A stretch of 64,000 bases of DNA, taken from the NCBI GenBank assembly GCA_027310725.1, contig DAIDAG010000039.1, positions 1 to 64,000 of the forward strand, in the 5' to 3' direction. A model generated the notes under the pieces. That model saw only the letters and a list, made by a program, of their open reading frames with translations, was not told where the DNA came from and made no database searches. The stretch is from Sideroxydans sp. (GTDB taxonomy: Bacteria; Pseudomonadota; Gammaproteobacteria; Burkholderiales; Gallionellaceae). Shown in pieces: positions 1-64,000 of this stretch. Positions within the stretch are counted from its first letter, which is position 1; the number at the start of each line of letters is the position of its first letter. The position numbers were made by a program, and so were the translations under genes.

Positions 1-417
1 GGCGACATCCGGCCCCGGTTCAAAGTAGCGATGCTCGTCAAAGACGTTGTAAGTCGGCAACAGCTGTTTGGCGTATTTCATCACTACCTTGCCGTCCGCC
101 AGCACCAACAGGCAGTTTTCCAAGTGCTTGCCCGGTCCGGTGCGGCGGCTAGGCGCTCCCACCACCCAGTGCAGGCCGGGAGTTTCCAAAGTCGCATCGA
201 TCAGGTCGGCCAGGCCAGCCTCGGTGCGACTGATGAATTCCGGTTCATCAAGGAGATCTCCAGGTGAATAGCCAGTCAGGGAAAGCTCGGGGAAAACCAC
301 CATATGCGATTTTTCGTCTTGCGCTTTCAATGCGGCCCGGCGCATCAGGTCGATGTTGCCTTGGATGTCGCCGATGGTTGGGTTGATCTGCGCAAGCGTG
401 ATTTTCAAGGTACTCAT
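1..417 (-). CDS. nadE: NAD+ synthase (glutamine-hydrolysing), N-terminal part, cut by window edge
   Basis: This is the N-terminal 139 residues of a glutamine-dependent NAD+ synthetase, which amidates deamido-NAD in the cytoplasm using ammonia released by its own glutaminase domain. What is seen is the nitrilase-fold glutaminase domain: the start MSTLKITLAQINPTIGD is typical, the catalytic glutamate is E44 in VFPELSLTGY, and the catalytic lysine is K117 in YAKQLLP. The catalytic cysteine and the whole synthetase domain lie outside the window. The ATG at 417 fits the family start exactly. Its 5' end is 14 bp from the stop of the LysR gene on the same strand, so the two may be co-transcribed. 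Identification is firm; only completeness is unknown. Confidence 0.93.
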   Translation of the reverse strand, partial: MSTLKITLAQINPTIGDIQGNIDLMRRAALKAQDEKSHMVVFPELSLTGYSPGDLLDEPEFISRTEAGLADLIDATLETPGLHWVVGAPSRRTGPGKHLENCLLVLADGKVVMKYAKQLLPTYNVFDEHRYFEPGPDVA

Positions 418-431
418 ATGCTGTCTACAAC

Positions 432-1355
432 TTATCTGTTTGCCTGCTCAAGCTGTCCGACCTTTCCGGGTATTTCTGCTGCCAACGCATCAATTGCGGT
501 GCGTGTTTTTGTTGGCAGGTAGTGCGATTGTGGCCACACTGCGTAGATTTCTGCTGGCAGCACATTGTCACAATTCAATACCATCTCCAATTCGCCTGCT
601 CGTGCGTGTTTTGCCATCAACCAGCAAGGTAGCCAGGCCAGTCCCAGCCCAGCTACTGCAGCATCGGTGATTGCTTGTAAATCGTCGAACACCAGGCGTA
701 TATCGACTTGGGGATTGATTTCGTGACCTGCACTATCTTTTACAACCCATGGCGTAATGCGGCCGGATCGCCCATAGGCGATGCCAGCATGCTTGGAAAG
801 ATCCTGTATGTTTGTAGGAACTCCGTGTTGGGACAGGTATGACGGTGCGGCGCAGATCACCATTCTTTGTGTGCCCAATCGTCTAGCGACCAATGTGCTG
901 CTATCGGGCAGCTTACCGATGCGCACTGCCAAGTCATACCCTTCCTCCACCATATCAACCACATGGTCGTTGAAGGATATTTCGATTCTAAGCCTCGGGT
1001 ACTGGCTACCCAGCGCAAGCAACACAGGTACTACGCAGTGGCGACCAAACAGTACGGGAACGCTGACACGCAACCGTCCAACGGGCTCACTCTTGCCGCT
1101 ATCGAGCGCCAGTGCACCTGCATCCAGTTCGGCCAATGCCCGCACGCAGCGTTCGTAATATGCATGCCCGTCTTCCGTCAGGCTCTGGCTGCGCGTAGTC
1201 CTCTGGAATAGCCGTACACCCAGGCGCTGCTCCAGCCGGGCAATACTTTTGCCCACCGCCGAGCGGGTCAGTCTCATGCGTTCTGCAGCCAGTGCAAAAC
1301 TACCAGCCTCCACCGCTTCGACGAACGTGCTAATACCTTTTAGTCGATCACTCAT
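432..1355 (-). CDS. LysR family transcriptional regulator
   Basis: A 307-residue LysR-type regulator of normal family length. Residues 1-60 form the winged helix-turn-helix (FVEAVEAGSFALAAERM, then TRSAVGKSIARLEQRLG), followed by a linker helix and an effector-binding domain starting near residue 90 (GRLRVSVPVLFGRH). The gene is divergent from the MDR oxidoreductase across 170 bp, the usual arrangement in which a LysR protein controls its neighbour and itself. By family knowledge the oxidoreductase is the likely target; the inducer cannot be told from sequence. Start is the ATG at 1355; no strong Shine-Dalgarno is visible. Confidence 0.93.
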   Translation of the reverse strand: MSDRLKGISTFVEAVEAGSFALAAERMRLTRSAVGKSIARLEQRLGVRLFQRTTRSQSLTEDGHAYYERCVRALAELDAGALALDSGKSEPVGRLRVSVPVLFGRHCVVPVLLALGSQYPRLRIEISFNDHVVDMVEEGYDLAVRIGKLPDSSTLVARRLGTQRMVICAAPSYLSQHGVPTNIQDLSKHAGIAYGRSGRITPWVVKDSAGHEINPQVDIRLVFDDLQAITDAAVAGLGLAWLPCWLMAKHARAGELEMVLNCDNVLPAEIYAVWPQSHYLPTKTRTAIDALAAEIPGKVGQLEQANR

Positions 1356-1525
1356 TTAATTGGTTCCATTTAAGCTACAGACTGGATAATTATTACCACC
1401 ACTGACAACTTATCCGCTTCGATATGATAGCAGCCAATGTCGACGTGAGTACATCAACAATGATGATTGCTTAGCCGACTGCTTCTGCAAACGCGAATGT
1501 TTTGTTAACCGATTAGGAGATGTAG
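1356..1525. promoter_or_regulatory. Divergent promoter region between the LysR gene and the oxidoreductase gene
   Basis: 170 bp that must hold both promoters and, by LysR family habit, the regulator's operator. The first half is AT-rich (TAATTATTACC around 1388-1398). An AGGAGA ribosome site lies at 1516-1521, just before the ATG of the oxidoreductase. No convincing -35/-10 pair is assigned. Confidence 0.5.
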
Positions 1526-2548
1526 ATGAAAGCTTACCAAATCAAAGCGGGACAACAGATTTCCGGGCTGGAACAGGTTCAGCGAAGGATTTCCGCACCC
1601 ACTGCACACGAAGTCCACGTGCGTGTGCACGCCGTATCGCTTAATTATCGCGACTTGATGATCGCGGACGGTAAATATCTCAGTACAGGTAATGCGCCAG
1701 TGATTCCATGCTCCGATGGCGCTGGTGAGGTCATCGCTGTCGGCGCAGAAGTCACGCGCTTCCGCATCGGTGATCGAGTGGCAGCTTCTTTTTTTCCCGA
1801 TTGGATCTATGGTGCACCTACAGCACAAAACACGGCAGGCGCGCTCGGGGCCGCCGTGGATGGCATGTTGGCCGAAGAAGTGGTTTTGCATGAGAATGCC
1901 CTCGTCGCAATCCCGTCGCATCTCACTTATGTTGAAGCCGCCGCCATACCTTGCGCCGGGGTCACAGCATGGAATTCGCTGTTCGTCGAAGGTGGTCTCA
2001 GGGCGGGGAATAACGTTCTGCTACTTGGCACCGGCGGCGTATCAATCTGGGCGCTACAGTTAGCTAAAGCCGCCGGCCTGCGAGCCATCATCACTTCATC
2101 CAGCGATGAAAAGCTGGAGCGTGCACGTGGTCTGGGTGCAGCTGCGACAATTAACTACAAGACCACGCCCGAATGGCAGGACGAGGTTTTGCGGTTAACT
2201 GATGGACAAGGTGTTGATCTCGTACTGGAGGTCGGAGGACAGGGCACGCTGACGCGTTCAATTGCGAGTACCAGGATGGGCGGTACGGTTGCTATCATCG
2301 GCGGTGTCAGCGGTTTTGGTTTTGGTGGCGAACTCAGCCCGTTCGCGTTGATCGGCGGCGCAAAACGCTTGTCCGGCATCTTCGTTGGCAGCCGCTGTAT
2401 GTTCGAAGACCTCAACAGGTTTTTGAGTGTGGCTGAAATACATCCTGTCGTCGATCGCGTATTTCCTTTCCTACAGACACGCGAAGCCTACGAACATCTG
2501 AGGAAGGCAGGACACTTTGGCAAGGTTGTGATTGAAGTGGGGAGATGA
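1526..2548 (+). CDS. Zinc-less MDR superfamily oxidoreductase (quinone oxidoreductase-like)
   Basis: A 340-residue medium-chain dehydrogenase/reductase. The N-terminal catalytic domain has SLNYRDLMIADGKY where zinc alcohol dehydrogenases carry their zinc-ligand cysteine, so the catalytic zinc site looks absent, as in quinone oxidoreductase and enoyl reductase relatives. The Rossmann fold begins near residue 165 with the nucleotide motif LLLGTGGVSIWALQLA; the basic residues after the next strand fit NADP(H). A likely role is NADPH-dependent reduction of a quinone or an activated double bond in the cytoplasm; the substrate is unknown. Start is ATG 1526, 4 bp after AGGAGA. It is probably controlled by the divergent LysR regulator. 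Confidence 0.9.
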   Translation: MKAYQIKAGQQISGLEQVQRRISAPTAHEVHVRVHAVSLNYRDLMIADGKYLSTGNAPVIPCSDGAGEVIAVGAEVTRFRIGDRVAASFFPDWIYGAPTAQNTAGALGAAVDGMLAEEVVLHENALVAIPSHLTYVEAAAIPCAGVTAWNSLFVEGGLRAGNNVLLLGTGGVSIWALQLAKAAGLRAIITSSSDEKLERARGLGAAATINYKTTPEWQDEVLRLTDGQGVDLVLEVGGQGTLTRSIASTRMGGTVAIIGGVSGFGFGGELSPFALIGGAKRLSGIFVGSRCMFEDLNRFLSVAEIHPVVDRVFPFLQTREAYEHLRKAGHFGKVVIEVGR

Positions 2549-2881
2549 TAATTGGAGGGGTGCAAACGTATTGTGGCGTGCCAAATTATTTCGAGCACCC
2601 TCCCCTAACTTACAAGTTCGATTGCCCCCTGGAGGTCGAGCGTTGACCGTCAGTACAAGTTGGCAAATACGTCCAATATTGAACGCAGACACCCCTATGG
2701 CCCGAACAGACCACCATTTTAGCAAACCGCCGCGATATATAGAGGTTGCCCCGAATTCCTGCCATTCGCAAGGAGCCCAGTGGGGCAGCATATTAACCTG
2801 GTTATCTGGTCACTGTGCCCTCTCTTTTCGGTCGTGTTTCTTCATTGTTGCAGTAAAAATTGTACCGGGACAAAACAGCCA
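2549..2881. other. Intergenic region between convergent genes, no gene seen
   Basis: 333 bp between two convergent transcription units. Short open frames here show no family resemblance. A weak GGGTGC/GCACCC inverted pair (near 2557 and 2596) could be part of a terminator, but it lacks a T-run. Nothing else was recognised. Confidence 0.4.
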
Positions 2882-4519
2882 TTATTCACTATAGTCCGGC
2901 TGATAGATCTTCACATTGTTACCCCCGGTCTTCTTGGCGTAGTACATGGCGATATCTGCATTTTTAACCAACTGCTTTTCTTCGTTGCCGTGACTGGGGT
3001 AGGCTGCAATACCAATGCTTGAGGAAATATGCAGACTGTGTCCTGCCAGTTCAAATGGTTGATGGACAGCATGGCGGATCTTCTCCGCAACGCGCATAGC
3101 ATCCAATTCTGCATTAATGGTTGGCAGTAGCACGACGAATTCGTCGCCACCTATGCGCGCGACAGTGTCTGATTCACGAATGCAATCCCGCAACCGCTTG
3201 GCCGTTTCTCTCAATATCATGTCACCCATGTCGTGCCCCAGCGTGTCATTGATAAGCTTGAATTTGTCAAGATCAAGGAACATCAGAGCACTCTTTGAGC
3301 CATCACGCTTGGCTTTGAGGAGAGCTCGCCGGAGGCGGTCGAAAATCAATATACGATTAGGCAATCCGGTCAGCACATCGTGATAAGCCAGATGATGCAT
3401 CTGCTCCTCGTCCTGTTTTTCCTTGGTTGCATCATCATAGATTGAAGCGATTTCCCCATTGGGCAATTTGTAAACGTAGTTTTCGCACCATCTGGAAATA
3501 CGCCCATCCTGGTACATGGAAATCGGAAAGTGTTCCGCTACTCCACTTTTCCAGACACGGCGGAATATATCCAGCAAGCCATGTTCCGCAATGCGTGGGA
3601 AGACGTCCAGCACATTTTTGCCAATCAAATCTTCACGGCGCATTTTTTCCAAGCGTTCCGCCGCCCGGTTGAATGTGATGAAGGTGAAATCCTGGCCATT
3701 CGGTGATGCCTGGTAGACCGCTACGGCGCTACTCAGGTTCTCAAACATCTCCTTCAAACGGGCTTCGCTTTCGCGAAGCATCGCTTCAGTGAGTTTGCGC
3801 TGGGTAATATCGAATACTGTCGACCGGCTCATCAGAAAATTGCCACTGTCATCATAAACGGCCGTCGCATTCAATAGCCCATGAAAGATCGTGCCATCTT
3901 TGCGAATCATTTCGTACTCAAGATCATGAACAAAACCATGTTTCATGAAGTTTGGGAAATTATTCTGAAAAACATGAAGGCTTGCCGAGGTGATGGTATT
4001 ACGCCACTTCATTTTTCCAACAACCTCGTCTTTCGTATAGCCGAGCCAAGAAAGCTCCGTCTTGTTGATCCGGACAATGATGCCATCCTTGTCCAGCGAG
4101 TGGTAGCCGCAGGGCGCATTCTGATACAGATCGTCTGTTTCCTTGAGGGCGTCATCTACAATATCTTTTGCCCTGGTTAACTCTGTGGTGCGTAGTTGCA
4201 CTTCATGTTCCAGACGATCTCGTTGTTGTTGCAGATTTTCTTGCGATTCTTGGATCAAGGATATGTTGGTATACAACGGGCGAAATAAAAACAGATAAAG
4301 AATCGGGGAGAGCAGCAGGGTCAATATTGCCCCATCAAGAAAGTTTTCTACAACTATTGAAATTGGTGAAAGCCACTTGAATGCAAACATCAGGACGGTT
4401 TCGATGAATAAGGTCGAAACGGCCACAATGGAAAATAGGCGCGCAGCTATACGAAAGGCGCTAGTTCTGGAGCCAGTCTGATTCTTGCCAGAAAACGGAA
4501 AATTGATCAGGCTAGCCAT
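2882..4519 (-). CDS. Membrane-bound PAS-PAS-GGDEF diguanylate cyclase
   Basis: Makes cyclic-di-GMP from two GTP. The ATG at 4519 is preferred because longer starts would overlap the upstream gene; it gives 545 residues. Order: two hydrophobic segments (near residues 24-50 and 60-78), a coiled coil (IQESQENLQQQRDRLEHEVQ), two PAS domains (beginning LYQNAPCGYHSLDKDG and MFENLSSAVAVYQ), then the GGDEF domain. The active motif RIGGDEFVVLL is intact and an inhibitory I-site RESD lies exactly five residues before GGDEF, so feedback inhibition by c-di-GMP is expected. It is the last gene of the signalling operon, 98 bp after the REC-GGDEF-EAL gene. Activity is inferred from motifs. Confidence 0.92.
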   Translation of the reverse strand: MASLINFPFSGKNQTGSRTSAFRIAARLFSIVAVSTLFIETVLMFAFKWLSPISIVVENFLDGAILTLLLSPILYLFLFRPLYTNISLIQESQENLQQQRDRLEHEVQLRTTELTRAKDIVDDALKETDDLYQNAPCGYHSLDKDGIIVRINKTELSWLGYTKDEVVGKMKWRNTITSASLHVFQNNFPNFMKHGFVHDLEYEMIRKDGTIFHGLLNATAVYDDSGNFLMSRSTVFDITQRKLTEAMLRESEARLKEMFENLSSAVAVYQASPNGQDFTFITFNRAAERLEKMRREDLIGKNVLDVFPRIAEHGLLDIFRRVWKSGVAEHFPISMYQDGRISRWCENYVYKLPNGEIASIYDDATKEKQDEEQMHHLAYHDVLTGLPNRILIFDRLRRALLKAKRDGSKSALMFLDLDKFKLINDTLGHDMGDMILRETAKRLRDCIRESDTVARIGGDEFVVLLPTINAELDAMRVAEKIRHAVHQPFELAGHSLHISSSIGIAAYPSHGNEEKQLVKNADIAMYYAKKTGGNNVKIYQPDYSE

Positions 4520-4617
4520 CGGTCGCACCCCCGATAAGTGTGCTTGAATACACTTCGGCAAACTGATTTGGAACGGGGAAACGGTACGCGTACCCAACTG
4601 TAAGCGGGGGATGATTT

Positions 4618-6342
4618 TCAAATGGTCGCATCGAATCCTCCTGTTTTCCAGGCGCATGTTGAAAGCCAGTTTTGCAGCTGTTTGAAAGTCTGTGGTTTAC
4701 TGATGAAATAGCCTTGTACTTTGTCACAGCCGAGAGCAGCCAGCGCATCTAATACTTCCTGAGTTTCCACACCTTCTGCAACAACTGCGAGTCCAAAGTT
4801 ATGGCCGAACTCGATCACCGTGCGCACGATCATAGCGTCCTTCTTGTCGGTCAGCATGTTGGTGACTAATGACTTGTCGATTTTGATCTCGTTGACGGGG
4901 AGGCGCTTGATGCTGGCGAGTGAGGTATAGCCGGTGCCGAAATCGTCAATGGAGAGAGATACTCCCATATTGCTCAACGCCACTAGGTTTTCCTCGGCCC
5001 GTTTAGGATCTAGCACGATAGCGCTTTCAGTCACTTCAAGCATCAACTGGTCCGGCTTGACACCGTTTGCATCAAGCGCATCCGCTACCAGTTTTGGCAG
5101 ATGTGGATCATGCAGCGAGCGAGCGGAAAGATTGACCGCCACCTGAGATTGAAAGCCATCGCGATGCAGGTTCAAATGGCATTTCAGCGCGTCCATCAAC
5201 ACCCAGTGGGTCAATGGTCCGATCAGCCCAGTCTGCTCTGCAGGTAGAATAAATTTGTCAGGCGGTAGCATCCCAAGGCGTGGATGTTGCCAGCGTACTA
5301 GCGCCTCGGTGCTAAGGATGCGGCCTGTTTTCAGCTCCAGTTTGGGCTGGAAGTGCAACAGGAGCTGGTTTTGCTCGATCGCATCGCGCAACTCCGCCAT
5401 GAGTCCGAGTCTTTCCGGGCTATAACGGTTGAATTCATTTGCGTAGACAACGTAGTTGCTCGCCATCTGCTTGGCACGATACATTGCAATATCCGCCCGC
5501 TGCATCAGGATGTCTGCATTATCGCCATGCTCTGGCATCAATGCCACGCCGATGCTGGTTTCGACGGCGATCGGAATTCCCTGGATCATGAATGGCGCCT
5601 CGAGGCAGTCATGTATCTTTTTGATGACATGCCTCACATCGCGGCACACCGCCAGCTGTGGCAGCAAAATGCCAAACTCGTCACCGCCAAGCCGGGCAAC
5701 CACGTCCGGGGCAAACAATTTGCTTCGCAAACGTAGGCCGACCTGTTGCAGCAAGCTGTCGCCGATGTCATGGCCAAGCGTATCGTTGACATCCTTGAAA
5801 CCATTGAGATCCGTGAGCAGTAAGGCTATAGGACGTTGTTCGCGCTGTCCTGCTAGCACGGCCTCCTGCACCAGCTCACGAAAGCGGGCACGGTTCGGCA
5901 GGTTGGTGACTGTATCGGTATAGGCGAGCCGATGGATAGCGATATCCGCCTTCCGTCGCTCCTCTCGGTTACGCGCCTCTCGCAGTTCGCGTTCTACTGC
6001 CGGGACCAATCGTTTCAGATTTCCTTTCAGGATATAGTCGTGTGCGCCCGACTTCATTGCGATCACCGCCCGATCCTCGCCGATGGTGCCGGAAACGACG
6101 ATGAACGGCAGATCGAGCTCCGTGCTGCAAAGCAACGCCAAGGCATCGAATGCGTTGAAGTGCGGCATACTAAAATCAGAGAATACGATGTCCCACGTAT
6201 GTGTAGACAATTCCGTACTCATAGCCTCAGCGGTCTCAACCCGGGCGTACTCGGGCTCGTAACCACCCCGCCGGAGCTCGCGCAACAGCAGCGTGGTGTC
6301 GTCTTCAGAATCCTCGATAATCAGGGCGCGGAGTGGATTCAT
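4618..6342 (-). CDS. Response regulator with GGDEF and EAL domains
   Basis: A 574-residue regulator. Residues 1-125 are a receiver domain (acidic IIEDSEDD, phospho-acceptor aspartate in VFSDFSMP). A GGDEF domain follows (RLGGDEFGILL, intact), then an EAL phosphodiesterase domain with TEALVRWQHP, NLSARS, EVTES, DDFGTGYTSL, IKIDK and EGVET, so all usual catalytic and metal-binding positions look present. It could make or degrade c-di-GMP according to phosphorylation. Its ATG overlaps the stop of the single-domain response regulator (ATGA), pointing to translational coupling. Which activity dominates cannot be read from sequence. Confidence 0.94.
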   Translation of the reverse strand: MNPLRALIIEDSEDDTTLLLRELRRGGYEPEYARVETAEAMSTELSTHTWDIVFSDFSMPHFNAFDALALLCSTELDLPFIVVSGTIGEDRAVIAMKSGAHDYILKGNLKRLVPAVERELREARNREERRKADIAIHRLAYTDTVTNLPNRARFRELVQEAVLAGQREQRPIALLLTDLNGFKDVNDTLGHDIGDSLLQQVGLRLRSKLFAPDVVARLGGDEFGILLPQLAVCRDVRHVIKKIHDCLEAPFMIQGIPIAVETSIGVALMPEHGDNADILMQRADIAMYRAKQMASNYVVYANEFNRYSPERLGLMAELRDAIEQNQLLLHFQPKLELKTGRILSTEALVRWQHPRLGMLPPDKFILPAEQTGLIGPLTHWVLMDALKCHLNLHRDGFQSQVAVNLSARSLHDPHLPKLVADALDANGVKPDQLMLEVTESAIVLDPKRAEENLVALSNMGVSLSIDDFGTGYTSLASIKRLPVNEIKIDKSLVTNMLTDKKDAMIVRTVIEFGHNFGLAVVAEGVETQEVLDALAALGCDKVQGYFISKPQTFKQLQNWLSTCAWKTGGFDATI

Positions 6343-6791
6343 TTTCGCGGTTCCTGTTGGGAGGGAGCTGATTCATTCAGCACCAGCCAATAAAGGCCGA
6401 GTTGTCGGATCGCCTCCATGAACTGATTGAAATCCACCGGTTTGCGGATATAGCTATTGGCACCGAGCCTGTAGCCGTTAATGATGTCTTGCTCTTCCTT
6501 CGAGGATGTGAGGATCACGATCGGCTGCAAGGTTGTACGCTGGTTGGCACGGATGTGCCGCAGCACCTCCAGCCCATTGACTTTGGGCAACTTCAGGTCC
6601 AGCAACATCAGGGTAGGCACCGGGTTCCCGGACGCTTCCTCGCCAAAGAAATAGTCGAGTGCTTCCTGCCCATCGCGGGCGACAACGACTTCATTCATCA
6701 TGTTGTTCTTCCTGAGTGCGCGCAACGTCAAAACTTCGTCATCGGGGTTGTCTTCAACTAACAAGATGATCTTCTGGCTCATTTGAATCAT
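6339..6791 (-). CDS. Single-domain response regulator (CheY/Rcp1-like)
   Basis: A 150-residue receiver-only protein: acidic pair in LLVEDNPDDEVLTL, phospho-acceptor aspartate in LMLLDLKLPKVNG, threonine/serine in VILTSS and lysine in IRKPVDF. The ATG at 6791 was chosen because GGAGG lies 6 bp upstream; an ATG three codons later is possible. This type is commonly paired with PAS-rich or phytochrome-like kinases, and here it sits directly downstream of one. Its end overlaps the REC-GGDEF-EAL start by 4 bp. It probably relays or competes for phosphate from the kinase. Confidence 0.93.
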   Translation of the reverse strand: MIQMSQKIILLVEDNPDDEVLTLRALRKNNMMNEVVVARDGQEALDYFFGEEASGNPVPTLMLLDLKLPKVNGLEVLRHIRANQRTTLQPIVILTSSKEEQDIINGYRLGANSYIRKPVDFNQFMEAIRQLGLYWLVLNESAPSQQEPRK

Positions 6792-6832
6792 GGATATCCT
6801 CCGTTTCAAACACAATCGGGTAATGAAAATAA

Positions 6833-9532
6833 TCAGTCAGATAAGGTGAAATAAAATGTGGCACCTTGGCCAAGTGCTCCTTCGCCTCGGACCTGCCCCC
6901 CGTGACGGCGTACAACACGCTGAACCGTGGCCAATCCGATGCCAGTACCGGGAAATTCCCAGGCCGAATGCAGGCGCTGGAAGGCGCCGAATAGCTTGTC
7001 GGCGTAATTCATATCGAAACCGGCTCCATTGTCACGCACGAAAAATTCCTTCACGCCATCGGCGTTATACATTGCACCGAATTCAATCCTCGCATTCGCT
7101 GTTTTGCCGGTAAATTTCCAGGCATTGCCAAGCAGGTTGAGCAGTGCAATTTGCAGCAGTTGGGCGTCGCCCTTTGCCACCAGTCCGGGTTCGATCAACC
7201 AAGTCACCTTGCGCCCAGATTCGCTTTTTTGAAATTCCGCAAGCAAGACAGTGGCAAGCGCGCTGAGGTCAACCTCTCCACTCTGCATTTCTGTACGCGT
7301 CACACGCGACAGGGTAAGCATGTCATCTATGAGATATCCCATACGCTGAGTGGCGGTACGCACTCGGCTCAGGTAATCCTTGGCCTGGTCATCCAGCTGG
7401 ACGGCATAATCCTCAAGCAACGCCTGACTGAAACCGTCTATGGAACGTAGCGGCGCACGCAGGTCGTGGGACACCGAATAGCTGAATGCCTCCAGCTCCT
7501 GATTGGCTGCTTTGAGCTGCTGATTTGCAGCCTGCACCTTCTGAGAGCTCTGGAAGATTTCGGCCTCCATCTGCTCCATGCGAGTGCGTATCTCGGCGGT
7601 GTCGTTCGTGGATTTTTGCAGGACGAACTCGGTGACATCCTCCACTCGATGAATAATGTACTCAATCCGGCGATCGACTCCGAACACTGGAGAATTGATC
7701 GGACTCCAGTAGCGCTCCTCGAAAGTACCGTCCGGTCGCTTGATGTCATATTTCTGAATGGCCATGGTGTCAACGGCGGACGTCTGGCGCACACGATCGA
7801 GCGAGGCATGCAGATTGGAGACGCCGGTAGCGGCTGGATCGTCCGGGTTGTCTGGAAATACCTCAAAGAGGCCGCGGCCGATGATCTCCTCGCGCCTGGT
7901 GAGGGTCGCCTCCAGGTAAGCGTCGCTCACGGCAACTATCTTGAGATCAGGTGCAAGGACAAGGTAGAGGCCGGGCAACGATTCAAAGAGCGTCTCGAAA
8001 ATCGCGCGACTGTGAAGTAACTCCGTCTCCGCCTCGGCTTTCTTGCGTTCCGTGACATCACGCAGAACAGCGGTGTATACGATGCTTCCATCCTCTATGA
8101 TCTTGGAAATGCTGGCCTCGGCCGGAAACACTGAGCCATCGGCACGTCGTCCAGCGACTTCGCGCCCGCTCCCCATGACGCGCATTAATTCCTTTTCTCG
8201 ACCAAAAGCGAGGATGTGTTCGCGGTGTATGCTAGCAACGTCCTTGGGCAACAGCAGATCGAGTGACTGACCAAGCACGTCGGAGGGTGCATACCCAAAA
8301 ATCTGCGCGGCAGCGCGGTTGTAGGCAACGATACGTTGCTGCTCATCCACGCTGATGATTGCGTCTGCAGCCAGGTTGACGATATTGGTGAAGCGCGCTT
8401 CGGCACGTACAGCCTCGGACTGGCGAGCCTGCAAAGCATCAGCCATTTCGTCCAGGCTCCGGGCGAGTTGGCCGAACTCGTCCGGCGTATGCGGCAGATC
8501 GGTGCGCGCACTGAGATCGCCAAGTCCAAGCCGGCGCGTCGCGCCCATCAGCGCATTCACCGGACGTAGCACGAGCGTTCGTCCACCCATCCATGCCAGA
8601 CCAATCGCGATGGCAGTAATCAGCGCCATCAACACACCGACACGGAGTAACAACGTGTTTGCATCACGATACACCGTATCAGTAGGAATTCCGGCCCTGA
8701 CGTAAATCTGTTCTGTCGCAGTGGAATAGAAAGGCTTGAATACATACAGCCGTTCCACGCCATCGACACCAGTTACCTGCAAGGTCGCTTCCTGCTTGCG
8801 CGCGAAGACTGCATCGGTTAGCGGCGCGTCCGGCAACGACTTGCCGATCCATTTTTCCGGATCGGGTTGACGCGCGAGAATGGTGCCGTGATTGTTTACG
8901 ATGGCGAGCGTCGCCCCCAAGGGCAGAGCTATCGTTTCGACCAGCCTTTTGGTCAGCATACCGAGATCAAGAGCAATGAACACGACGGCTTGTGGTTTGC
9001 CAACTGAGTCCAAGAGCGGGTATGCCAGATTGGCGCTGATCTTGCCGGTCATACGGCCGATCTGGTAGGAGCCAAGGGCGAACGCGTGCGTACGCATGGC
9101 TTCGCGGAAGTAATCCCGGTCGGAAAGATCAATACGGCCCGAGAATGGGACGGCGCTGCAGCGTATCGTTCCGTCCGGTGCGATCACGCCGAGATTGGCA
9201 TAGAGCGGGTTATTTTTGAGCATACCCGCAAAGGTCTGGTTACATAGCGCAACCCAATCCGGGTGGCGCACAACCGGAAGCTGTATGAGGTTCAACAGCT
9301 GTTGTTGGCCAAATTCGATGAGGTTTTTTTGTTCCAACGCAACCAGTCGCGTTAACGATGAAGCGTCCCTCAGGGCATTGTCCGTAGCTTGTTGGCGGGT
9401 CTCGAAGATGAAATAAAGAATGAAGCTATAAACGGGGAGAAGAGTGAAAAGCAAGATGAGCAATAACCTGGCTCTCAGACTTGTAAGCCGGTGAGTCAGC
9501 TCCTTGGATTGTTTGCCCAATTCTGTTTGCAC
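6833..9532 (-). CDS. Membrane sensor histidine kinase (Cache-HAMP-PAS-PAS-HisKA-HATPase)
   Basis: An 899-residue sensor kinase. A transmembrane helix lies near residues 20-44, a periplasmic Cache-type sensor region at about 45-290 (FREAMRTHAFALGSYQIG is typical), and a second helix near 295-318. Then come HAMP (about 320-370), two PAS domains (from FTNIVNLAADAIISVDEQ and IFETLFESLPGLYLVLAPD), a coiled coil, HisKA with phospho-acceptor histidine in YSVSHDLRAPLRSIDG, and a HATPase with NLLGNAWKF, RDNGAGFDM and GTGIGLATVQR. It heads an operon of four c-di-GMP/response genes. The periplasmic ligand is unknown; Cache domains usually bind small organic molecules. Confidence 0.94.
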   Translation of the reverse strand: MQTELGKQSKELTHRLTSLRARLLLILLFTLLPVYSFILYFIFETRQQATDNALRDASSLTRLVALEQKNLIEFGQQQLLNLIQLPVVRHPDWVALCNQTFAGMLKNNPLYANLGVIAPDGTIRCSAVPFSGRIDLSDRDYFREAMRTHAFALGSYQIGRMTGKISANLAYPLLDSVGKPQAVVFIALDLGMLTKRLVETIALPLGATLAIVNNHGTILARQPDPEKWIGKSLPDAPLTDAVFARKQEATLQVTGVDGVERLYVFKPFYSTATEQIYVRAGIPTDTVYRDANTLLLRVGVLMALITAIAIGLAWMGGRTLVLRPVNALMGATRRLGLGDLSARTDLPHTPDEFGQLARSLDEMADALQARQSEAVRAEARFTNIVNLAADAIISVDEQQRIVAYNRAAAQIFGYAPSDVLGQSLDLLLPKDVASIHREHILAFGREKELMRVMGSGREVAGRRADGSVFPAEASISKIIEDGSIVYTAVLRDVTERKKAEAETELLHSRAIFETLFESLPGLYLVLAPDLKIVAVSDAYLEATLTRREEIIGRGLFEVFPDNPDDPAATGVSNLHASLDRVRQTSAVDTMAIQKYDIKRPDGTFEERYWSPINSPVFGVDRRIEYIIHRVEDVTEFVLQKSTNDTAEIRTRMEQMEAEIFQSSQKVQAANQQLKAANQELEAFSYSVSHDLRAPLRSIDGFSQALLEDYAVQLDDQAKDYLSRVRTATQRMGYLIDDMLTLSRVTRTEMQSGEVDLSALATVLLAEFQKSESGRKVTWLIEPGLVAKGDAQLLQIALLNLLGNAWKFTGKTANARIEFGAMYNADGVKEFFVRDNGAGFDMNYADKLFGAFQRLHSAWEFPGTGIGLATVQRVVRRHGGQVRGEGALGQGATFYFTLSD

Positions 9533-9957
9533 CGCACTTCACCTGTTATCGGTAGAGAGTTCCCGACCAATATACTAGGGAATTATTGGGGGCGCAATCG
9601 TTTGAATTTATTCAATATAAAATTTACACGAATCACCTCGATTGACGCACAACTAACACATTGATATACGCGATACTTTCTGACCATAGGCATGTTCGAA
9701 TGGCCAAATTTAAGACGTGAATGTAGATAGCGAAATGCCTGCTTTGTAATCTAAATTACGAGAATATCTTGGTATCACATTGTTGGATTCCGAATGAGGA
9801 CACTTTTCTTGGATAGGATTTTGCCAACTATTACCTGCCAGATTCTGCTGGCGCATTATGCTTTCTATTTCGAATACACAGGAAACATGGGTATTGTTTG
9901 CTTGAAGCGGATTCTTTGTAATCTATGCCGAAACCTCCCGTGTTCCGGAAATCCTCA
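9533..9957. other. Intergenic region with the probable promoter of the signalling operon
   Basis: 425 bp, AT-rich between about 9580 and 9780, upstream of the histidine kinase gene on the minus strand. An open frame at 9794-10066 on the plus strand has no recognisable features and runs into the lipoprotein gene, so it is not annotated. No precise promoter is assigned. Confidence 0.4.
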
Positions 9958-10539
9958 TCACTTACAGTACGATGACGGCGCATACGAAATGGGAATCGCG
10001 GTTACTTCACCGTTTTCCGAAACTATTTCCCTCATGCGAAATTCGCAGTTTGGACGGGCGAGGTAAACCTCGTAATCCTTGCCAGCCTGCGGAGTAAATG
10101 TTCCAAAAAATGGTTCACACGTAAAATAGCTTGGGTTCTGTATGGTGACTACTGAGCCTCCTTGGAACCCTGAAATTTGAGAACTGTTCGGCAATATCAA
10201 ATACGTCTGAATGGTTATTGCTCTATTTGCAGCGACAATGTACTCATTGAATGGAACATAACCGAGCATTTCACTTATTGAGTCAAACGTTGTCTTATTA
10301 TATGGAGCGTTCTTCGGTATCGGCATGCCGACGATATGATTTGGTATGGTAAAATCTGTAGCCCCAAATCCGTCTTTCCTATTACGTGATGCACACGCTG
10401 CATTTGGATAGAAATAAGTAGTACCACCCTTGTATGCCCTGATCCGAGCTTGCGTGAGAGGGTCATAGTTCGTCTGAGCAGGCTGGCTGGCGCAACCGTA
10501 CATTAGGATGAACAATAAACCAGCGAAGATGTGTTTCAT
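9958..10539 (-). CDS. Hypothetical lipoprotein
   Basis: A 193-residue protein with a lipoprotein signal: MKHIFAGLLFILMYGC, lipobox LMYG before Cys16, so it is probably anchored to a membrane facing the periplasm. The mature part is rich in Asn, Pro, Tyr and aromatic residues and matches no family I recognise. The start ATG at 10539 has AAGGAG 8 bp upstream. It lies beyond the TolC gene at the end of the secretion locus, separated from the preceding small lipoprotein gene by 205 bp, so it may have its own promoter. Function unknown. Confidence 0.75.
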   Translation of the reverse strand: MKHIFAGLLFILMYGCASQPAQTNYDPLTQARIRAYKGGTTYFYPNAACASRNRKDGFGATDFTIPNHIVGMPIPKNAPYNKTTFDSISEMLGYVPFNEYIVAANRAITIQTYLILPNSSQISGFQGGSVVTIQNPSYFTCEPFFGTFTPQAGKDYEVYLARPNCEFRMREIVSENGEVTAIPISYAPSSYCK

Positions 10540-10744
10540 TCAAACTACTCCTTCAACAATAAATCATGCGTTGCACAATGCAGAATTTTAAGTAGCTAAA
10601 TTGAATCGTAATCGGCGACGGGATTGATAAAGACCGTCTAGCTTACCTTTGGAATACGCGACCAAGGCTACTTTCAATGCCTGCCACTGTCATACTGAAT
10701 TGTGGTCATAACACATTGGCGCTCTCTAATACCACCCGCCGAAC

Positions 10745-11050
10745 TCAGTGTGCGTCAGCAGGAACATCCGGAAGGTCCGAGTTGGCTATGCACCTGAATT
10801 TGAGTTCTTCGTCGGCGATATCGGACGACATACCAGCTTGGGATGTCTTTTCGGCAATCGTTTCGGGGCGTTTATTGAACCCCATGCAATATGCATTGGC
10901 TTCCTTGTGCGCCTTTATTTTCAGGTCAATCGGGGCTGAGCTGATGCCCCCCGACATCAGCAAAAGATATGAATCTTTGCCTTCAGGGATAACGCCAGAT
11001 TGCGTAGCACAGCCAGTCAATAATACCGACGCTAAAATTACCTTCTTCAT
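10745..11050 (-). CDS. Small hypothetical lipoprotein
   Basis: A 101-residue protein starting MKKVILASVLLTGCATQSG, a clear lipoprotein signal peptide with lipobox LLTG-Cys. The ATG at 11050 was chosen over a longer frame because it begins the signal peptide and follows GGGGAGA. The mature part has two cysteines (AYCMGF, FRCIAN) that could pair. It is 55 bp after the TolC stop on the same strand and is probably the last gene of the type I secretion operon. No known domain; function unknown. Confidence 0.75.
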   Translation of the reverse strand: MKKVILASVLLTGCATQSGVIPEGKDSYLLLMSGGISSAPIDLKIKAHKEANAYCMGFNKRPETIAEKTSQAGMSSDIADEELKFRCIANSDLPDVPADAH

Positions 11051-11105
11051 TACAAATCTCCCCTGGTTTATAAATTGAACGGCAAAGATCGGTAGGCAGT
11101 CATCT

Positions 11106-12467
11106 TCACCGTCCAAACAAGCCATTGATCTCCTGCACATCCACTTCGGACAACACCCCTGCAGCCGCTTTGAGTTTCAATCCCTGAAGCAGAGTGTCGT
11201 ACTTTGCCTTGGCCAGGTCGCGCTTCGAGACGAACAGTTGCTGCTGGGCATTGAGCACATCGCTGTTGATGCGCAACCCCAGTTTGTAACCTGCCCGGTT
11301 TCCCTTCACCGAGCTTTCTCCCGACTCCACTGCGGATTGCAGCGCTTCGGCCTGCGACACGCCGTTGACGATGCCGGCATAGGCTTGCCTGGCATCGGCC
11401 CCGGCCTTGCGGCGCGCTTCTTCCAACTGCGCGCTCAGTTTGCCTTGGTTGGCGACGGCTTCACGCAGATGCGAGCTGTTGAGTCCGCCCGCAAAGATCG
11501 GCACCGTGAACTGGATGCCAGCCACGCTGGATTTGATCCGTGTCTCATACGGGGTTGGAAAGGCGAGACTTCCCGAAGAATAGTTCGCGCCATATGAACC
11601 CACGAAATCCAGCGTCCAGAAATTCTCCGCCTTGGCCTTGGTGACCGTATACCCTGCTGCACGCAATGCCGAGAACTGGGCCCGTACCGTAGGATTGTTG
11701 TCCTTGGCCTGCTCGACCCAGGGGCTGACATCGAAGGGATCGGGCTTGGGTATCACCACGGCGGGTTTCAAGCTAGCCAGCGTCTCGACTGGCTTGCCGG
11801 TCAGTTTCTCGATCTCGGTGAGTTTGGTTTCGAGATCGTTCCGCGCTGCAATCAGCTGGGCACGGGCCTGTTCCGCCTTCGACCTGGCTTCGTCGGAATC
11901 GGTGATGCTTGCGGTACCGAGTTCATAGCCGCGCCGCGCAACCACGCCCTGTTCCTGCATGGCCTGCAATTGAACTTCCGCCGAGACCACCGTTTCCTGC
12001 GCGACCAGCGCATCGAAATACGCTTGTGCCACACGCAGGATCATGTCCTGCTCGGCTTGGGCGAATTCGGCAGCGGCTGATTCGACCTGCGCTTCGGATT
12101 CATAATAGGCGAGGATGTTCTGGGGACGCATGATCGGTTGCGTCAGTTGCACTGCCCAGGTCCAGGCATAGACGCCTTGCCTGGCGGGTGCAGATCCGTT
12201 GAAGCTTGCCTGTGCGTCGGTGAAGTTGCGGTTGCCCGTCAGGTTGACCGTCGGCAGGTTGCCGGCCAAGGCCTGAGGGGACTTCTCCTGTGCCGCCTCG
12301 TACCCTTGGAATGCGACCGCAAAGGTCGGATCATTGGCTTGGGCCAGACGATAGATTTCAAGCAGGTCGGCAGCATCGGCATGCAGGGCCATAGCAGACA
12401 AGACCAGCACGCCAGTTACGCGCCGCACGAAAAGCAGCCATCCGGGACAAACTTGCTCAAATCTCAC
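11106..12467 (-). CDS. TolC family outer membrane channel of the type I secretion system
   Basis: A 453-residue outer-membrane efflux protein. Signal peptide near residues 1-32 (VLVLSAMALHADA); the mature start ADLLEIYRLAQANDPTF is typical of TolC proteins, and two TolC repeats of coiled-coil character follow (for instance QVESAAAEFAQAEQDMILRV and KAKYDTLLQGLKLKAAAG). It should form the trimeric outer-membrane exit duct. The start is a GTG overlapping the HlyD stop (GTGA), so translation is coupled. With HlyD directly upstream and the RTX substrate next, assignment to this secretion system is strong. Confidence 0.94.
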   Translation of the reverse strand: MRFEQVCPGWLLFVRRVTGVLVLSAMALHADAADLLEIYRLAQANDPTFAVAFQGYEAAQEKSPQALAGNLPTVNLTGNRNFTDAQASFNGSAPARQGVYAWTWAVQLTQPIMRPQNILAYYESEAQVESAAAEFAQAEQDMILRVAQAYFDALVAQETVVSAEVQLQAMQEQGVVARRGYELGTASITDSDEARSKAEQARAQLIAARNDLETKLTEIEKLTGKPVETLASLKPAVVIPKPDPFDVSPWVEQAKDNNPTVRAQFSALRAAGYTVTKAKAENFWTLDFVGSYGANYSSGSLAFPTPYETRIKSSVAGIQFTVPIFAGGLNSSHLREAVANQGKLSAQLEEARRKAGADARQAYAGIVNGVSQAEALQSAVESGESSVKGNRAGYKLGLRINSDVLNAQQQLFVSKRDLAKAKYDTLLQGLKLKAAAGVLSEVDVQEINGLFGR

Positions 12468-13834
12468 CGCTCGTGTCCGCTTTCTTCAAAAGTCTTGGTG
12501 ACGGGCGACAACAGGTACTGGATCACGGTACGCCTGCCCTGATTGATCTCGGCCACGACCTGCATGCCCGCAACGAGCTTGTGTTGTTTACCTTCAGCAT
12601 CCAGCGTCTGTTGGTCCAAGGCAACGATGGCCTTGTAGATGCTCGGTTGCTGCTGCTGTTGCTTGTTCGTATTGCCGTCCTTCCCCTGTTGCTGCGTATC
12701 GGAGGCCGAAGCATCGGGACCGATGTGGATGACTTCTCCGTCCAGCATGCCGTATTCCTCGAAGGGATAGGCGGCCAGTTTCACCTTGACCCGTTGTTGC
12801 GGGTACACAAAACCGACATCGTCGTTTTTGACGCTGATCTCTGCAATCAACGGTTCATTCTCCGGCACGATCGACAGCAGCACCGTGCCGGGCGACACCA
12901 CCGTGCCGACGGTGTGTGTGGCCATATCGTTGATGATCCCGGCTTGCGGCGCCCTGAGTTCCAGCAGTCCGTTCTTGTGCTCCTGCTTGACCCAGTCCTG
13001 CCCCAGCTTGCGGTACTGTCCTTCCGCATCCATGCGCTCGTTGCGCAGGTCACTGCGATACTTGGAGGTGATCATGTCGATCTGTTTCTTGGCCTGGTTG
13101 ATGGCGGCCTCCAAGCTGGCCACGGTGGATTCCTGCGCACGCAGGTCCTGGGCCTTTTCCAGATACTCGCGCAGCTTGTCGCGTACCGTCACTTGCGGGG
13201 CATAGCCCTCCTTGCCCATATCCGCATAGGCTTCGGCTTGTTGTTTGAGGATGGGGGTGGTTTCAACCAGCTTGGCCAGCACGACTTTTGCAGAGTCGTA
13301 TTCGCGCTGTGCCTTGCTCAGGGAAGCTTGGGCCTGTTCCAGCGCATCCTGATACGACTGCCGATGATCGCGGTATTGCGCCTCGACCTGCCGGAACAAA
13401 TCACTCGGGTCGCCGGCTTTCCGGAGCAGGGGCGTGCCGTTCAGTTCGGCATCGATGCGGCGCAACTGCAACGAGCGGATGGCCAGATCGTTGCCGATGG
13501 TCTTTGCATCCGCTTCGGCCAGCTTCATATCCATGCGCATCAACACCTGTCCTGCCTGTACCGCTTGTCCCTCCTTGACCAGGATTTCCTGCACGATGCC
13601 CGCATCGGCAGGCTGCACAATCTTGACATAGGTCTGCGGCACCAGCCGGCCTTCCGCACTGGCGATAATGTTGAGCTTGCCGAAGTTCGCCCACAGCACG
13701 AGGATGACGAACAGGGCAACAACGGTGTACATCACCGCGCGCGGCAGGCGTGTCGGCGGGCTTTCCTGAATGGACAACAACCCCGGGGCGAAATCCAGTG
13801 CCTCCGGGGACAGGACATGCGGTTTGTCGCTCAC
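12464..13834 (-). CDS. HlyD family type I secretion periplasmic adaptor
   Basis: A 456-residue membrane fusion protein. One transmembrane helix lies near residues 33-52 (VMYTVVALFVILVLWANFG), followed by a biotinyl-lipoyl half (ADAGIVQEILVKEGQAVQAG), a long alpha-helical hairpin (about 130-270), the second lipoyl half (LELRAPQAGIINDMATHTVG) and a beta-barrel region. It bridges the ABC exporter and TolC. A low-complexity insert with a Gln run (QQQGKDGNTNKQQQQQ) near residue 390 sits in the C-terminal part. It is 52 bp downstream of the RTX gene and overlaps the TolC gene. Confidence 0.95.
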   Translation of the reverse strand: MSDKPHVLSPEALDFAPGLLSIQESPPTRLPRAVMYTVVALFVILVLWANFGKLNIIASAEGRLVPQTYVKIVQPADAGIVQEILVKEGQAVQAGQVLMRMDMKLAEADAKTIGNDLAIRSLQLRRIDAELNGTPLLRKAGDPSDLFRQVEAQYRDHRQSYQDALEQAQASLSKAQREYDSAKVVLAKLVETTPILKQQAEAYADMGKEGYAPQVTVRDKLREYLEKAQDLRAQESTVASLEAAINQAKKQIDMITSKYRSDLRNERMDAEGQYRKLGQDWVKQEHKNGLLELRAPQAGIINDMATHTVGTVVSPGTVLLSIVPENEPLIAEISVKNDDVGFVYPQQRVKVKLAAYPFEEYGMLDGEVIHIGPDASASDTQQQGKDGNTNKQQQQQPSIYKAIVALDQQTLDAEGKQHKLVAGMQVVAEINQGRRTVIQYLLSPVTKTFEESGHER

Positions 13835-13886
13835 GATGCCATTTCCGATTTCAAACTACCGAACGCATTTCTCATCTGACGATCGG

Positions 13887-16800
13887 TCATCTGATCTGGG
13901 CCGTCCCGCTATTGAGGGTCGGCCACAAATGCAGCGTCTGCGCAGTTGTACCGAACTGCGGGTCCTTGAGTGTGTTCTGGGCCGCAGACAGTCCCATGCC
14001 GGACAGGCTGCCATGCGTGCCGTAGACGTAAGCCAGATCTCCACCCAGTGCCGCCGTGTCGCTGCTAGCCAAGTGCGCGTTCAGCAACCCGTCCATCAGG
14101 CTCCATTGGTTCAGGGACGGTTTGCTGGCAATCGCCTGGTCGAACATCGCCACAAGTTTACTGAAATCGAACTCATTGACCTTGCTGGCGGATGCGGCGT
14201 CATGCGAGCGACACCGGTCATCTTCCCCGCTTTGTTGGCCGATGATTTGCAGCGTGACGAAATCGTGGTTGGCAGAGCTGGCATACCAGTCTTTGAAGGT
14301 GACCGAGCTCTCCCGGCCTTCGTTGAGCACCAGATCGTTGCCGTTCTTGCTGAGACTCAAATCCCGGTAGTTGACCTCGCCGCCCAACGACAGCGTATTG
14401 CTTGCACCGGGCGTGGCCAAAATGGTATCGCGCCCGTCGCCCTTGTTAAAGGCGATGACATTGTGGGTGGCTCCGGTGGAGATAATGTCATTCCCCCTGC
14501 CGCCAGCGATGAAGTCATTCCCGGCTCCAGCCGTTATCGTGTCACTGCCTTCCCCTCCCAGTAATGCAGCACGTCCGTGCAGGTCGCTCAGAACGTCGCT
14601 GCCTTCTCCCCCTTGCAAAATGTCAACGCCCCAACCTCCGACAAAGGTGTCGTTGCCGCGGGAACCCACGAGATAATCGTTGCCGCCTCCGGCGTAAACC
14701 AACGATCCTCTTTCGCTGGCATAGACGGTGTCGTTGCCTGTACCCAGCCAGATGCCGGTGTTGTCCCGTCCCGCATAAACAATAGTATCGTTGCGACCGG
14801 TCATGACCGGGCCCCGGATGTGTTCGGCATCGATGGTTTCCGTCTTGACCAGCATGCTGCCGAATGTCTGTGAACTGCCGTCACTGAACTGGAAGGACTG
14901 GATTGGCGAGGTGAAATTGCCGTGGTTGTCCACGGTGACCGCGAAATCCATGCCCTGGCTGGGCTGCTCGACACCGTTGCTGTCCAGCACCATCATGTGG
15001 GCGATCAGATTGGTGCTTGTGTGTCGACCTTCCCCGTAATGATCACCCTCGTCGCGGTGGTCCCTCTCTCGGTTGCCATTGGCATAGACCGTATACGGTG
15101 TGCCATCGGCATAGGTCAGCCGGACGACGACGTTCAGGTACGATAGGCCGGCACCGAGCCGGATGGTGTTGGTTCCGCCGGTATCGACCAGGTTGTCCAG
15201 CCCATTGCCCCGGTTGTAGACGTATGTGTCATTACCCGTCCCGCCTAGCATCAGGTCATTGCCTGCACCGCCAACGAAGGTGTCGTTGCCGCCACCGCCT
15301 ATCATGGTGTCGTTGCCTGAATTAGCAGTGATGGTGTTGTCCAGACTGTTGCCGGTTAAGGTGAGGTCGGCGCTACCGAGGCCCGTGAGGTTCTGCACGT
15401 TGGCCGGTGCCACGTAGCTCACCGAGGTCAGAACCGTGTTGATGTTGTTGCCGCTGGACTGAGCCTGCACCACATCGTTGACGTTGTTCACCACGAAGGT
15501 GTCGGAGCCGGTGCCGCCGATCATCGTGGCCACACCGGAACCGGCAATCAACGTGTCGTTGCCACTATTCGCCGTGATCACGTTGTTGAGGCTGTTGCCG
15601 GTCAAGGTGATGTCTGCACTGCCAGTCCCCGTCAGATTTTGCACGTTTACCGGAGCCACATAGCTCACCGAGGTCAATACGGTGTTGATGTTGCTACCGC
15701 TGGATTGCGCCTGCACCACGTCGTTGACGTTGTTCACTACGAAGGTGTCGGAGCCGGTGCCGCCGATCATCGTCGCCACACCGGAACCTGCAATCAACGT
15801 GTCGTTGCCGCTGTTGGCGGTGATGATGTTGTCGAGGCTGTTGCCAGTCAGGGTGAGATCAGCCGTACCGGTGCCAGTCAGGTTCTGCACGTTGGCCGGG
15901 GCCACATAGCTCACCGAGGTCAGCACGGTGTTGATGTTGCTGCCGGTAGATTGCGCCTGCACCACGTCGTTAACGTTATTGACCACGAAGGTATCGTTGC
16001 CGGTGCCGCCGATCATCGTCGCCTCACCGGAACCTGCAATCAGCGTGTCGTTGCCTGAATTAGCAATGATTGTGTTGTCGAGGCTGTTGCCGGTGAGTGT
16101 GAGGTCGGTGGTTCCTGTCCCAGTGAGGTTCTGCACGTTGACAGGCGCGACGTAGCTCACCGAGGTCAGCACGGTGTTGATGTTGTTGCCGGTGGATTGC
16201 GCTTGCACCACATCGTTGACGTTGTCGACCACGAAGGTGTCGTTTCCGGCACCACCAATCATGGTGGCTACACCGGAACCTGCAACCAGGGTGTCGTTGC
16301 CGCTGTTGGCGGTAATGACGTTGTCCAAACTGTTGCCTGTTAACGTAATGTCTGCGCTACCGATGCCGGTCAGGTTTTGAACGTTCTGGGCCTGGTCCGC
16401 CAGAGAATAGTTCACTGACGATTCAACGGTGTTGGTGTTGCTACCTGTGAGCTGGGCTTCAACGGTGTCAGCAGAGTTGTTGACAATGAAGAGGTCGTTG
16501 CCCGTACCTCCCACCATCATGGCCAGCCCGCTTCCCGCTATGAGCGTATCGTTGCCGGAATTGGCGGTGATCACGTTGTTGAGATCGTTGCCTGTCAAAG
16601 TGAGGTCGGCGGTGCCGGTACCGGTGAGGTTCTGCACGTTGGCCGGAGCCACGTAGTTCACCGAGGTCAGCAAGGTATTGATGTTGCTGCCGCTGGATTG
16701 AGCCTGCACCACATCGTTGGTGTTGTTGACGACGAAGGTATCGTTGCCGGTGCCGCCGATCATCGTCGCTACGCCGGAACTAGCAATCAACGTATCGTTG

Positions 16801-19800
16801 CCGCTATTCGCGGTGATCACGTTGTTGAGGTTGTTCCCGGTCAAGGTGAGGTCGGCGGTTCCCGTCCCGGTGAGGTTCTGCACGTTTGCTGGTGCCACAT
16901 AGCTCACCGAGGTCAGTACGGTGTTATTCCCTTGGCTGGGTTGCTCGATGACGACATCGTTGACGTTGTTGACGACAAAAGTGTCATTCAGGCCGCTGCC
17001 CGTCATGGTGGCGACACCAGAACCTGCAATCAGGGTATCGTTCGCGCCTAAAGCCACCAGGTTATTGTTCAGGGCGTTGCCGGTACCGGAGACGTTATCA
17101 GCAGTCAGTGTCAGGTTCTGTACGTTCTGAGCATTGCTGCCCATGGAGAAGTCGACGGAGGACTGCACGGTATTGATGCCAGCATTTGCCTGAGCCAGCA
17201 CCACATCAGCGGAATTATTGACGATAAAGGTATCGTTGCCCACACCTCCTACCATCGTCGCCACACCGGAACCTGCAACCAGGGTATCGTTGCCGCTATT
17301 GGCGGTGATCACATTGTTGAGGTCGTTGCCGGTCAAGGTAAGGTCAGCCGTGCCAGTACCAGTGAGGTTCTGTACGTTGGCCGGAGCGACATAGCTCAAC
17401 GAGGTCAGCACGGTGTTGATATTGCTGCCGCTGGATTGTGCCTCCACCACATCGTTGACATTGTTCACCACGAAGGTGTCGTTGCCGGTACCACCAATCA
17501 TTGTCGCCACACCGGAACCTGCAACCAAAGTGTCGTTGCCACTACCCGCTACCAAGATGTCATTACCTGAATTGCCAGTAATGACGTTGTTGAGGTTGTT
17601 ACCCGTGAGGGTGATGTTTGCATTGCCGGTGCCGGTGAGATTTTCGACATTGGCCGAGAGGGCATAACTTACCGATGCCATGACGGTATCGATGCCTTCA
17701 TTCGGTTTCTCAATGACAACATCTCCAATATTGTTCACCACGAAGGTGTCGTTGCCGGCGCCTCCGATCATCGTCGCCACACCGGAACCTGCAACCAGGG
17801 TGTCGTTGCCGCTATTGGCAGTGATCACATTGTTGAGGTTGTTGCCGGTCAAGGTAAGGTCAGCCGTGCCGGTGCCCGTCAGGTTCTGCACGTTGGCCGG
17901 GGCCACATAGTTCACAGAGGTCAGCACGGTGTTGATATTGCTGCCGCTGAATTGCGCCTGCACCACGTCGTTGACGTTGTTCACCACGAAGGTTTCGTTG
18001 CCCGTACCGCCGATCATTGTCGCCACACCGGAACCTGCAACCAAAGTGTCGTTGCCACTACCCGCTACCAAGATGTCATTACCTGAATTACCGGTAATGA
18101 CGTTGTCGAGATTGTTACCGGTGAGGGTGATATTTGCACTGCCTATGCCGGTGAGATTTTGCACGTTGGCTGATGCTGTGTAATCCACCGATGACTGGAT
18201 GGTATTCATGCCGGCAGCTTGAGCTTGCACCACATCATTGACGTTATTGACCACGAAAGTGTCATTACCGGTGCCGCCTGTCATTGTGGCTAATCCAGAA
18301 CCAGCAATCAGCGTATCGTTGCCATTACCCACCTGCATCCGATCCGTGCCATCGCCGCCCAGCAACAGGTTATCCCCATTGCCGGCGAATACTGCGGTAT
18401 TTCCATTGCCCAGGTAAACCGTGTTGTTGCCATCACCGACACGAATTACATCATTCCCGGTACCTCCCGAGATCAGGTTGTTACCGTTACCCGCCAAGAT
18501 GACATCATTGCCACCTCCCGCAAAAATCGCATTGTGGCCATTACCTGCAATAATCACGTCGTTTCCGCGACCGGTATAAATTGCGTTGTTGCCGTTGCCT
18601 GCCAGAACTAGATCGTTGCCATTGCCTGCATAAATCACGTTATTGCCATTACCCGCCTGGATGACATCGTTGCCGTCGCCAGAAAAGATCACGTTGTTGC
18701 CGTCGCCGACGGTGATGTTCGTGTTTCCCGGGGTGGCCGTTATGACATTGTTTCCAGAACCGACGACTTGCTGCGTCGCCGCGGGAATTGGCGGCAGCGA
18801 GGCAACGCTCGTTGTTCCATCGGGATTGGTTATCTGGACTTGATTGCTGTACGCCAGCGTTACGTCCGCAGCATTGCGCGTCGTGCCGTCCGTCATGGTC
18901 ACCGTGGCGACGCCATGAACCGTGTCTCCATTCACGACGGAGAATTGATTGTCACTGGTCAGACTGATGGAGGCGACGCCCAACTGATCCAACGTCTCGA
19001 ATTGACCGCCGCCATTCTGGTCGGTAGCCACCCATACTCCGAATTTGCTCCAGGCCGCGTCATTTTTGTTGAATATGCCGTCATGGTTGCTGTCAAAAGC
19101 AGCCAGACCGCCAAGATCGGTTTGTGCTCCAGGCAAATATTGTGCAAAAGAAATTTGTGACGCACTGGTGATTTTCCCGGTGCCGTTTGGATCATAGGCC
19201 AGCACACCTTCACCAGGGGTAATCCAAGATGTTTGGTGTTTCCATCCGTCGTTATTGACTTGGGCGAAGACGTTTGACTGGTCTACCGGTGTAAATGCAA
19301 TGCCCTGATTGTTCAAGTCAATCGCGATCGGAAAGCATCCGCCGCCCCCCCCGCCGCCAGGTGGGGCGGGCGGAGTATAGGCACCGTAATGTGTCGCATT
19401 GATTGTCTGGGTAACACTCAGCCCGTTTTGATCGGTCACCTGTACCTCAAAGCTGTCGGTACTCGTCGGGTCGCCTTGATAATCCGGCGCGCTGACCACA
19501 TTGGGTTTCTGCCAACTGGTGTACTGAAAGTGACCTGTCGAATCGATGCTTGCAGCACCCTCTTGCGGTTGACCGATAATTTTATAGGTGAACGAGGAGT
19601 TCGGTGTAACCGGATTGCCGGCATCGCTTGCCACGATATTACCGCTGCCCGGATCGTCATAGGCGATCGCTTTATCGTGATTTGTGATAATGGTTTGGCC
19701 GGAGCGAGACCTGCTAGTAGTTGTATAGGGTGAATAAATTGCAGACCCATAACTGACAATCCTGCCGTGGGAATAGGTATTCGGTTTATATCCGTAAATT

Positions 19801-22800
19801 GCCCGTGTATCGTGAGTGACGCTGGCCACAGTCGGTGGCTGATCAATGTGCGTCATGGAAAGCAGGACCGTTGCCGTGGCTGTTTGCCCATTTGGCCCCA
19901 GTATGGAGTAATCGAAACTGGCGCCATCGCCGAAAAAGTTGGTATCCGGCTGGAAATGCACAAATCCATTGGCATCGACAAAAGCGGTGCCGTGTTGTGC
20001 ATTGAGCACGCCGGTGAGCTGCAGGTCTTTGCCGGTGAAGCCACCGAAGGTATCGTTTGCCAGCAGGTCGGCAGAGTTGACGATCAGTTCGGTATTTTCA
20101 CGACCGGTTACATGACTTTCATTGGCCTGAATCTGCGTCAGGTTGTCGACGCGCGAGACGAGCAGCGAAGTTTGTCCTGCACTGCTCTGCACTAAAATTC
20201 CTTGTGGTACGACGCTGACTTTATCACCCGCTGTGCTCGCCGTCAGATCAGGCGAGGCCATTTGGTGTGTCACACCATTTTCCACAAAAGTGCCCATGGC
20301 ATAGTTAAGCGAGGTGATGCCATCCTGAGCGAGAGTGGTCATTTCTCCAGCATCGGCTATGCCGTTGCCATTCTTGTCTTGCCAGATTCGCATTTGGTTG
20401 AAAACAGGATCCGAGGCGTTGATGACGCCATCACCGTTTGCATCCATCCAGGCCAATCCGGCTAGTCCTTGACGATCCAGCCCCACCGCTGAGTTGGAGA
20501 ACATTTCCTTGCCGGAGTCCACTACCCCGTTATAGTTCCGGTCCAGCGTAAGGAAAGCATCGTTGTTGCCGATCCAGGCGGTGTTTTTGAGGTAACCGGA
20601 ATCATCAACATTGAACGCCACCCCTGATTGGGCGGCAGATATGGTCTGAATACCCGTCCCATTCAAATCCAATACAACAGGCCGCCACGTTTGGGTGGCA
20701 CCGGTGGCCGGAGCGGCGAGATCGCCAGCACGCGCAGCACGCGCTTCTTCCGTCAAGCCAGCCAGAGGGTCACCGGCTTGGAACTGCATTGCTGCGGTCT
20801 GAACTTCCCATTGCGGGGCAATGGCGCCTCGTGCGATGGCCGAATCAAGGAACGCCTGCCCCAGGGATTGAAACGATTCCGGGCTACCCGGTACGGCGTT
20901 ATAGGGCTTGCCGCTGGTGTCATAGCGCAGACCGGGATTGTTCTGGGCACCGGTAAGTGGATTGATGTCGGTAAATCTGTAGCCGTCGGGGCCGAGAGTC
21001 AAGGTCGGCATGCGGCTGGGGATGATGCCAAGCGGGCTGCCGGGGTTTTGTTGCTGTTCCTGGGCAATCAGGGTGTTCATGGACGTCAGAACATCGTTCA
21101 TGAAGCTCGATACCATCTGGTCTCCGCCGGACTGGCCTGCGGCAGAAACCGAAATCCCTGTGCCGTTCCAGACGTACTGTCCGCTGCCCCACTGGGCAGG
21201 GTACGACGGCGTTCCGCTGAACATGTTGTAAACCATATCGACGACTCTCAATGCAGTCCCGACTACAGGATTAATCATGGTGATCACATCGAGTGCCACG
21301 CCGACATCATTGTGGGTAGAAATATCATTGGCCAGACTGAGGTACGAGACAACACCGATGGTGTCAGTTGGATTGGTTATTGTTCCGTTAGCATCATATA
21401 CAGCATTAGCACCACTCGATACGCCCTGTGTGCCGTTCATAGTATTAGCAAAATCAGCCATACCCTGACCCGCACCAAAATTCACGGCAGCTTGCGCCAC
21501 TGCGCCCGCAGTTTGGGCACCAGCGACGATCGCTCCCAGGGTATTACCGGTTTTGAGCGCATTGTTCAGACTGATCAAGTCTAACAAGCCATTGCCTATG
21601 CTGGCCGAACCCGACAACGAAGGGTAGTCCTTGCTGCCGTAAACCTGATTGATCAGATTGAGGCCGCTCACAGTGATCGGCAGAGGTTTGCCTGATTGAA
21701 TTGCCTGAATCAGGCTAAGCGCATCGGCAGTGGTGTGGAGTCCCTGAACGAGGGCTTGAGTGCCGGACGGGTGAGTTGCATCGAAGGTTGCGACCACGCC
21801 GCTGGGATTCGATCCGGTAACACCAGCAACACCACTATCGCCCTGCACCAACTGCCCTGGAAGGACACCAGTGTTGTTGAAGGCGGCATCTGCCGCAGCT
21901 TGATCGGTTGGAGGTTGTCCGTTGATGCTATTGACGTGGGCAACTGGTTGTCCAGTGACTGGGTCTTGGGTGTAGGTGACACTGACGGTATTGCCGCTTA
22001 GTACGGTGTCAACCGTTTGAGTTTGGGGCGTCTTGATTGAAATGCCTGAAACATTTCCGGCGGAGCTATTGTAGTCGAGAGAGAAAGTCGAGCCGCTACT
22101 GCTGTCGGTTGAAGAAATGCTGGTTGTGCCACTAGTGTTAGTGATGGTATCCGTGCCATAAGCAGAGGGGATGAGAAAATCTAAGGCTGATTGTCCGGCA
22201 GTTTGTACAAGCGAGGTTAGCATCCCAGCCAATGTCGCGTCATTCCCGATTGGGGTGGTGCCTGTAAAACCACCCGAGGAATCGTAGTTGAACTTAACTC
22301 CACTGCCATCCGGGTTGATTAGCGCGCTCGGCAGGCCGTTCGGCCCACCATTTTGAACGATTAAACTCTCTCCGTTGCTTTGAATGTTGGCTCCGGCGGG
22401 TACGGTGTAGCTCGCTCCCCCGGCTGTCTGTAGGTTGATGCCGTCCAAAGGATTGGGCGGAAGGGTAATCAGGTATTTGCCTGCGTTGATTGTGCCATCC
22501 GAGTAAACAGGAAGCGAATTGCCGATTCCGGCTATGTCCGCGGTCGTAACGCCGGTCGCAATGTTGGTTGTAGTGGTGATGCCGCCTTGCGTTGTGGTGA
22601 GTGTTGTGCCATCGGAGATGGTTTGGCTGGCAATGCTACCGTCGGCTAAAGCCGTGGTGGCGATAGCAGTTCCGGTTATAGGATTACTTACAGAGACAGC
22701 ATAGCCTATTACATTTCCTGTACTGCCGATAAGAATATTTGTAGTTGATGTAGAAACCAAAGTGCCATCACTTAGACGACTTATTTCAGAGTAGGAGTTG

Positions 22801-23561
22801 TCCGCTGTGTTATTGATCTTGGTTAATGTCGAACCATCTGAAAATTTAGTTGTGACAGAACCATCTGGGTTGGTTGTCGGAGTAATTGTAGATTGGGGAA
22901 AATATGGACCTAGGTTGGCATATGAAAGAAGTGCATCCGTTTTTTCATTGATAAGATTAAGCGCAGATGCCGCGCTGGCAGGATCGTACGCTTGAGCGCT
23001 CGGCCGAAGAACTCCCGTAAATGCTTCACTACCTGCGGTACTAGTGCCGCCCCAAAAATATCCCTGAGCTTGCGGATCGGTTGTAAATTTAACCGACTCA
23101 AGCAATCCGCTGTTGTTGCTCTGCGCCCCCAGATAAGTTCCCGTGCCTACACCGGTCGTCGGATCGACAGTAAAATTCTGGATAATCCCAGTATGCCCAT
23201 AAAATACAACAATATCTCCTGCTTGAACGTTATTTAAGCTGGTAATACCCTCTGACACCACAGAGTAATTACTCGATGCGGCACCATGCAAAATATTATT
23301 CATATCTGGGGTAGGTATGTAGCTTACGTTATAGCCGCTAGCAAGCATTGTCTGATAAACCAAATGACTACAATCTACGGTCGGTCCAATTGAGGTAGGA
23401 GTAGTTGCGTTAGAGGTTTTTCCTTGTGCAACATAAACAGGGTATTGCACAGTAGTGGGAACTTCTAAATATACCCATGGCTGCGCTGGATTGAAGAATC
23501 GAGTAATTGCTGCGGCAACAATATTATTACCAGTCGGTATTGTGTTAGTTTGGGACGGCAT
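13887..23561 (-). CDS. Giant RTX protein with N-terminal NlpC/P60-like domain, type I secretion substrate
   Basis: A 3224-residue calcium-binding secreted protein. N-terminal about 160 residues resemble an NlpC/P60 or CHAP cysteine peptidase: Cys64 in VDCSHLVYQ and His123 in GDIVVFYGHTGIIQ are the expected catalytic pair. Then an Asn/Thr/Gly-rich adhesin-like region; a DLNGTGI block near 960 followed by EF-hand-like loops (DRNYNGVVDSGKE, DANGDGVINASDP); a tandem-95/cadherin-like domain near 1130-1230; a poly-Gly linker near 1404; a second DLN block; short RTX nonapeptides (1600-1760); about twelve 82-residue repeats (1755-2755); more nonapeptides (2917-3030); and a haemolysin-related C-terminal domain. 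No Sec signal, so export is by the ABC/HlyD/TolC genes around it. AAGGAG lies 9 bp before ATG. Role (adhesin, lytic enzyme or surface layer) is inferred only. Confidence 0.93.
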   Translation of the reverse strand: MPSQTNTIPTGNNIVAAAITRFFNPAQPWVYLEVPTTVQYPVYVAQGKTSNATTPTSIGPTVDCSHLVYQTMLASGYNVSYIPTPDMNNILHGAASSNYSVVSEGITSLNNVQAGDIVVFYGHTGIIQNFTVDPTTGVGTGTYLGAQSNNSGLLESVKFTTDPQAQGYFWGGTSTAGSEAFTGVLRPSAQAYDPASAASALNLINEKTDALLSYANLGPYFPQSTITPTTNPDGSVTTKFSDGSTLTKINNTADNSYSEISRLSDGTLVSTSTTNILIGSTGNVIGYAVSVSNPITGTAIATTALADGSIASQTISDGTTLTTTQGGITTTTNIATGVTTADIAGIGNSLPVYSDGTINAGKYLITLPPNPLDGINLQTAGGASYTVPAGANIQSNGESLIVQNGGPNGLPSALINPDGSGVKFNYDSSGGFTGTTPIGNDATLAGMLTSLVQTAGQSALDFLIPSAYGTDTITNTSGTTSISSTDSSSGSTFSLDYNSSAGNVSGISIKTPQTQTVDTVLSGNTVSVTYTQDPVTGQPVAHVNSINGQPPTDQAAADAAFNNTGVLPGQLVQGDSGVAGVTGSNPSGVVATFDATHPSGTQALVQGLHTTADALSLIQAIQSGKPLPITVSGLNLINQVYGSKDYPSLSGSASIGNGLLDLISLNNALKTGNTLGAIVAGAQTAGAVAQAAVNFGAGQGMADFANTMNGTQGVSSGANAVYDANGTITNPTDTIGVVSYLSLANDISTHNDVGVALDVITMINPVVGTALRVVDMVYNMFSGTPSYPAQWGSGQYVWNGTGISVSAAGQSGGDQMVSSFMNDVLTSMNTLIAQEQQQNPGSPLGIIPSRMPTLTLGPDGYRFTDINPLTGAQNNPGLRYDTSGKPYNAVPGSPESFQSLGQAFLDSAIARGAIAPQWEVQTAAMQFQAGDPLAGLTEEARAARAGDLAAPATGATQTWRPVVLDLNGTGIQTISAAQSGVAFNVDDSGYLKNTAWIGNNDAFLTLDRNYNGVVDSGKEMFSNSAVGLDRQGLAGLAWMDANGDGVINASDPVFNQMRIWQDKNGNGIADAGEMTTLAQDGITSLNYAMGTFVENGVTHQMASPDLTASTAGDKVSVVPQGILVQSSAGQTSLLVSRVDNLTQIQANESHVTGRENTELIVNSADLLANDTFGGFTGKDLQLTGVLNAQHGTAFVDANGFVHFQPDTNFFGDGASFDYSILGPNGQTATATVLLSMTHIDQPPTVASVTHDTRAIYGYKPNTYSHGRIVSYGSAIYSPYTTTSRSRSGQTIITNHDKAIAYDDPGSGNIVASDAGNPVTPNSSFTYKIIGQPQEGAASIDSTGHFQYTSWQKPNVVSAPDYQGDPTSTDSFEVQVTDQNGLSVTQTINATHYGAYTPPAPPGGGGGGGCFPIAIDLNNQGIAFTPVDQSNVFAQVNNDGWKHQTSWITPGEGVLAYDPNGTGKITSASQISFAQYLPGAQTDLGGLAAFDSNHDGIFNKNDAAWSKFGVWVATDQNGGGQFETLDQLGVASISLTSDNQFSVVNGDTVHGVATVTMTDGTTRNAADVTLAYSNQVQITNPDGTTSVASLPPIPAATQQVVGSGNNVITATPGNTNITVGDGNNVIFSGDGNDVIQAGNGNNVIYAGNGNDLVLAGNGNNAIYTGRGNDVIIAGNGHNAIFAGGGNDVILAGNGNNLISGGTGNDVIRVGDGNNTVYLGNGNTAVFAGNGDNLLLGGDGTDRMQVGNGNDTLIAGSGLATMTGGTGNDTFVVNNVNDVVQAQAAGMNTIQSSVDYTASANVQNLTGIGSANITLTGNNLDNVITGNSGNDILVAGSGNDTLVAGSGVATMIGGTGNETFVVNNVNDVVQAQFSGSNINTVLTSVNYVAPANVQNLTGTGTADLTLTGNNLNNVITANSGNDTLVAGSGVATMIGGAGNDTFVVNNIGDVVIEKPNEGIDTVMASVSYALSANVENLTGTGNANITLTGNNLNNVITGNSGNDILVAGSGNDTLVAGSGVATMIGGTGNDTFVVNNVNDVVEAQSSGSNINTVLTSLSYVAPANVQNLTGTGTADLTLTGNDLNNVITANSGNDTLVAGSGVATMVGGVGNDTFIVNNSADVVLAQANAGINTVQSSVDFSMGSNAQNVQNLTLTADNVSGTGNALNNNLVALGANDTLIAGSGVATMTGSGLNDTFVVNNVNDVVIEQPSQGNNTVLTSVSYVAPANVQNLTGTGTADLTLTGNNLNNVITANSGNDTLIASSGVATMIGGTGNDTFVVNNTNDVVQAQSSGSNINTLLTSVNYVAPANVQNLTGTGTADLTLTGNDLNNVITANSGNDTLIAGSGLAMMVGGTGNDLFIVNNSADTVEAQLTGSNTNTVESSVNYSLADQAQNVQNLTGIGSADITLTGNSLDNVITANSGNDTLVAGSGVATMIGGAGNDTFVVDNVNDVVQAQSTGNNINTVLTSVSYVAPVNVQNLTGTGTTDLTLTGNSLDNTIIANSGNDTLIAGSGEATMIGGTGNDTFVVNNVNDVVQAQSTGSNINTVLTSVSYVAPANVQNLTGTGTADLTLTGNSLDNIITANSGNDTLIAGSGVATMIGGTGSDTFVVNNVNDVVQAQSSGSNINTVLTSVSYVAPVNVQNLTGTGSADITLTGNSLNNVITANSGNDTLIAGSGVATMIGGTGSDTFVVNNVNDVVQAQSSGNNINTVLTSVSYVAPANVQNLTGLGSADLTLTGNSLDNTITANSGNDTMIGGGGNDTFVGGAGNDLMLGGTGNDTYVYNRGNGLDNLVDTGGTNTIRLGAGLSYLNVVVRLTYADGTPYTVYANGNRERDHRDEGDHYGEGRHTSTNLIAHMMVLDSNGVEQPSQGMDFAVTVDNHGNFTSPIQSFQFSDGSSQTFGSMLVKTETIDAEHIRGPVMTGRNDTIVYAGRDNTGIWLGTGNDTVYASERGSLVYAGGGNDYLVGSRGNDTFVGGWGVDILQGGEGSDVLSDLHGRAALLGGEGSDTITAGAGNDFIAGGRGNDIISTGATHNVIAFNKGDGRDTILATPGASNTLSLGGEVNYRDLSLSKNGNDLVLNEGRESSVTFKDWYASSANHDFVTLQIIGQQSGEDDRCRSHDAASASKVNEFDFSKLVAMFDQAIASKPSLNQWSLMDGLLNAHLASSDTAALGGDLAYVYGTHGSLSGMGLSAAQNTLKDPQFGTTAQTLHLWPTLNSGTAQIR
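15300..18300 (-). repeat. Tandem ~246-bp coding repeats inside the RTX gene
   Basis: About twelve tandem units, each roughly 246-258 bp (about 82 codons), can be followed by the recurring word GCCACACCGGAACC on the plus strand near 15530, 15776, 16265, 17013, 17263, 17507, 17774 and 18017. Each unit encodes GNDTLVAGSGVATMIGG, then FVVNNVNDVV, then a VQNLTGTG and LTLTGN strand pair. Lengths are multiples of three, so units can be gained or lost without breaking the frame. Confidence 0.9.
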
Positions 23562-23576
23562 TTTAAAAAACTCCTT

Positions 23577-24752
23577 TTATTTGATATTAAGCAGAACATT
23601 GCTAAATTTCGTGACCATCAAGTTACTTGGGGTCCTCCACAGCTTATGGTCAGCATCTAACATAAAGATGACGCCATGGGCTGTCGCTACTTGCACGGCA
23701 ATTGCCTTACCAGCGGAGACTTGCACCGCTTGCTGAGGATTCCCTGTCTTATATTGACCGCAGTCAAAATTTGGAGTGTTTTCTGGAATGGGCGCATAAG
23801 CAATCCATACCGTCCCATCGCGTTTTATAAACACGTCAGGAGTGCCGTTATCATTTCCCCATCCACCAGCGACTCCTATATTGATATCTTGAGCAATTGC
23901 CATCCCAATAACATCGGCCACATAACCTTCTGCGCCATGAACGCTTCCATGTGTCCACAGGTGTCCACCATTACCATCTCTTCCGTATAAATCGCAGCCA
24001 CCCCAGAATTGGGGCACGCCTTGTGCTGACAATATAACGGTATGAAAGTCGTTCATTGCAATCCCAACGGCACCCGGCGACTTGGTCAGTAAAATACTCG
24101 GCGTATTAGCATCTTTTACTATTTGCCCTGATGGCGAGATTCCCCAACCCATCACCGTTCCATCGTCAAACAATGCTACCAATCCATAAGGTGCTGGTTC
24201 TGCGACAATTCGCGCCATCGTCCCCGGTGCGGCCGCAATCGCCTTTACTCCCGGACTGGAAATGATCTTCTTAATCGGCCCATAGCCCTCGACTCCGAAT
24301 CCACCTCCGGGTTTATTCTCTTTTCGGATTACTAGCCACTCAACGATTTCTTGATTATTTATAACTGCGAAGAAATGGTTCATCGAATGAGCAACCAAGG
24401 TAACGCCCTTCATGTCTCCAAACCTCTGCGGGGTGGTGTAACCGGCCTCAGTAATTTCACCTTCGACCGTTTCTACTTCAGCATCATTGATGCCCCAGGT
24501 AAAAACTCTTCCTTCCGTATCGACGGCAATGTAAGGAGCAATGTTTTTGATGTGATTGAGGTTGGATAGCTTGATGGGTTCTTCCAAGCTATAGGGTTTC
24601 CGAAATCCCCAAACTTGCCCCTCGTCATCAAGCACAAAAGGAATACCAATCTCGTCAACTGTAATCTCAACGATATTAGATGCGCATGCAGAACCCGCGA
24701 AAAACGATAGCAGGATCAAAAGAAAGGAAAACGCACTCAATCTACTCACCAT
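23577..24752 (-). CDS. Secreted RCC1-like beta-propeller protein
   Basis: A 391-residue protein with a Sec signal peptide (LSAFSFLLILLSFFAGSACAS) and repeated RCC1-type strands: FVLDDEGQVWGF, AVDTEGRVFTWGI, ALFDDGTVMGWGI, FIKRDGTVWIAY, MLDADHKLWRT. RCC1 repeats form seven-bladed propellers for protein contacts. The ATG at 24752 follows GGAGG by 8 bp and overlaps the stop of the upstream gene by 7 bp. Its TAA lies 15 bp before the giant RTX start, inside that gene's ribosome-binding region, so the two are surely co-translated. It may act in the periplasm or at the surface with the RTX protein; that role is inference. Confidence 0.8.
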   Translation of the reverse strand: MVSRLSAFSFLLILLSFFAGSACASNIVEITVDEIGIPFVLDDEGQVWGFRKPYSLEEPIKLSNLNHIKNIAPYIAVDTEGRVFTWGINDAEVETVEGEITEAGYTTPQRFGDMKGVTLVAHSMNHFFAVINNQEIVEWLVIRKENKPGGGFGVEGYGPIKKIISSPGVKAIAAAPGTMARIVAEPAPYGLVALFDDGTVMGWGISPSGQIVKDANTPSILLTKSPGAVGIAMNDFHTVILSAQGVPQFWGGCDLYGRDGNGGHLWTHGSVHGAEGYVADVIGMAIAQDINIGVAGGWGNDNGTPDVFIKRDGTVWIAYAPIPENTPNFDCGQYKTGNPQQAVQVSAGKAIAVQVATAHGVIFMLDADHKLWRTPSNLMVTKFSNVLLNIK

Positions 24753-25075
24753 GCCATCATCCTCCACCACCCATCATTCGCGGCTCCTATAAAAGCACTG
24801 CCTAAGCAAGAGCGCATGCTGCTGCCAGTATCTCCTGCACAGGTAAACTGCTGGGAAGTAATCTGATTACTTAAAGCCCTAATGGCAGTGCGTTGAATAT
24901 CACCAGCCAGCGCAGGATCATTGACGTTGTTTCGGGTGCCATCGAACCCTGCCCAAAATACAAAGGTGTTGGGGGACACAACTGATGTCACATTAGTCGG
25001 AATGGCATCGGCGAGAGATTGGGCGGCTTGGCTTTCAGCTGGCGTTAGCGTTCCTGCAATTTGAGTGGCTGACAT
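24746..25075 (-). CDS. Small protein with a DUF2235/Tle1-like FDGTRNN motif, apparently a fragment
   Basis: A 109-residue protein. Residues 39-52 (FVFWAGFDGTRNNV) resemble the first strand and FDGT.NN loop of the DUF2235 alpha/beta-hydrolase family, which includes type VI lipase effectors of several hundred residues. No nucleophile elbow or later catalytic residues follow, so it looks like the N-terminal stub of such an enzyme or an unrelated small protein sharing the motif. It has a good ribosome site (GGAGA) before ATG 25075, so it is probably translated. It overlaps the RCC1-like gene. Two cysteines (FTCAG, RSCLG) may pair. Confidence 0.6.
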   Translation of the reverse strand: MSATQIAGTLTPAESQAAQSLADAIPTNVTSVVSPNTFVFWAGFDGTRNNVNDPALAGDIQRTAIRALSNQITSQQFTCAGDTGSSMRSCLGSAFIGAANDGWWRMMAW

Positions 25076-25104
25076 GGCGATTTTCTCCGTCTATACTGGA
25101 TTGA

Positions 25105-25605
25105 TTATTTGGGCAGGTCTGGATAAATTTGTACTTGCTTCTGATCTTCGTACATTCTCACAGGGCCTTTTGGCACGGAAGCCTCTTTGAGTCCTGGATA
25201 GATCAGATACACATAGAGTTGTGAGCCTTTTATAAGGAAGTGGACCCTCAGATCTTTGATGTCCATTGGCATACGATTCTTCAGATCGACTCTGTCCTGG
25301 TAAACATGATGGGAATGTTTGTCGCGCCACTTGACATATAACGTATCTCCGCGCGGGATTACCCCTGAAATGTTATCTGCTGGAAAAACTTGACCCAGCG
25401 CAACCCTTTCTCTATCTGCATGAGTGCCAAACTGCGTGCCATCGCCATATTGATAATCCAGCACCTCTACGTCAGAACTATCGTGACGGGCATCAAAACT
25501 AAAAGAATGATTAACCATGGTTTCTCCCGTTGCAGAGGCCGTCAGGCCAAATAGAAATAATCCAAGTAAGAGACATTTCAATCTTTTTACCTGGAGCCCG
25601 CTCAT
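25105..25605 (-). CDS. Hypothetical secreted protein
   Basis: A 166-residue protein with a Sec-type signal peptide (CLLLGLFLFGLTASATG, cleavage near residue 28). The mature part is predicted beta-rich, with SGVIPRGDTLYVKWRDK and VHFLIKGSQLYVYLIYP, and resembles DUF2931-like proteins found beside secreted effectors, though I cannot confirm the family. Its ATG overlaps the stop of the DUF2846-like lipoprotein gene (ATGA), and the FDGTRNN gene follows after 29 bp, so it is inside the secretion operon. Function unknown. Confidence 0.7.
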   Translation of the reverse strand: MSGLQVKRLKCLLLGLFLFGLTASATGETMVNHSFSFDARHDSSDVEVLDYQYGDGTQFGTHADRERVALGQVFPADNISGVIPRGDTLYVKWRDKHSHHVYQDRVDLKNRMPMDIKDLRVHFLIKGSQLYVYLIYPGLKEASVPKGPVRMYEDQKQVQIYPDLPK

Positions 25606-26069
25606 TTGCCCATCTCCCGTGGTTTCGCACTACTCAGCACCTTTAAGTCTGCCATTGCGTCAGTTTCACTCCGTTCTTTAAGACTGTCACCAACAAAGAA
25701 GACATTTGCCAGAGGGCCCGTAACGAAATCAAAATGCAAAAACTTTCGCTCCCCGGCCACGATCTGCACGTTCGCTTCCGCCGACTTGCCAAACGCACCT
25801 GTCGTCACTTTAATGGCGTGGTTGCCAGGGGTGAGTTGCTGCTGCAGATAAGAGCCGTTATAGAGCTCGCCTATTTTGTTACCATCGATCAGTACCGGCA
25901 TGGTTTGCCCCTCGGCAAAAAATGCCGATTGGCGATAAACAATCAATTCCGCTGTCCCTGAAGGAACATTTTGCAGCCCTGAAAATTTCGCACCCGGTGC
26001 GGAAGCGCAACCCGTCAGAATGGTTCCAATAACAAGGGCTAGTGTGATCAGCTCCATTTTTTTATTCAT
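25602..26069 (-). CDS. DUF2846-like lipoprotein
   Basis: A 155-residue lipoprotein. MNKKMELITLALVIGTILTGC is a lipoprotein signal with lipobox LTG-Cys, which fixes the start at ATG 26069 (AGGGA upstream) rather than at a longer frame. The mature part has the DUF2846 pattern: GTAELIVYRQ, PVLIDGNKIGEL, LTPGNHAIKV and a C-terminal strand set. Such proteins sit on a membrane facing the periplasm; their role is not established. It overlaps the next gene by 4 bp. A 201-bp gap precedes it after the GNAT gene. Confidence 0.8.
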   Translation of the reverse strand: MNKKMELITLALVIGTILTGCASAPGAKFSGLQNVPSGTAELIVYRQSAFFAEGQTMPVLIDGNKIGELYNGSYLQQQLTPGNHAIKVTTGAFGKSAEANVQIVAGERKFLHFDFVTGPLANVFFVGDSLKERSETDAMADLKVLSSAKPREMGK

Positions 26070-26270
26070 TGGTTTTTCCCTATTGATATAGTTAACGGCA
26101 TTACTGCCGGTAAAAGGGGCCGCACGACCTGCAAATCGACGCAAACCCTTTAGATAAACTCTCCCATCCAAACAAGCTTGGCTTGTGCTGCTTATTGCTG
26201 ACGCTTGCCCAGTAACACATGTTTTCTTCCGCTTGCCCATGCTCGCTCTGTTAGTCCGTGGCATTTATTG

Positions 26271-26744
26271 TTACTGGTGATGTTGCCCTGCAAGAGCCAG
26301 CGAGAAGTTCGACCCGCAGCAGCCAAAACCCATGTGGGTCATAAGCTTGTTAAATCGCCCCATATCAATCCCCACGCTCATGTTGATTGAAAGTTCGTTC
26401 GCCTGATGATTTTCAGCCCAGCGTCGAAAAGCTATCAATAATTTGACAGCTGCCGAACTGCCGCGATAGTCAGGTCTGACGTAAAACAACCTGTCCTGCG
26501 CGACAATGCCATCGCAAAAAAAGAAATCTGTCACATAGCCGGCAAGTAACCCCGCAATGTTTCCATCCGTGCGTTCAGCCAACAGTATGCAAACCTTTCC
26601 TTGCGTACTCATCATGCTGGTGATCACGACAAGGAGTTTTTCTTTGTTTATCCCATAGCGATGAAATCGCGATTCGGCAGTTACGGCTTCACACATGGCC
26701 AATATGGCCGGGATGTCTTTTTCCATGGCAAATCGTATTCTCAT
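26271..26744 (-). CDS. GNAT family acetyltransferase
   Basis: A 157-residue GNAT-fold protein. It begins MRIRFAMEKDIPAILAMCEAV, the usual first strand and helix; the acetyl-CoA pyrophosphate loop is VRPDYRGSSAAVKLL, and the C-terminal strand is THMGFGCCGSNFSLAL. The acceptor is unknown. It lies 49 bp downstream of the type I secretion ABC gene, which invites comparison with RTX-activating acyltransferases of the HlyC type, also of GNAT fold. Sequence resemblance is to ordinary GNAT enzymes, so activation of the RTX protein is only a possibility. Confidence 0.82.
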   Translation of the reverse strand: MRIRFAMEKDIPAILAMCEAVTAESRFHRYGINKEKLLVVITSMMSTQGKVCILLAERTDGNIAGLLAGYVTDFFFCDGIVAQDRLFYVRPDYRGSSAAVKLLIAFRRWAENHQANELSINMSVGIDMGRFNKLMTHMGFGCCGSNFSLALAGQHHQ

Positions 26745-26793
26745 GAGTTAACTCAGTCTCCAGTAAATGCAAAACACCTACTATCGCAGGCCT

Positions 26794-29115
26794 TCAAAAC
26801 TGCCTAGCCTCATCCTGCCCAAGCTCCACCGCACTCAACGAGCCCTGTCCTATCCGCACCACTTCATCCACCAGCAGATTCTTGGGCATGGCATGGGTGA
26901 TGAACAGCATCGAGACTTTGCCCTTGAGCTGGTTGATGGTGGCGGCGAAGTGTTCGGCGGTGTTGGAGTCAAGGCTGCTGGTGGCCTCGTCGAAGACGAG
27001 TATCTTTGGCTGCTTGATGAGTGCCCGTGCGATAGCCATGCGTTGCTTCTGGCCCCCGGAGAGTCCGACACCGCGTTCGCCGATCTCGGTCTGGTAGCCT
27101 TGCGGCAAGGCTTCGATGGCGCTGTGTATCTCGGCCATTTTGCAGAAATGCACGATCTGATCGAAGGTGGCGTGCGGGTTGGCCATCAGCAGGTTGTCGT
27201 AGATGGTGCCGGAGAAAAGTACCGTCTCTTGCGGCACCACGCCGAAGTAATGGCGCAGTTCGTTGGAGGACAGATAGCGGATGTCGTTGCCGTCGATCTT
27301 GATGGTACCGCTGGCGGGCCGGTAGAAACCTTGCAGGAGTTTGGTGAGCGTGCTCTTGCCCGACCCCGATGGCCCCATGATGGCGACGACTTTGCCGGGA
27401 GGGACCTTGAGATTGAAATTCTGATAGAGGAATGGGCGGTCATCGGCATAACGGAAACTCAGTGCTTCGATGTCGATATGGCCTTTGCCTTCACTCGTGC
27501 GGCTAGGCAGCACCGAATACGGTTCCATGGGAGCGTTCATGATGTCGCCCAGCCGTTGCACGGACATGTTGGCTTGCTGGAATTGCTGCCACAACCCTAC
27601 CAGCCGCAACATAGGCTGGGAAACTTTGCTAGCGTACATCTGGAAGGCGATGAGCATGCCGATGGTGAAATCGCTGTTGTTCATCACGGTATAGGCACCC
27701 ACGACCAGGATGAGCAGGGTCATCATTTGTTCGAGGCCGTTGGAGACGACATTGTAGGTGTTGCCGATCTGACGCACACCGAAGCCGGAACGCAGGTATT
27801 CAGCGAGGTAATCGCTGTAGCGGGCATTGAGCTGGGGCTCCATCTGCAGGCTCTTCACCGTTTCCAGACCGCCAACATATTCCGTGGTGAAGGCTTGGTT
27901 GCGGGCACCCAACATAAATTGTTCGTTCAATTTGGTTCTGAACATTGGGGCGACGATGAAACTCATGATCGTAATTACGCCCATGATGGCCAAGGCGATG
28001 CAAGTCAGCAGTACGCTGTAGTAAAGCATCATGGCGAGGAAGATCAACAGGAACGGGAAATCCAGGATCAGTGTGACGGCAGCACTGGCGATAAATTCGC
28101 GAATTGTTTCCACGCCGTGCAGGCGGGCGGCAATGACCCCGGTGGGGCGCTGCTCGAAGTAGCGCGGCGAGAGCTTGAACAGGTGTTCGAACACGGCATG
28201 GCCGAGCACGGCATCGACGCGGTTGCCTGTGTGCAGGATAAGGTACTGGCGTACCCAGGACAGCAAGGCAGAGAACACCATGAACACGGCCAGTGCGATG
28301 GCGATCACGATCAGGGTACTTTGGGTGCGGTGCACAACTACCTTGTCGATGATCACCTGGGTGAATAGCGGCGTTACCAGCCCCAGCAACTGAATGATGA
28401 GGGAGGCGATCAACACATCGCGCCAGATGCGCTTGTGCTTCAACAATTCCGGGATGAACCAGCTGAATCCGAATGCCTGTTGTTGGCTCATCGCCCCATC
28501 GGGATCCTTGATGCCTTGGGTTTCGAGTGCCAATTGGAAGGCCGTGCCTGCAAAACGTTCAGCGAACTCCACATGTGTTATCAGTTTTGGAGTATTTGTG
28601 CCTGCCTCGAACAAGGTCACATTGTCCAGCTCGATCTTGAAGACGATGGCAGGACGAGTCTTGCGGATAGGCGCCTTTTGTTCAGGTACCTTATCCGTTG
28701 CAAGAGAACTCTCCCCCGCATTTTCTTCCAGATTGGCCGAGGTCTCGGTTGGCAATACGGCAAGCTCGACCTGAGCAACGGCCATTTCTGGAGCAACGTC
28801 TGGTTGCCCTTGAGGAACAGGCTCATGCAGAATCACCAGACACGGCAGATTGAAATCGACGACTGTTCGGCTATCACAGTCGTGGCGTTTAATCTTGAAT
28901 CCCAAGGCACGCGCTGCATGGATGAAGGAATCCGAGGTGTAAGGCGGCGGAAATTGCTTGGCCAGCAGTTCGGCATCGAAGGGCTTGCGGTTCAGGGCGC
29001 AGAAACTGCCCATGGTCCAGACAATGTCTTCAAGTGCAAATGCGAACGTGGAGGAATGACGGGATGGTTCCCGTGACAGGTTTCCGGATACGATTTTGAG
29101 CAGGCGACGAGGCAT
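26794..29115 (-). CDS. Type I secretion ABC transporter (C39-like, permease and ATPase fused)
   Basis: A 773-residue exporter. The N-terminal C39-peptidase-like domain has no catalytic cysteine at the expected place, as in HlyB-type exporters of unprocessed RTX proteins. It contains an unusual acidic/Pro-rich insert of about 60 residues (near 100-160), making it longer than typical members. The membrane domain has six helices (about 245-520), then the ATPase: Walker A GPSGSGKSTL, signature LSGGQKQRMAIARAL, Walker B ILVFDEATSSLD, and the switch histidine in FITHAM. ATG 29115 (GGAG upstream) is preferred to a TTG nine codons earlier. It drives export of the RTX protein. Confidence 0.94.
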   Translation of the reverse strand: MPRRLLKIVSGNLSREPSRHSSTFAFALEDIVWTMGSFCALNRKPFDAELLAKQFPPPYTSDSFIHAARALGFKIKRHDCDSRTVVDFNLPCLVILHEPVPQGQPDVAPEMAVAQVELAVLPTETSANLEENAGESSLATDKVPEQKAPIRKTRPAIVFKIELDNVTLFEAGTNTPKLITHVEFAERFAGTAFQLALETQGIKDPDGAMSQQQAFGFSWFIPELLKHKRIWRDVLIASLIIQLLGLVTPLFTQVIIDKVVVHRTQSTLIVIAIALAVFMVFSALLSWVRQYLILHTGNRVDAVLGHAVFEHLFKLSPRYFEQRPTGVIAARLHGVETIREFIASAAVTLILDFPFLLIFLAMMLYYSVLLTCIALAIMGVITIMSFIVAPMFRTKLNEQFMLGARNQAFTTEYVGGLETVKSLQMEPQLNARYSDYLAEYLRSGFGVRQIGNTYNVVSNGLEQMMTLLILVVGAYTVMNNSDFTIGMLIAFQMYASKVSQPMLRLVGLWQQFQQANMSVQRLGDIMNAPMEPYSVLPSRTSEGKGHIDIEALSFRYADDRPFLYQNFNLKVPPGKVVAIMGPSGSGKSTLTKLLQGFYRPASGTIKIDGNDIRYLSSNELRHYFGVVPQETVLFSGTIYDNLLMANPHATFDQIVHFCKMAEIHSAIEALPQGYQTEIGERGVGLSGGQKQRMAIARALIKQPKILVFDEATSSLDSNTAEHFAATINQLKGKVSMLFITHAMPKNLLVDEVVRIGQGSLSAVELGQDEARQF

Positions 29116-29881
29116 CAGATCGCTGCTCCGCGGGCATAACAATTCGCACGAGTGACTCTAATGGCTTTCACCATGGGCGTTTCCCTCGACAAGTATTCAA
29201 ATTTTTGCATCTATTACGATGCGCTTGCCGCACGGGATAAACCACTAGCTGGCGCTTGGAACGAACCCTACCCGAAGGCACTTGTAAAAACAATGTGCAA
29301 GAAGGTCTATACCTTTCTAAATATTCCGACAGTAAATACGCTGAAAAAATAGCGAGCGACAAAGGTTTACATAGGCATATATCTCGATATTATTTCCGGG
29401 TAATTTATACGGGTACCCCACTGCGTCTAACGACGTGACGTTAAAATTCCGTGAAGAATTTGAATGAATTCGATAACTCAACATCATTCAGATCCTGATG
29501 CATCGTCAGGATAATCTGCCGTCAGTTTGGACTGCTTTCATATTCCTGAAAATATTGGAGCAGTGTAAAGTGAAACCATAAACATTCTATTCATTCACCA
29601 GAATTTTCTTGTTCAGTATCGCATCTCGCACCTCACCTAGGTTCTCGGCCCGAAAATGAGATCGTGTTCATCACGAACGGACCAATACGACGTTGCCGTG
29701 AATCAGAACATCGTGTACAAACCGCACCGCGGCATTAAGCAGAATTTGGTTCTGTCACATTAGCGCGGGTCCGTCAAGAATCGGATGCGCTGTTGGCCAG
29801 TGAAATATGGCAGCGCATGGCTAATGCAGCAGAACCGTACTATTCGTCAACTATTAATTCAAACCACGAGGACTCCTACTC
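29116..29881. other. Long intergenic region between divergent units
   Basis: 766 bp between the ABC exporter gene (minus) and the beta-propeller lipoprotein gene (plus). It should hold the promoter of the secretion operon. Several short open frames have no family resemblance. An imperfect inverted repeat at 29748-29836 is annotated separately. Nothing else was recognised. Confidence 0.4.
29748..29836. repeat. 89-bp MITE-like or IS-remnant inverted repeat
   Basis: Two 18-bp ends in inverted orientation match at 14 of 18 positions: GGTTCTGTCACATTAGCG at 29748-29765, and the complement of GGTTCTGCTGCATTAGCC at 29819-29836. The GGTTCTG start resembles termini of IS6-type insertion sequences (inference). 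Only 53 bp lie between the ends, so no transposase fits; it would be a remnant or a non-autonomous element. Confidence 0.45.
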
Positions 29882-30789
29882 ATGAAGACTTTCCTGGCTA
29901 AGTTGTTGCGCAGTGCATTACCTTTTGTTGCGTTATTCCTTGCCGCGTGCGGTGGAGGCGGCGGCTATAGTGGCGGTAGCGGTATACCAACAGCGACCTA
30001 CACCGTCGGAGGTAATGTCTCGGGCATGGCCAACGGCGCGCAGGTGACACTGGACAACAACGGTGCAAATCCGCTGACCGTTTCTAATGGCGCATTCACA
30101 TTTACCACGCCTGTGGCCTACAACGGCAGCTATGCAGTCACTGTGGGGGCCCAGCCTACCGGGCAGACCTGTAACGTCGTCAATGGCGCTGGCACCGTCG
30201 GCACGGCTAATGTCACCAATGTGCAGGTGAACTGTGGCGCGTTGTTTGCCGTGTATGTGGCGAATCTGGGCGGCGGTGTCTCCGCCTATACCAAATGGCC
30301 GGCTCGCCGTTCGTTGCGGGAACAAATCCGACCTCCGTCACAGTCGACCCCAGTGGGAAGTTCGCCTATGTGACGAATAATGGCGGTGGCGTTTCGGCCT
30401 ATACCATCAATGCCTCTACCGGAGCACTCACGCAAATGGCCGGTTCGCCATTCGTTGCGGGGACAAATCCCATCTCCGTCACGATCGACCCCAGTGGGAC
30501 ATTTGCCTATGTGGCAAATAACGGCAGCAACAACGTCTCGGCCTATACCATTAATGTCACTACCGGAGTACTCACGACAGTGGCTGGTTCGCCTTTCGCT
30601 GCGGGGACAAACCCCACCTCCGTCACGGTTGACCCCAGCGGGACATTCGCCTATGTGGCGAATAACGGCAGCAACAATGTCTCGGCCTATACCATCAATG
30701 CCACTACAGGGGTACTTACGCCACTCGTCGGTTCACCATTCGCTGCGGGGATAGGTCCACAATCTGTCACTGTCAGGCAAATAAAATAA
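29882..30789 (+). pseudogene. Beta-propeller repeat lipoprotein, frameshifted by a 28-bp deletion
   Basis: Frame 1 (29882-30373) gives a lipoprotein: MKTFLAKLLRSALPFVALFLAACGG, a carboxypeptidase-like region (TYTVGGNVSGMANGAQVTL), then the first propeller blade. The blade breaks after SAYT, and the rest of the protein (SPFVAGTNPTSVTVDPSG, FAYVANNGSNNVSAYT, three further blades) continues in another frame to 30789. Comparing the break (ACCAAATGGCCGG near 30289) with the next blade (30401-30442) shows that 28 bp are missing, which explains the shift. Intact relatives are Lactonase/YncE-like propellers on the cell surface. It was probably functional before; a stub of 163 residues may still be made. 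Confidence 0.85.
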
Positions 30790-31384
30790 TGAATCCATCC
30801 GTATCAGTTGCACATAACGATCTTTCAACATGGATAAGCTTTAGGGCGACCAAGCAACTTAACTACCACCAGCTAAAGCTGGTGGGTTAGCGCAGCTAGG
30901 CGCAGAGGACTAAAGTCCTCTTGCTCGCGCCAAGCTAAACGCGCAACACCAGCAAGGAGGAACGGACAACGGTTTGTTCCGCGCTCGCTGAATTTGCAAG
31001 GCTAAAGCCGGTGGCTTAAACCTTGTGATCGACAGTTAAACCTCTCAAGGGGGTTATTGTTTGGTGCGTCTATCAGTCGAGGAAACGTTGGTTACTGAAC
31101 ATCTAAAAAACACACAGAACATCTGTATTTGAAGGGAAACCAATGCGAAAGCTGCAAACGGTAAAACCGTTTACAAGGCTAATCATGTTGTTGGACCGAA
31201 TGATCAGAACACCGATGCAAACTTTAATTGATGGAGTCGTGGCACGATAAAATCACCACACTGAACATCTGAAGCAGAGCTGACCGTCGCGTCGTCAAAT
31301 CGGGTAACTGACTGATCAAGTCGCGACTACTACACTTAAGCTCAAGCAAAGCTCGCACCATCATGATCTAAGAAACGAGCTTTC
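30790..31384. other. Intergenic region left of the island, with hairpins and short repeats
   Basis: About 600 bp without a gene. Hairpins at 30866-31009 are listed separately. The word GAACATCT occurs three times (near 31096, 31117 and 31264), twice as ACTGAACATCT, suggesting degenerate repeat DNA or decayed mobile-element ends. No open frame of note. Confidence 0.45.
30866..31009. repeat. Cluster of three palindromes sharing a CT-AA-AG centre
   Basis: Three inverted repeats share the same 2-nt AA spacer and CT/AG inner pairs: CCACCAGCT/AGCTGGTGG (30866-30885), GAGGACT/AGTCCTC (30905-30920) and GGCT/AGCC (31000-31009). TTAAC stands just before the first. REP-type repeats and ends of IS200/IS605-like elements have short hairpins of this kind, so this may be a decayed element end or a REP cluster. 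Confidence 0.55.
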
Positions 31385-31491
31385 CGATTAATGCTTGTTT
31401 TCAGGAAAGTACCGTCGTGAAAGGCCGTCTGTCCCTCACCAGTCGTTGTCGAACAATTTATGTCGGGTACCATATATCGGAAAGTTCGAAA

Positions 31492-31570
31492 TTCCAGATT
31501 TGAACTTTCCCACACCATTTACTCGTCTTAAGAAATATACGTTGGCAATGAGCAATATTCAAATCTGGAA
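31492..31570. repeat. Inverted repeat beyond the 3' end of integrase A
   Basis: TTCCAGATTTGAA at 31492-31504 and its exact complement TTCAAATCTGGAA at 31558-31570 are 53 bp apart, ending 15 bp before the integrase stop. The same pair with one mismatch lies at 49416-49493 beside integrase B with a 52-bp spacer. Paired sites next to a tyrosine recombinase suggest recombinase arm-type binding sites or the element end. Confidence 0.65.
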
Positions 31571-31584
31571 TGTGGCGTGTCAGC

Positions 31585-32748
31585 TCAGCTTACTGACTCA
31601 TCAACCTCGGCTGAAACCTTGGCTTGCTGTGGCTTCTTCCGCCGCCGGCTACCATAATAACTGGCCCCGATCGTCGGCCGGGTGTGCCCCGCTCGCTCAA
31701 CTAGCTTCAGGGTCGCCACATGGAATTCATCCGCCGGAATGTCATTGATATCACCGCCTTTCACCGGCGCATCTTGTCCTGTCAATCGCTTGAAACTCTC
31801 TTGCATGTATTGATGCCGCAAACCATGCGCTGAAACGCCCTCGTCCCTGAGGGTGATGCCTATGCTTTCCAAGACGGTATAAAAGCGGCGCCTTTTCTGT
31901 TCGTATGTCTTGCCACGAATACCGAGCCTGCCGGTCTTGCCGTCTGCCAATGCCTTCGCGCGCTGCAAGATGTCACGCTGAACATCGTTCTCTATAGGGA
32001 CTGTGCGTGGACGATCGCCCTTGGTACCTTCCCGAACGGAGATGTTGCCATTTTCCCCATCAATCGACGGACGGTACAAGATAGCTTCCCGCACCCGCAG
32101 CCCGAAACCCAAGCAGAGTTCCAGCCACATGCCCACGGTTTCATCCTTGACGGTCACTTTCTGGATCAAGTCCAAGACATTGATGCCATTGCCTTCCCAA
32201 GATTTGTCTTCCTGCACAACCATAGTCCGACGCACCGAGGCCCGGTCTTCCACGTACATGAACGAGTCGCCAACCATGCCGTATTTTCCGATCCATTCAC
32301 AAAACGTCCGCATGATTGAAATTTTGTTTTGGATGGTTGATGGGGCCTGCCCCTTTTTTTCCAGGTGAATAAACACGGCCCTAAGATGCTTCTGCTTGAG
32401 GTTGTAGATGGATTTGATGGAGTACCGTGGATTGCGCATCCGGATGAGGTCGGCAAAAAATCCTTTTATGACGGTACGTCGCTTGTCTTGCGTGCCTTGT
32501 CCAACCTTCTTGTCCTTATGGGCGGCCTCGTCCTTGTGCTGCTGCAGCACGATCTCGATCTGGCTGTTCAGTCTTTTCGGGATGAACCCTCCTGACTTGT
32601 GAGCGCTGTTCTTGCCGTCAATTCGGCCTGGTTTCGCGGGTGGGAGCTTCCGCCCAACCGCGACATTTTCCTTTACATGCTGTTGCTCGTGCTCCGTCTC
32701 AATCGCCAAGTCTGGATCCAGATTTCCTTCATTGTTTTCCATCACCAT
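31585..32748 (-). CDS. Tyrosine recombinase/integrase A (Integrase_1-like)
   Basis: A 387-residue tyrosine recombinase. The N-terminal 45 residues are charged and variable; a SAM-like DNA-binding domain covers about 60-165 (IYNLKQKHLRAVFIHLEKKG, IQNKISIMRTFCEWIG), resembling the Phage_int_SAM_2/Integrase_1 Pfam pair. Catalytic residues appear complete: Arg218 (FGLRVREAI), His308-x-x-Arg311 (AHGLRHQ), His355 (ERAGHTRP) and Tyr364/365 (ASYYGS). ATG 32748 is chosen because AGGAGA lies 6 bp upstream; an in-frame TTG lies five codons earlier. It is closely related to integrase B. It should excise or integrate the element; target site unknown. Confidence 0.9.
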   Translation of the reverse strand: MVMENNEGNLDPDLAIETEHEQQHVKENVAVGRKLPPAKPGRIDGKNSAHKSGGFIPKRLNSQIEIVLQQHKDEAAHKDKKVGQGTQDKRRTVIKGFFADLIRMRNPRYSIKSIYNLKQKHLRAVFIHLEKKGQAPSTIQNKISIMRTFCEWIGKYGMVGDSFMYVEDRASVRRTMVVQEDKSWEGNGINVLDLIQKVTVKDETVGMWLELCLGFGLRVREAILYRPSIDGENGNISVREGTKGDRPRTVPIENDVQRDILQRAKALADGKTGRLGIRGKTYEQKRRRFYTVLESIGITLRDEGVSAHGLRHQYMQESFKRLTGQDAPVKGGDINDIPADEFHVATLKLVERAGHTRPTIGASYYGSRRRKKPQQAKVSAEVDESVS

Positions 32749-33846
32749 CGTAATTCTCCTCAATTCTGCTCGTCATCCGGCCCACCTCTGCATCGGAAAG
32801 ATGTGATAGCAAAAGGTGGGAATCCATTGACTCGGTCCAGTCTAGACTGAGGTTTGCGCATTACCCGGCGCTAGGGTGTCTGGATTGACCGCCAGACGCG
32901 GCGAGTATCGATTCGACTGACATCGTCAGCCAGGTAAGTACGTTAGTCTCATCGGGTGGAGTGATGCGGTAGAGCATTTCTGCTCGAACCGTCAACGTCG
33001 CTATGCGACTCCGGCCACTACAGCCAGTCTCTTTTTTTGCCTTTTACGGCTCCCTTTGGTTTGAATCTTTCTCGCTACACACTCGGCATACTCTGTCACT
33101 CCCTACCACCGGGAGATATAGCCTTTCGGCACCGGTTTTTCCCTCGCCGACACAGCCGCGCCTAATGCAGCGGTCTATGAAGTACAGACAGTCATTCGAC
33201 TGTAAGGGGTGTGAAATGCGTACTGCGTCTTGTCCTGTTACGACATCTTCGTCTTCTTCTTCCCATCCTCGTGTCCACTTTTCCCGCCCCGTCGCTCGTA
33301 CTCCAACCCATTAGATTGGCGAACAACTCAGACAACCTGATTCCGCGCGTCACGACACCACCAGCCGACGGCGCGATGACCTGTCGGCCTCGTGCGTCAT
33401 AACTCTCGGTATCAAGCGCCCGTTAAGGGGGTACTGGTTTCTCTACTGATGTTTGATTTCGACTACTCGAATGTCTTGCCCGGACCGGGCGAGTGGCATG
33501 CGCAGACGGAGTAACCCCGTGTGACCTGCCTTAGATTCCAGCCGCATTTCTTTGGCCGGCATATGAGTTGCGCTGTGTGCGTTACTCGATTCGCGGGGGA
33601 CTAGCCCGCCTCTACTACGTTTAGGTATTGCGTTTTAAATCTAGCTTTTTTGCCATTTCAGGCGCACCTGCAGGTAAGCGCAGCTGATTTACCGTCAGCC
33701 AATCGTGTTCGCCGAAGCGAAGTACGTATATTGAATCATAAATAAATTCGCGGTGTCAAATTCGGACAGCGATTATCTCGGCCGTCACTATTCGATTCTG
33801 TCGCGAAGCATCCACGGCATCTGAATTTGGATAACACTCTCTATCC
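32749..33846. other. Conserved structured non-coding block A (candidate RNA or recombination DNA)
   Basis: 1098 bp upstream of integrase A with no credible gene, closely matched by 1095 bp upstream of integrase B. It is full of short inverted repeats kept in both copies: CAGTCTAGACTG (32838-32849), GAGCA-TTTC-TGCTC (32972-32985), GTCGC-TAT-GCGAC (32997-33009), ACAGTC-ATTC-GACTGT (33188-33203), GCGGG-N7-CCCGC (33593-33609), GCTGA-N7-TCAGC (33683-33699) and TTCGC-CGAA-GCGAA (33708-33721). Some arms changed on both sides between copies (see the hunt section). It could be a long integrase leader, a separate structured RNA on either strand, or a protein-binding recombination region. Confidence 0.65.
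33829..33846. other. Putative recombinase core site at the right edge of module A
   Basis: GGATA-ACACTCTC-TATCC: a dyad with 5-bp arms around an 8-bp spacer. It is identical at 51783-51800, and similarity between the modules ends exactly after it. Tyrosine recombinases cut at inverted core sites with a 6-8 bp overlap region, so this is a plausible att core. Function is inferred. Confidence 0.5.
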
Positions 33847-34105
33847 GTGCTTAGAAACAATATTTTTACTCTGAGGTATTTCAGTGAATTTCAAACTGGA
33901 GGTGAAGTTTGTTAGAGCTGTCAGAAAATGATCTTCGAAAATAAAAGTGCCCATTTTTGGGCTGTTTTCTGCTGGCAATTTTCTCGAAGCAAAAATAAGT
34001 GGCGAATAGTGGCCCCTTTTCTTCTACGCTGTGCAAATTCATTTTGAGAACTGCAAAAAAGTGCCCATTAAGGGTACACTAAGACGTAAGCGAGAAAGGG
34101 TATCT
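33847..34105 (+). promoter_or_regulatory. AT-rich region with repeated GTG(C/G)CCC words before the first cargo genes
   Basis: AT-rich leader of the cargo. GTGCCCATTTTT near 33948, GTGGCCCCTTTT near 34009 and GTGCCCATTAAGGG at 34061 share a core, and related GTGCCCCTTTTT words precede the first cargo gene after module B (51850, 51923). A shared regulator or replication-type protein may bind these in both elements. Confidence 0.4.
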
Positions 34106-34411
34106 ATGAGCAAGAAGGACACATTGCGATTCAAGGTCTGCGTATCATCTGGGTACGCGGAATTCTACGAGCACTTGAAAGAATTCGGCCCCTACTATCG
34201 CTCCAGGCGATTGCTTCAACTGGCGCAAATTGGCTTTTCGTTACAGAAGGGAATGGCGATCAGCGCTGCAATTCAAATGCCTACAGTTACAGTGCAAACT
34301 CCGGCAGAGGTATCCAGCAGCCCTCGACAAACTCACTATAATTTTAGCGATGATGCGACAAACCAAATCGCAGGCATGTTGGATGCCTTGGACACTTGGG
34401 GTACTGCCTGA
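34106..34411 (+). CDS. Small hypothetical protein of the island
   Basis: A 101-residue protein starting MSKKDTLRFKVCVSSGYAEFYEHLKEF, with a charged helical first half (YRSRRLLQLAQIGFSLQKG) that could be a small DNA-binding or relaxosome-type fold, and a Thr/Ser-rich second half. I recognise no family. ATG 34106 is preferred to an upstream in-frame ATG because AAGGG precedes it and the extra N-terminal residues overlap the GTGCCC repeats. First gene after module A; a regulator of the element is possible but unproven. Confidence 0.6.
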   Translation: MSKKDTLRFKVCVSSGYAEFYEHLKEFGPYYRSRRLLQLAQIGFSLQKGMAISAAIQMPTVTVQTPAEVSSSPRQTHYNFSDDATNQIAGMLDALDTWGTA

Positions 34412-34634
34412 GGAAATTAAATTCCAATTTATTGCAGTGAATATTGACGCTCATAATTAATCGCCATACGTTCAACAATCATCCCACTCCGTTCTATTTC
34501 TCAGCGCCTTTGATACTCCTCTTAGCGCAATACACAGAATTAGTTCTTTAGCTGAAATTTTCAGATTGGCGATCATTGCCATATTGGTTAGCTGAGGAAT
34601 TGTGATATCCTGGCGTCGTAAATGGAGCAATAAA

Positions 34635-34985
34635 ATGACTGCAACAGTACCAACGCTTGATGAGTCCATCGAGCGAATGAAACTTGAGATAGTTGAAGAC
34701 ATCAGGGCAGGACGAGTGCCTGCAGATTGCCCATCATTTTCTGCACTTCACGATCATGTGGACGCCAATTGCTACGGAGGATTCTGCGAAGACGAACTTT
34801 TGCAGGCTCTAATAGATCACTTCGGCGGGCGTGATTCCAACGAAGGTATGCCAGACGCTCTGGTAAGCTACCTAAATGATGCGCAAAACTCGATTGACCG
34901 CTGGATCAAAGATGGCGGTGCAACGAATCTCTCCTCGCTTTCAGGAAGTTCATGTACCACGCCCTTGTTAGGAAAAAGCCAATGA
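34635..34985 (+). CDS. Small hypothetical acidic protein
   Basis: A 116-residue acidic protein (MTATVPTLDESIERMKLEI...), with GGAG 7 bp before ATG 34635. The pattern of PADCPSFSALHDHVDANCYGG followed by DELLQALIDHFGG recalls accessory proteins carried on plasmids and integrative elements, but no function is known to me. It overlaps the next gene by 4 bp (ATGA), so the two form a coupled pair. Confidence 0.62.
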   Translation: MTATVPTLDESIERMKLEIVEDIRAGRVPADCPSFSALHDHVDANCYGGFCEDELLQALIDHFGGRDSNEGMPDALVSYLNDAQNSIDRWIKDGGATNLSSLSGSSCTTPLLGKSQ

Positions 34986-35389
34986 ATGTCTCCATGGCAG
35001 TGAAGTTCAAGAGCAATACAGCCGTTGGAAAGGCATTTGATGCCATCATCGATGGGATTGGGCGCGGCGACATTGGGGAAATCCTGATGAATTGGAATGA
35101 CTCGCAACTCAATGAGGATGGCGATAAGATCATCTGCTATCCAGGTAGGGATGGCAGATTTTCGCTGGGCAAGGAAGGCGGAAAAGTGATCATAAGCAAG
35201 CGCGAATTCCTGACTTGGTTAATGAGCGATGAACCATTTGACGAAAAGGTGTACGGCGCTAACATCCGAAACGATCCTGATTGGACGGCACTGATTCTGC
35301 GTGCACGAGAGGCAGCAATAGGTACTCAGCTCCATGGCAAAGGTGCGGAGGCGTCCCATTCGAAAACCCCTCAAGGAAGTCGGAATTAA
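34982..35389 (+). CDS. Hypothetical protein, partner of the preceding gene
   Basis: A 135-residue protein translated from an ATG overlapping the preceding stop. The central part (ILMNWNDSQLNEDGDKIICY then FSLGKEGGKVIISKREFLTWL) looks like a compact mixed alpha/beta domain; the C-terminal 30 residues are hydrophilic. No family recognised. It ends 10 bp from the vsr stop in a convergent arrangement. Confidence 0.6.
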   Translation: MNVSMAVKFKSNTAVGKAFDAIIDGIGRGDIGEILMNWNDSQLNEDGDKIICYPGRDGRFSLGKEGGKVIISKREFLTWLMSDEPFDEKVYGANIRNDPDWTALILRAREAAIGTQLHGKGAEASHSKTPQGSRN

Positions 35390-35399
35390 TCCGTGCCCC

Positions 35400-35840
35400 C
35401 TATTTAGGCCACTCCGTATAGAATTCGCCGTTTGATTTGACAAACTCTGGCAGCCACTGCAGATCCATGATCGCCGAATTGAGACCGCACTCCCAAATGA
35501 CAAGCACCCTCCAACCGTTGTTGACCAGAAATTGAATCTGTCTTTTGTCCCGAGCCATATTTTGGTTGAACTTGTGAATCCATTTCCTGCGATTCTGTGC
35601 CGGCGTCGTGGCGAACCTGCATCCAGCGTGTCTGTGCCAGAAACATCCATGCACAAAGATGGCCAAGCGGTACTTGGCCAAAACGATATCCGGGCTTCCG
35701 GAAAGTTTCTTGTCATGCAGCCGAAAGCGAAATCCGCTGGAATGCAAAAATCGCCTCACCAGCATTTCCGGCTTGGTATCTTTGCTTCTTATGCTCGCCA
35801 TCATGCGAGAGCGCGTCTTTGTGTCGACTATATCGGTCAT
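35400..35840 (-). CDS. vsr: Very short patch repair endonuclease
   Basis: A 146-residue Vsr protein, close to family length. It has TRSRMMASIRSKDTKPE at the N-terminus, the LPGKPDI-equivalent LSGSPDIVLAKYRLAIFVHG with the catalytic aspartate, and HGCFWHRHAGCRF with the zinc-binding cysteine and histidines. It nicks 5' of T in T:G mismatches that arise when methylcytosine deaminates. It is divergent from the C5 methyltransferase gene with only 43 bp between start codons, the expected partner. ATG 35840 is preferred to a TTG three codons upstream. Assignment is firm. Confidence 0.95.
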   Translation of the reverse strand: MTDIVDTKTRSRMMASIRSKDTKPEMLVRRFLHSSGFRFRLHDKKLSGSPDIVLAKYRLAIFVHGCFWHRHAGCRFATTPAQNRRKWIHKFNQNMARDKRQIQFLVNNGWRVLVIWECGLNSAIMDLQWLPEFVKSNGEFYTEWPK

Positions 35841-35883
35841 TCTCTGCAATTTAAAAACATTCAGCTGGATTTAGTGTAAACCT

Positions 35884-37434
35884 ATGGATCAGACTACGCC
35901 TATTCCTGTCGTTGATCTATTTGCTGGCCCAGGCGGTCTGGGAGAGGGGTTCTCCGCTCTTGATGAAGGCAAAGCATTCAAAATCCTTGTTTCAGCCGAG
36001 ATGGACCCCGCAGCACACAGCACGCTCAGATTGAGAGCCTTCTACCGGATATTGAAGAACAAGGGAGGTGCATCTCTTGATAGTTATTATCGCTTCTGCA
36101 ACGGAAAGTCTGATGTTCCTTGGGATGACGAAACGAAGTGGGCATGGGATGAGGCGGTAAATGAGGCCAAGTGTATTACTCTCGGCAGTGAGGAGGGGAA
36201 CAAGGTTCTCAATTCGATTATTGACAATGCCGCGTTGGGTGCAGACACGCCTTGGATTCTCATTGGCGGGCCACCTTGCCAAGCATATTCATTGGTCGGG
36301 CGCGCGAGAAATCGGGGGAATACCGAATACAAGGCTGAAGAAGATCACCGCCATTACCTTTACAAAGAATACCTGAGAATAATTGCGCAATATCATCCAT
36401 CGATTTTCGTAATGGAAAATGTGAAGGGAATCCTTTCCGCAAAGGTCAATGGCGAAAAAATATTCCACTCCATTCTGCGTGACCTGTCGGATCCACAACT
36501 TGCAACCAAGAACAAGTCCGGCCTGGGATACAAAATCTATTCGCTTGTTGTCCCAACTCTTTTCACGAAAGGCATGAATCCCGAGAATATTGATGTTCAC
36601 GATTTTATCATCCGGGCAGAAAGTTACGGTATTCCGCAGGCAAGACATCGAGTCATTCTTCTGGGGGTACGGGAGGACATTGATGTTGTGCCTCCGCTTC
36701 TGAACAAAATGCCAGAATCGAATGTTGAAGATGCAATATCTGCCCTTCCTCGATTGCGCAGTCGCCTTAGCAAGGAAGCAGACAGCCCGGAAAATTGGTC
36801 TGCCAAGGTTGAGAAATTTCGATTGGAGCTTATTCGAGAAGCATCCAAGGCGAAGGGCCGGGAACAATTGGTCGAGATACTCAAAATGTATGACGGTCAC
36901 ATCACGTCCGCTCTCAACCACGGCTCATTGAGAATTGAAAGACTGAACCCGGAACAATTGGCGAATCCGCTCTTGGGTCCCTGGTATCACGATGACAAGT
37001 TGAATGTGTGGCTGAATCATGAGAGCAGAGGCCACATGGAAAGCGATCTTCGACGATACCTTTATGCATCTGCTTTCGCCTTGGCCGCTGATCACTCCCC
37101 CAAGGGACATGATGAATTCAATCTTGCCAAGCTGAGTCCAAACCACCTGAACTGGAAAACAGGCAAATTCGCGGATCGATTCAGAGTGCAGATGTACAAC
37201 CGGCCAGCTACAACAGTGACCAGCCATATTTCAAAAGATGGTCACTACTTCATCCATCCGGATCCGTCGCAATGCCGAAGTCTTACCGTTCGCGAAGCTG
37301 CGAGACTGCAAACATTCCCGGATAACTATTTCTTCCAGGGAAATCGTACCCAGCAATTTCATCAGGTTGGTAATGCGGTACCCCCCTTGCTTGCCTACCA
37401 AATTGCTTCAGCTGTAAAACAGCTTTTCACATAG
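35884..37434 (+). CDS. DNA (cytosine-5-)-methyltransferase
   Basis: A 516-residue C5 cytosine methyltransferase. Motif I is VVDLFAGPGGLGEGF (SAM binding); motif IV with the catalytic cysteine is GGPPCQAYSLVGRARNRG; motif VI is FVMENVKGIL; motif VIII is QARHRVILLGVR; the target-recognition region lies around 300-440; motifs IX-X are RSLTVREAARLQTFPD and QVGNAVPPLLAYQIA. It is longer than Dcm-type enzymes of about 400-470 residues because of an insert between motifs II and IV. It should protect host DNA and mark self for the neighbouring Z1/AIPR operon. Recognition sequence unknown. Confidence 0.95.
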   Translation: MDQTTPIPVVDLFAGPGGLGEGFSALDEGKAFKILVSAEMDPAAHSTLRLRAFYRILKNKGGASLDSYYRFCNGKSDVPWDDETKWAWDEAVNEAKCITLGSEEGNKVLNSIIDNAALGADTPWILIGGPPCQAYSLVGRARNRGNTEYKAEEDHRHYLYKEYLRIIAQYHPSIFVMENVKGILSAKVNGEKIFHSILRDLSDPQLATKNKSGLGYKIYSLVVPTLFTKGMNPENIDVHDFIIRAESYGIPQARHRVILLGVREDIDVVPPLLNKMPESNVEDAISALPRLRSRLSKEADSPENWSAKVEKFRLELIREASKAKGREQLVEILKMYDGHITSALNHGSLRIERLNPEQLANPLLGPWYHDDKLNVWLNHESRGHMESDLRRYLYASAFALAADHSPKGHDEFNLAKLSPNHLNWKTGKFADRFRVQMYNRPATTVTSHISKDGHYFIHPDPSQCRSLTVREAARLQTFPDNYFFQGNRTQQFHQVGNAVPPLLAYQIASAVKQLFT

Positions 37435-37469
37435 CGCGCACAATTCCCTCTTTAATCATTCATTGCCAA

Positions 37470-39581
37470 CTAGGCATTTGTCGTGTGCCGAAAGCCTTCG
37501 TCCTCAGCAGCCTCTTTTAGCTTCAGCAACTTCTTCCAGTCTTTCTCCAAGGCGATCTTGACGAAGCTTTGCGTGGTGCTGGCTTTCTGGATAAGCGATC
37601 GATCAGTTGTCGAGAATAAGGTGGCGCAATTTGGCCATGCAAGTAGTGCTTTCCAGTAGCCAGAAAAAGTCAGCTCAAAGACTTTCTCTTGAACGTTAAT
37701 ACCATCATCTATGGCGCCTTGTTTCTTGCCATCCGCCTTCTGAAGCTTGAACTCATCCTTTTCAATTGTTAGCGCATTTAATGACGGCACGGTCAACTCA
37801 AGATTCATGACATCGTTCCAGCATTGATCTTTCTTGCACCACTCCCCGACGTTACGCTCGCCTTCTGGCGGATTAACCAGGATATCCTGAATTTGCTGTC
37901 CCATGCTGGATAGTGCGCTCGACAATTCCGCCCCCACCTCTTGCCTGTTCCAGATTGACTCCAAATCTATTTCTCTACCTTGGCTTCGTGCCAGATGACC
38001 CAGCTTGGCAATAGTGTAGGTCACAATATTTGCCCTGTAACCTCCCTCGTACCACCCTCCCCTTGCTTCATCCACGATCCTCTCCATGAATCTCCATATC
38101 ATGGCGACAGACATCATATGTCTGAAATAGGTCTCGCCGTATTGCGGGCTGATTGTTTCCCAGTACTCCGCTTGGCCGATATCCTTTCCACCATCAAACT
38201 TGGCAGCAAATCTTATGAAATTTTTCTGTGCGCCAAGACTGACCCAGTGGGGCTTCTCATTCCATGTGTTGTCGTATTTCGCCAGGTCCGTTTTGTTGAC
38301 TAGCTGATTGGGAGGATATTCGCTATCGAAAGCATTCTTCTGGGACTGACTCAGGTAGAGACGTTCGTTTTGATACTGCCCACGTGACCGTTCGTAAAAC
38401 CACTTGCTTTGAATACGAATCCCAGCTCTCGCAGGGGTAAGCAGCCGTCGCGATATTTCTTCCATCTTCCTGTGGAATGGATGATTGGCGAAAAAATCAG
38501 CAACGTTCACTTTGTTCTGAGTGTTGGCGTATTCTGCAATTCTTGGAACCAGATCGTGTGCCTCGGCTTGGCCAACCGTCGTCAGCTTCATTTGCACAGA
38601 GACATTCTCCAGGGAAAGCCGATCTTTTTTCCTGGCTGTCAGCACACTGGCCGTTGTCTGCCCCCCATTTACAATTTGCAGGTCAGTAATTCTTGTTATG
38701 GTTGGCTGACCATTAATGCTTTCAATTTCCACATCGGATGCGGTAGCCGCAATCCCGTTGTTATAGGCAAAAAAGAGGTGTGGCTGATCTTGGATGGTCT
38801 TTCTTATGCCTTTGTTCACGCCACCACGCATGCCAAGGAATGATCGTACATTACCTTCCAGCAACCGACTTCCGTAGCGATCAAAGAGGTCGGCAAGAAG
38901 ATTGCCTCTGATGATACATAAATAGGATTTGCAGGAATTGTCCCCAGTAGCTTCTATGCAGGGAATTCCAGCTTGGCCGAAGTCGGACAACTCGATTTCG
39001 ACCAGTTCTCGTTCCCGGCTGGACTGATACAGAGCCATGAGTCTTGGCAAATCCCAGATATGACGCTCGAACGGTATTCCTGCAACCTCGCCCTGGAGTT
39101 CTTCCTTGAACTTGCTGCTCAGACTCAGGTTGGTGAAGATGTGAAGCCTGATCCGGCTAATTTTCTTTCGCTCGTTGTACAGCTGATAGGCCAGTTCATA
39201 GGCCGGGTTGGCCTCGGTAATCTTCTCGAAGAGATTATTTTCAATGGATTCGCGGACAAAGTTCTCTAACCAACCCGAGAGCTCGACTGCGCTGCCAGTG
39301 CTGAACGTGGCTGGCTGCGCAATGTCGCTCCACTTTCCAACAACAAGACCGAGGCTTCCGTCAGACTCCTCAAGGTGGGTATATCCGTGCAACTTCAGGG
39401 TCCTGTTTCTCCGGCCAGTCCCTTCCCACTCAGCCTGTTCAAACTCCCCGAAGACAGGATCCTCTTCTAGGCGTTCTGCAACCTCATTGACGAATGCGAG
39501 CGTATCAACCAGATGGCTTGCCTTGCTTCTTCTGGCGACAATCTGGCCAAGTTCGACGAGAAACTCTTCAGGATGCAGCAT
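37470..39581 (-). CDS. AIPR family protein (abortive-phage-infection type)
   Basis: A 703-residue protein of the AIPR family. The diagnostic centre is present: LLEGNVRSFLGMRGGVNKGIRKTI, then FFAYNNGIAATASDVEI and DLQIVNGGQTTASVLTA. AIPR proteins occur in phage-defence operons and are thought to act as nucleases or effectors. The ATG at 39581 has AGGAGG upstream and overlaps the PD-(D/E)XK gene by 14 bp; an alternative upstream start would add 25 poorly matching residues. Last gene of a four-gene operon (GHKL ATPase, Z1, PD-(D/E)XK, AIPR). It ends 35 bp from the convergent methyltransferase gene. Confidence 0.9.
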   Translation of the reverse strand: MLHPEEFLVELGQIVARRSKASHLVDTLAFVNEVAERLEEDPVFGEFEQAEWEGTGRRNRTLKLHGYTHLEESDGSLGLVVGKWSDIAQPATFSTGSAVELSGWLENFVRESIENNLFEKITEANPAYELAYQLYNERKKISRIRLHIFTNLSLSSKFKEELQGEVAGIPFERHIWDLPRLMALYQSSRERELVEIELSDFGQAGIPCIEATGDNSCKSYLCIIRGNLLADLFDRYGSRLLEGNVRSFLGMRGGVNKGIRKTIQDQPHLFFAYNNGIAATASDVEIESINGQPTITRITDLQIVNGGQTTASVLTARKKDRLSLENVSVQMKLTTVGQAEAHDLVPRIAEYANTQNKVNVADFFANHPFHRKMEEISRRLLTPARAGIRIQSKWFYERSRGQYQNERLYLSQSQKNAFDSEYPPNQLVNKTDLAKYDNTWNEKPHWVSLGAQKNFIRFAAKFDGGKDIGQAEYWETISPQYGETYFRHMMSVAMIWRFMERIVDEARGGWYEGGYRANIVTYTIAKLGHLARSQGREIDLESIWNRQEVGAELSSALSSMGQQIQDILVNPPEGERNVGEWCKKDQCWNDVMNLELTVPSLNALTIEKDEFKLQKADGKKQGAIDDGINVQEKVFELTFSGYWKALLAWPNCATLFSTTDRSLIQKASTTQSFVKIALEKDWKKLLKLKEAAEDEGFRHTTNA

Positions 39582-40554
39582 CCGCCCCCTCCTCAGCAAT
39601 TCTGAATGGCGCAATAGCGGACAGTGCAAGACTGTAGGAGATATCTGTAACCCCATTCGGCACGATTGACGTGCTCAAGCGGGGAAACCCGGCTGCTACC
39701 AGATATTTTTCTCTCTTCATGATGTTGAAGCACGCAGACTCATAGCATTCATGTTCGACATAGCCAGCCTCAAGCAGGTGTTCTCTGAAAACCAACAGTC
39801 CATTAGGAGCGCTGTATAACAAGCTTTCCAGTTCAGCAATCAGACCCATGAGACACAGGCAGTTGTTCTCGTCAGGAGCTGCTTCTCTCAAATAATATAT
39901 CCAGAGTTGAATAGGTGTAGTGGCTGATTCGAGCTGCTCGATAGAAGCTATCCCAACGCGATCCGCAGTAGGAGCTACGGCCTTGACCTCTACCGCCAAG
40001 TCGGAGAATACAAAATCCTGGTCAGTCTTGCGGGGGCCGGTCCAGGCAAAGACAATATCTGCCATGCCACCTTGGCTACTTTTCAAAAATGACCTGAGTG
40101 CAAGCAATTCTGCCATCAGCCCTTTGATTTGAAACTTTTCAAGGCAGCCAGCGTTTCCGCTCTGGAACAGCTTTTTCCAAAGAAGCAGTCGTTGCTTGAA
40201 CAGATTAATCAGCGCGGCCTGGCTGGGAACCAAGGCGGCCGCGTCAACAAGATCTTGGCATAGACGACCAAAGACCTGTTCCAGTTCATTTCGGGTCAGG
40301 CGGAGTACCATCAACCAACTGCCACCAGCTCGTTGATGACGAAAATACTCCAGGGCTTTCGTGCCAATATCAATTTCTGGCGGTCGGCTGTTTATCTCGA
40401 TGGCAAGCAGCACATTGCCAGCACCATCCATGCCTGCCTGAATATTGTGAAGAGACTCAACAGCAAGGCGAACCAGCCTGAAGTCTCCCTCCATTAGAGA
40501 TTCGCCAACACTTTTCTGACGAAGCTCCTGCCAGAGCGACTCAATCTTCGTCAT
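39568..40554 (-). CDS. PD-(D/E)XK motif protein (DUF4420-like)
   Basis: A 328-residue protein. The nuclease core is visible as IKGLMAELLAL (first acidic helix), then DQDFVFSDLAVEVKAVAP, where Asp and the E-V-K pair fit the PD-(D/E)XK signature. In Z1-containing restriction/defence operons this family (DUF4420) is a standard member. The second of two adjacent ATGs (40554) is 7 bp from AGGAG and is chosen; ATG 40557 is possible. It overlaps the Z1 stop by 14 bp and the AIPR start by 14 bp, so expression is tightly coupled. Confidence 0.87.
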   Translation of the reverse strand: MTKIESLWQELRQKSVGESLMEGDFRLVRLAVESLHNIQAGMDGAGNVLLAIEINSRPPEIDIGTKALEYFRHQRAGGSWLMVLRLTRNELEQVFGRLCQDLVDAAALVPSQAALINLFKQRLLLWKKLFQSGNAGCLEKFQIKGLMAELLALRSFLKSSQGGMADIVFAWTGPRKTDQDFVFSDLAVEVKAVAPTADRVGIASIEQLESATTPIQLWIYYLREAAPDENNCLCLMGLIAELESLLYSAPNGLLVFREHLLEAGYVEHECYESACFNIMKREKYLVAAGFPRLSTSIVPNGVTDISYSLALSAIAPFRIAEEGADAAS

Positions 40555-43285
40555 CATTGAGCTCCTCTTCATTCCCGAATATCGCACGCATGGCCACCTT
40601 GTTCAGACGATAGACCACCTTCTTTTCGTCATCAGAAGCGTTGGGGTCAAAATCAGGGAAGCTCAGGCTGATGGCAACCATGATGGGAGCTTCGATTTCC
40701 TCCGGGCGCATCATTTTCTCTGGATCTTCCTTGGGAGAGACGCACTGAATAAAGTGGATCGTCAACAATGGCCGAGACCGGAAGTCCCTAAACATGTAAC
40801 CAGGAATTCTCTCTCCTTTCTTCGGATCTTTTGCTCGCTCCTCCTCCCAGTTATTGCGCGTCAATTCAATTTCCTGCTGCGACATGCCAACCATTTCGTC
40901 AGTATTGTCGCCAACGCGTTGCTTGTTCAGTTTCAGATAATCAGTTTTCGAGAGGCCTCTCTCAAACTGCCGCTCTCTGCACCGAATAGGGCTTGATGTT
41001 CCATCATTCAGGAGAACTATAGTGTCAGGTACTGCCCCCCCCTTCCCTTGAGGAATGCAAATGTCCCAAGACTCCAACTCTGAAACCTTGTTTTCTGCGA
41101 TGAATTTGACCAGTGGCCGATCCTGATCTGCCAGGAAATCCATGTTCATGTTGCTGATGTTCAGCTCAGATAGAAAGGTGGCAATTTTCGATTTGCTGAT
41201 TCCTGTCCACAGATAACGAGAACCACCGAGCCATCTATCTTCTGAGCCTTCTGTGATTGCGGGTCCGAGGGAGCTGATCAGTCGATTTGCGATCTTGATA
41301 TTTTCCTCATGCAGATTCCCAGCCTTGGGTACATAGGCTGTTTCAGTCCCGTGTGCACTAAGAGAAATTCGCTGTTCAATCTGATCAGAATTTTTCATCT
41401 TGTTCTGAGCAGTAACGATAAGAGTGTCTGGATGAGCTTTCACGCGTATGCCAAATTGTGATGGCTGCATGCGATTTGCACTCATTCGCCTGAAATCTCT
41501 GCGAAGTTCGCTGACGGCAGTTGCGATATGTGCGTACCAGTCTTGAGCATCTTTATCCATCCAAATCCGAAAAACATCCTCGTATCCGGGACGATAGCCA
41601 AACCATCGGCCCATTTGCAGCAGCGTGTCATAGGCCTTCGAGTTGCGATAGAAGTAGCTGACGCACAGCCCTTCGAGAGTGAGTCCGCGGGAAAGGGTCA
41701 AGCCGCCAATGGCAATTACCCTTCGGCCTTTTGCTGTATTTTTGTATACCGAATAATTCAGCTTTTCTTCGTCAACGGATTTCTGATTGATTGTAAGTAC
41801 CGTTACAGATGCGATGGCGTCATAGAGTGCTTTCCGAACATCATTCCATGAAAATTCAAGGTCACCATATTCCGCATCCCATAGGCTGTACAGATTTGTG
41901 AGTTCGGGATGGCTCTCCCAAGAAGTGCTAAGCAGGTACTGCTTTATTTCCTCCTGCAGTCCCCAACCAAATTTCTGAACCTTCTCTTTGACTTTTTTCT
42001 GAACGTCATTGAACCGACTGACATTGATAAGCATGGATCGGTGCTTCAGGCTTTCCTTTCTGAGATCGCGCATTGCACAGCTCAGAAAAAAGATCCGGAT
42101 GGCATCTTTAAGACTGCCGGGAATATCTTCTACCTGAAGCGTTTTATCGTGTTTGTAGGGCAAAAGCCCTTCAGCATCATCAATAACCTTCAGCTGAGAA
42201 TAATGCTCCCCATCCTCCAGGAAAATGCTGCTGGCTCCGATGTAGTTGGATGGAGTATTGAGGCTGTATATGAAATCGGAAGGAAACAGGTCTTGGTCGT
42301 TGTCGGGATTAATGAAGATGTTGGCAAAAGGTGTCGCAGTGTAGGCAACATAGCTTGATCGCGAAAACTTCCGGCGAATTTCTCGAATGAGGCGATTTAT
42401 GGTTGCGGGGTCTTCATCTTTTTTGGTGTTGACGGACGCATTGTCGGCTTCATCGTCAATCATGAGAAATGGAACAGTAAGGAGATCCGATCCTGCGGGT
42501 ATCTGCTTGTTAAGCCATGTGTCGAGTTGCTTCAGAGGGCTTATGTTCTTCTTCATCACAAAAAGCACGGGCTCTTGAATGTTTCTTAATGGAATCCCTC
42601 CCAACGCAACGGCATTGTTTGTAAGGAAGTCCGAATTTACTGAGGTAAGGACGTTGGCTGAACGGTTCCGATAGATACCGGCTCCAATGGGAATTGTGTT
42701 TGCATTTCTATCCAGTACGTCTTGACTGTTTCGGCCGACAAAACCCTCATCCAGCCGTTCTTGAGTCTGCCGGCGAAGGTCTTCGATTATGCCTGTCAGC
42801 AGAACAATAACCTTGTATCCTGCGTCCGCAGCTTTAGCGATCAGTCCGGTATAGCTTGCAGTTTTCCCTGATTGAACATCCCCCATGACGAGCCCGCGCA
42901 ATTGCCACCCACTCTCGTCAGTTGGGTTTCCACACTCCGTAAGAATTTTGTCGGTATCTTCGTCCAGAACTCGGACAATTTCGTCGGCTCGTCCACTGGA
43001 AGTCAGCAACCGCCTATAGCTGTCCCAGTAATGCCACTTCACGCCTCCCTTGACGTCAGACAGCCAAGGCAAATGGTCTTTCTTGTGCATTACCTCGCCA
43101 ACGGTATGCGTAACGCCTATGGTTGCCTCAAGGCGGCTTCGGATATCTGCCAATATTTCCTGATTCAGGGTCCCGTCCAGCATTACCAACTTTCCGAGAA
43201 CTTCTTCAAGTAGTTCGTCTGTAAGAGGGCGGCCATTAATAACGCTCATGGCTATTCCCATGTGATCCATTTGCATTGAGCTCAT
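40541..43285 (-). CDS. Z1 domain superfamily 2 helicase-like ATPase
   Basis: A 914-residue Z1 protein. The ATPase has Walker A GLVMGDVQSGKTASY (Lys141), Walker B FLMIDDEADNASV, motif III SYVAYTATPFANIF, and arginine-finger motif QMGRWFGYRPGYEDVFRI. The central Z1 domain (VIAIGGLTLSRGLTLEGL) is characteristic. Z1 proteins are found with GHKL ATPases, PD-(D/E)XK proteins and DNA methyltransferases in anti-phage restriction systems, where they probably translocate on DNA. Its ATG overlaps the upstream stop (ATGA). Very clear assignment; mechanism inferred from the family. Confidence 0.93.
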   Translation of the reverse strand: MSSMQMDHMGIAMSVINGRPLTDELLEEVLGKLVMLDGTLNQEILADIRSRLEATIGVTHTVGEVMHKKDHLPWLSDVKGGVKWHYWDSYRRLLTSSGRADEIVRVLDEDTDKILTECGNPTDESGWQLRGLVMGDVQSGKTASYTGLIAKAADAGYKVIVLLTGIIEDLRRQTQERLDEGFVGRNSQDVLDRNANTIPIGAGIYRNRSANVLTSVNSDFLTNNAVALGGIPLRNIQEPVLFVMKKNISPLKQLDTWLNKQIPAGSDLLTVPFLMIDDEADNASVNTKKDEDPATINRLIREIRRKFSRSSYVAYTATPFANIFINPDNDQDLFPSDFIYSLNTPSNYIGASSIFLEDGEHYSQLKVIDDAEGLLPYKHDKTLQVEDIPGSLKDAIRIFFLSCAMRDLRKESLKHRSMLINVSRFNDVQKKVKEKVQKFGWGLQEEIKQYLLSTSWESHPELTNLYSLWDAEYGDLEFSWNDVRKALYDAIASVTVLTINQKSVDEEKLNYSVYKNTAKGRRVIAIGGLTLSRGLTLEGLCVSYFYRNSKAYDTLLQMGRWFGYRPGYEDVFRIWMDKDAQDWYAHIATAVSELRRDFRRMSANRMQPSQFGIRVKAHPDTLIVTAQNKMKNSDQIEQRISLSAHGTETAYVPKAGNLHEENIKIANRLISSLGPAITEGSEDRWLGGSRYLWTGISKSKIATFLSELNISNMNMDFLADQDRPLVKFIAENKVSELESWDICIPQGKGGAVPDTIVLLNDGTSSPIRCRERQFERGLSKTDYLKLNKQRVGDNTDEMVGMSQQEIELTRNNWEEERAKDPKKGERIPGYMFRDFRSRPLLTIHFIQCVSPKEDPEKMMRPEEIEAPIMVAISLSFPDFDPNASDDEKKVVYRLNKVAMRAIFGNEEELNDDED

Positions 43286-44748
43286 TCCGATAGTTCCTCA
43301 AGGATTCTGCTGTGGTGTTGGGGATAGCGTGCCAGGGGGTCAATGTTGAGTACGGCGGGAACATCAAGCCCGGTGATCCGAATGATGTTTGTTGCCAGTT
43401 CAATCAGTTCATGGATAAGACCTTCAGCGTCCGGATGACGGTGATCAGAACACATGTCTGCATAGATTGACTCTAGCGGGAGCGACCCAGTCAGCAATTC
43501 CAGGACGGCCTGGAGAATGCTCTGTTCCTCCTTGTCCAGTTTTTCGGAAAGGCTGGATATGGCGGGATGCTCACTGTTGATCTCATAACGAAATACCCCG
43601 TGCCTCGGTTCGATGCGCTGCCATAGAGGGACAAACTTTCCGTTCTTTTCTTTTCTGCCAGGATAAGTGATGGTTTTCCGACTTGAGCTGACGAAATGCG
43701 GTATCAAATCCCTGAGCCGGTTTCTGACGATATCTGGGGGGTAGGCAACTGACTTTTTGATGTCCAGTCCCCAAAGGTCATCAAGGGAGTTCGGGATGTC
43801 AACCTGAACACGAGTCAATTTGAAAAACTCGTCCTTGGGGACCAGTCGAAACCAAGTGCCCCAGATGACCAGCCGTCGGTTCCGATAGACATAGAATCCC
43901 TGACTTCCCCTGAGTCCGCTCCGCCCGCCTGCTGTCTCGATTTCTTCCGTCGAAAGATGACTGATTGGGGGAAGCACATAGGGCTTCACGGTAATTGTGG
44001 CGTCTCTGACCCTGATTTCCTGCCCCTCTAGGGGTTGCCTGAAATTGTTGTCTTTCAAGAAAGGATCCATCGGTCTCACTTTGACTCCGTTTACATAAAT
44101 CTCAACAGGATCAAAGTTGCCTTCTTTCTGGGAATATCTGTGAAAGACAAAACCGAGATGGTGGAGCAACTCGGACATCCGAGTTTTCATTTCTTCCTGT
44201 GGGCTGGAAGATCCAGACATCATTCTGTCGAGGGATTGCCAAACGACAAGTGTTCCTGAGAGCTTGCCTGCCAGATCTTGATAGAGTGGCAGTTGTTCCA
44301 GTTCTCGCTGGTCTGGAACCAGCACTACCCATTTTCCATCGGTCAGGCTCTGAAGATAATCAATATCCCAGCATCGAGCATGAATTGCGCCATTCTTCTT
44401 GCTTACAACCGTAAGTTTCCGACACTGCGACAAGGAGGCTGTTTTCAAACCAAGCCCGAACCTCCCCAGGTCATGATGAGCCCTTAGAGCATTCGGATTG
44501 CTGCTCCCATGGCGCATTGCGTTTGTCAGTTCAGTCGCATCCATGCCGTGGCCATCATCAAGGATTGCCACAAATGGGTCACGGCTTGCATCATATTCAA
44601 TCAAAATATGGGGAGCGCCGGCAGAAATGCTGTTGTCTACAATATCTGCTATTGCCGTTTCTGTTGTGTAACCTACGGCGCGCATAGATTCAATCAGCGA
44701 CACTGGGTCCGGGATTACTTCTAGCGATTGAATCAATTCAGACCCCAA
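43282..44748 (-). CDS. MutL-like GHKL ATPase of the Z1 defence operon
   Basis: A 488-residue GHKL ATPase. Motif N is TAIADIVDNSISAGA, G1 is ILDDGHGMDATEL, and G2 is GRFGLGLKTASLSQC, as in MutL/Hsp90/MORC proteins. A transducer-like second domain follows (RNRRLVIWGTWFRL, then KLTRVQVDIPNSLDDLWGLDIKKS, where the conserved lysine is expected). It heads the operon with Z1, PD-(D/E)XK and AIPR genes. The only start that keeps the ATP-binding N-terminus is TTG 44748, with no clear ribosome site, so translation may be weak or the start misjudged by a few codons. Confidence 0.88.
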   Translation of the reverse strand: MGSELIQSLEVIPDPVSLIESMRAVGYTTETAIADIVDNSISAGAPHILIEYDASRDPFVAILDDGHGMDATELTNAMRHGSSNPNALRAHHDLGRFGLGLKTASLSQCRKLTVVSKKNGAIHARCWDIDYLQSLTDGKWVVLVPDQRELEQLPLYQDLAGKLSGTLVVWQSLDRMMSGSSSPQEEMKTRMSELLHHLGFVFHRYSQKEGNFDPVEIYVNGVKVRPMDPFLKDNNFRQPLEGQEIRVRDATITVKPYVLPPISHLSTEEIETAGGRSGLRGSQGFYVYRNRRLVIWGTWFRLVPKDEFFKLTRVQVDIPNSLDDLWGLDIKKSVAYPPDIVRNRLRDLIPHFVSSSRKTITYPGRKEKNGKFVPLWQRIEPRHGVFRYEINSEHPAISSLSEKLDKEEQSILQAVLELLTGSLPLESIYADMCSDHRHPDAEGLIHELIELATNIIRITGLDVPAVLNIDPLARYPQHHSRILEELSE

Positions 44749-44966
44749 GAATTTGCATGATCAATATGAAGATTATTGACGGTCCTGCCGAACGCTCCCA
44801 TCTGGAGTCTGACCAACGCCTGTCAATATGCTCCCCACTCGAATAATAACCGCTTTGGAGGGTAGCTGGTATATGCCAGCGTAGGTAAACTTGAACGATC
44901 CTTAGGTCGTGGGCATGAAACACTCTATGTCATGCAAACCGGTGAATAGGCTCATGCGCTCGTCCG
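44749..44966. promoter_or_regulatory. Probable promoter region of the Z1/AIPR operon
   Basis: 218 bp between the receiver gene and the GHKL ATPase gene on the same strand, the longest gap in this stretch, so it likely holds the operon promoter. No confident -35/-10 or operator was found. Confidence 0.35.
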
Positions 44967-46061
44967 CTATTTGCGTTTGCAGAGCTCTAGGAGTATTTCG
45001 GCACTGATGTCTGGCTGACCAATGCGGCCAAGATAAGATGAATATCGTTGAACTAGGTTTGGCACGAAGTGCGGTGCAACTGATGCGAAGCGCTTGGGAA
45101 TCAATGTGGGTATTTCTTCCGAATTAATGGTACGAACTTCCTGAAAATCCACCAACCAAGGGCCCTTGTCATCCAATGGAGGCAAGAAATGCGTGGCTAT
45201 CTCGTGACCTTGAGTAGCGTGACTGCGCAATTCCTTTTCTGCCCGTTCCTTTTTCTTACTGCTTTCACCGAGAAGTTGTTCCTTCCATTGACCCCATACC
45301 AACATCGGATTGCACACCGCCAGCATAAGATGGCTCGGCGGCTTGTTGGCCATGTTGCAGCGCGGTGTGAGAACAACGTGAACCTGGCCGTCCAGATCTA
45401 GAATATCTCCAGTGTCGAGCCTATCCGCATACAAAGCCGGCACGATGTAGAACTCGTCTGGATGGTGGATTACCGGAGGCTGTGCCAGTGAGTCGGCAAT
45501 ATGCGAAGCTGTCTGGCGGGCAATGACACCAGCGATCATTTTCTTGTCCAGCTCTTTTGACCACCGAGTCTCCCAGCGGCGCCATATAGACTGATTGAAG
45601 AGCCGCGCGGTCTCTTTTTCGATACGGTTGCGGGTAGCTTCCATGGCGGCCATCAAACCGGCTTGGTCGGAAAACCCTTGGAGAATCTTCTCCGCCTCCC
45701 CACCCCGTTTGCTATGGACACGTATGTTGGAGGCGAGTACGGCTGAGCTTGCCTCGCCGTCGTACCCGCTATACACGACTGTTGGAATGCCGACTTCTTC
45801 CAACAATATTTGAAGCACATCATTACCGAGAGGCTGTGCGGCTCCGGTTTCGTCGTCTCCGTCTGGCAGCCTGAGGTCAATGACAGCGCAATTCAGACGC
45901 GTACGGGAAAGCGTTTGCAGCGCCTCTCGCTTGCTTGCAGCGAAGGTTGATCGAAATTTGAAAGGGCTCGAAGGATTGCGGTTGAAATCACGAATATCCC
46001 TATCCCAACTGTCTCTCGTTCCTTTATCGTCTTCTACGATCAATATCTCACATACTTCCAC
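44967..46061 (-). CDS. Receiver-domain protein with unknown C-terminal domain
   Basis: A 364-residue protein. Residues 1-130 form a receiver domain: acidic ILIVEDDKGTRD, phospho-acceptor aspartate in CAVIDLRLPDGDD, serine in VVYSGYDG and lysine in RVHSKRGG. Residues 130-364 match no domain known to me: a helical part (RNRIEKETARLFNQSIWRRWETRW), then a beta-rich part with GDILDLDGQVHVVLTPRCNMA and a charged insert. No DNA-binding helix-turn-helix is evident. Start is GTG 46061 after GAGGA. It lies 26 bp downstream of the dual-GHKL kinase, its likely partner. The C-terminal part may be the effector. Confidence 0.85.
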   Translation of the reverse strand: MEVCEILIVEDDKGTRDSWDRDIRDFNRNPSSPFKFRSTFAASKREALQTLSRTRLNCAVIDLRLPDGDDETGAAQPLGNDVLQILLEEVGIPTVVYSGYDGEASSAVLASNIRVHSKRGGEAEKILQGFSDQAGLMAAMEATRNRIEKETARLFNQSIWRRWETRWSKELDKKMIAGVIARQTASHIADSLAQPPVIHHPDEFYIVPALYADRLDTGDILDLDGQVHVVLTPRCNMANKPPSHLMLAVCNPMLVWGQWKEQLLGESSKKKERAEKELRSHATQGHEIATHFLPPLDDKGPWLVDFQEVRTINSEEIPTLIPKRFASVAPHFVPNLVQRYSSYLGRIGQPDISAEILLELCKRK

Positions 46062-46087
46062 TTTTATATCCTCATCTAATGTGATAA

Positions 46088-48883
46088 TTAATTGCGCGGC
46101 AGTGTGATAGCGAATCTTGCGCCGACATCTGAGTCAGCCAGACGAAGTTCGCCACCGCTTCTGAAGATCGCTTCCCTAGCGATACTCAGTCCTAAACCAG
46201 TCCCACTTGGCTTCAGCGTGAAACCAATATCAAAGAGTTGATCTTGAAACTCTTCCGGTACTCCATGGCCATTGTCTTGCACGAATAAAGTCACTTTTTC
46301 TGACTGCGCATCACTAGCCGTGATAGTAATGTGTGGAGACTGTATGCTACGGTGCTGAAGCCAGTACATAGCGTTGTCGATCAAGTTCGTTAGAGCAGTA
46401 GCAAGATCCTCAGGATAACCCTTCACCGTGAGGGCGCTTGTCTCTTGCCCCACTTGGAACTGGAGTCCTATGGCATCAGCCTTGGTCCTGAATAAATAGA
46501 TGGTGTTGTCCACCACTTGTTTTACGAAATAGATCTTAGGTTCCCCGCGGCGCGCACCAGCTAGCGGTCTGAGAGCATTGAACAACTCTCGAAGCGACAT
46601 GGCACTTCCTCTCATCCCATTCAAGATCTTGGGTACATCGGCACGGTCTTCTTGGGCTTCTGGTGTGTCGTTAAAGAGGGCCGGCCACCATTTTTGCAAA
46701 CGAGCCACCTCGGTTTCAATGAACGCCAACGGTGTATTTCCCTGGTGCATCACCTCTCCTATGATCGTCCCCAAAGTTACTTGTGCTTCCAGCTGAGCCT
46801 GCCGTTCTTCAAGATCTTTCAGATATCCAGTCAACCTTTCCGACTCTCGGGAAATCACTTTCTGTGCTTCATCCCTCTCACCCTCGGGCAACTTCTCAAA
46901 CAGCTTTTTCGCCCAAGAGAGCTCCGCCTGGTTTAGCACTTCACGAAACCCACTCTGCTTACGCGCATCTAGGCCCGCGGCAATTCTGAACTTACGTCGC
47001 CGCGGTTCAATAACTTCAGCAAGCAAGGTTAGAATCAAAGACTGAAGACGACGAAAGCTTCCATTTTCCTCCAAACCCTCACGACTGCTGCGCTCCATCA
47101 GTTGAGACGCATCTTCATCATCAACAACAACAGTGCCCGCCACTTGATTGCGGCCTATCTTCAGTGATGGATTCTGAACTCGCTTGGCGTCAAGAGTCAG
47201 CCAGTCATTTTCTGCGTCCCCATATGGACGAACTCTGAAGCCTTCCCGATAAATGGCAACGCCTGCAATGCTATCTAAAAGCTTGCGTGCTTCACGAACA
47301 CCCAAGTGACCAAACCCAGCTTTCTCAGCAGTACTGCGAATCGACGTTGCCTCTCTGTCAAATATATTAAGCCGTACGAGAACAATACCGCATGGATCTT
47401 CGCCTTCCTTCAGAGGAACCGTCAATCTTATCGGCTCAGCCTCCTTTCCTGCTCGACGAATGGTCATGGTGCCTTCGAAAGTACCGCTTTCGTCAAATAT
47501 GCCATCCACTGCATAATCACATGCTTCCAGCACCGGGAATGGCCTAACCTCATACGGTTCATCTGATACTTTGCCGCCCTGCTCTTCACCTCCAGATAAC
47601 TCTACGAAAGACGAGCCATCGAACCCACTGTTTTCTTTATTGCACCTAGAGAGATCCAGGACGATCTTGAATGGTTCGCCTTCCTTGCTTTCGCTAGGGC
47701 TAACGAGACGACGTAGTTCATGATGCAGCCGCGTGATAGCTTCTTCTGCCCAGTCGTCGCGCAGGCTGAATATCCGGAGTATGGTGGCTGTCGGCCCCTG
47801 AGTGACTGTTGTCTCAACAGAAAATGCGACATCATCCAGATAGCGCGCTTTGTCGAAGATGTTCCAATCAAGCTCCGCTATTCGCGTTTTCTCGTACAAG
47901 CCAGGCGCTTGAGGTGGCTGCGTTTGCGCAGTGGAAATGAGTTCCAGATAACCGCCGAGCCGTGCGGCTGCGAAGCGCCCGATCCCCTTCGATCCTAAGA
48001 GCTTTCGACCTTTTGGACTCTCCCTCCTGTCTTTCTTGTCACTTGTTGCTGGCTCCATCCACTTTTCTTGGATGTCAGAAAGTGACATTCCGTGCCCGTC
48101 ATCCTCAAAAAGAATCTCTCCTTGTCCTGCGCGAAGCGGGGGAAAGAAAGTAATACGGACCTTCTTTGCATCTGCGTCGTAGCTGTTCTTTACTAGCTCT
48201 ATCACTGCCGCCTCGGGACCACTAATGAGGCGGTCACCAATGGTCCGAATAATCCTGGCGCGTGGTCGAAACGTCAGTCGGGGAGCCGGCCACGTCGAAG
48301 GCCGTCCCTGTGGCCATAACGGACCAAATGCGTTTGGGGGAACGCCTGTTTCGTTTCCCCAGCCTTCTTGGAGGGAAAGTCTCTCAACGTGGGAGAGGTC
48401 AGCCTCGATGCAGGAACGCAGCTCGGGCTCACCGAACACCGCCCAATCAATAACTTTCTTATGATCTCGGGGGGCGCTTTCACCTACCTCCTCGGGAAAG
48501 GCTGCTGCTAGCGCCGAGGATGCGAGACAGATCGCAGTCAGGATTCGCCTTGTCGGCGGCTCAGTGACAGAATCGCCATTCTGCTCGTCTAGGGTATTTC
48601 TTGCTGCTACGGTGTAACTATCCAAAGCGGCATAGATCGAACAGATGTCGTAGTGGTCAAAAAACTGTCCTTCGAGCTCCAAACAACCGTCGTCAAGACT
48701 TTGGCTGCCACCGCGACTTGCACGCGCCTCCGCCAACCGGACCGCCTCTGTGACAGCAGTCCGCGCTGCCGCGGGTTCGGCTGAGTCTTCACCAAAAAGA
48801 TCCGCATACCGTCGTGCGCAGCGGGCAATGAACGCCACATCCGCCCACAAGGGCAAGACTTGCTCTTGAATATCTCCGTCCAT
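46088..48883 (-). CDS. Sensor kinase with two GHKL ATPase domains (MORC/Hsp90-like plus histidine kinase)
   Basis: A 931-residue soluble protein. The N-terminal 200 residues are unknown and helical. A first GHKL domain follows (about 210-420): PEAAVIELVKNSYDADAKKV, LFEDDGHGMSL and GRKLLGSKGIGRFAAARL, the arrangement of MORC/Hsp90-type ATPases. The C-terminal part has a DHp-like helix with histidine in GEVMHQGNTPLAFIE and a kinase HATPase: ALTNLIDNAMYW, VQDNGHGVPEE, KPSGTGLGLSIARE. No transmembrane segment. The pairing with the receiver protein downstream gives a two-component system whose sensor half is an intracellular ATP-driven clamp. Location in a defence island suggests sensing of infection. 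Confidence 0.87.
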   Translation of the reverse strand: MDGDIQEQVLPLWADVAFIARCARRYADLFGEDSAEPAAARTAVTEAVRLAEARASRGGSQSLDDGCLELEGQFFDHYDICSIYAALDSYTVAARNTLDEQNGDSVTEPPTRRILTAICLASSALAAAFPEEVGESAPRDHKKVIDWAVFGEPELRSCIEADLSHVERLSLQEGWGNETGVPPNAFGPLWPQGRPSTWPAPRLTFRPRARIIRTIGDRLISGPEAAVIELVKNSYDADAKKVRITFFPPLRAGQGEILFEDDGHGMSLSDIQEKWMEPATSDKKDRRESPKGRKLLGSKGIGRFAAARLGGYLELISTAQTQPPQAPGLYEKTRIAELDWNIFDKARYLDDVAFSVETTVTQGPTATILRIFSLRDDWAEEAITRLHHELRRLVSPSESKEGEPFKIVLDLSRCNKENSGFDGSSFVELSGGEEQGGKVSDEPYEVRPFPVLEACDYAVDGIFDESGTFEGTMTIRRAGKEAEPIRLTVPLKEGEDPCGIVLVRLNIFDREATSIRSTAEKAGFGHLGVREARKLLDSIAGVAIYREGFRVRPYGDAENDWLTLDAKRVQNPSLKIGRNQVAGTVVVDDEDASQLMERSSREGLEENGSFRRLQSLILTLLAEVIEPRRRKFRIAAGLDARKQSGFREVLNQAELSWAKKLFEKLPEGERDEAQKVISRESERLTGYLKDLEERQAQLEAQVTLGTIIGEVMHQGNTPLAFIETEVARLQKWWPALFNDTPEAQEDRADVPKILNGMRGSAMSLRELFNALRPLAGARRGEPKIYFVKQVVDNTIYLFRTKADAIGLQFQVGQETSALTVKGYPEDLATALTNLIDNAMYWLQHRSIQSPHITITASDAQSEKVTLFVQDNGHGVPEEFQDQLFDIGFTLKPSGTGLGLSIAREAIFRSGGELRLADSDVGARFAITLPRN

Positions 48884-49026
48884 CTATACCCCGCAAATTG
48901 CTCCGTGAATTCCAACGGATTATGCCCAAGTTCTTTGTCTATATCTATTATTGTGAAGTCGCAGCCACGAACCAGTGTAAACATCTGCTTTGGTCGTCTG
49001 CGTTGAGCGTAAGCATGGTATAGCTT

Positions 49027-49311
49027 TCATAGATCGCGCCAGTCGCATTGTCTATCCAAGTATTCCAAAGGCCGAGACTGCGTATAGGATGCCTTGCTTG
49101 TGATTTCCTCGAACCGAGCGTTGTTTGTTGCATAGGTCAAGTGCGCAGTATTCGCAAACCAGGGTATCAATCCCCACTGGCCAATCACCAGTTCTCGCTC
49201 CTTCGAATCAATTGCCGCGCGGATGGACCTGACGCGCGGGGGGGACACTGGGGAGGACTCCCACAACCTGGGCTGATTGCGCCGGCTAATCTCCCAGAAC
49301 AAACATTCCAT
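49027..49311 (-). pseudogene. SRAP (HMCES/YedK-like) fragment next to module B
   Basis: The frame encodes VIGQWGLIPWFANTAHLTYATNNARFEEITSKASY, which matches the centre of SOS-response-associated peptidase (SRAP) proteins (W-G-L-I-P then N-A-R-x-E). Intact SRAP proteins start Met-Cys-Gly-Arg with catalytic Cys2 and are about 220 residues; here neither that start nor the C-terminal catalytic part is present, only about 95 residues. The upstream end coincides with the left edge of module B, so insertion or rearrangement probably cut the gene. No matching N-terminal piece was found beyond module B. Confidence 0.65.
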
Positions 49312-49415
49312 TAAATGTGTATTTTCAGGAAAGTACTGTCGTGAAGGGTCCTCTGCCCATCTCCTGACTTCATCCCGTAAGCAACGCCGGTAGCTATTTT
49401 CTGGAAAGTCCAGAT

Positions 49416-49493
49416 TTCCAGATCTGAATTTGCCTATACCTCTCACTGGCCTCATATACCAAAGTCAGTGACAAACAATTTTCAAATCTGGAA
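49416..49493. repeat. Inverted repeat beyond the 3' end of integrase B
   Basis: TTCCAGATCTGAA at 49416-49428 and TTCAAATCTGGAA at 49481-49493 are complementary except for one position and lie 52 bp apart, 15 bp before the integrase stop. Position and spacing match the pair at 31492-31570. A second partial CCAGATTT word at 49410-49417 overlaps the left arm. Confidence 0.62.
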
Positions 49494-49508
49494 AGTGGTG
49501 ACCACTAT

Positions 49509-50705
49509 TCAGTCCGCTAACTCGTCATACTCCGCGGATACAACCGTCTGCCGCGTTTTCTTCCGCCTCCGACTCCCATAATAACTCGCGCCGATCGCCG
49601 CCCGTGTGTGCCCCGCGCGCTCGACCAACTTCATGCTCGCCACGCGATATATATTCTCGGGAACAGCATTGATATCGCCGCCCTTGATCGGAGCGTCATG
49701 ACCAGTCAGCAATTTGTATTTCTCCTGCATGTACTGGTGCCGCAACCCATGAGCCGTAACACCCTCTACTTTCAAGGTAATGCCCAAGCTCTGCATGACA
49801 GTATAGAACCGACGTCTTTTCTGTGCGTAAGTCTTGCCGCGGGTACCGAGCATACCGGTTTTGCCGTCTGCCAAAGCCTTCGCGCGCTGCAAGATATCGC
49901 GCTGAACATCGTTTTCAACAGGGACCGTGCGCGGACGATCACCCTTGGTGCCTTCAAGAACGGAGATGTTGCCATATTCCCCATCAATCGACGGACGATA
50001 CAAAATGGCTTCCCGCACCCGCAACCCGAAACCTAAACAGAGTTCCAGCCACATGCCCACGGATTCATCCTTGTTGGTCACTTTCTGGATCAACTCCATG
50101 ACATTGATGCCATTGCCTTCCCAAGATTTATCGTCCTGCACGACCATAGACCTGCGCACCGACGCGTGATCTTCCACATATTTGATCGAGTCGCCCACCA
50201 TGCCGTGTTTGCCGATCCATTCGCAAAACGTCCGCATGATAGAAATCTTGTTCTGGATGGTCGATGGAGCTTGACCTTGTTTCTCCAGGTAGGTGAACAC
50301 GACCTTGAGATGCTTCTGCTTGAGGTTGTAGATGGATTTGATGGAGTACCGCGGATTTCGCATCCTGATCAGATCAGCAAAGAATCCCTTAATAACAGTA
50401 CGTCGCTTGTCCTGTGACCCCTGGCCAACCTTCTTGTCCTTATGGGCAGCCTTGTCCTTGTGCTGCTGCAGTACGATCTCGATCTGGTTGTTCAGTCGTT
50501 TCGGGATGAACCCACCGGACTTGTGCGGGCTGTTCTTACCGTCGACGCGTCCCGGTTTTACATTTGGAAGCTTCCTTCCACCTGTGACCTTCTCCACGTC
50601 CGCAGCCTTAGCATTGGAAGGAGGTTCGTTCTCGGTCTGCTGCTCATGCTTAGCTTCGCTCGTTTTCTGTGCACCATAATTTCCGTCGTTGCTCTCCATC
50701 ACCAT
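49509..50705 (-). CDS. Tyrosine recombinase/integrase B (Integrase_1-like)
   Basis: A 398-residue homologue of integrase A. The catalytic and core domains are almost the same (LELCLGFGLRVREAILYRP, AHGLRHQYMQE, VERAGHT, ASYYGSRRRKK), with all expected Arg, His-x-x-Arg, His and Tyr residues. Differences are concentrated in the N-terminal 45 residues, where B has a Lys/Glu-rich insert (KAADVEKVTGG), and in the C-terminal tail. ATG 50705 has AGGAGA 6 bp upstream as in copy A. Both enzymes look active, so the two elements could be mobilised separately or together. Confidence 0.9.
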   Translation of the reverse strand: MVMESNDGNYGAQKTSEAKHEQQTENEPPSNAKAADVEKVTGGRKLPNVKPGRVDGKNSPHKSGGFIPKRLNNQIEIVLQQHKDKAAHKDKKVGQGSQDKRRTVIKGFFADLIRMRNPRYSIKSIYNLKQKHLKVVFTYLEKQGQAPSTIQNKISIMRTFCEWIGKHGMVGDSIKYVEDHASVRRSMVVQDDKSWEGNGINVMELIQKVTNKDESVGMWLELCLGFGLRVREAILYRPSIDGEYGNISVLEGTKGDRPRTVPVENDVQRDILQRAKALADGKTGMLGTRGKTYAQKRRRFYTVMQSLGITLKVEGVTAHGLRHQYMQEKYKLLTGHDAPIKGGDINAVPENIYRVASMKLVERAGHTRAAIGASYYGSRRRKKTRQTVVSAEYDELAD

Positions 50706-51800
50706 CGTTATTCTCCTCAATTCGGCTCGTCATCCGGCCCACCTCCGCATCAACAAAATGCGGTCACTAAAAGTGGGGATCCATTGACTCGGTCCAGTCT
50801 AGACTGAGGGTCGCGCATTGCCCGGCGCTCGGGTGTCTGGTTTGACCGCCAAACGCGGTGAGTATCGATTCGACTGACATCGTCAGCCTGGTATGTACGT
50901 GAGTCTCATCGGGTGGAGTGATGCGGCTGACCATTTCTGCTCAGCACGGCAACGTCGCTTTGCGACTCTGGCCACTACAGCCAGTCTCTTATGCCTTTAC
51001 GGCTCCCTATGCTTTGAATCTTTCTCGATCACACACGCGGCATACTCTTTCACTCCCTACCACCAGGAGATATAGCCTTTCGGCACCGGTTTTTCCCTCG
51101 CCAACACAGCCGCGCCTTATGCAGCGGTCTATGATGTACAGACGACCAATAGGCCGTAAGGGGTGTGTAATGCGTTCTGCGTCTTGTCCTTTTCTGACAT
51201 CTTCGTCTTCCTCTTCCCATCCTCGTTTCCACTTTTCCCGCCCCGTCGCTCGTAATTCCAACCCATTGGATTGGCGACCGACTCAGACAACCTGATTCCG
51301 CGCGTCACGACACCACCAGCCGACGGCGCGATGACCAATTGGCCTCGTGCGTTGTGACTCTGGGTATCAAGCGCCCGTTAAGGGGGTACTGGTTTCTCTA
51401 CTGATGTTTGATTTCGACTACTTGAATGTCTTGCCCGGACAGGGCGAATGGCGCGTATCGACGAACTAATCCCGTCGGAGTTGCCTTGGATCACAGCTGC
51501 ATTTCTGCGGCCGGTTTATGAGTGCGCTGTGTGCGTTACTCGATTCGCGGGGGACTAGCCCGCATTGCGCTTCGCAAGAAGCTGTTTGGAATTCCAGTTT
51601 CTATCGCCATTGCTGGCGGCACCTACTGACAAGCACAGCTGATTTCCCGTCAGCCAAACGTACTCGCCGGAGCGAATGATGAGCATTGAAACATGAACAA
51701 ATTCGCGCTGTCAATTCGGACAGCGATTATCTCGGCCATCACTGTTCGATTCTGCCGCGAAGCATCCACGGTGTCTGGATTTGGATAACACTCTCTATCC
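50706..51800. other. Conserved structured non-coding block B
   Basis: 1095 bp homologous to the block at 32749-33846. The same hairpins occur: CAGTCTAGACTG (50795-50806), GCTGA/TCAGC around 50926-50945, GTCGC-TTT-GCGAC (50954-50966), ACGACC-AATA-GGCCGT (51142-51157), GCGGG-N7-CCCGC near 51547, TCGC-CGGA-GCGA (51664-51675). An open frame at 50918-51295 aligns with one at 33003-33314 but small indels put the copies in different frames for part of it, so protein coding is unlikely. Confidence 0.65.
51783..51800. other. Putative recombinase core site at the right edge of module B
   Basis: Identical 18-bp dyad GGATA-ACACTCTC-TATCC as at 33829-33846, again exactly where similarity between the modules ends and cargo begins. 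Interpreted as a recombinase core or element terminus by analogy with tyrosine recombinase sites. Confidence 0.5.
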
Positions 51801-52128
51801 CTCATCAGTAACTATTTTCAGTTCCATTAAAAAAAAAGTGACCCAAATGTGCCCCTTTTTGTACCCTTTTTTCGTGGCACGACCTCGTGCCAATCGTTTT
51901 TCTCAAAAAAGATACCCAAATGTGCCCCTTTTTGTCACAACCATATGTTTATATGACTCTCTTTTTTATAAAACCAGCCGCTTTTTGTCCTTTTCTTAAG
52001 TGTTCGTTCAGATGACGATGGCCTCCAACTGCGGATGTCGATATTTACCATGTAGAGATGATGTAAGCCGCGACGTGCATTGATTCCCTCTTCCCAGATA
52101 TGGTCCCTTCTGATGGTAAAGTGGCACC
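51801..52128 (+). promoter_or_regulatory. Cargo leader of element B with repeats and dyad
   Basis: 328 bp without a gene between module B and the UPF0489 gene. It contains the 22-bp direct repeats and dyad listed separately, plus an AT-rich stretch to about 51990. It should hold the promoter of the UPF0489 gene; no exact promoter is assigned, and the ribosome site before ATG 52129 is weak. Confidence 0.45.
51841..51935. repeat. Two identical 22-bp direct repeats flanking a perfect dyad
   Basis: The same 22 bp (beginning ACCCAAATGTG and ending CTTTTTGT) occurs at 51841-51862 and 51914-51935, 73 bp apart in period. Between them lies TGGCACGA-CC-TCGTGCCA (51875-51892), an 8-bp perfect inverted repeat with a 2-bp spacer. 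This is typical of operator or iteron-type binding regions. The GTGCCC core recurs in the cargo leader of element A. Confidence 0.7.
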
Positions 52129-52926
52129 ATGGCGCTTACGGACTTCTTCGACCAGTGCAGGATAGGTGGCAAGGCGATCTACATCGTCGTCGACCACCAC
52201 AAGGCCTTGGCCGCGTGGGCGATCGAACGGCGCAAGCTCGCCTCGGCCCCCTACCTGTTGACTATCGATCACCACACCGACACGGATGAGGCCTTCAGAG
52301 GCTACGTGTGCATGTCAGCTTACGAAGATAGCTCGGTAGACGAGGACGCCTTGGCCGCTGAACTCATTGCAGCTATCGATTGGTCGAGCGATGAGAGTTT
52401 GACCGAGGCCATCGGCAAATTGCGACATGACGAACATATCCACGCAGCCACCAAGTCGGGCACGCTTAACGCCTCCTTCTCGATTCAACTTAGTGACCAA
52501 AGCGGCTACGTAGAACCAAACGAGAACGGCATCTACGTTGTTCCCCACAAGTGTGCCATCGGTTGCCTGAAGAAGGTCTATGACGACGAGTGTGTAGTCC
52601 ACCACGCCTTGGAGATTATTGAGTCACCTTACCTCGACGACCAATTGCGACGCATAGGCGATATTACCCAAGGCCTCGGCCTGCCAAACATCGAATCCCT
52701 GCCTTACATCCTCGATATTGACCTAGACGCCTTCCACTCGATCAAGGCCGTTAATCCCGACGACGCTTCGACCTTCCGCCGGCTGATTCGTGGGGCCTTG
52801 GCAATTACTATCGCGACCGAGCCTGAATGGGTCAAAGAGGTGTGGGAGGATGAGCACAACGAGCCTTCGGCTGATCAACTTCTGACGGCAGTGCTTGGAC
52901 ATATTGAAGAAGCATGCAAGCTGTAA
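52129..52926 (+). CDS. UPF0489 family protein (arginase-like fold)
   Basis: A 265-residue protein with three acidic/histidine motifs of the UPF0489 family: VVDHHKALAAWA (residues 20-31), TIDHHTDTDEAF and ILDIDLDAFHSI. These resemble the metal-binding motifs of arginase/deacetylase folds, so a binuclear-metal hydrolase is possible. The biochemical role of the family is not known. It is the first gene after module B, alone on the plus strand before a convergent gene, so it may be cargo with a defence or toxin-modifying role; that is inference. Confidence 0.78.
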   Translation: MALTDFFDQCRIGGKAIYIVVDHHKALAAWAIERRKLASAPYLLTIDHHTDTDEAFRGYVCMSAYEDSSVDEDALAAELIAAIDWSSDESLTEAIGKLRHDEHIHAATKSGTLNASFSIQLSDQSGYVEPNENGIYVVPHKCAIGCLKKVYDDECVVHHALEIIESPYLDDQLRRIGDITQGLGLPNIESLPYILDIDLDAFHSIKAVNPDDASTFRRLIRGALAITIATEPEWVKEVWEDEHNEPSADQLLTAVLGHIEEACKL

Positions 52927-53003
52927 GCTTGTCTGTAGCGATAGACTGATCTCATAAGCACGAGCCCCATTCGATCCAAATCACTGCGGAAAACCTTAGG
53001 AAC

Positions 53004-53693
53004 CTAGATTTTGCTTTCTGTATCCGTCTCAAAATACTCAGCATTCAGCTGTTCTCCGGGCAAATATGCCTCGGCCAAAGCTATGGCGTCTGGCATCTCG
53101 ATGACGCCGTCTAAACGAAAGTGCTTTGCATAGGAGTCACCTTTTACCTTGGTGCCATTGGTAAAAAGCGACTCAAAATCGGCGGGGGTATGATTCATCG
53201 TTGCGCCGTCAAGATGCTTGAAGGGACCAGACCCACCAATTGTTATGCCATGGATGTAGAAGGTCTCGGGGAATGCTTCGGTGAACTGCCAAGTCTCAAT
53301 TTGTATGTACTCAGATGATTTCTGCACATGCGCAACCAGTGTCGCGCAATAACCGTATTTTCTAAAACTCTGTTCATCGATGAGCTTATACATCGACTTC
53401 AAAATGTAACCAGGATGGGCTGAGCTGGCTTTTGCAAACCCAACTCTAAAAGGGACGCCAAACACTGGCGCCCCCTTCAGACCTCGGCGATCAGGATTTA
53501 GACGAAGCTTTGTGATACTCGAAAGGTCTGGACGTTGTAGGACTATGTCGGCAACGCCATATACGCGCGGTTCAAGATAAACCTGCTGACCAGTCCTCTT
53601 TAGAAATAGATTTCGATGCCAAAGGGGGTCAATATCGATCTCGTTGAGCGATATGAGTCCGTCTTCGTCGCGCAATTCTTCAAGTGTGGTCAT
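53004..53693 (-). CDS. Hypothetical protein
   Basis: A 229-residue protein with no recognised domain. It begins MTTLEELRDEDGLISLNEI; the central segment VFGVPFRVGFAKASSAHPGYIL and the beta-rich LVAHVQKSSEYIQIETWQF suggest a globular cytoplasmic protein. No signal peptide or membrane helix. It is divergent from the nuclease-like gene (132 bp between starts) and convergent with the UPF0489 gene. A possible AGGA lies before ATG 53693. Function unknown. Confidence 0.65.
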   Translation of the reverse strand: MTTLEELRDEDGLISLNEIDIDPLWHRNLFLKRTGQQVYLEPRVYGVADIVLQRPDLSSITKLRLNPDRRGLKGAPVFGVPFRVGFAKASSAHPGYILKSMYKLIDEQSFRKYGYCATLVAHVQKSSEYIQIETWQFTEAFPETFYIHGITIGGSGPFKHLDGATMNHTPADFESLFTNGTKVKGDSYAKHFRLDGVIEMPDAIALAEAYLPGEQLNAEYFETDTESKI

Positions 53694-53825
53694 GGGACAT
53701 GAATCCTGACTTTTGAGTTACAAGGGGCTGATACAACTGGGTCTCAAGGATGAACGATTTCATTGCATACTCAAGTATGACATCGTTAACTTGCTTGCTA
53801 GGCTGAACTACTGCTAATTTACACT

Positions 53826-55550
53826 ATGGATATAACGCTCCAACAATTCTACGATGCCCTCAACGCGCAAGAGAGGGCGTTCATACCCCAGCTTGCATCG
53901 GACAAACTTGGCTTGATCCTGAGAGCTGCGGTAAATGAGCTCGACTGGTTCTATTACAACTTGGCTAGGACAGACAATCCGACTTACGAACAGGAAGAGC
54001 GCTTTTACCTGCTCCGACTTGGAGCCACACGCCTAATACAACTCTCTCTTGACGCGCGCCCGTCGTTCGACGTTCCAAATGCAACATTTTGCCGCACAAC
54101 TGGCATTGCGATTCCTGTACTCGAAATCACGGTTGCGCTTGGAATGATAGAGCATGGTCGCCGCATGGCACAAATGGTATCAAGTGGATTTTGCCGCGTC
54201 GTGCGCACTGGCGATAATGAGTTTCATATCACTCTCCCCTCAATTATTCCGGATGATGAATATTATGAGAGAGCGGTCTCACAGCATTATCGTACGGAGT
54301 CCCGCAAGCGTTTTTGGAAACTACTGAAATCGAATTATGGCAGGAAGCTTGAAAAAGAAATCAATGATAAGCTCACTGAGTTGGTATACCCGTTCCAAAC
54401 TCACTTTATAGGGTACGACGCAGACCCTCTTCTTGATGAATACTTTTTTAGCATCGCATTAAGCGAAGTGCGGCTCCTTGATGGCTATGACACCTTCCAC
54501 TACGCAACACACTTTGGTGGAGTTCGGTATCAGCACTATATTCTTGCATTAACTTATTTCGTTTCCTTTTCCATTCGTCACGTGCGATTTGCGGAAGCGC
54601 TAGTCAAGAAGGAACCCAGCGTAAAACTGGAAAATATTCTCACTATATCGTCTGATGCTAATGGCTTCGTCGAAAGTATCCGAGATGTCATCAATTTCTT
54701 TGGCTCCTTCTACGAAGACTTCGAGGAGGTTAGTCGCGAAGGAGCTCAACGCATTTTTGAGGTTCTTTCTTGTAGCCGTAGTAACACGGCCCTCCTGTCC
54801 AGACCAGGATCGCCTTTACCCCTCATTATTCGAGGTTCGGAAGCCGGTTTCTTTCGTTGCTTAGCTGGTGCACATATCGAGCCGATGAATTTTTTGCTTA
54901 ATTCTTTGAGATATCACTTTCCCAGTGACTATGACAGACACCAACAGTCTCGGGAGAAAACCATGCAGACAGCTATCAAGCGCGTCTTGAACGATGGGAT
55001 TGTTGGACTTAAGTATCTAGAAAACATCAAGGTTCGGGTAAACGGTCGCGTGCTAACGGACATTGATCTTGCCATAATTGAAGAGGACACTGGCTCGGTC
55101 ATCCTCTGCCAGCTCAAATATCAAGAGCTGTATGGTTCCGATCTCCACGCAAAACACGCCCGGACGACCCGGCTTAAAGATCAAGTCAAGAGCTGGTTTG
55201 CAGCACTTGATCACTGGATTGATAGAGTCGGGGAGCCTGGCATTCGAGCATCTCTTCATTTGCCCAAGAGTGCTCCTCCTCTCTTCATTTACCGGTTAGT
55301 GATATCTAGGCACTATGGGCATCCTCTAAAGGGACTTGCAAATAATGCTGAGACCGCTTACGCAAATTGGGCACAACTCGTCAATTCGATTGAACTTGTA
55401 AGAAAGGAAATCCCCAGCCTTCAAAAATTAGCTAATCTCGTTACGATAATCAAAGGTTCTGAGGCTCCTAATGGGCCACGAGAGTGTCAAGTTGAGCCAA
55501 GAAGCGAATGGATAGTTAACAATCTTAAGTTCACCGTGAAGCAAGAATAG
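53826..55550 (+). CDS. Large hypothetical protein with C-terminal PD-(D/E)XK-like nuclease motif
   Basis: A 574-residue protein. The first 370 residues are mostly helical and unknown. The C-terminal part has VRVNGRVLTDIDLAIIEED, then SVILCQLKYQE, that is an aspartate followed about 14 residues later by Q-L-K: the (D)...(E/Q)xK layout of PD-(D/E)XK nucleases, with Gln replacing Glu as in some Mrr-like enzymes. TRLKDQVKSWFAAL downstream fits the following helix. No strong ribosome site precedes ATG 53826. Genomic setting suggests a stand-alone defence nuclease; activity is inferred from one motif. Confidence 0.7.
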   Translation: MDITLQQFYDALNAQERAFIPQLASDKLGLILRAAVNELDWFYYNLARTDNPTYEQEERFYLLRLGATRLIQLSLDARPSFDVPNATFCRTTGIAIPVLEITVALGMIEHGRRMAQMVSSGFCRVVRTGDNEFHITLPSIIPDDEYYERAVSQHYRTESRKRFWKLLKSNYGRKLEKEINDKLTELVYPFQTHFIGYDADPLLDEYFFSIALSEVRLLDGYDTFHYATHFGGVRYQHYILALTYFVSFSIRHVRFAEALVKKEPSVKLENILTISSDANGFVESIRDVINFFGSFYEDFEEVSREGAQRIFEVLSCSRSNTALLSRPGSPLPLIIRGSEAGFFRCLAGAHIEPMNFLLNSLRYHFPSDYDRHQQSREKTMQTAIKRVLNDGIVGLKYLENIKVRVNGRVLTDIDLAIIEEDTGSVILCQLKYQELYGSDLHAKHARTTRLKDQVKSWFAALDHWIDRVGEPGIRASLHLPKSAPPLFIYRLVISRHYGHPLKGLANNAETAYANWAQLVNSIELVRKEIPSLQKLANLVTIIKGSEAPNGPRECQVEPRSEWIVNNLKFTVKQE

Positions 55551-55731
55551 GGCTGAAATACTTAAAGAACTTATCTGCGCTCAAAAATAGTCAATTGCTG
55601 GTAACTATGTTGGTAACATATATGTATATAAATGATTATTTTATATATATTGATACCGTAGGGGACGCCAAATTTCAATCGCACGTTGCTTCAGGACGTG
55701 TGTCGCAGAATCCAAATAGCCTCGCTATTAA
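55551..55731. other. Right edge region of the island
   Basis: 181 bp, very AT-rich from about 55600 to 55660, between island cargo and alkA. TATGTT-GGT-AACATA (55606-55620) is a perfect 6-bp inverted repeat, and TGGTAAC occurs twice (55599, 55611). One of these could be the right attachment site, but neither repeats at the left edge, so this is unproven. Confidence 0.4.
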
Positions 55732-56634
55732 TCAATAAACAGCCGATGATTGCGCAGCCCAGATATGTGCTGCAACCAAGGCACGCCATGGCGAGAAATC
55801 TGCGAGCCACCCTGCGGTTTCTTCCGCGCCGGGTTTCTCCGGCAAATCCTGCAATGCCTGCAATCCACGACGTACGGCCGCATCACCATGCAGCGAACCG
55901 TCAAGCCAGCCGAATCCCCGCAGCAAAGCATAGTTGACAGTCCACGGCCCTATACCGCGTACAGCTTCAAGCCGTTCCCGCATCTCATCGATCGGCAACG
56001 TGCGTGCCCATGCATCCAAAGGAAGTCTGTCGTCTGCGACCAGTTGCGCGAGCTCACGCAGTGTTCTTGCCTTGGTCGCCGAAAAGCCAGCCTGCCTCAA
56101 GGTCGCCTCCGACAGTCCGATGATCTGCCTCGCGTCCGGGTAGCATAGCAGGCCGCCGGAATGCCGCACATTGGCGGCAGAGATCAACTTTCGCCGAATG
56201 GCGACCGCTGCGCTGACACTGATCTGCTGCCCCGTTACGGCCCAGGTCAGGGCCTCGAACGGAGTGGCGGCAACTGCCACGCGCAGCCCACGCTGGCGAG
56301 CGATCAGGGGGCCCATTTGCGGATGATCACGGAAACGCGTTTCAAACTCCTCTACTCGCTGAGTCAATCCGAGCATGCGCAGGATCATTGCTTCGAAGAC
56401 CGATCGGTTATCGCCGGGCAAGTGACCGTCGACAAACAGCATTGCATCTGCCTTGCGTTTACTGAAATTGATGTGCAGGCAGGCTGGCATCCCGCGCCAG
56501 ACTATTCCCTTCTGCAAGCCTGTAACGCTTACACGCTCGGCAACTTCCTGCGCATCCCTCCGATGGAAAGCCAGAATGTCGTCCGGCCGAAAGTCGGCGG
56601 GCAAAGAAATGGAGCAATGCAGTTGTGCAACCAT
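55732..56634 (-). CDS. alkA: DNA-3-methyladenine glycosylase II (AlkA-type)
   Basis: A 300-residue helix-hairpin-helix glycosylase that excises alkylated bases. The N-terminal AlkA domain (about 1-110) precedes the HhH-GPD domain: LTWAVTGQQISVSAAVAI, then the hairpin RLEAVRGIGPWTVNYALLRGFG and the catalytic aspartate in SLHGDAAVRRGL. Family knowledge places the Asp a fixed distance after the hairpin, as seen. It is 56 bp downstream of ada on the same strand, so alkylation repair genes form an operon, probably induced by methylated Ada. It marks the first conserved chromosomal gene right of the island. Confidence 0.92.
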   Translation of the reverse strand: MVAQLHCSISLPADFRPDDILAFHRRDAQEVAERVSVTGLQKGIVWRGMPACLHINFSKRKADAMLFVDGHLPGDNRSVFEAMILRMLGLTQRVEEFETRFRDHPQMGPLIARQRGLRVAVAATPFEALTWAVTGQQISVSAAVAIRRKLISAANVRHSGGLLCYPDARQIIGLSEATLRQAGFSATKARTLRELAQLVADDRLPLDAWARTLPIDEMRERLEAVRGIGPWTVNYALLRGFGWLDGSLHGDAAVRRGLQALQDLPEKPGAEETAGWLADFSPWRALVAAHIWAAQSSAVY

Positions 56635-56690
56635 CGGCTATTCACACGGGCGCGATTCGTGAAAAGTCGGGTTGATTATGGACTCAACTT

Positions 56691-57761
56691 TCATGACTTG
56701 CCCTCCCGTTCGAGCAACGCACGTTTGCGCTCGACGCCCCAACGGTAGCCGGAAAGCCCTCCGTCACTGCGCACGACCCGATGACAGGGAATCGCCACGG
56801 CCAACGCATTGGCCGCACACGCTTGGGCGACCGCTCGTGCGGACTTGGGCGCACCAATCTGCCGGGCCACATCGGAATAGCTCATCGTCGATCCGGCCGG
56901 TATCGCCCGCAGTGCCTGCCAGACACGTTGCTGGAACGCAGTACCGCGCACATCCAGTGGAAGGTCAAGACCCAGCTTCGGCATCTCCACGAATCCGACG
57001 ACCCTGGCAACCAGCTGCTCAAACCCGGTATCTCCGCCGATCAGGTCGGCTTTCGGGAAGCGGTCTTGCAGATCTCGTGCCAGCGCATCGGGGTCATCCC
57101 CCATCAGGATCGCACACACGCCCAATTCGCTGGCAGCAACCAGAATCGCGCCGAGAGAACATTCGCCCACAGCGAAGCGAATGACCGTATTGGCACCCCC
57201 GGCGCGAAAGTTCCCGGGCGTCATCCCCAGTATCTGATTCGATTCTTCATAGAAACGGCCGTTGGAGCCGTATCCGGCCTCATAGATGGCCTCGGTCACA
57301 TTTTTACTGTGCCCCAACTCCGCGCGAATCTTCCGGGCGCGATGAGCGGTCGCATAAGCCTTGGGCGTAACACCCGTAACCGCCTTGAAAAGGCGGTGCA
57401 GGTGAAAAGTGCTCATCTGAGCGCTCCGGGCCAGCTCGTCGAGGCCGGGTTCCGTCTCGGCTTGTTCAATCTGCCTGCACAATCCGGCAACCAGCTCAGC
57501 CTGTTGTTCTGCCAATGGGGGCTGATCGGGCTTGCAGCGTTTGCAGGGGCGAAATCCTGCATGTTCCGCATCTTCAGCCGTCAAATGAAAACTGACGTTC
57601 TCCGGCCTGGGGGTACGTGAACCACAAGAGGGTCTGCAGTAAACGCCGGTCGTCCGTACCGAATAAAAGAACTGGCCGTCCGCTCCCGAATCTCGGGAAA
57701 CGACGGCCTTCCAGCGAGGGTCGCTGATCGTTCTGGCGGCTTGTTCGGCATGCTTGGACAT
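56691..57761 (-). CDS. ada: Bifunctional Ada: methylation-responsive regulator and O6-methylguanine methyltransferase
   Basis: A 356-residue Ada protein. N-terminal zinc domain with cysteines 42, 46, 73 and 76 (TTGVYCRPSC, FRPCKRCKP), where Cys42 should take methyl from phosphotriesters; an AraC-type helix-turn-helix (MSTFHLHRLFKAVTGVTPK, then EAIYEAGYGSNGRFYE); and a C-terminal methyltransferase with Cys326 in AIPCHRVVR. Both acceptor cysteines are present, so it should be able to sense and repair damage. It leads the ada-alkA operon and, by family behaviour, activates it when methylated. Length and domain order are typical. Confidence 0.95.
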   Translation of the reverse strand: MSKHAEQAARTISDPRWKAVVSRDSGADGQFFYSVRTTGVYCRPSCGSRTPRPENVSFHLTAEDAEHAGFRPCKRCKPDQPPLAEQQAELVAGLCRQIEQAETEPGLDELARSAQMSTFHLHRLFKAVTGVTPKAYATAHRARKIRAELGHSKNVTEAIYEAGYGSNGRFYEESNQILGMTPGNFRAGGANTVIRFAVGECSLGAILVAASELGVCAILMGDDPDALARDLQDRFPKADLIGGDTGFEQLVARVVGFVEMPKLGLDLPLDVRGTAFQQRVWQALRAIPAGSTMSYSDVARQIGAPKSARAVAQACAANALAVAIPCHRVVRSDGGLSGYRWGVERKRALLEREGKS

Positions 57762-58183
57762 GTCCTGCTCCTTACCTTGTGCTGGATGGCAGGTACTTTA
57801 GGCGTTGGGCATCCGCGACACACTCCGAATCTTGCTTTTGAATTCCACCTGGAGCACTACACATTGCAGACTTCACGCCCGGAGCCCGTTCTGATTGTAT
57901 CAGCGATGAGGCGGCACACTTCGCCGAAGCATGAATCACTCCAGCCCGCGCCGCAATTCCGCGCGCTTTTCCATGGCAGCCATGGTCTTGGGCGTGGTAC
58001 GCTTCATTTCGACCGACTGCGACGACGCTTCCTGCCGGATCGTCACGGGCAGCCAAAACGATCGCATCCATTGTGCCGGTCAGCTTGCCGCCAATCGCGT
58101 ATCACGGGACGGCACTCCGTTAATGAATCATCGCAGTAAGCCGTTAGGTTTGATGTTCGTCTCATTACAAGAGGAGATCAATT
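57762..58183. promoter_or_regulatory. Divergent promoter region ada / DUF6781-like gene
   Basis: 422 bp between ada (minus) and the DUF6781-like gene (plus). It must contain the ada promoter and its Ada box, and AGGAG at 58171-58175 serves the rightward gene. A short open frame at 57936-58067 (minus) is listed separately with low confidence. No exact promoter is assigned. Confidence 0.4.
57936..58067 (-). CDS. Possible 43-residue small protein
   Basis: A short open frame starting MRSFWLPVTIRQEASS and ending AELRRGLE, with a basic, helix-prone second half (KRTTPKTMAAMEKRAEL). No ribosome site stands out and no homologue is known to me. It lies alone in the gap upstream of ada on the same strand. 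It may be a real small basic protein or chance. Confidence 0.22.
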   Translation of the reverse strand: MRSFWLPVTIRQEASSQSVEMKRTTPKTMAAMEKRAELRRGLE

Positions 58184-58867
58184 ATGCAGAATGAAACCGG
58201 TCACGACACCCCCTCCCTCGAAGCAGATGTACGCCACGCAGTCGAACAGGGAAACGACGTGCAGGAAAAGGTACGCCAGCTCACCTTGCGTGTCATCAGT
58301 ACACGTTCACTCGATATCAAGTCCGTGCGGGAGACTGCGGATGCGGTGTTGCGTGGAGCTCGAGCCGGCGTGCAAAAGGAGTTGGAACATTCGTCTGCGC
58401 AAACCCATATCGCACGGGATCACCTCCGGGAGGCTGTCGCAGGCCTGGATGTCGCGCTTGCACAATTTGCCGAGGCCGCAAAACTCGCCGTCGAGGAAGC
58501 TGCCGGACGGGCGCAACGATATTCCAGCGATGATCTCAAGAAGGCTCGTTCAGACCTGGAACGTCTGGAGACAATGTTCGAGGAAACCCTGCAGAACGCC
58601 GCCTCGGCTGCCAAGGATGCAACGGGAGAAATATTGCATGACCTGGCTGCTCACAGCCGCACCCATGGTTCTGCAGTCGGCAAGCAACTGAAAGAAACGC
58701 TGTCCGTCATCGCGCACCAGATCGGCGCGACGGGACGCGCGCAGGTTGGGGTTGGCCTGCACCTGGCGAAGAATACTTCCGATCTTGTGCGCCAAATTGC
58801 TGCCGGGGTACTCACTGGTCTGGCCGAACACGTTCGGCCAGACCAAGCCAAAGACAAGGGTGAGTGA
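58184..58867 (+). CDS. DUF6781-like amphipathic helical protein
   Basis: A 227-residue, almost wholly helical protein rich in Ala, Glu and Gln (ARAGVQKELEHSSAQTHIARDHLREAV, SDDLKKARSDLERLETMFEETLQ). The pattern resembles apolipoprotein-like or phasin-like helical bundles and matches what I recall of DUF6781. No signal peptide. AGGAG precedes ATG 58184. Its TGA overlaps the start of the ABC1/UbiB kinase gene, so the two are translationally coupled and probably act together, perhaps at a membrane surface or lipid interface (inference). Confidence 0.7.
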   Translation: MQNETGHDTPSLEADVRHAVEQGNDVQEKVRQLTLRVISTRSLDIKSVRETADAVLRGARAGVQKELEHSSAQTHIARDHLREAVAGLDVALAQFAEAAKLAVEEAAGRAQRYSSDDLKKARSDLERLETMFEETLQNAASAAKDATGEILHDLAAHSRTHGSAVGKQLKETLSVIAHQIGATGRAQVGVGLHLAKNTSDLVRQIAAGVLTGLAEHVRPDQAKDKGE

Positions 58868-60636
58868 TGTTTTGGCAGGCGACGACAACGGCGCGCGACC
58901 TCGGGCGGTTGCACGAAATCGCGTCGGTCCTTATCCGCTATGGTTTCGGCGACATCGTACGGCGGACGGGAATGTCAAATATCCTGGAGCGTGCGGGACA
59001 GGTGCTGCATTGGAAGCACGGGGACGAGCTGGCTCATCTGGAACCGCCCGCACGGGTGCGGCGCGCGCTCGAGGAACTGGGCCCGACCTTCGTCAAGCTT
59101 GGCCAGGTACTCGCGACGCGTGTAGACCTGTTCGAGCCCGCATGGATCGCGGAATTCAGCAAGCTTCAAGACAGCGCGCCACCGGCGCCCTATGCGGACA
59201 TACAACAGCAACTTGAAGAAGACCTGGGGGCGCCGCCCGACAAGATATTTGCGTCGTTCGATCCCGAACCCCTGGCCGCCGCCTCCATCGCACAGGTGTA
59301 TCACGCCCGCCTCGAAGACGGCAACGAAGTGGCGATCAAGGTACGGCGACCGGGAATCCGTCCGATCGTGGAAGCCGATCTGCGCCTGCTGATGCGCCTG
59401 GCGGAATTTGCCGAGGCGGAAAACAAGGAATGGCGCAATTTCCACCCGGTAGCAATAACCCGGCAGTTGTCGCAGTCGTTGCTGCGCGAGCTCGATTTCG
59501 CCCTGGAGTGCAGGAACAGCGAAATCATCGCAAACAATTTTGCGGGATACACGGATCAGGACACGGTGTCTGCCGACAGCACTGACGGGGCAGCAGCCGG
59601 GGACATAGCCGGAGCGCCTACCGCCCCCCTCCCCATCATCGTCATTCCTCGCGTCTACTGGCAGTGGACTGGCGAGCGGGTATGTGTCCAGGAATTCATT
59701 GGCGGCATTCCGGGGCGCAACCTTGCCGCAGTCGATCAGGCCGGCTACAGCCGCAAGATTCTTTCCCGGCGCGGGTCGCACGCCGTGTTGAAGATGATCG
59801 TCGAGGATGGATTCTTCCACGCGGATCCGCACCCCGGCAACGTGTTTTATCTGCCCGGCAACCGCATCGCCTTTATCGATTTCGGCATGGTCGGCCGGTT
59901 GACGGAAGAGCGCCGCACCCAGTTGATCCAGCTGTTGTTCGGCCTGGTGCGGCACGAGCCCGAGCGCGTTGCCGACGTGATGATCGAATGGGCCGGAAAC
60001 GGTTTCACGGACGAGGCGAGCCTGATACTGGAAATCCAGTCCTTCGTCGATCAATACCACGGCATACCTTTAAAAAAGGTCAGCCTCGGCGCCATGCTCA
60101 ACGACATCGTGGCGATCCTGCGCGGACACCGCGTGACACTGCCGGCCGACCTTGCGCTATTGATCAAGGCATTTATCACGCTGGAGGGCATGGGACGCGA
60201 GCTTGACCCGGACTTCGACGCCGCCAAAGAGGCGATGCCCATGCTGAAAAAGGCGCTTCGTGCGCGCTACACGCCGGCCGCGCTCATCAAGCGCGGCTGG
60301 CGATCTGCCAGTGCGATGCTCGGCCTGGTTTCGGATCTGCCTCACGATCTCTCCCGGCTGCTGCGCGCAGCAAGGCGCGGGAGCCTCGAGATCCATATCG
60401 ATGTCACCAACCTCAGGCACGTCGGCAATCAGCTAGATGGCGCCGCAAATCGGCTGGTGATCGGCATCGTAGTCGCCGCGCTCATTATCGGATCCTCGAT
60501 CGTCATGACCGTCCCCGGCGGTCCCAAGTTGCTGGGACTGCCGATTTTCGGCCTGCTCGGTTATCTCGGCTCGGCGGCCGGTGCCGTATGGCTGTTGCTG
60601 TCGATCTGGAAGAGCAACAGGGCAAATCGTGAGTGA
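58867..60636 (+). CDS. ABC1/UbiB family atypical kinase (AarF-like)
   Basis: A 589-residue ABC1-family kinase-like protein. The hallmark KxGQ motif is FVKLGQVLATRVDL, followed by the Ala-rich nucleotide loop PLAAASIAQVYHARL, Lys in VAIKVRRPG, the catalytic DGFFHADPHPGNVFYL and metal-binding FIDFGMVGRL. Two transmembrane helices close the C-terminus (about 535-585). UbiB members support ubiquinone synthesis, but this second-type member, paired with a helical protein and lacking ubi neighbours, may act in lipid or isoprenoid handling. A 24-residue Ala/Asp-rich insert occurs near residue 240. ATG 58867 (TGATG overlap) is chosen over GTG 58864. Confidence 0.88.
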   Translation: MFWQATTTARDLGRLHEIASVLIRYGFGDIVRRTGMSNILERAGQVLHWKHGDELAHLEPPARVRRALEELGPTFVKLGQVLATRVDLFEPAWIAEFSKLQDSAPPAPYADIQQQLEEDLGAPPDKIFASFDPEPLAAASIAQVYHARLEDGNEVAIKVRRPGIRPIVEADLRLLMRLAEFAEAENKEWRNFHPVAITRQLSQSLLRELDFALECRNSEIIANNFAGYTDQDTVSADSTDGAAAGDIAGAPTAPLPIIVIPRVYWQWTGERVCVQEFIGGIPGRNLAAVDQAGYSRKILSRRGSHAVLKMIVEDGFFHADPHPGNVFYLPGNRIAFIDFGMVGRLTEERRTQLIQLLFGLVRHEPERVADVMIEWAGNGFTDEASLILEIQSFVDQYHGIPLKKVSLGAMLNDIVAILRGHRVTLPADLALLIKAFITLEGMGRELDPDFDAAKEAMPMLKKALRARYTPAALIKRGWRSASAMLGLVSDLPHDLSRLLRAARRGSLEIHIDVTNLRHVGNQLDGAANRLVIGIVVAALIIGSSIVMTVPGGPKLLGLPIFGLLGYLGSAAGAVWLLLSIWKSNRANRE

Positions 60637-60704
60637 CGTCCGGGTTACCTGCAAAAGCCGGGCGCTACGAAGAATTGCACAAGCGCCGGGAAAAGGCGCC
60701 CTGC

Positions 60705-61628
60705 CTACAGCCCGCTCAGTATCTTGATATGAGCCATTGCGCTGCGTCCCAGCGCATGCATCGCATATCCGCCTTCCAGCGCCGAAACGATGCGTCCGTG
60801 GCAGTGCTTGTCCGCGACATGTTTCAGCTGCTGCGTCACCCAGCCGTAATCTCCATCCACCAGCCTTAGCATGGCCATGTCATCTTCCCGGTGGGCGTCG
60901 AATCCGGCTGAGATCATCAGAAATTCAGGCTTGAACGCTTCCAGCGCCGGCAACCAGCGGCTGGTGACGGCCGCGCGAAACTCTTCGCTACCTGCTCCTG
61001 CCGCCAATGGCACATTGATGATGTGATCATTGCCGCTGTCCGCGCCGCCATAAGGGTAGAAAGGGTGCTGGAACGTCGAGCACAACATCACTCGCAGATC
61101 GTCGTGGAATATCTGCTCGGTTCCGTTGCCGTGGTGCACGTCGAAATCGGCGATCGCCACCCGGCCCAACCCGTGCGCTGCCAGCGCGTGGGCAGCACCG
61201 ATGGCGACGTTGTTGAAGATGCAAAAACCCATCGCCCGGGCTCTTTCAGCATGGTGTCCCGGGGGACGGATATTGCAGAATGCGTTTTCGATCTTGCGTT
61301 CCATCACCATGTCCACTCCCAGCACCACGGCGCCTGCGGCGCGCAGTGCTGCCGGATAGGAGAACGGATTCATCTCCGTGTCGCCATCAAGCATCACCCT
61401 GCCCTCTTTCGGTGACATGGCTGCGATCAGGTCGACATAGCCGGCATCGTGCACCCGCAGCAATTGCTCGCGGGTCACTTCGGGCGCTTCATGATGCTGC
61501 AGGTAACCGAACAGCCCCGAAGCGATCAACTGGTCCTCGATGGCGTGGATGCGCGCCGGACATTCCGGATGGTCCGAACCCATGTCGTGCTTCAGGCAAA
61601 GCGGATGACTGATATAGGCGGTCTGCAT
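60705..61628 (-). CDS. Histone deacetylase/AcuC family deacetylase
   Basis: A 307-residue deacetylase of the arginase/HDAC fold. Starts MQTAYISHPLCLKHDMGSDHPECP as relatives do, which fixes ATG 61628. The catalytic histidine pair is in IRPPGHHAERARAMGFC; zinc ligands are in IADFDVHHGNGTEQIF and SAGFDAHREDDMA; the final tyrosine loop is LEGGYAMHALG. Substrates are acetyl-lysines or small acetylated amines. It is divergent from a Pat-type protein acetyltransferase with 72 bp between start codons, so the pair may write and erase the same lysine acetylation, an inference supported by adjacency only. Confidence 0.92.
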   Translation of the reverse strand: MQTAYISHPLCLKHDMGSDHPECPARIHAIEDQLIASGLFGYLQHHEAPEVTREQLLRVHDAGYVDLIAAMSPKEGRVMLDGDTEMNPFSYPAALRAAGAVVLGVDMVMERKIENAFCNIRPPGHHAERARAMGFCIFNNVAIGAAHALAAHGLGRVAIADFDVHHGNGTEQIFHDDLRVMLCSTFQHPFYPYGGADSGNDHIINVPLAAGAGSEEFRAAVTSRWLPALEAFKPEFLMISAGFDAHREDDMAMLRLVDGDYGWVTQQLKHVADKHCHGRIVSALEGGYAMHALGRSAMAHIKILSGL

Positions 61629-61700
61629 AGTATCGTCGCGGTAATGGTTGCTGTACGGTGATATCATACCCAATCAAGTCTTGTGCAGGAGCGCAATATC

Positions 61701-64000
61701 ATGGGCAAGCACTACCTCAATCCCCTGTTCGCACCAAAATCCGTCGCCGTGTTCGGCGCCAGCGACCGCCCCGACTCGGTCGGACAGATCGTGTTCAAGA
61801 ACATGCTGGATAGCGGATTCCAGGGAAAACTCTATCCGGTCAACTCGAAGCATGCCGAAGTGCAGGGACAGCGCTCCTATACTTCGATAGCTGAAATCGG
61901 CGACCCGGTCGAACTGGTGGTCATCGCCACACCGCCGCAGACCGTTCCCGGCATCATCGAGGAATGCGGCATACACGGCGTGAAGGCCGCCGTCATCATC
62001 ACGGCCGGTTTCGGTGAGGTGGGCACGGAAGGTGCGGCGCTGGAACGCAAGATGATGGAGGCCGCTCACCAGTACAACATCCGCCTGATCGGCCCGAACT
62101 GCCTCGGCATCATGCGCCCCTCGATCGGGCTGAACGCCACCTTCAACAAGGGCGTTGCGAACGTTGGCAACATCGCGCTCATATCCCAGTCCGGCGCGTT
62201 GTGCACCGCCATTCTGGACTGGGCGACCCTCAACGACGTGGGGTTCTCCAGCGTCGTGTCGATGGGCTCGTCGACCGATGTGGATTTCGGCGAAATCCTC
62301 GACTATCTGGTGTCCGACTCCAATACGCGCAGCATACTGATGTACATAGAAGGCATCCGCAATGCGCGCAGGTTCATGAGCTCCCTGCGCGCTGCCGCCC
62401 GCATCAAGCCGGTGATCCTGGTCAAGGTCGGTCGCCATCCGGCCGGCTCGAAAGCAGCGATGTCCCATACCGCCTCACTGGTGGGCGCCGACGACGTGTT
62501 CGATGCAGCCATCCGGCGCGTCGGCGTGGTCCGTGTGGATACCGTCACGCAGCTGTTCACCGCTGCCCGGTCCCTGGCTTGCGGTTTCCGCCCCGCCGGC
62601 AACCGTCTTGCCATCGTCACCAACGGCGGCGGGCCCGCCGTCATGGCAGCCGACCGGGCCGCCGATCTGGGATTGGTCATGGCCGAATTGTCGGACACCA
62701 CGATCGAATACCTCAATCAGTATCTGCCGCCGAACTGGCCGCACTGCAACCCGGTGGACATCATCGGAGACGCACAGGCGGACCGTTATTATCATGCCGT
62801 CAAAGCCTGCCTGGATGACGAGAATGTCGACGGCGTGCTGGCCATCCTCACACCGCAGGCGATGACCAAGCCGCTCGAATCCGCCCAGGTGCTGATTGAA
62901 TTTGCCAACAGCAACACTCACGGCAAGCCGCTGCTGACCTGCTGGATGGGCGAGACACAGGTCGCCGAGTCCCGCAGGGCGTTCACCAAGGCACACCGGC
63001 CGCACTTCCGCACACCGGAACCGGCAGTCGAAGTGTTCTCGCACTTGTACGCCTACTACCACAACCAGAAGCTGCTGATGCAGATGCCGGGCCCGCTTGC
63101 CCACCACGTCGAGCCGGATGTTGAAGGTGCCCGCCTGATCATCGAAGGCGCGCTGCAGGAGCATCGCAAAGTGCTGACCGAGATGGAATCCAAGGCGCTG
63201 CTTTCGGCCTTCCAGATTCCGGTGGCACATACCATGGTCGCGCATTCGGCGAGCGAGGCACTGTTGATCGCGCAGCAACTCGGATTTCCGGTGGCGATGA
63301 AGATCAACTCGCCGGACATTTCGCACAAGACCGATGCCGGCGGGGTGGTGCTCAATCTGAACACTTCGCACGGCGTCCTTGCCGCCTATCAGCACATCAT
63401 CGACACCGTGCGCCTCAGTCAGCCCAATGCCAGGATCGACGGCATCTCCATCGAGCCGATGGTCGTCAAGCCCAACGGCCGGGAGCTCATGATAGGCGTG
63501 ACCACGGATCCGGTGTTCGGCCCGGTGATCACTTTCGGCGCAGGCGGTACGACGGTCGAGATCATGGGCGACCGCGCCGTCGCGCTGCCCCCGTTGAACC
63601 ACTTCCTGGTGAAAGATCTGATCCAGGGCACCCACATCGCCAGGATGCTCGGCCAGTTCCGCAATCTGGCGCCGGCCAACATCGATGCGCTGGAAGATGT
63701 CCTGCTGCGCGTATCGGAAATGGTATGCGAACTGCCGCTGCTGAAGGAGATGGACATCAATCCGCTGATCCTCGACGAGAACGGCGTGTTGGCCGCAGAC
63801 GCGCGTATCGTCGTCGAATTCCGCCAGCCCAGCTCGGATCGCTATGCGCACATGGCGATCTATCCCTATCCGTCCCAGCTGGTTTGCCAGTGGCAGATGC
63901 CCGACGGCACCGACATCACCATCCGCCCCATCCGTCCGGAAGATGCGTTGCTGATCAAGAAATTCGTACATGACCTGTCGGAGGAATCCAAGTACTTCCG
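61701..64000 (+). CDS. Pat-type protein lysine acetyltransferase: NDP-forming acyl-CoA synthetase fused to GNAT, 3' end outside window
   Basis: The first 766 residues of a protein running off the right edge. CoA-binding domain (SVAVFGASDRPDSVGQIVFKNM), succinyl-CoA-ligase-like domains (ALISQSGALCTAILDWA; VKVGRHPAGSKAAMSHTASL with the phospho-histidine region), an ATP-grasp domain (FPVAMKINSPDISHKTDAGG), and the beginning of a GNAT domain (DITIRPIRPEDALLIKKFVHDLSEESKYF). This order is that of Pat/YfiQ, which acetylates lysines of acetyl-CoA synthetase and other enzymes; the synthetase part is often inactive. AGGAG lies 10 bp before ATG 61701. The rest of the acetyltransferase domain is not in the window. 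Confidence 0.92.
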   Translation, partial: MGKHYLNPLFAPKSVAVFGASDRPDSVGQIVFKNMLDSGFQGKLYPVNSKHAEVQGQRSYTSIAEIGDPVELVVIATPPQTVPGIIEECGIHGVKAAVIITAGFGEVGTEGAALERKMMEAAHQYNIRLIGPNCLGIMRPSIGLNATFNKGVANVGNIALISQSGALCTAILDWATLNDVGFSSVVSMGSSTDVDFGEILDYLVSDSNTRSILMYIEGIRNARRFMSSLRAAARIKPVILVKVGRHPAGSKAAMSHTASLVGADDVFDAAIRRVGVVRVDTVTQLFTAARSLACGFRPAGNRLAIVTNGGGPAVMAADRAADLGLVMAELSDTTIEYLNQYLPPNWPHCNPVDIIGDAQADRYYHAVKACLDDENVDGVLAILTPQAMTKPLESAQVLIEFANSNTHGKPLLTCWMGETQVAESRRAFTKAHRPHFRTPEPAVEVFSHLYAYYHNQKLLMQMPGPLAHHVEPDVEGARLIIEGALQEHRKVLTEMESKALLSAFQIPVAHTMVAHSASEALLIAQQLGFPVAMKINSPDISHKTDAGGVVLNLNTSHGVLAAYQHIIDTVRLSQPNARIDGISIEPMVVKPNGRELMIGVTTDPVFGPVITFGAGGTTVEIMGDRAVALPPLNHFLVKDLIQGTHIARMLGQFRNLAPANIDALEDVLLRVSEMVCELPLLKEMDINPLILDENGVLAADARIVVEFRQPSSDRYAHMAIYPYPSQLVCQWQMPDGTDITIRPIRPEDALLIKKFVHDLSEESKYF

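What the first reader, a model, noticed from the sequence alone, without database searches (positions are those of the whole stretch)
32749..33846. Conserved 1.1-kb non-coding block with compensatory base changes beside integrase A (and B)
Blocks 32749-33846 and 50706-51800 are homologous and nearly equal in length (1098 and 1095 bp) but hold no credible gene. Hairpins persist despite substitutions. Best case: ACAGTC-ATTC-GACTGT (33188-33203) corresponds to ACGACC-AATA-GGCCGT (51142-51157); two of six pairs changed on both sides (A-T to G-C, T-A to C-G), with one A-C mismatch. At 32967-32991 versus 50924-50948, eight substitutions in 32 aligned positions still leave a helix, shifted in register. 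GTCGC/GCGAC and TCGC/GCGA stems vary only in the loop. This pattern suggests a large structured RNA or a folded single-stranded recombination substrate tied to this integrase family. I know of no description of it.
Basis: seen in the sequence. Interest (0 to 1): 0.86.

Follow-up and report, generated by a model that had tools for sequence, protein, structure and literature searches.

The report
Giant structured RNA in defence islands
The odd gene-free block appears to be a gene for a very large folded RNA, of a kind not in the RNA family library, that sits beside DNA-integration enzymes and anti-virus genes in mobile islands of iron-oxidising bacteria.

Summary
Blocks A (32750-33846) and B (50707-51800) are 86% identical and hold no conserved open frame. 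Relatives in other Gallionellaceae give 17 copies in 12 of 158 family genomes, in two subgroups. Sequence-only alignments show strong covariation: 54 of 160 pairs (6 copies) and 58 of 100 (10 copies) changed on both sides, against 21 and 31 after shuffling. Fold z is -16 and -17; neighbouring recombinase genes give about 0. The RNA is read from the minus strand behind a sigma-70-like promoter (16 of 17 copies, no shuffle control), about 0.7-0.95 kb. No Rfam family reaches its threshold. It is not simply an integrase leader: one copy is inverted, six follow a different recombinase, five have neither recombinase nearby. For 9 of 11 copies scanned a neighbour firmly matches an anti-phage model; no background rate was measured. 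Best reading: a new class of giant ncRNA carried by defence-bearing integrative elements, like GOLLD/ROOL in kind but not a member. Its job is inferred. No expression data were available.

The parts
32780..33722 (-). Copy A of the giant RNA (about 0.94 kb); both ends inferred (5' end from the promoter, 3' end from loss of conservation)
   Evidence: minus-strand covariation; homologues
33323..33429 (-). Core hairpin domain of copy A used for the covariance model
   Evidence: R1 match 110.6 bits (A is one of the model's own sequences); 24 of 35 pairs changed on both sides among 16 distinct rows
33730..33759 (-). Sigma-70-like promoter of copy A: TTGACA - 18 nt - TTCAAT
   Evidence: similar hexamers at the same place in 16 of 17 copies (no shuffle control)
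33708..33721 (-). First hairpin after the promoter (TTCGC-TTCG-GCGAA)
   Evidence: hairpins of other sequence at this place in most copies
33188..33203 (-).
32997..33009 (-). GTCGC/GCGAC hairpin
   Evidence: place of helix 17 of alignment A8
32972..32985 (-). GAGCA-GAAA-TGCTC hairpin
   Evidence: helix 18 of alignment A8
33760..33846 (-). Conserved stretch upstream of the promoter, with an AGAGTG motif seen in 9 of 10 group-1 copies printed
31585..32742 (-). Tyrosine recombinase A (Pfam PF12835, Integrase_1); start codon about 37 nt after the RNA's inferred end
31491..31571 (.). Inverted repeat TTCCAGATTTGAA ... TTCAAATCTGGAA just behind integrase A; possible recombination site
   Evidence: this repeat was seen only behind A and B among 11 integrases looked at
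50737..51677 (-). Copy B of the giant RNA (ends inferred)
51278..51384 (-). Core hairpin domain of copy B
   Evidence: R1 match 105.1 bits (B is one of the model's own sequences)
51685..51714 (-). Promoter of copy B: TTGACA - 18 nt - TTCAAT
51142..51157 (-). Variable hairpin of copy B
49509..50699 (-). Tyrosine recombinase B (PF12835), 81% identical to A
49415..49494 (.). Inverted repeat behind integrase B, like that behind A
37470..44748 (-). Anti-phage cargo between the two copies: matches to MzaE, MzaD, MzaC and MzaB (MZA system; system name recalled)
   Evidence: PADLOC and Pfam
35400..37434 (.). Vsr endonuclease (-) and 5-methylcytosine methyltransferase (+)

Best explanation
The block is a gene for a previously undescribed, very large structured non-coding RNA. 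It is transcribed from the minus strand by its own sigma-70-like promoter and folds into many hairpins and longer-range helices, about 0.94 kb in the window's subgroup and about 0.7 kb in the second. It works as RNA, not through a protein. It is a module of integrative elements that carry anti-phage systems; in the copies whose surroundings I read best it lies between a recombinase gene and such cargo. SHOWN here: covarying structure, no conserved frame, two subgroups, a recurring promoter-like signal, and changes of position and orientation relative to recombinases. INFERRED: that it is transcribed, that it acts in trans as a stable RNA or RNP (in the manner of GOLLD or ROOL), and that it serves the element, by helping its establishment, its control or its defence cargo. 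I hold the structured-RNA claim at about 0.93 and the trans-acting, element-serving role at about 0.4.
For: RNAalifold against 20 column shuffles: z -16.2 (6 group-2 copies) and -17.1 (10 group-1 copies), opposite strand -6.8 and -7.7. Recombinase coding sequences, 5 group-1 and 6 group-2 loci, 15 shuffles: -0.2 to 1.3. Pair counts on sequence-only alignments exceed 500 of 500 shuffles and fall from 54 and 58 double-changed pairs to 12-19 and 11-24 when slid. Core domain: 24 of 35 pairs changed on both sides (that alignment is fitted to the model). Promoter-like hexamers in 16 of 17 copies, G441 degraded; in five of six group-2 copies the -35 box overlaps the recombinase stop codon. Two copies in one complete genome (G443a, G443b) are 91% alike over about 1.1 kb with unlike flanks, so the unit is separable. 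Genomes with close relatives of integrase A/B, 6 of 6 among the 12 RNA genomes (P 5e-8; without the four seed genomes 2 of 2, P 0.002). Second recombinase, 6 of 9 (P 4e-6; without the seeds 5 of 8, P 4e-6); bit-score cuts were set after seeing the lists and genomes were treated as independent. Defence-model matches beside 9 of 11 copies scanned.
Against: No transcript was seen; there were no RNA data. Both ends are inferred; a terminator-like site on the 3' side was found only in G441, of the 16 copies whose 3' side was at hand. The long-range closing helix I proposed is not supported (cognate -9.0, non-cognate -7.9, shuffled -7.1, lowest shuffle -8.98 kcal/mol). Structures were predicted on the alignments on which they were counted; R-scape was not available. 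The family is known from 12 genomes of one bacterial family, 11 of them in more than one contig. Neighbours for the defence scan were chosen by eye, without a background rate; neither of two genes beside B matched. Of the other C1-type recombinases, G428 has no recognisable RNA behind it and G509 only a match to the promoter end (E 2e-5). G544 has the outer parts without the core domain, so that domain is not essential to the family.
Confidence: 0.8

Rival explanations
1. A giant cis-acting leader: the RNA is the 5' untranslated region of the integrase mRNA and controls its expression.
For: In A, B, G001a and G001b the RNA points at the integrase and ends within about 0.2 kb of it. No terminator-like site was found between them. 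Distant relatives of the integrase also have long conserved upstream DNA without an obvious gene.
Against: In G018 the block is inverted relative to the integrase. In six group-2 copies the RNA lies downstream of a different recombinase. G488, G445, G443a, G443b and G473 have neither recombinase among the frames within 8 kb.
Confidence: 0.15
2. A guide or scaffold RNA for the recombinase: its loops pair with recombination sites, or it shapes the synapse (bridge-RNA-like).
For: Genome co-occurrence with two recombinase families; a hairpin with variable sequence and conserved shape.
Against: No match longer than chance between the RNA and the DNA behind integrase A or B (9, 9, 7 and 8 nt; shuffle means 8.2-8.6); the true attachment sites are unknown. 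I recall no tyrosine recombinase that uses a guide RNA. Some copies have neither recombinase nearby.
Confidence: 0.1
3. An accessory part of anti-phage defence: the RNA itself senses, traps or regulates, and travels with defence genes for that reason.
For: Nine of 11 copies scanned lie beside matches to Mza, PglZ/BrxL, GajA, type I restriction or methylation, MkoA, Dsr1, BilD or caspase models. In G488 the RNA follows the BrxL gene with only a 128-aa frame between.
Against: The systems differ from copy to copy, so there is no single partner; no background rate was measured.
Confidence: 0.2
4. A folded single-stranded DNA recombination substrate, as in integron attC sites.
For: Adjacent recombinases; many hairpins.
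Against: Strong strand bias of the fold, a promoter-like signal at the start, nearly 1 kb of varied helices. attC sites were not searched for. The G-U excess is not decisive: control coding sequences show it too.
Confidence: 0.03
5. A decayed or cryptic protein gene.
For: Listed frames of 103 and 125 aa within the blocks; a 213-codon stop-free run in one copy, G545.
Against: At least 4 stops in each of six frames in 16 of 16 copies; no Pfam match to the two frames.
Confidence: 0.01

Closest known systems
GOLLD RNA
   Same: Large RNA (many members over 800 nt) with elaborate covarying structure, on mobile DNA, function unknown (PMC12286853, passages read)
   Different: No covariance match. GOLLD is described from phages and prophages, often near tRNA islands; here the RNA lies beside recombinases and defence genes, and copy B and a group-2 copy found nothing in 50,697 phage records
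ROOL RNA
   Same: Ornate RNA (659 nt in the example described) of phages and prophages, no function described; the second subgroup here is of similar length
   Different: No covariance match; setting as above
OLE RNA
   Same: Large ornate bacterial RNA of about 600 nt
   Different: No covariance match; OLE is mostly of Gram-positive extremophiles or anaerobes (abstracts listed)
About 800-nt ncRNA of phage ICP1 (PMC7567579, passages read)
   Same: Long ncRNA from a roughly 1-kb orf-less space of a mobile genome
   Different: Sequence relation not tested; it lies beside a phage lysis cluster
IS110 bridge RNA (recalled)
   Same: Structured RNA beside a recombinase gene
   Different: Other recombinase class and a far smaller RNA (recalled); no guide-like match found

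Membership tests
GOLLD / ROOL / OLE and all other Rfam 15 families | score at or above the family's covariance model threshold | tested here: not met
   window at gathering threshold, 0 matches; copy A at E up to 5, 0 matches; group-2 copy L085 at E up to 5, one snoRNA match at E 0.14, far under its threshold; other loci at gathering threshold, tRNAs only
Large ornate ncRNA (as a descriptive kind) | several hundred nt with extensive covarying secondary structure and no conserved frame | tested here: met
Large ornate ncRNA (as a descriptive kind) | abundant stable transcript, oligomeric structure | not testable with these tools
   needs RNA and cryo-EM
Group I / group II intron | match to the intron models of Rfam | tested here: not met
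Integron attC site | attC site recombined by an IntI integrase | not tested
   integrases A and B match PF12835 and, below cut-off, Xer models; neither IntI nor attC was searched for
IS110-type bridge RNA system | IS110 recombinase beside the RNA | tested here: not met
   the genes beside copies A and B match PF12835; neighbours of other copies were scanned only in part
IS110-type bridge RNA system | loops complementary to donor and target | tested here: inconclusive
   no match above chance to the DNA behind integrases A and B; true attachment sites unknown
MZA defence system (cargo of element A) | MzaB-E proteins together (system recalled) | tested here: met
   four adjacent genes match MzaE, MzaD, MzaC and MzaB

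The most novel reading that the evidence does not exclude
Defence-bearing integrative elements carry their own giant RNA as a working part, shared across different recombinases, and the wider integrase family does so too: distant relatives of this integrase in another genome of the class (three copies) and on Cupriavidus, Paraburkholderia and Caballeronia megaplasmids also lie beside 1.1-1.6 kb of conserved upstream DNA without an obvious gene and with signs of structure. Integrase-linked giant RNAs may be an old, general and unnoticed layer of mobile-element biology.
Probability: 0.35. Interest if true: 0.93.

Novelty: new variant of a known kind. Interest (0 to 1): 0.82.

Why it matters
Only a few classes of very large structured bacterial RNA are known, and their functions remain poorly understood (PMC12286853, passages read). 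This looks like another, matching none of the Rfam models, and its setting is informative: it rides with recombinases and anti-phage systems. That gives a concrete handle on what giant RNAs do for mobile DNA, and it suggests searching gene-free stretches beside integrases for RNAs. Related megaplasmid loci lie in Cupriavidus strains that can be cultured (recalled), where a test would be easy.

Tried and rejected
Rejected or not supported: protein gene; Rfam families; a match by DNA similarity to plasmids or E. coli genomes (copy A), phages (copy B), or plasmids and phages (group-2 copy L085); a guide match to the DNA behind integrases A and B; a closing long-range helix; G-U excess as a strand test (controls show the same bias); a general attachment site behind this integrase family (only A and B share the inverted repeat among 11 integrases looked at).

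Led nowhere: viral-contig scans with the integrase and the second recombinase (no relative) and with four DNA patterns (four hits, taken as chance, nhmmer E 0.005-0.2 over that small set; none). The class-wide search with R1 found only the own genome among 369. The order-wide search with R2 found 3 of 399 genomes, all of the window's family. These searches score only about ten candidates per genome, and the models cover only the core domain, so absence elsewhere is not proven. The search for relatives of the G371 block found only G371 itself among 126 genomes. The second recombinase's profile gave no credible PDB match, no Pfam or NCBIfam family, and its comparison with integrase A/B aligned only the last 46 residues, 36% probability, E 0.0004. 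That it is a tyrosine recombinase rests on phrog_216 at E 0.002 and on conserved R, K, HxxR and Y residues that I recognised by eye.

Literature: nine searches listed no paper whose title or opening lines describe such an RNA. The library holds only openly licensed PMC papers. Passages were read in PMC12286853, PMC7567579 and PMC7563307; all other papers were seen as listings only.

Full report
Observation. Blocks 32750-33846 (A) and 50707-51800 (B) are homologous, 86% identical, and more alike than the integrase genes next to them (85.3% for the RNA part, 80.2% for the integrase CDS). Both lie directly upstream of integrases of Pfam family Integrase_1. Frames of 103 and 125 aa are listed in them, without a Pfam match, and no frame is shared: in 16 of 16 copies each of six frames has at least four stops. 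The window comes from a draft genome of 3.03 Mb in 80 contigs. The two named relatives of its integrase are in a Sideroxydans and a Gallionella MAG, so I take the family as Gallionellaceae.

Relatives. blastn found diverged relatives of the block in 3 further genomes, all of the genus, among 61 genomes searched (34 of the genus). Windowed RNAalifold on five copies gave a very strong signal on the minus strand in one place (z -10.6) and weaker ones elsewhere. A covariance model of that core, from six copies, found 17 copies in 12 of 158 family genomes, three of them in the window's own genome and three in a complete genome. A second model from all 17 found the same set. Outside the family: 1 of 369 genomes of the class (the own genome) and 3 of 399 of the order, all of the window's family. 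By blastn the copies fall into two subgroups: 11 in group 1, with A and B, and 6 in group 2.

Structure. On the core, 24 of 35 pairs are changed on both sides and 90.3% of cells pair, against 73.4% shuffled and 35-49% slid; this alignment is fitted to the model. On alignments made from sequence alone, group 2 (6 copies) has 54 of 160 pairs changed on both sides against 21.2 shuffled and 12-19 slid, and group 1 (10 of 11 copies; G022 is cut short) has 58 of 100 against 31.3 shuffled and 11-24 slid. In both cases the structure was predicted on the same alignment. Energy z against column shuffles is -16.2 and -17.1 on this strand and -6.8 and -7.7 on the other. Recombinase coding sequences of five group-1 and six group-2 loci, treated the same way, give -0.2 to 1.3. 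G-U pairs are in excess over A-C, but also in those controls, so I do not use this. A long-range closing helix that I suspected did not pass.

Promoter and ends. Just before the conserved RNA, 16 of 17 copies have a TTGAC- or ATGAC-type -35 box and a -10-like box 17 or 18 nt apart; G441 is degraded (no shuffle control). In five of six group-2 copies this -35 box overlaps the stop codon of the recombinase gene. A hairpin follows in most copies. The 3' end is set only by loss of conservation; a terminator-like site on that side was found only in G441.

Anatomy. In A, B, G001a and G001b the RNA is followed on the same strand by an integrase of the A/B family. In G018 the block is inverted relative to its integrase, and a frame that reads like a large serine recombinase lies on the RNA's other side (recognised by eye). 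In six group-2 copies a different 302-aa recombinase-like gene lies directly upstream, with a small companion frame before it in five. G488, G445, G443a, G443b and G473 have neither recombinase among the frames within 8 kb; G443b has a PF00589 integrase ending about 1.1 kb before the core. Genomes with close relatives of integrase A/B (above 370 bits, 6 of 158) all hold the RNA. For the second recombinase (above 200 bits) it is 6 of 9. Of the other three, G544 has the RNA's two outer parts without the core domain, G509 shows only a match to the promoter end, and G428 nothing. In L118 and L117 (genomes G475 and G443) the RNA's 3' part lies upstream of an A-like integrase, at once or about 3.7 kb away.

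Cargo. PADLOC was run on chosen large neighbour genes of 11 of the 17 copies. Nine have a firm match: Mza proteins with Vsr and a methyltransferase (A), GajA (G001b), PglZ and BrxL (G488), Dsr1 (G443a), MkoA (G443c), type I methyltransferase (G475), type I restriction enzyme (G000c), PDC-S65 and caspase (G441), BilD (G467). G445 matches effector models (E 2e-14), but Pfam reads it as a cyclic-nucleotide-binding channel, so I do not count it; for B neither of two genes matched. The system names MZA, Gabija, BREX and the like are recalled. The genes were chosen by eye and no background rate was measured. tRNA genes lie within the fetched stretch of four group-2 copies and of G018.

Reading. A module that keeps promoter and fold while its position, orientation and recombinase change is best read as a trans-acting RNA gene rather than a leader or a DNA substrate. 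That it acts for the element, and how, is inference. It resembles GOLLD and ROOL in size, in ornate structure and in riding on mobile DNA (PMC12286853, passages), but matches neither model, and it is found with recombinases and defence genes.

Wider lead. Three distant integrase copies in genome G371 have about 1.6 kb of conserved upstream DNA. Substitutions between two of them show no codon periodicity, windows in the integrase gene itself fold like shuffles, and the upstream stretch has fold z of -9.4 and -14.9 on the two strands, with 8 shuffles; long stop-free runs exist there (up to 340 codons), so a gene is not excluded. Nine of nine plasmid relatives that I fetched, of 175 records with a match, have 1.1-1.3 kb with no listed gene, or almost none, beside a PRTRC system protein D gene and upstream of the integrase; in one, a further frame lies between that stretch and the integrase, and in pHG1 a small frame lies in it. 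The plasmid gene table is incomplete. Those blocks are related to each other and show some structure (z -8.1 in one window, on the strand opposite to the integrase, unlike A and B), with no sequence match to the Gallionellaceae RNA and no Rfam match in four of them. This is a lead, not a result; the plasmid block could also be a partition or replication region.

Noticed in passing
L114 (genome G544), about 1341-2029 (-): Second-type recombinase followed by an RNA that has the 5' and 3' parts of the family but lacks the central core domain, so the RNA is modular and core-based counts are lower bounds.
   Followed up: partly
L121-L129, upstream of the integrase: In nine of nine plasmid records fetched (Cupriavidus, Paraburkholderia, Caballeronia), integrases related to A/B have a conserved block of 1.1-1.3 kb with no or almost no listed gene upstream, with a terminator-like hairpin plus T run inside it.
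   Followed up: partly
L050-L052 (genome G371): Three distant integrase copies each with about 1.6 kb conserved, non-periodic, possibly structured upstream DNA.
   Followed up: partly
window 37470-44748: Matches to MzaB-E; with Vsr and a 5mC methyltransferase they lie between the two integrase-RNA units, as if two islands stand in tandem.
   Followed up: partly
G000 contig C60:12601-12708 (+), locus L078: Third RNA copy in the same genome, of the other subgroup, near a type I restriction enzyme gene.
   Followed up: partly
upstream of the promoter in group-1 copies, e.g. about 33830-33840 in the window: AGAGTG motif about 80 nt before the promoter (measured in A and G473), present in nine of ten group-1 copies printed (not G018); possible regulator or recombinase binding site.
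   Followed up: no
window 13887-23561 (-): A 3224-aa protein with RTX calcium-binding repeats and Ig-like domains, with long internal repeats.
   Followed up: no
window 34031-34411 (+) and L079 upstream of its RNA: Related small proteins of 126 and 128 aa without a Pfam match above cut-off beside the RNA in copies A and G488.
   Followed up: no
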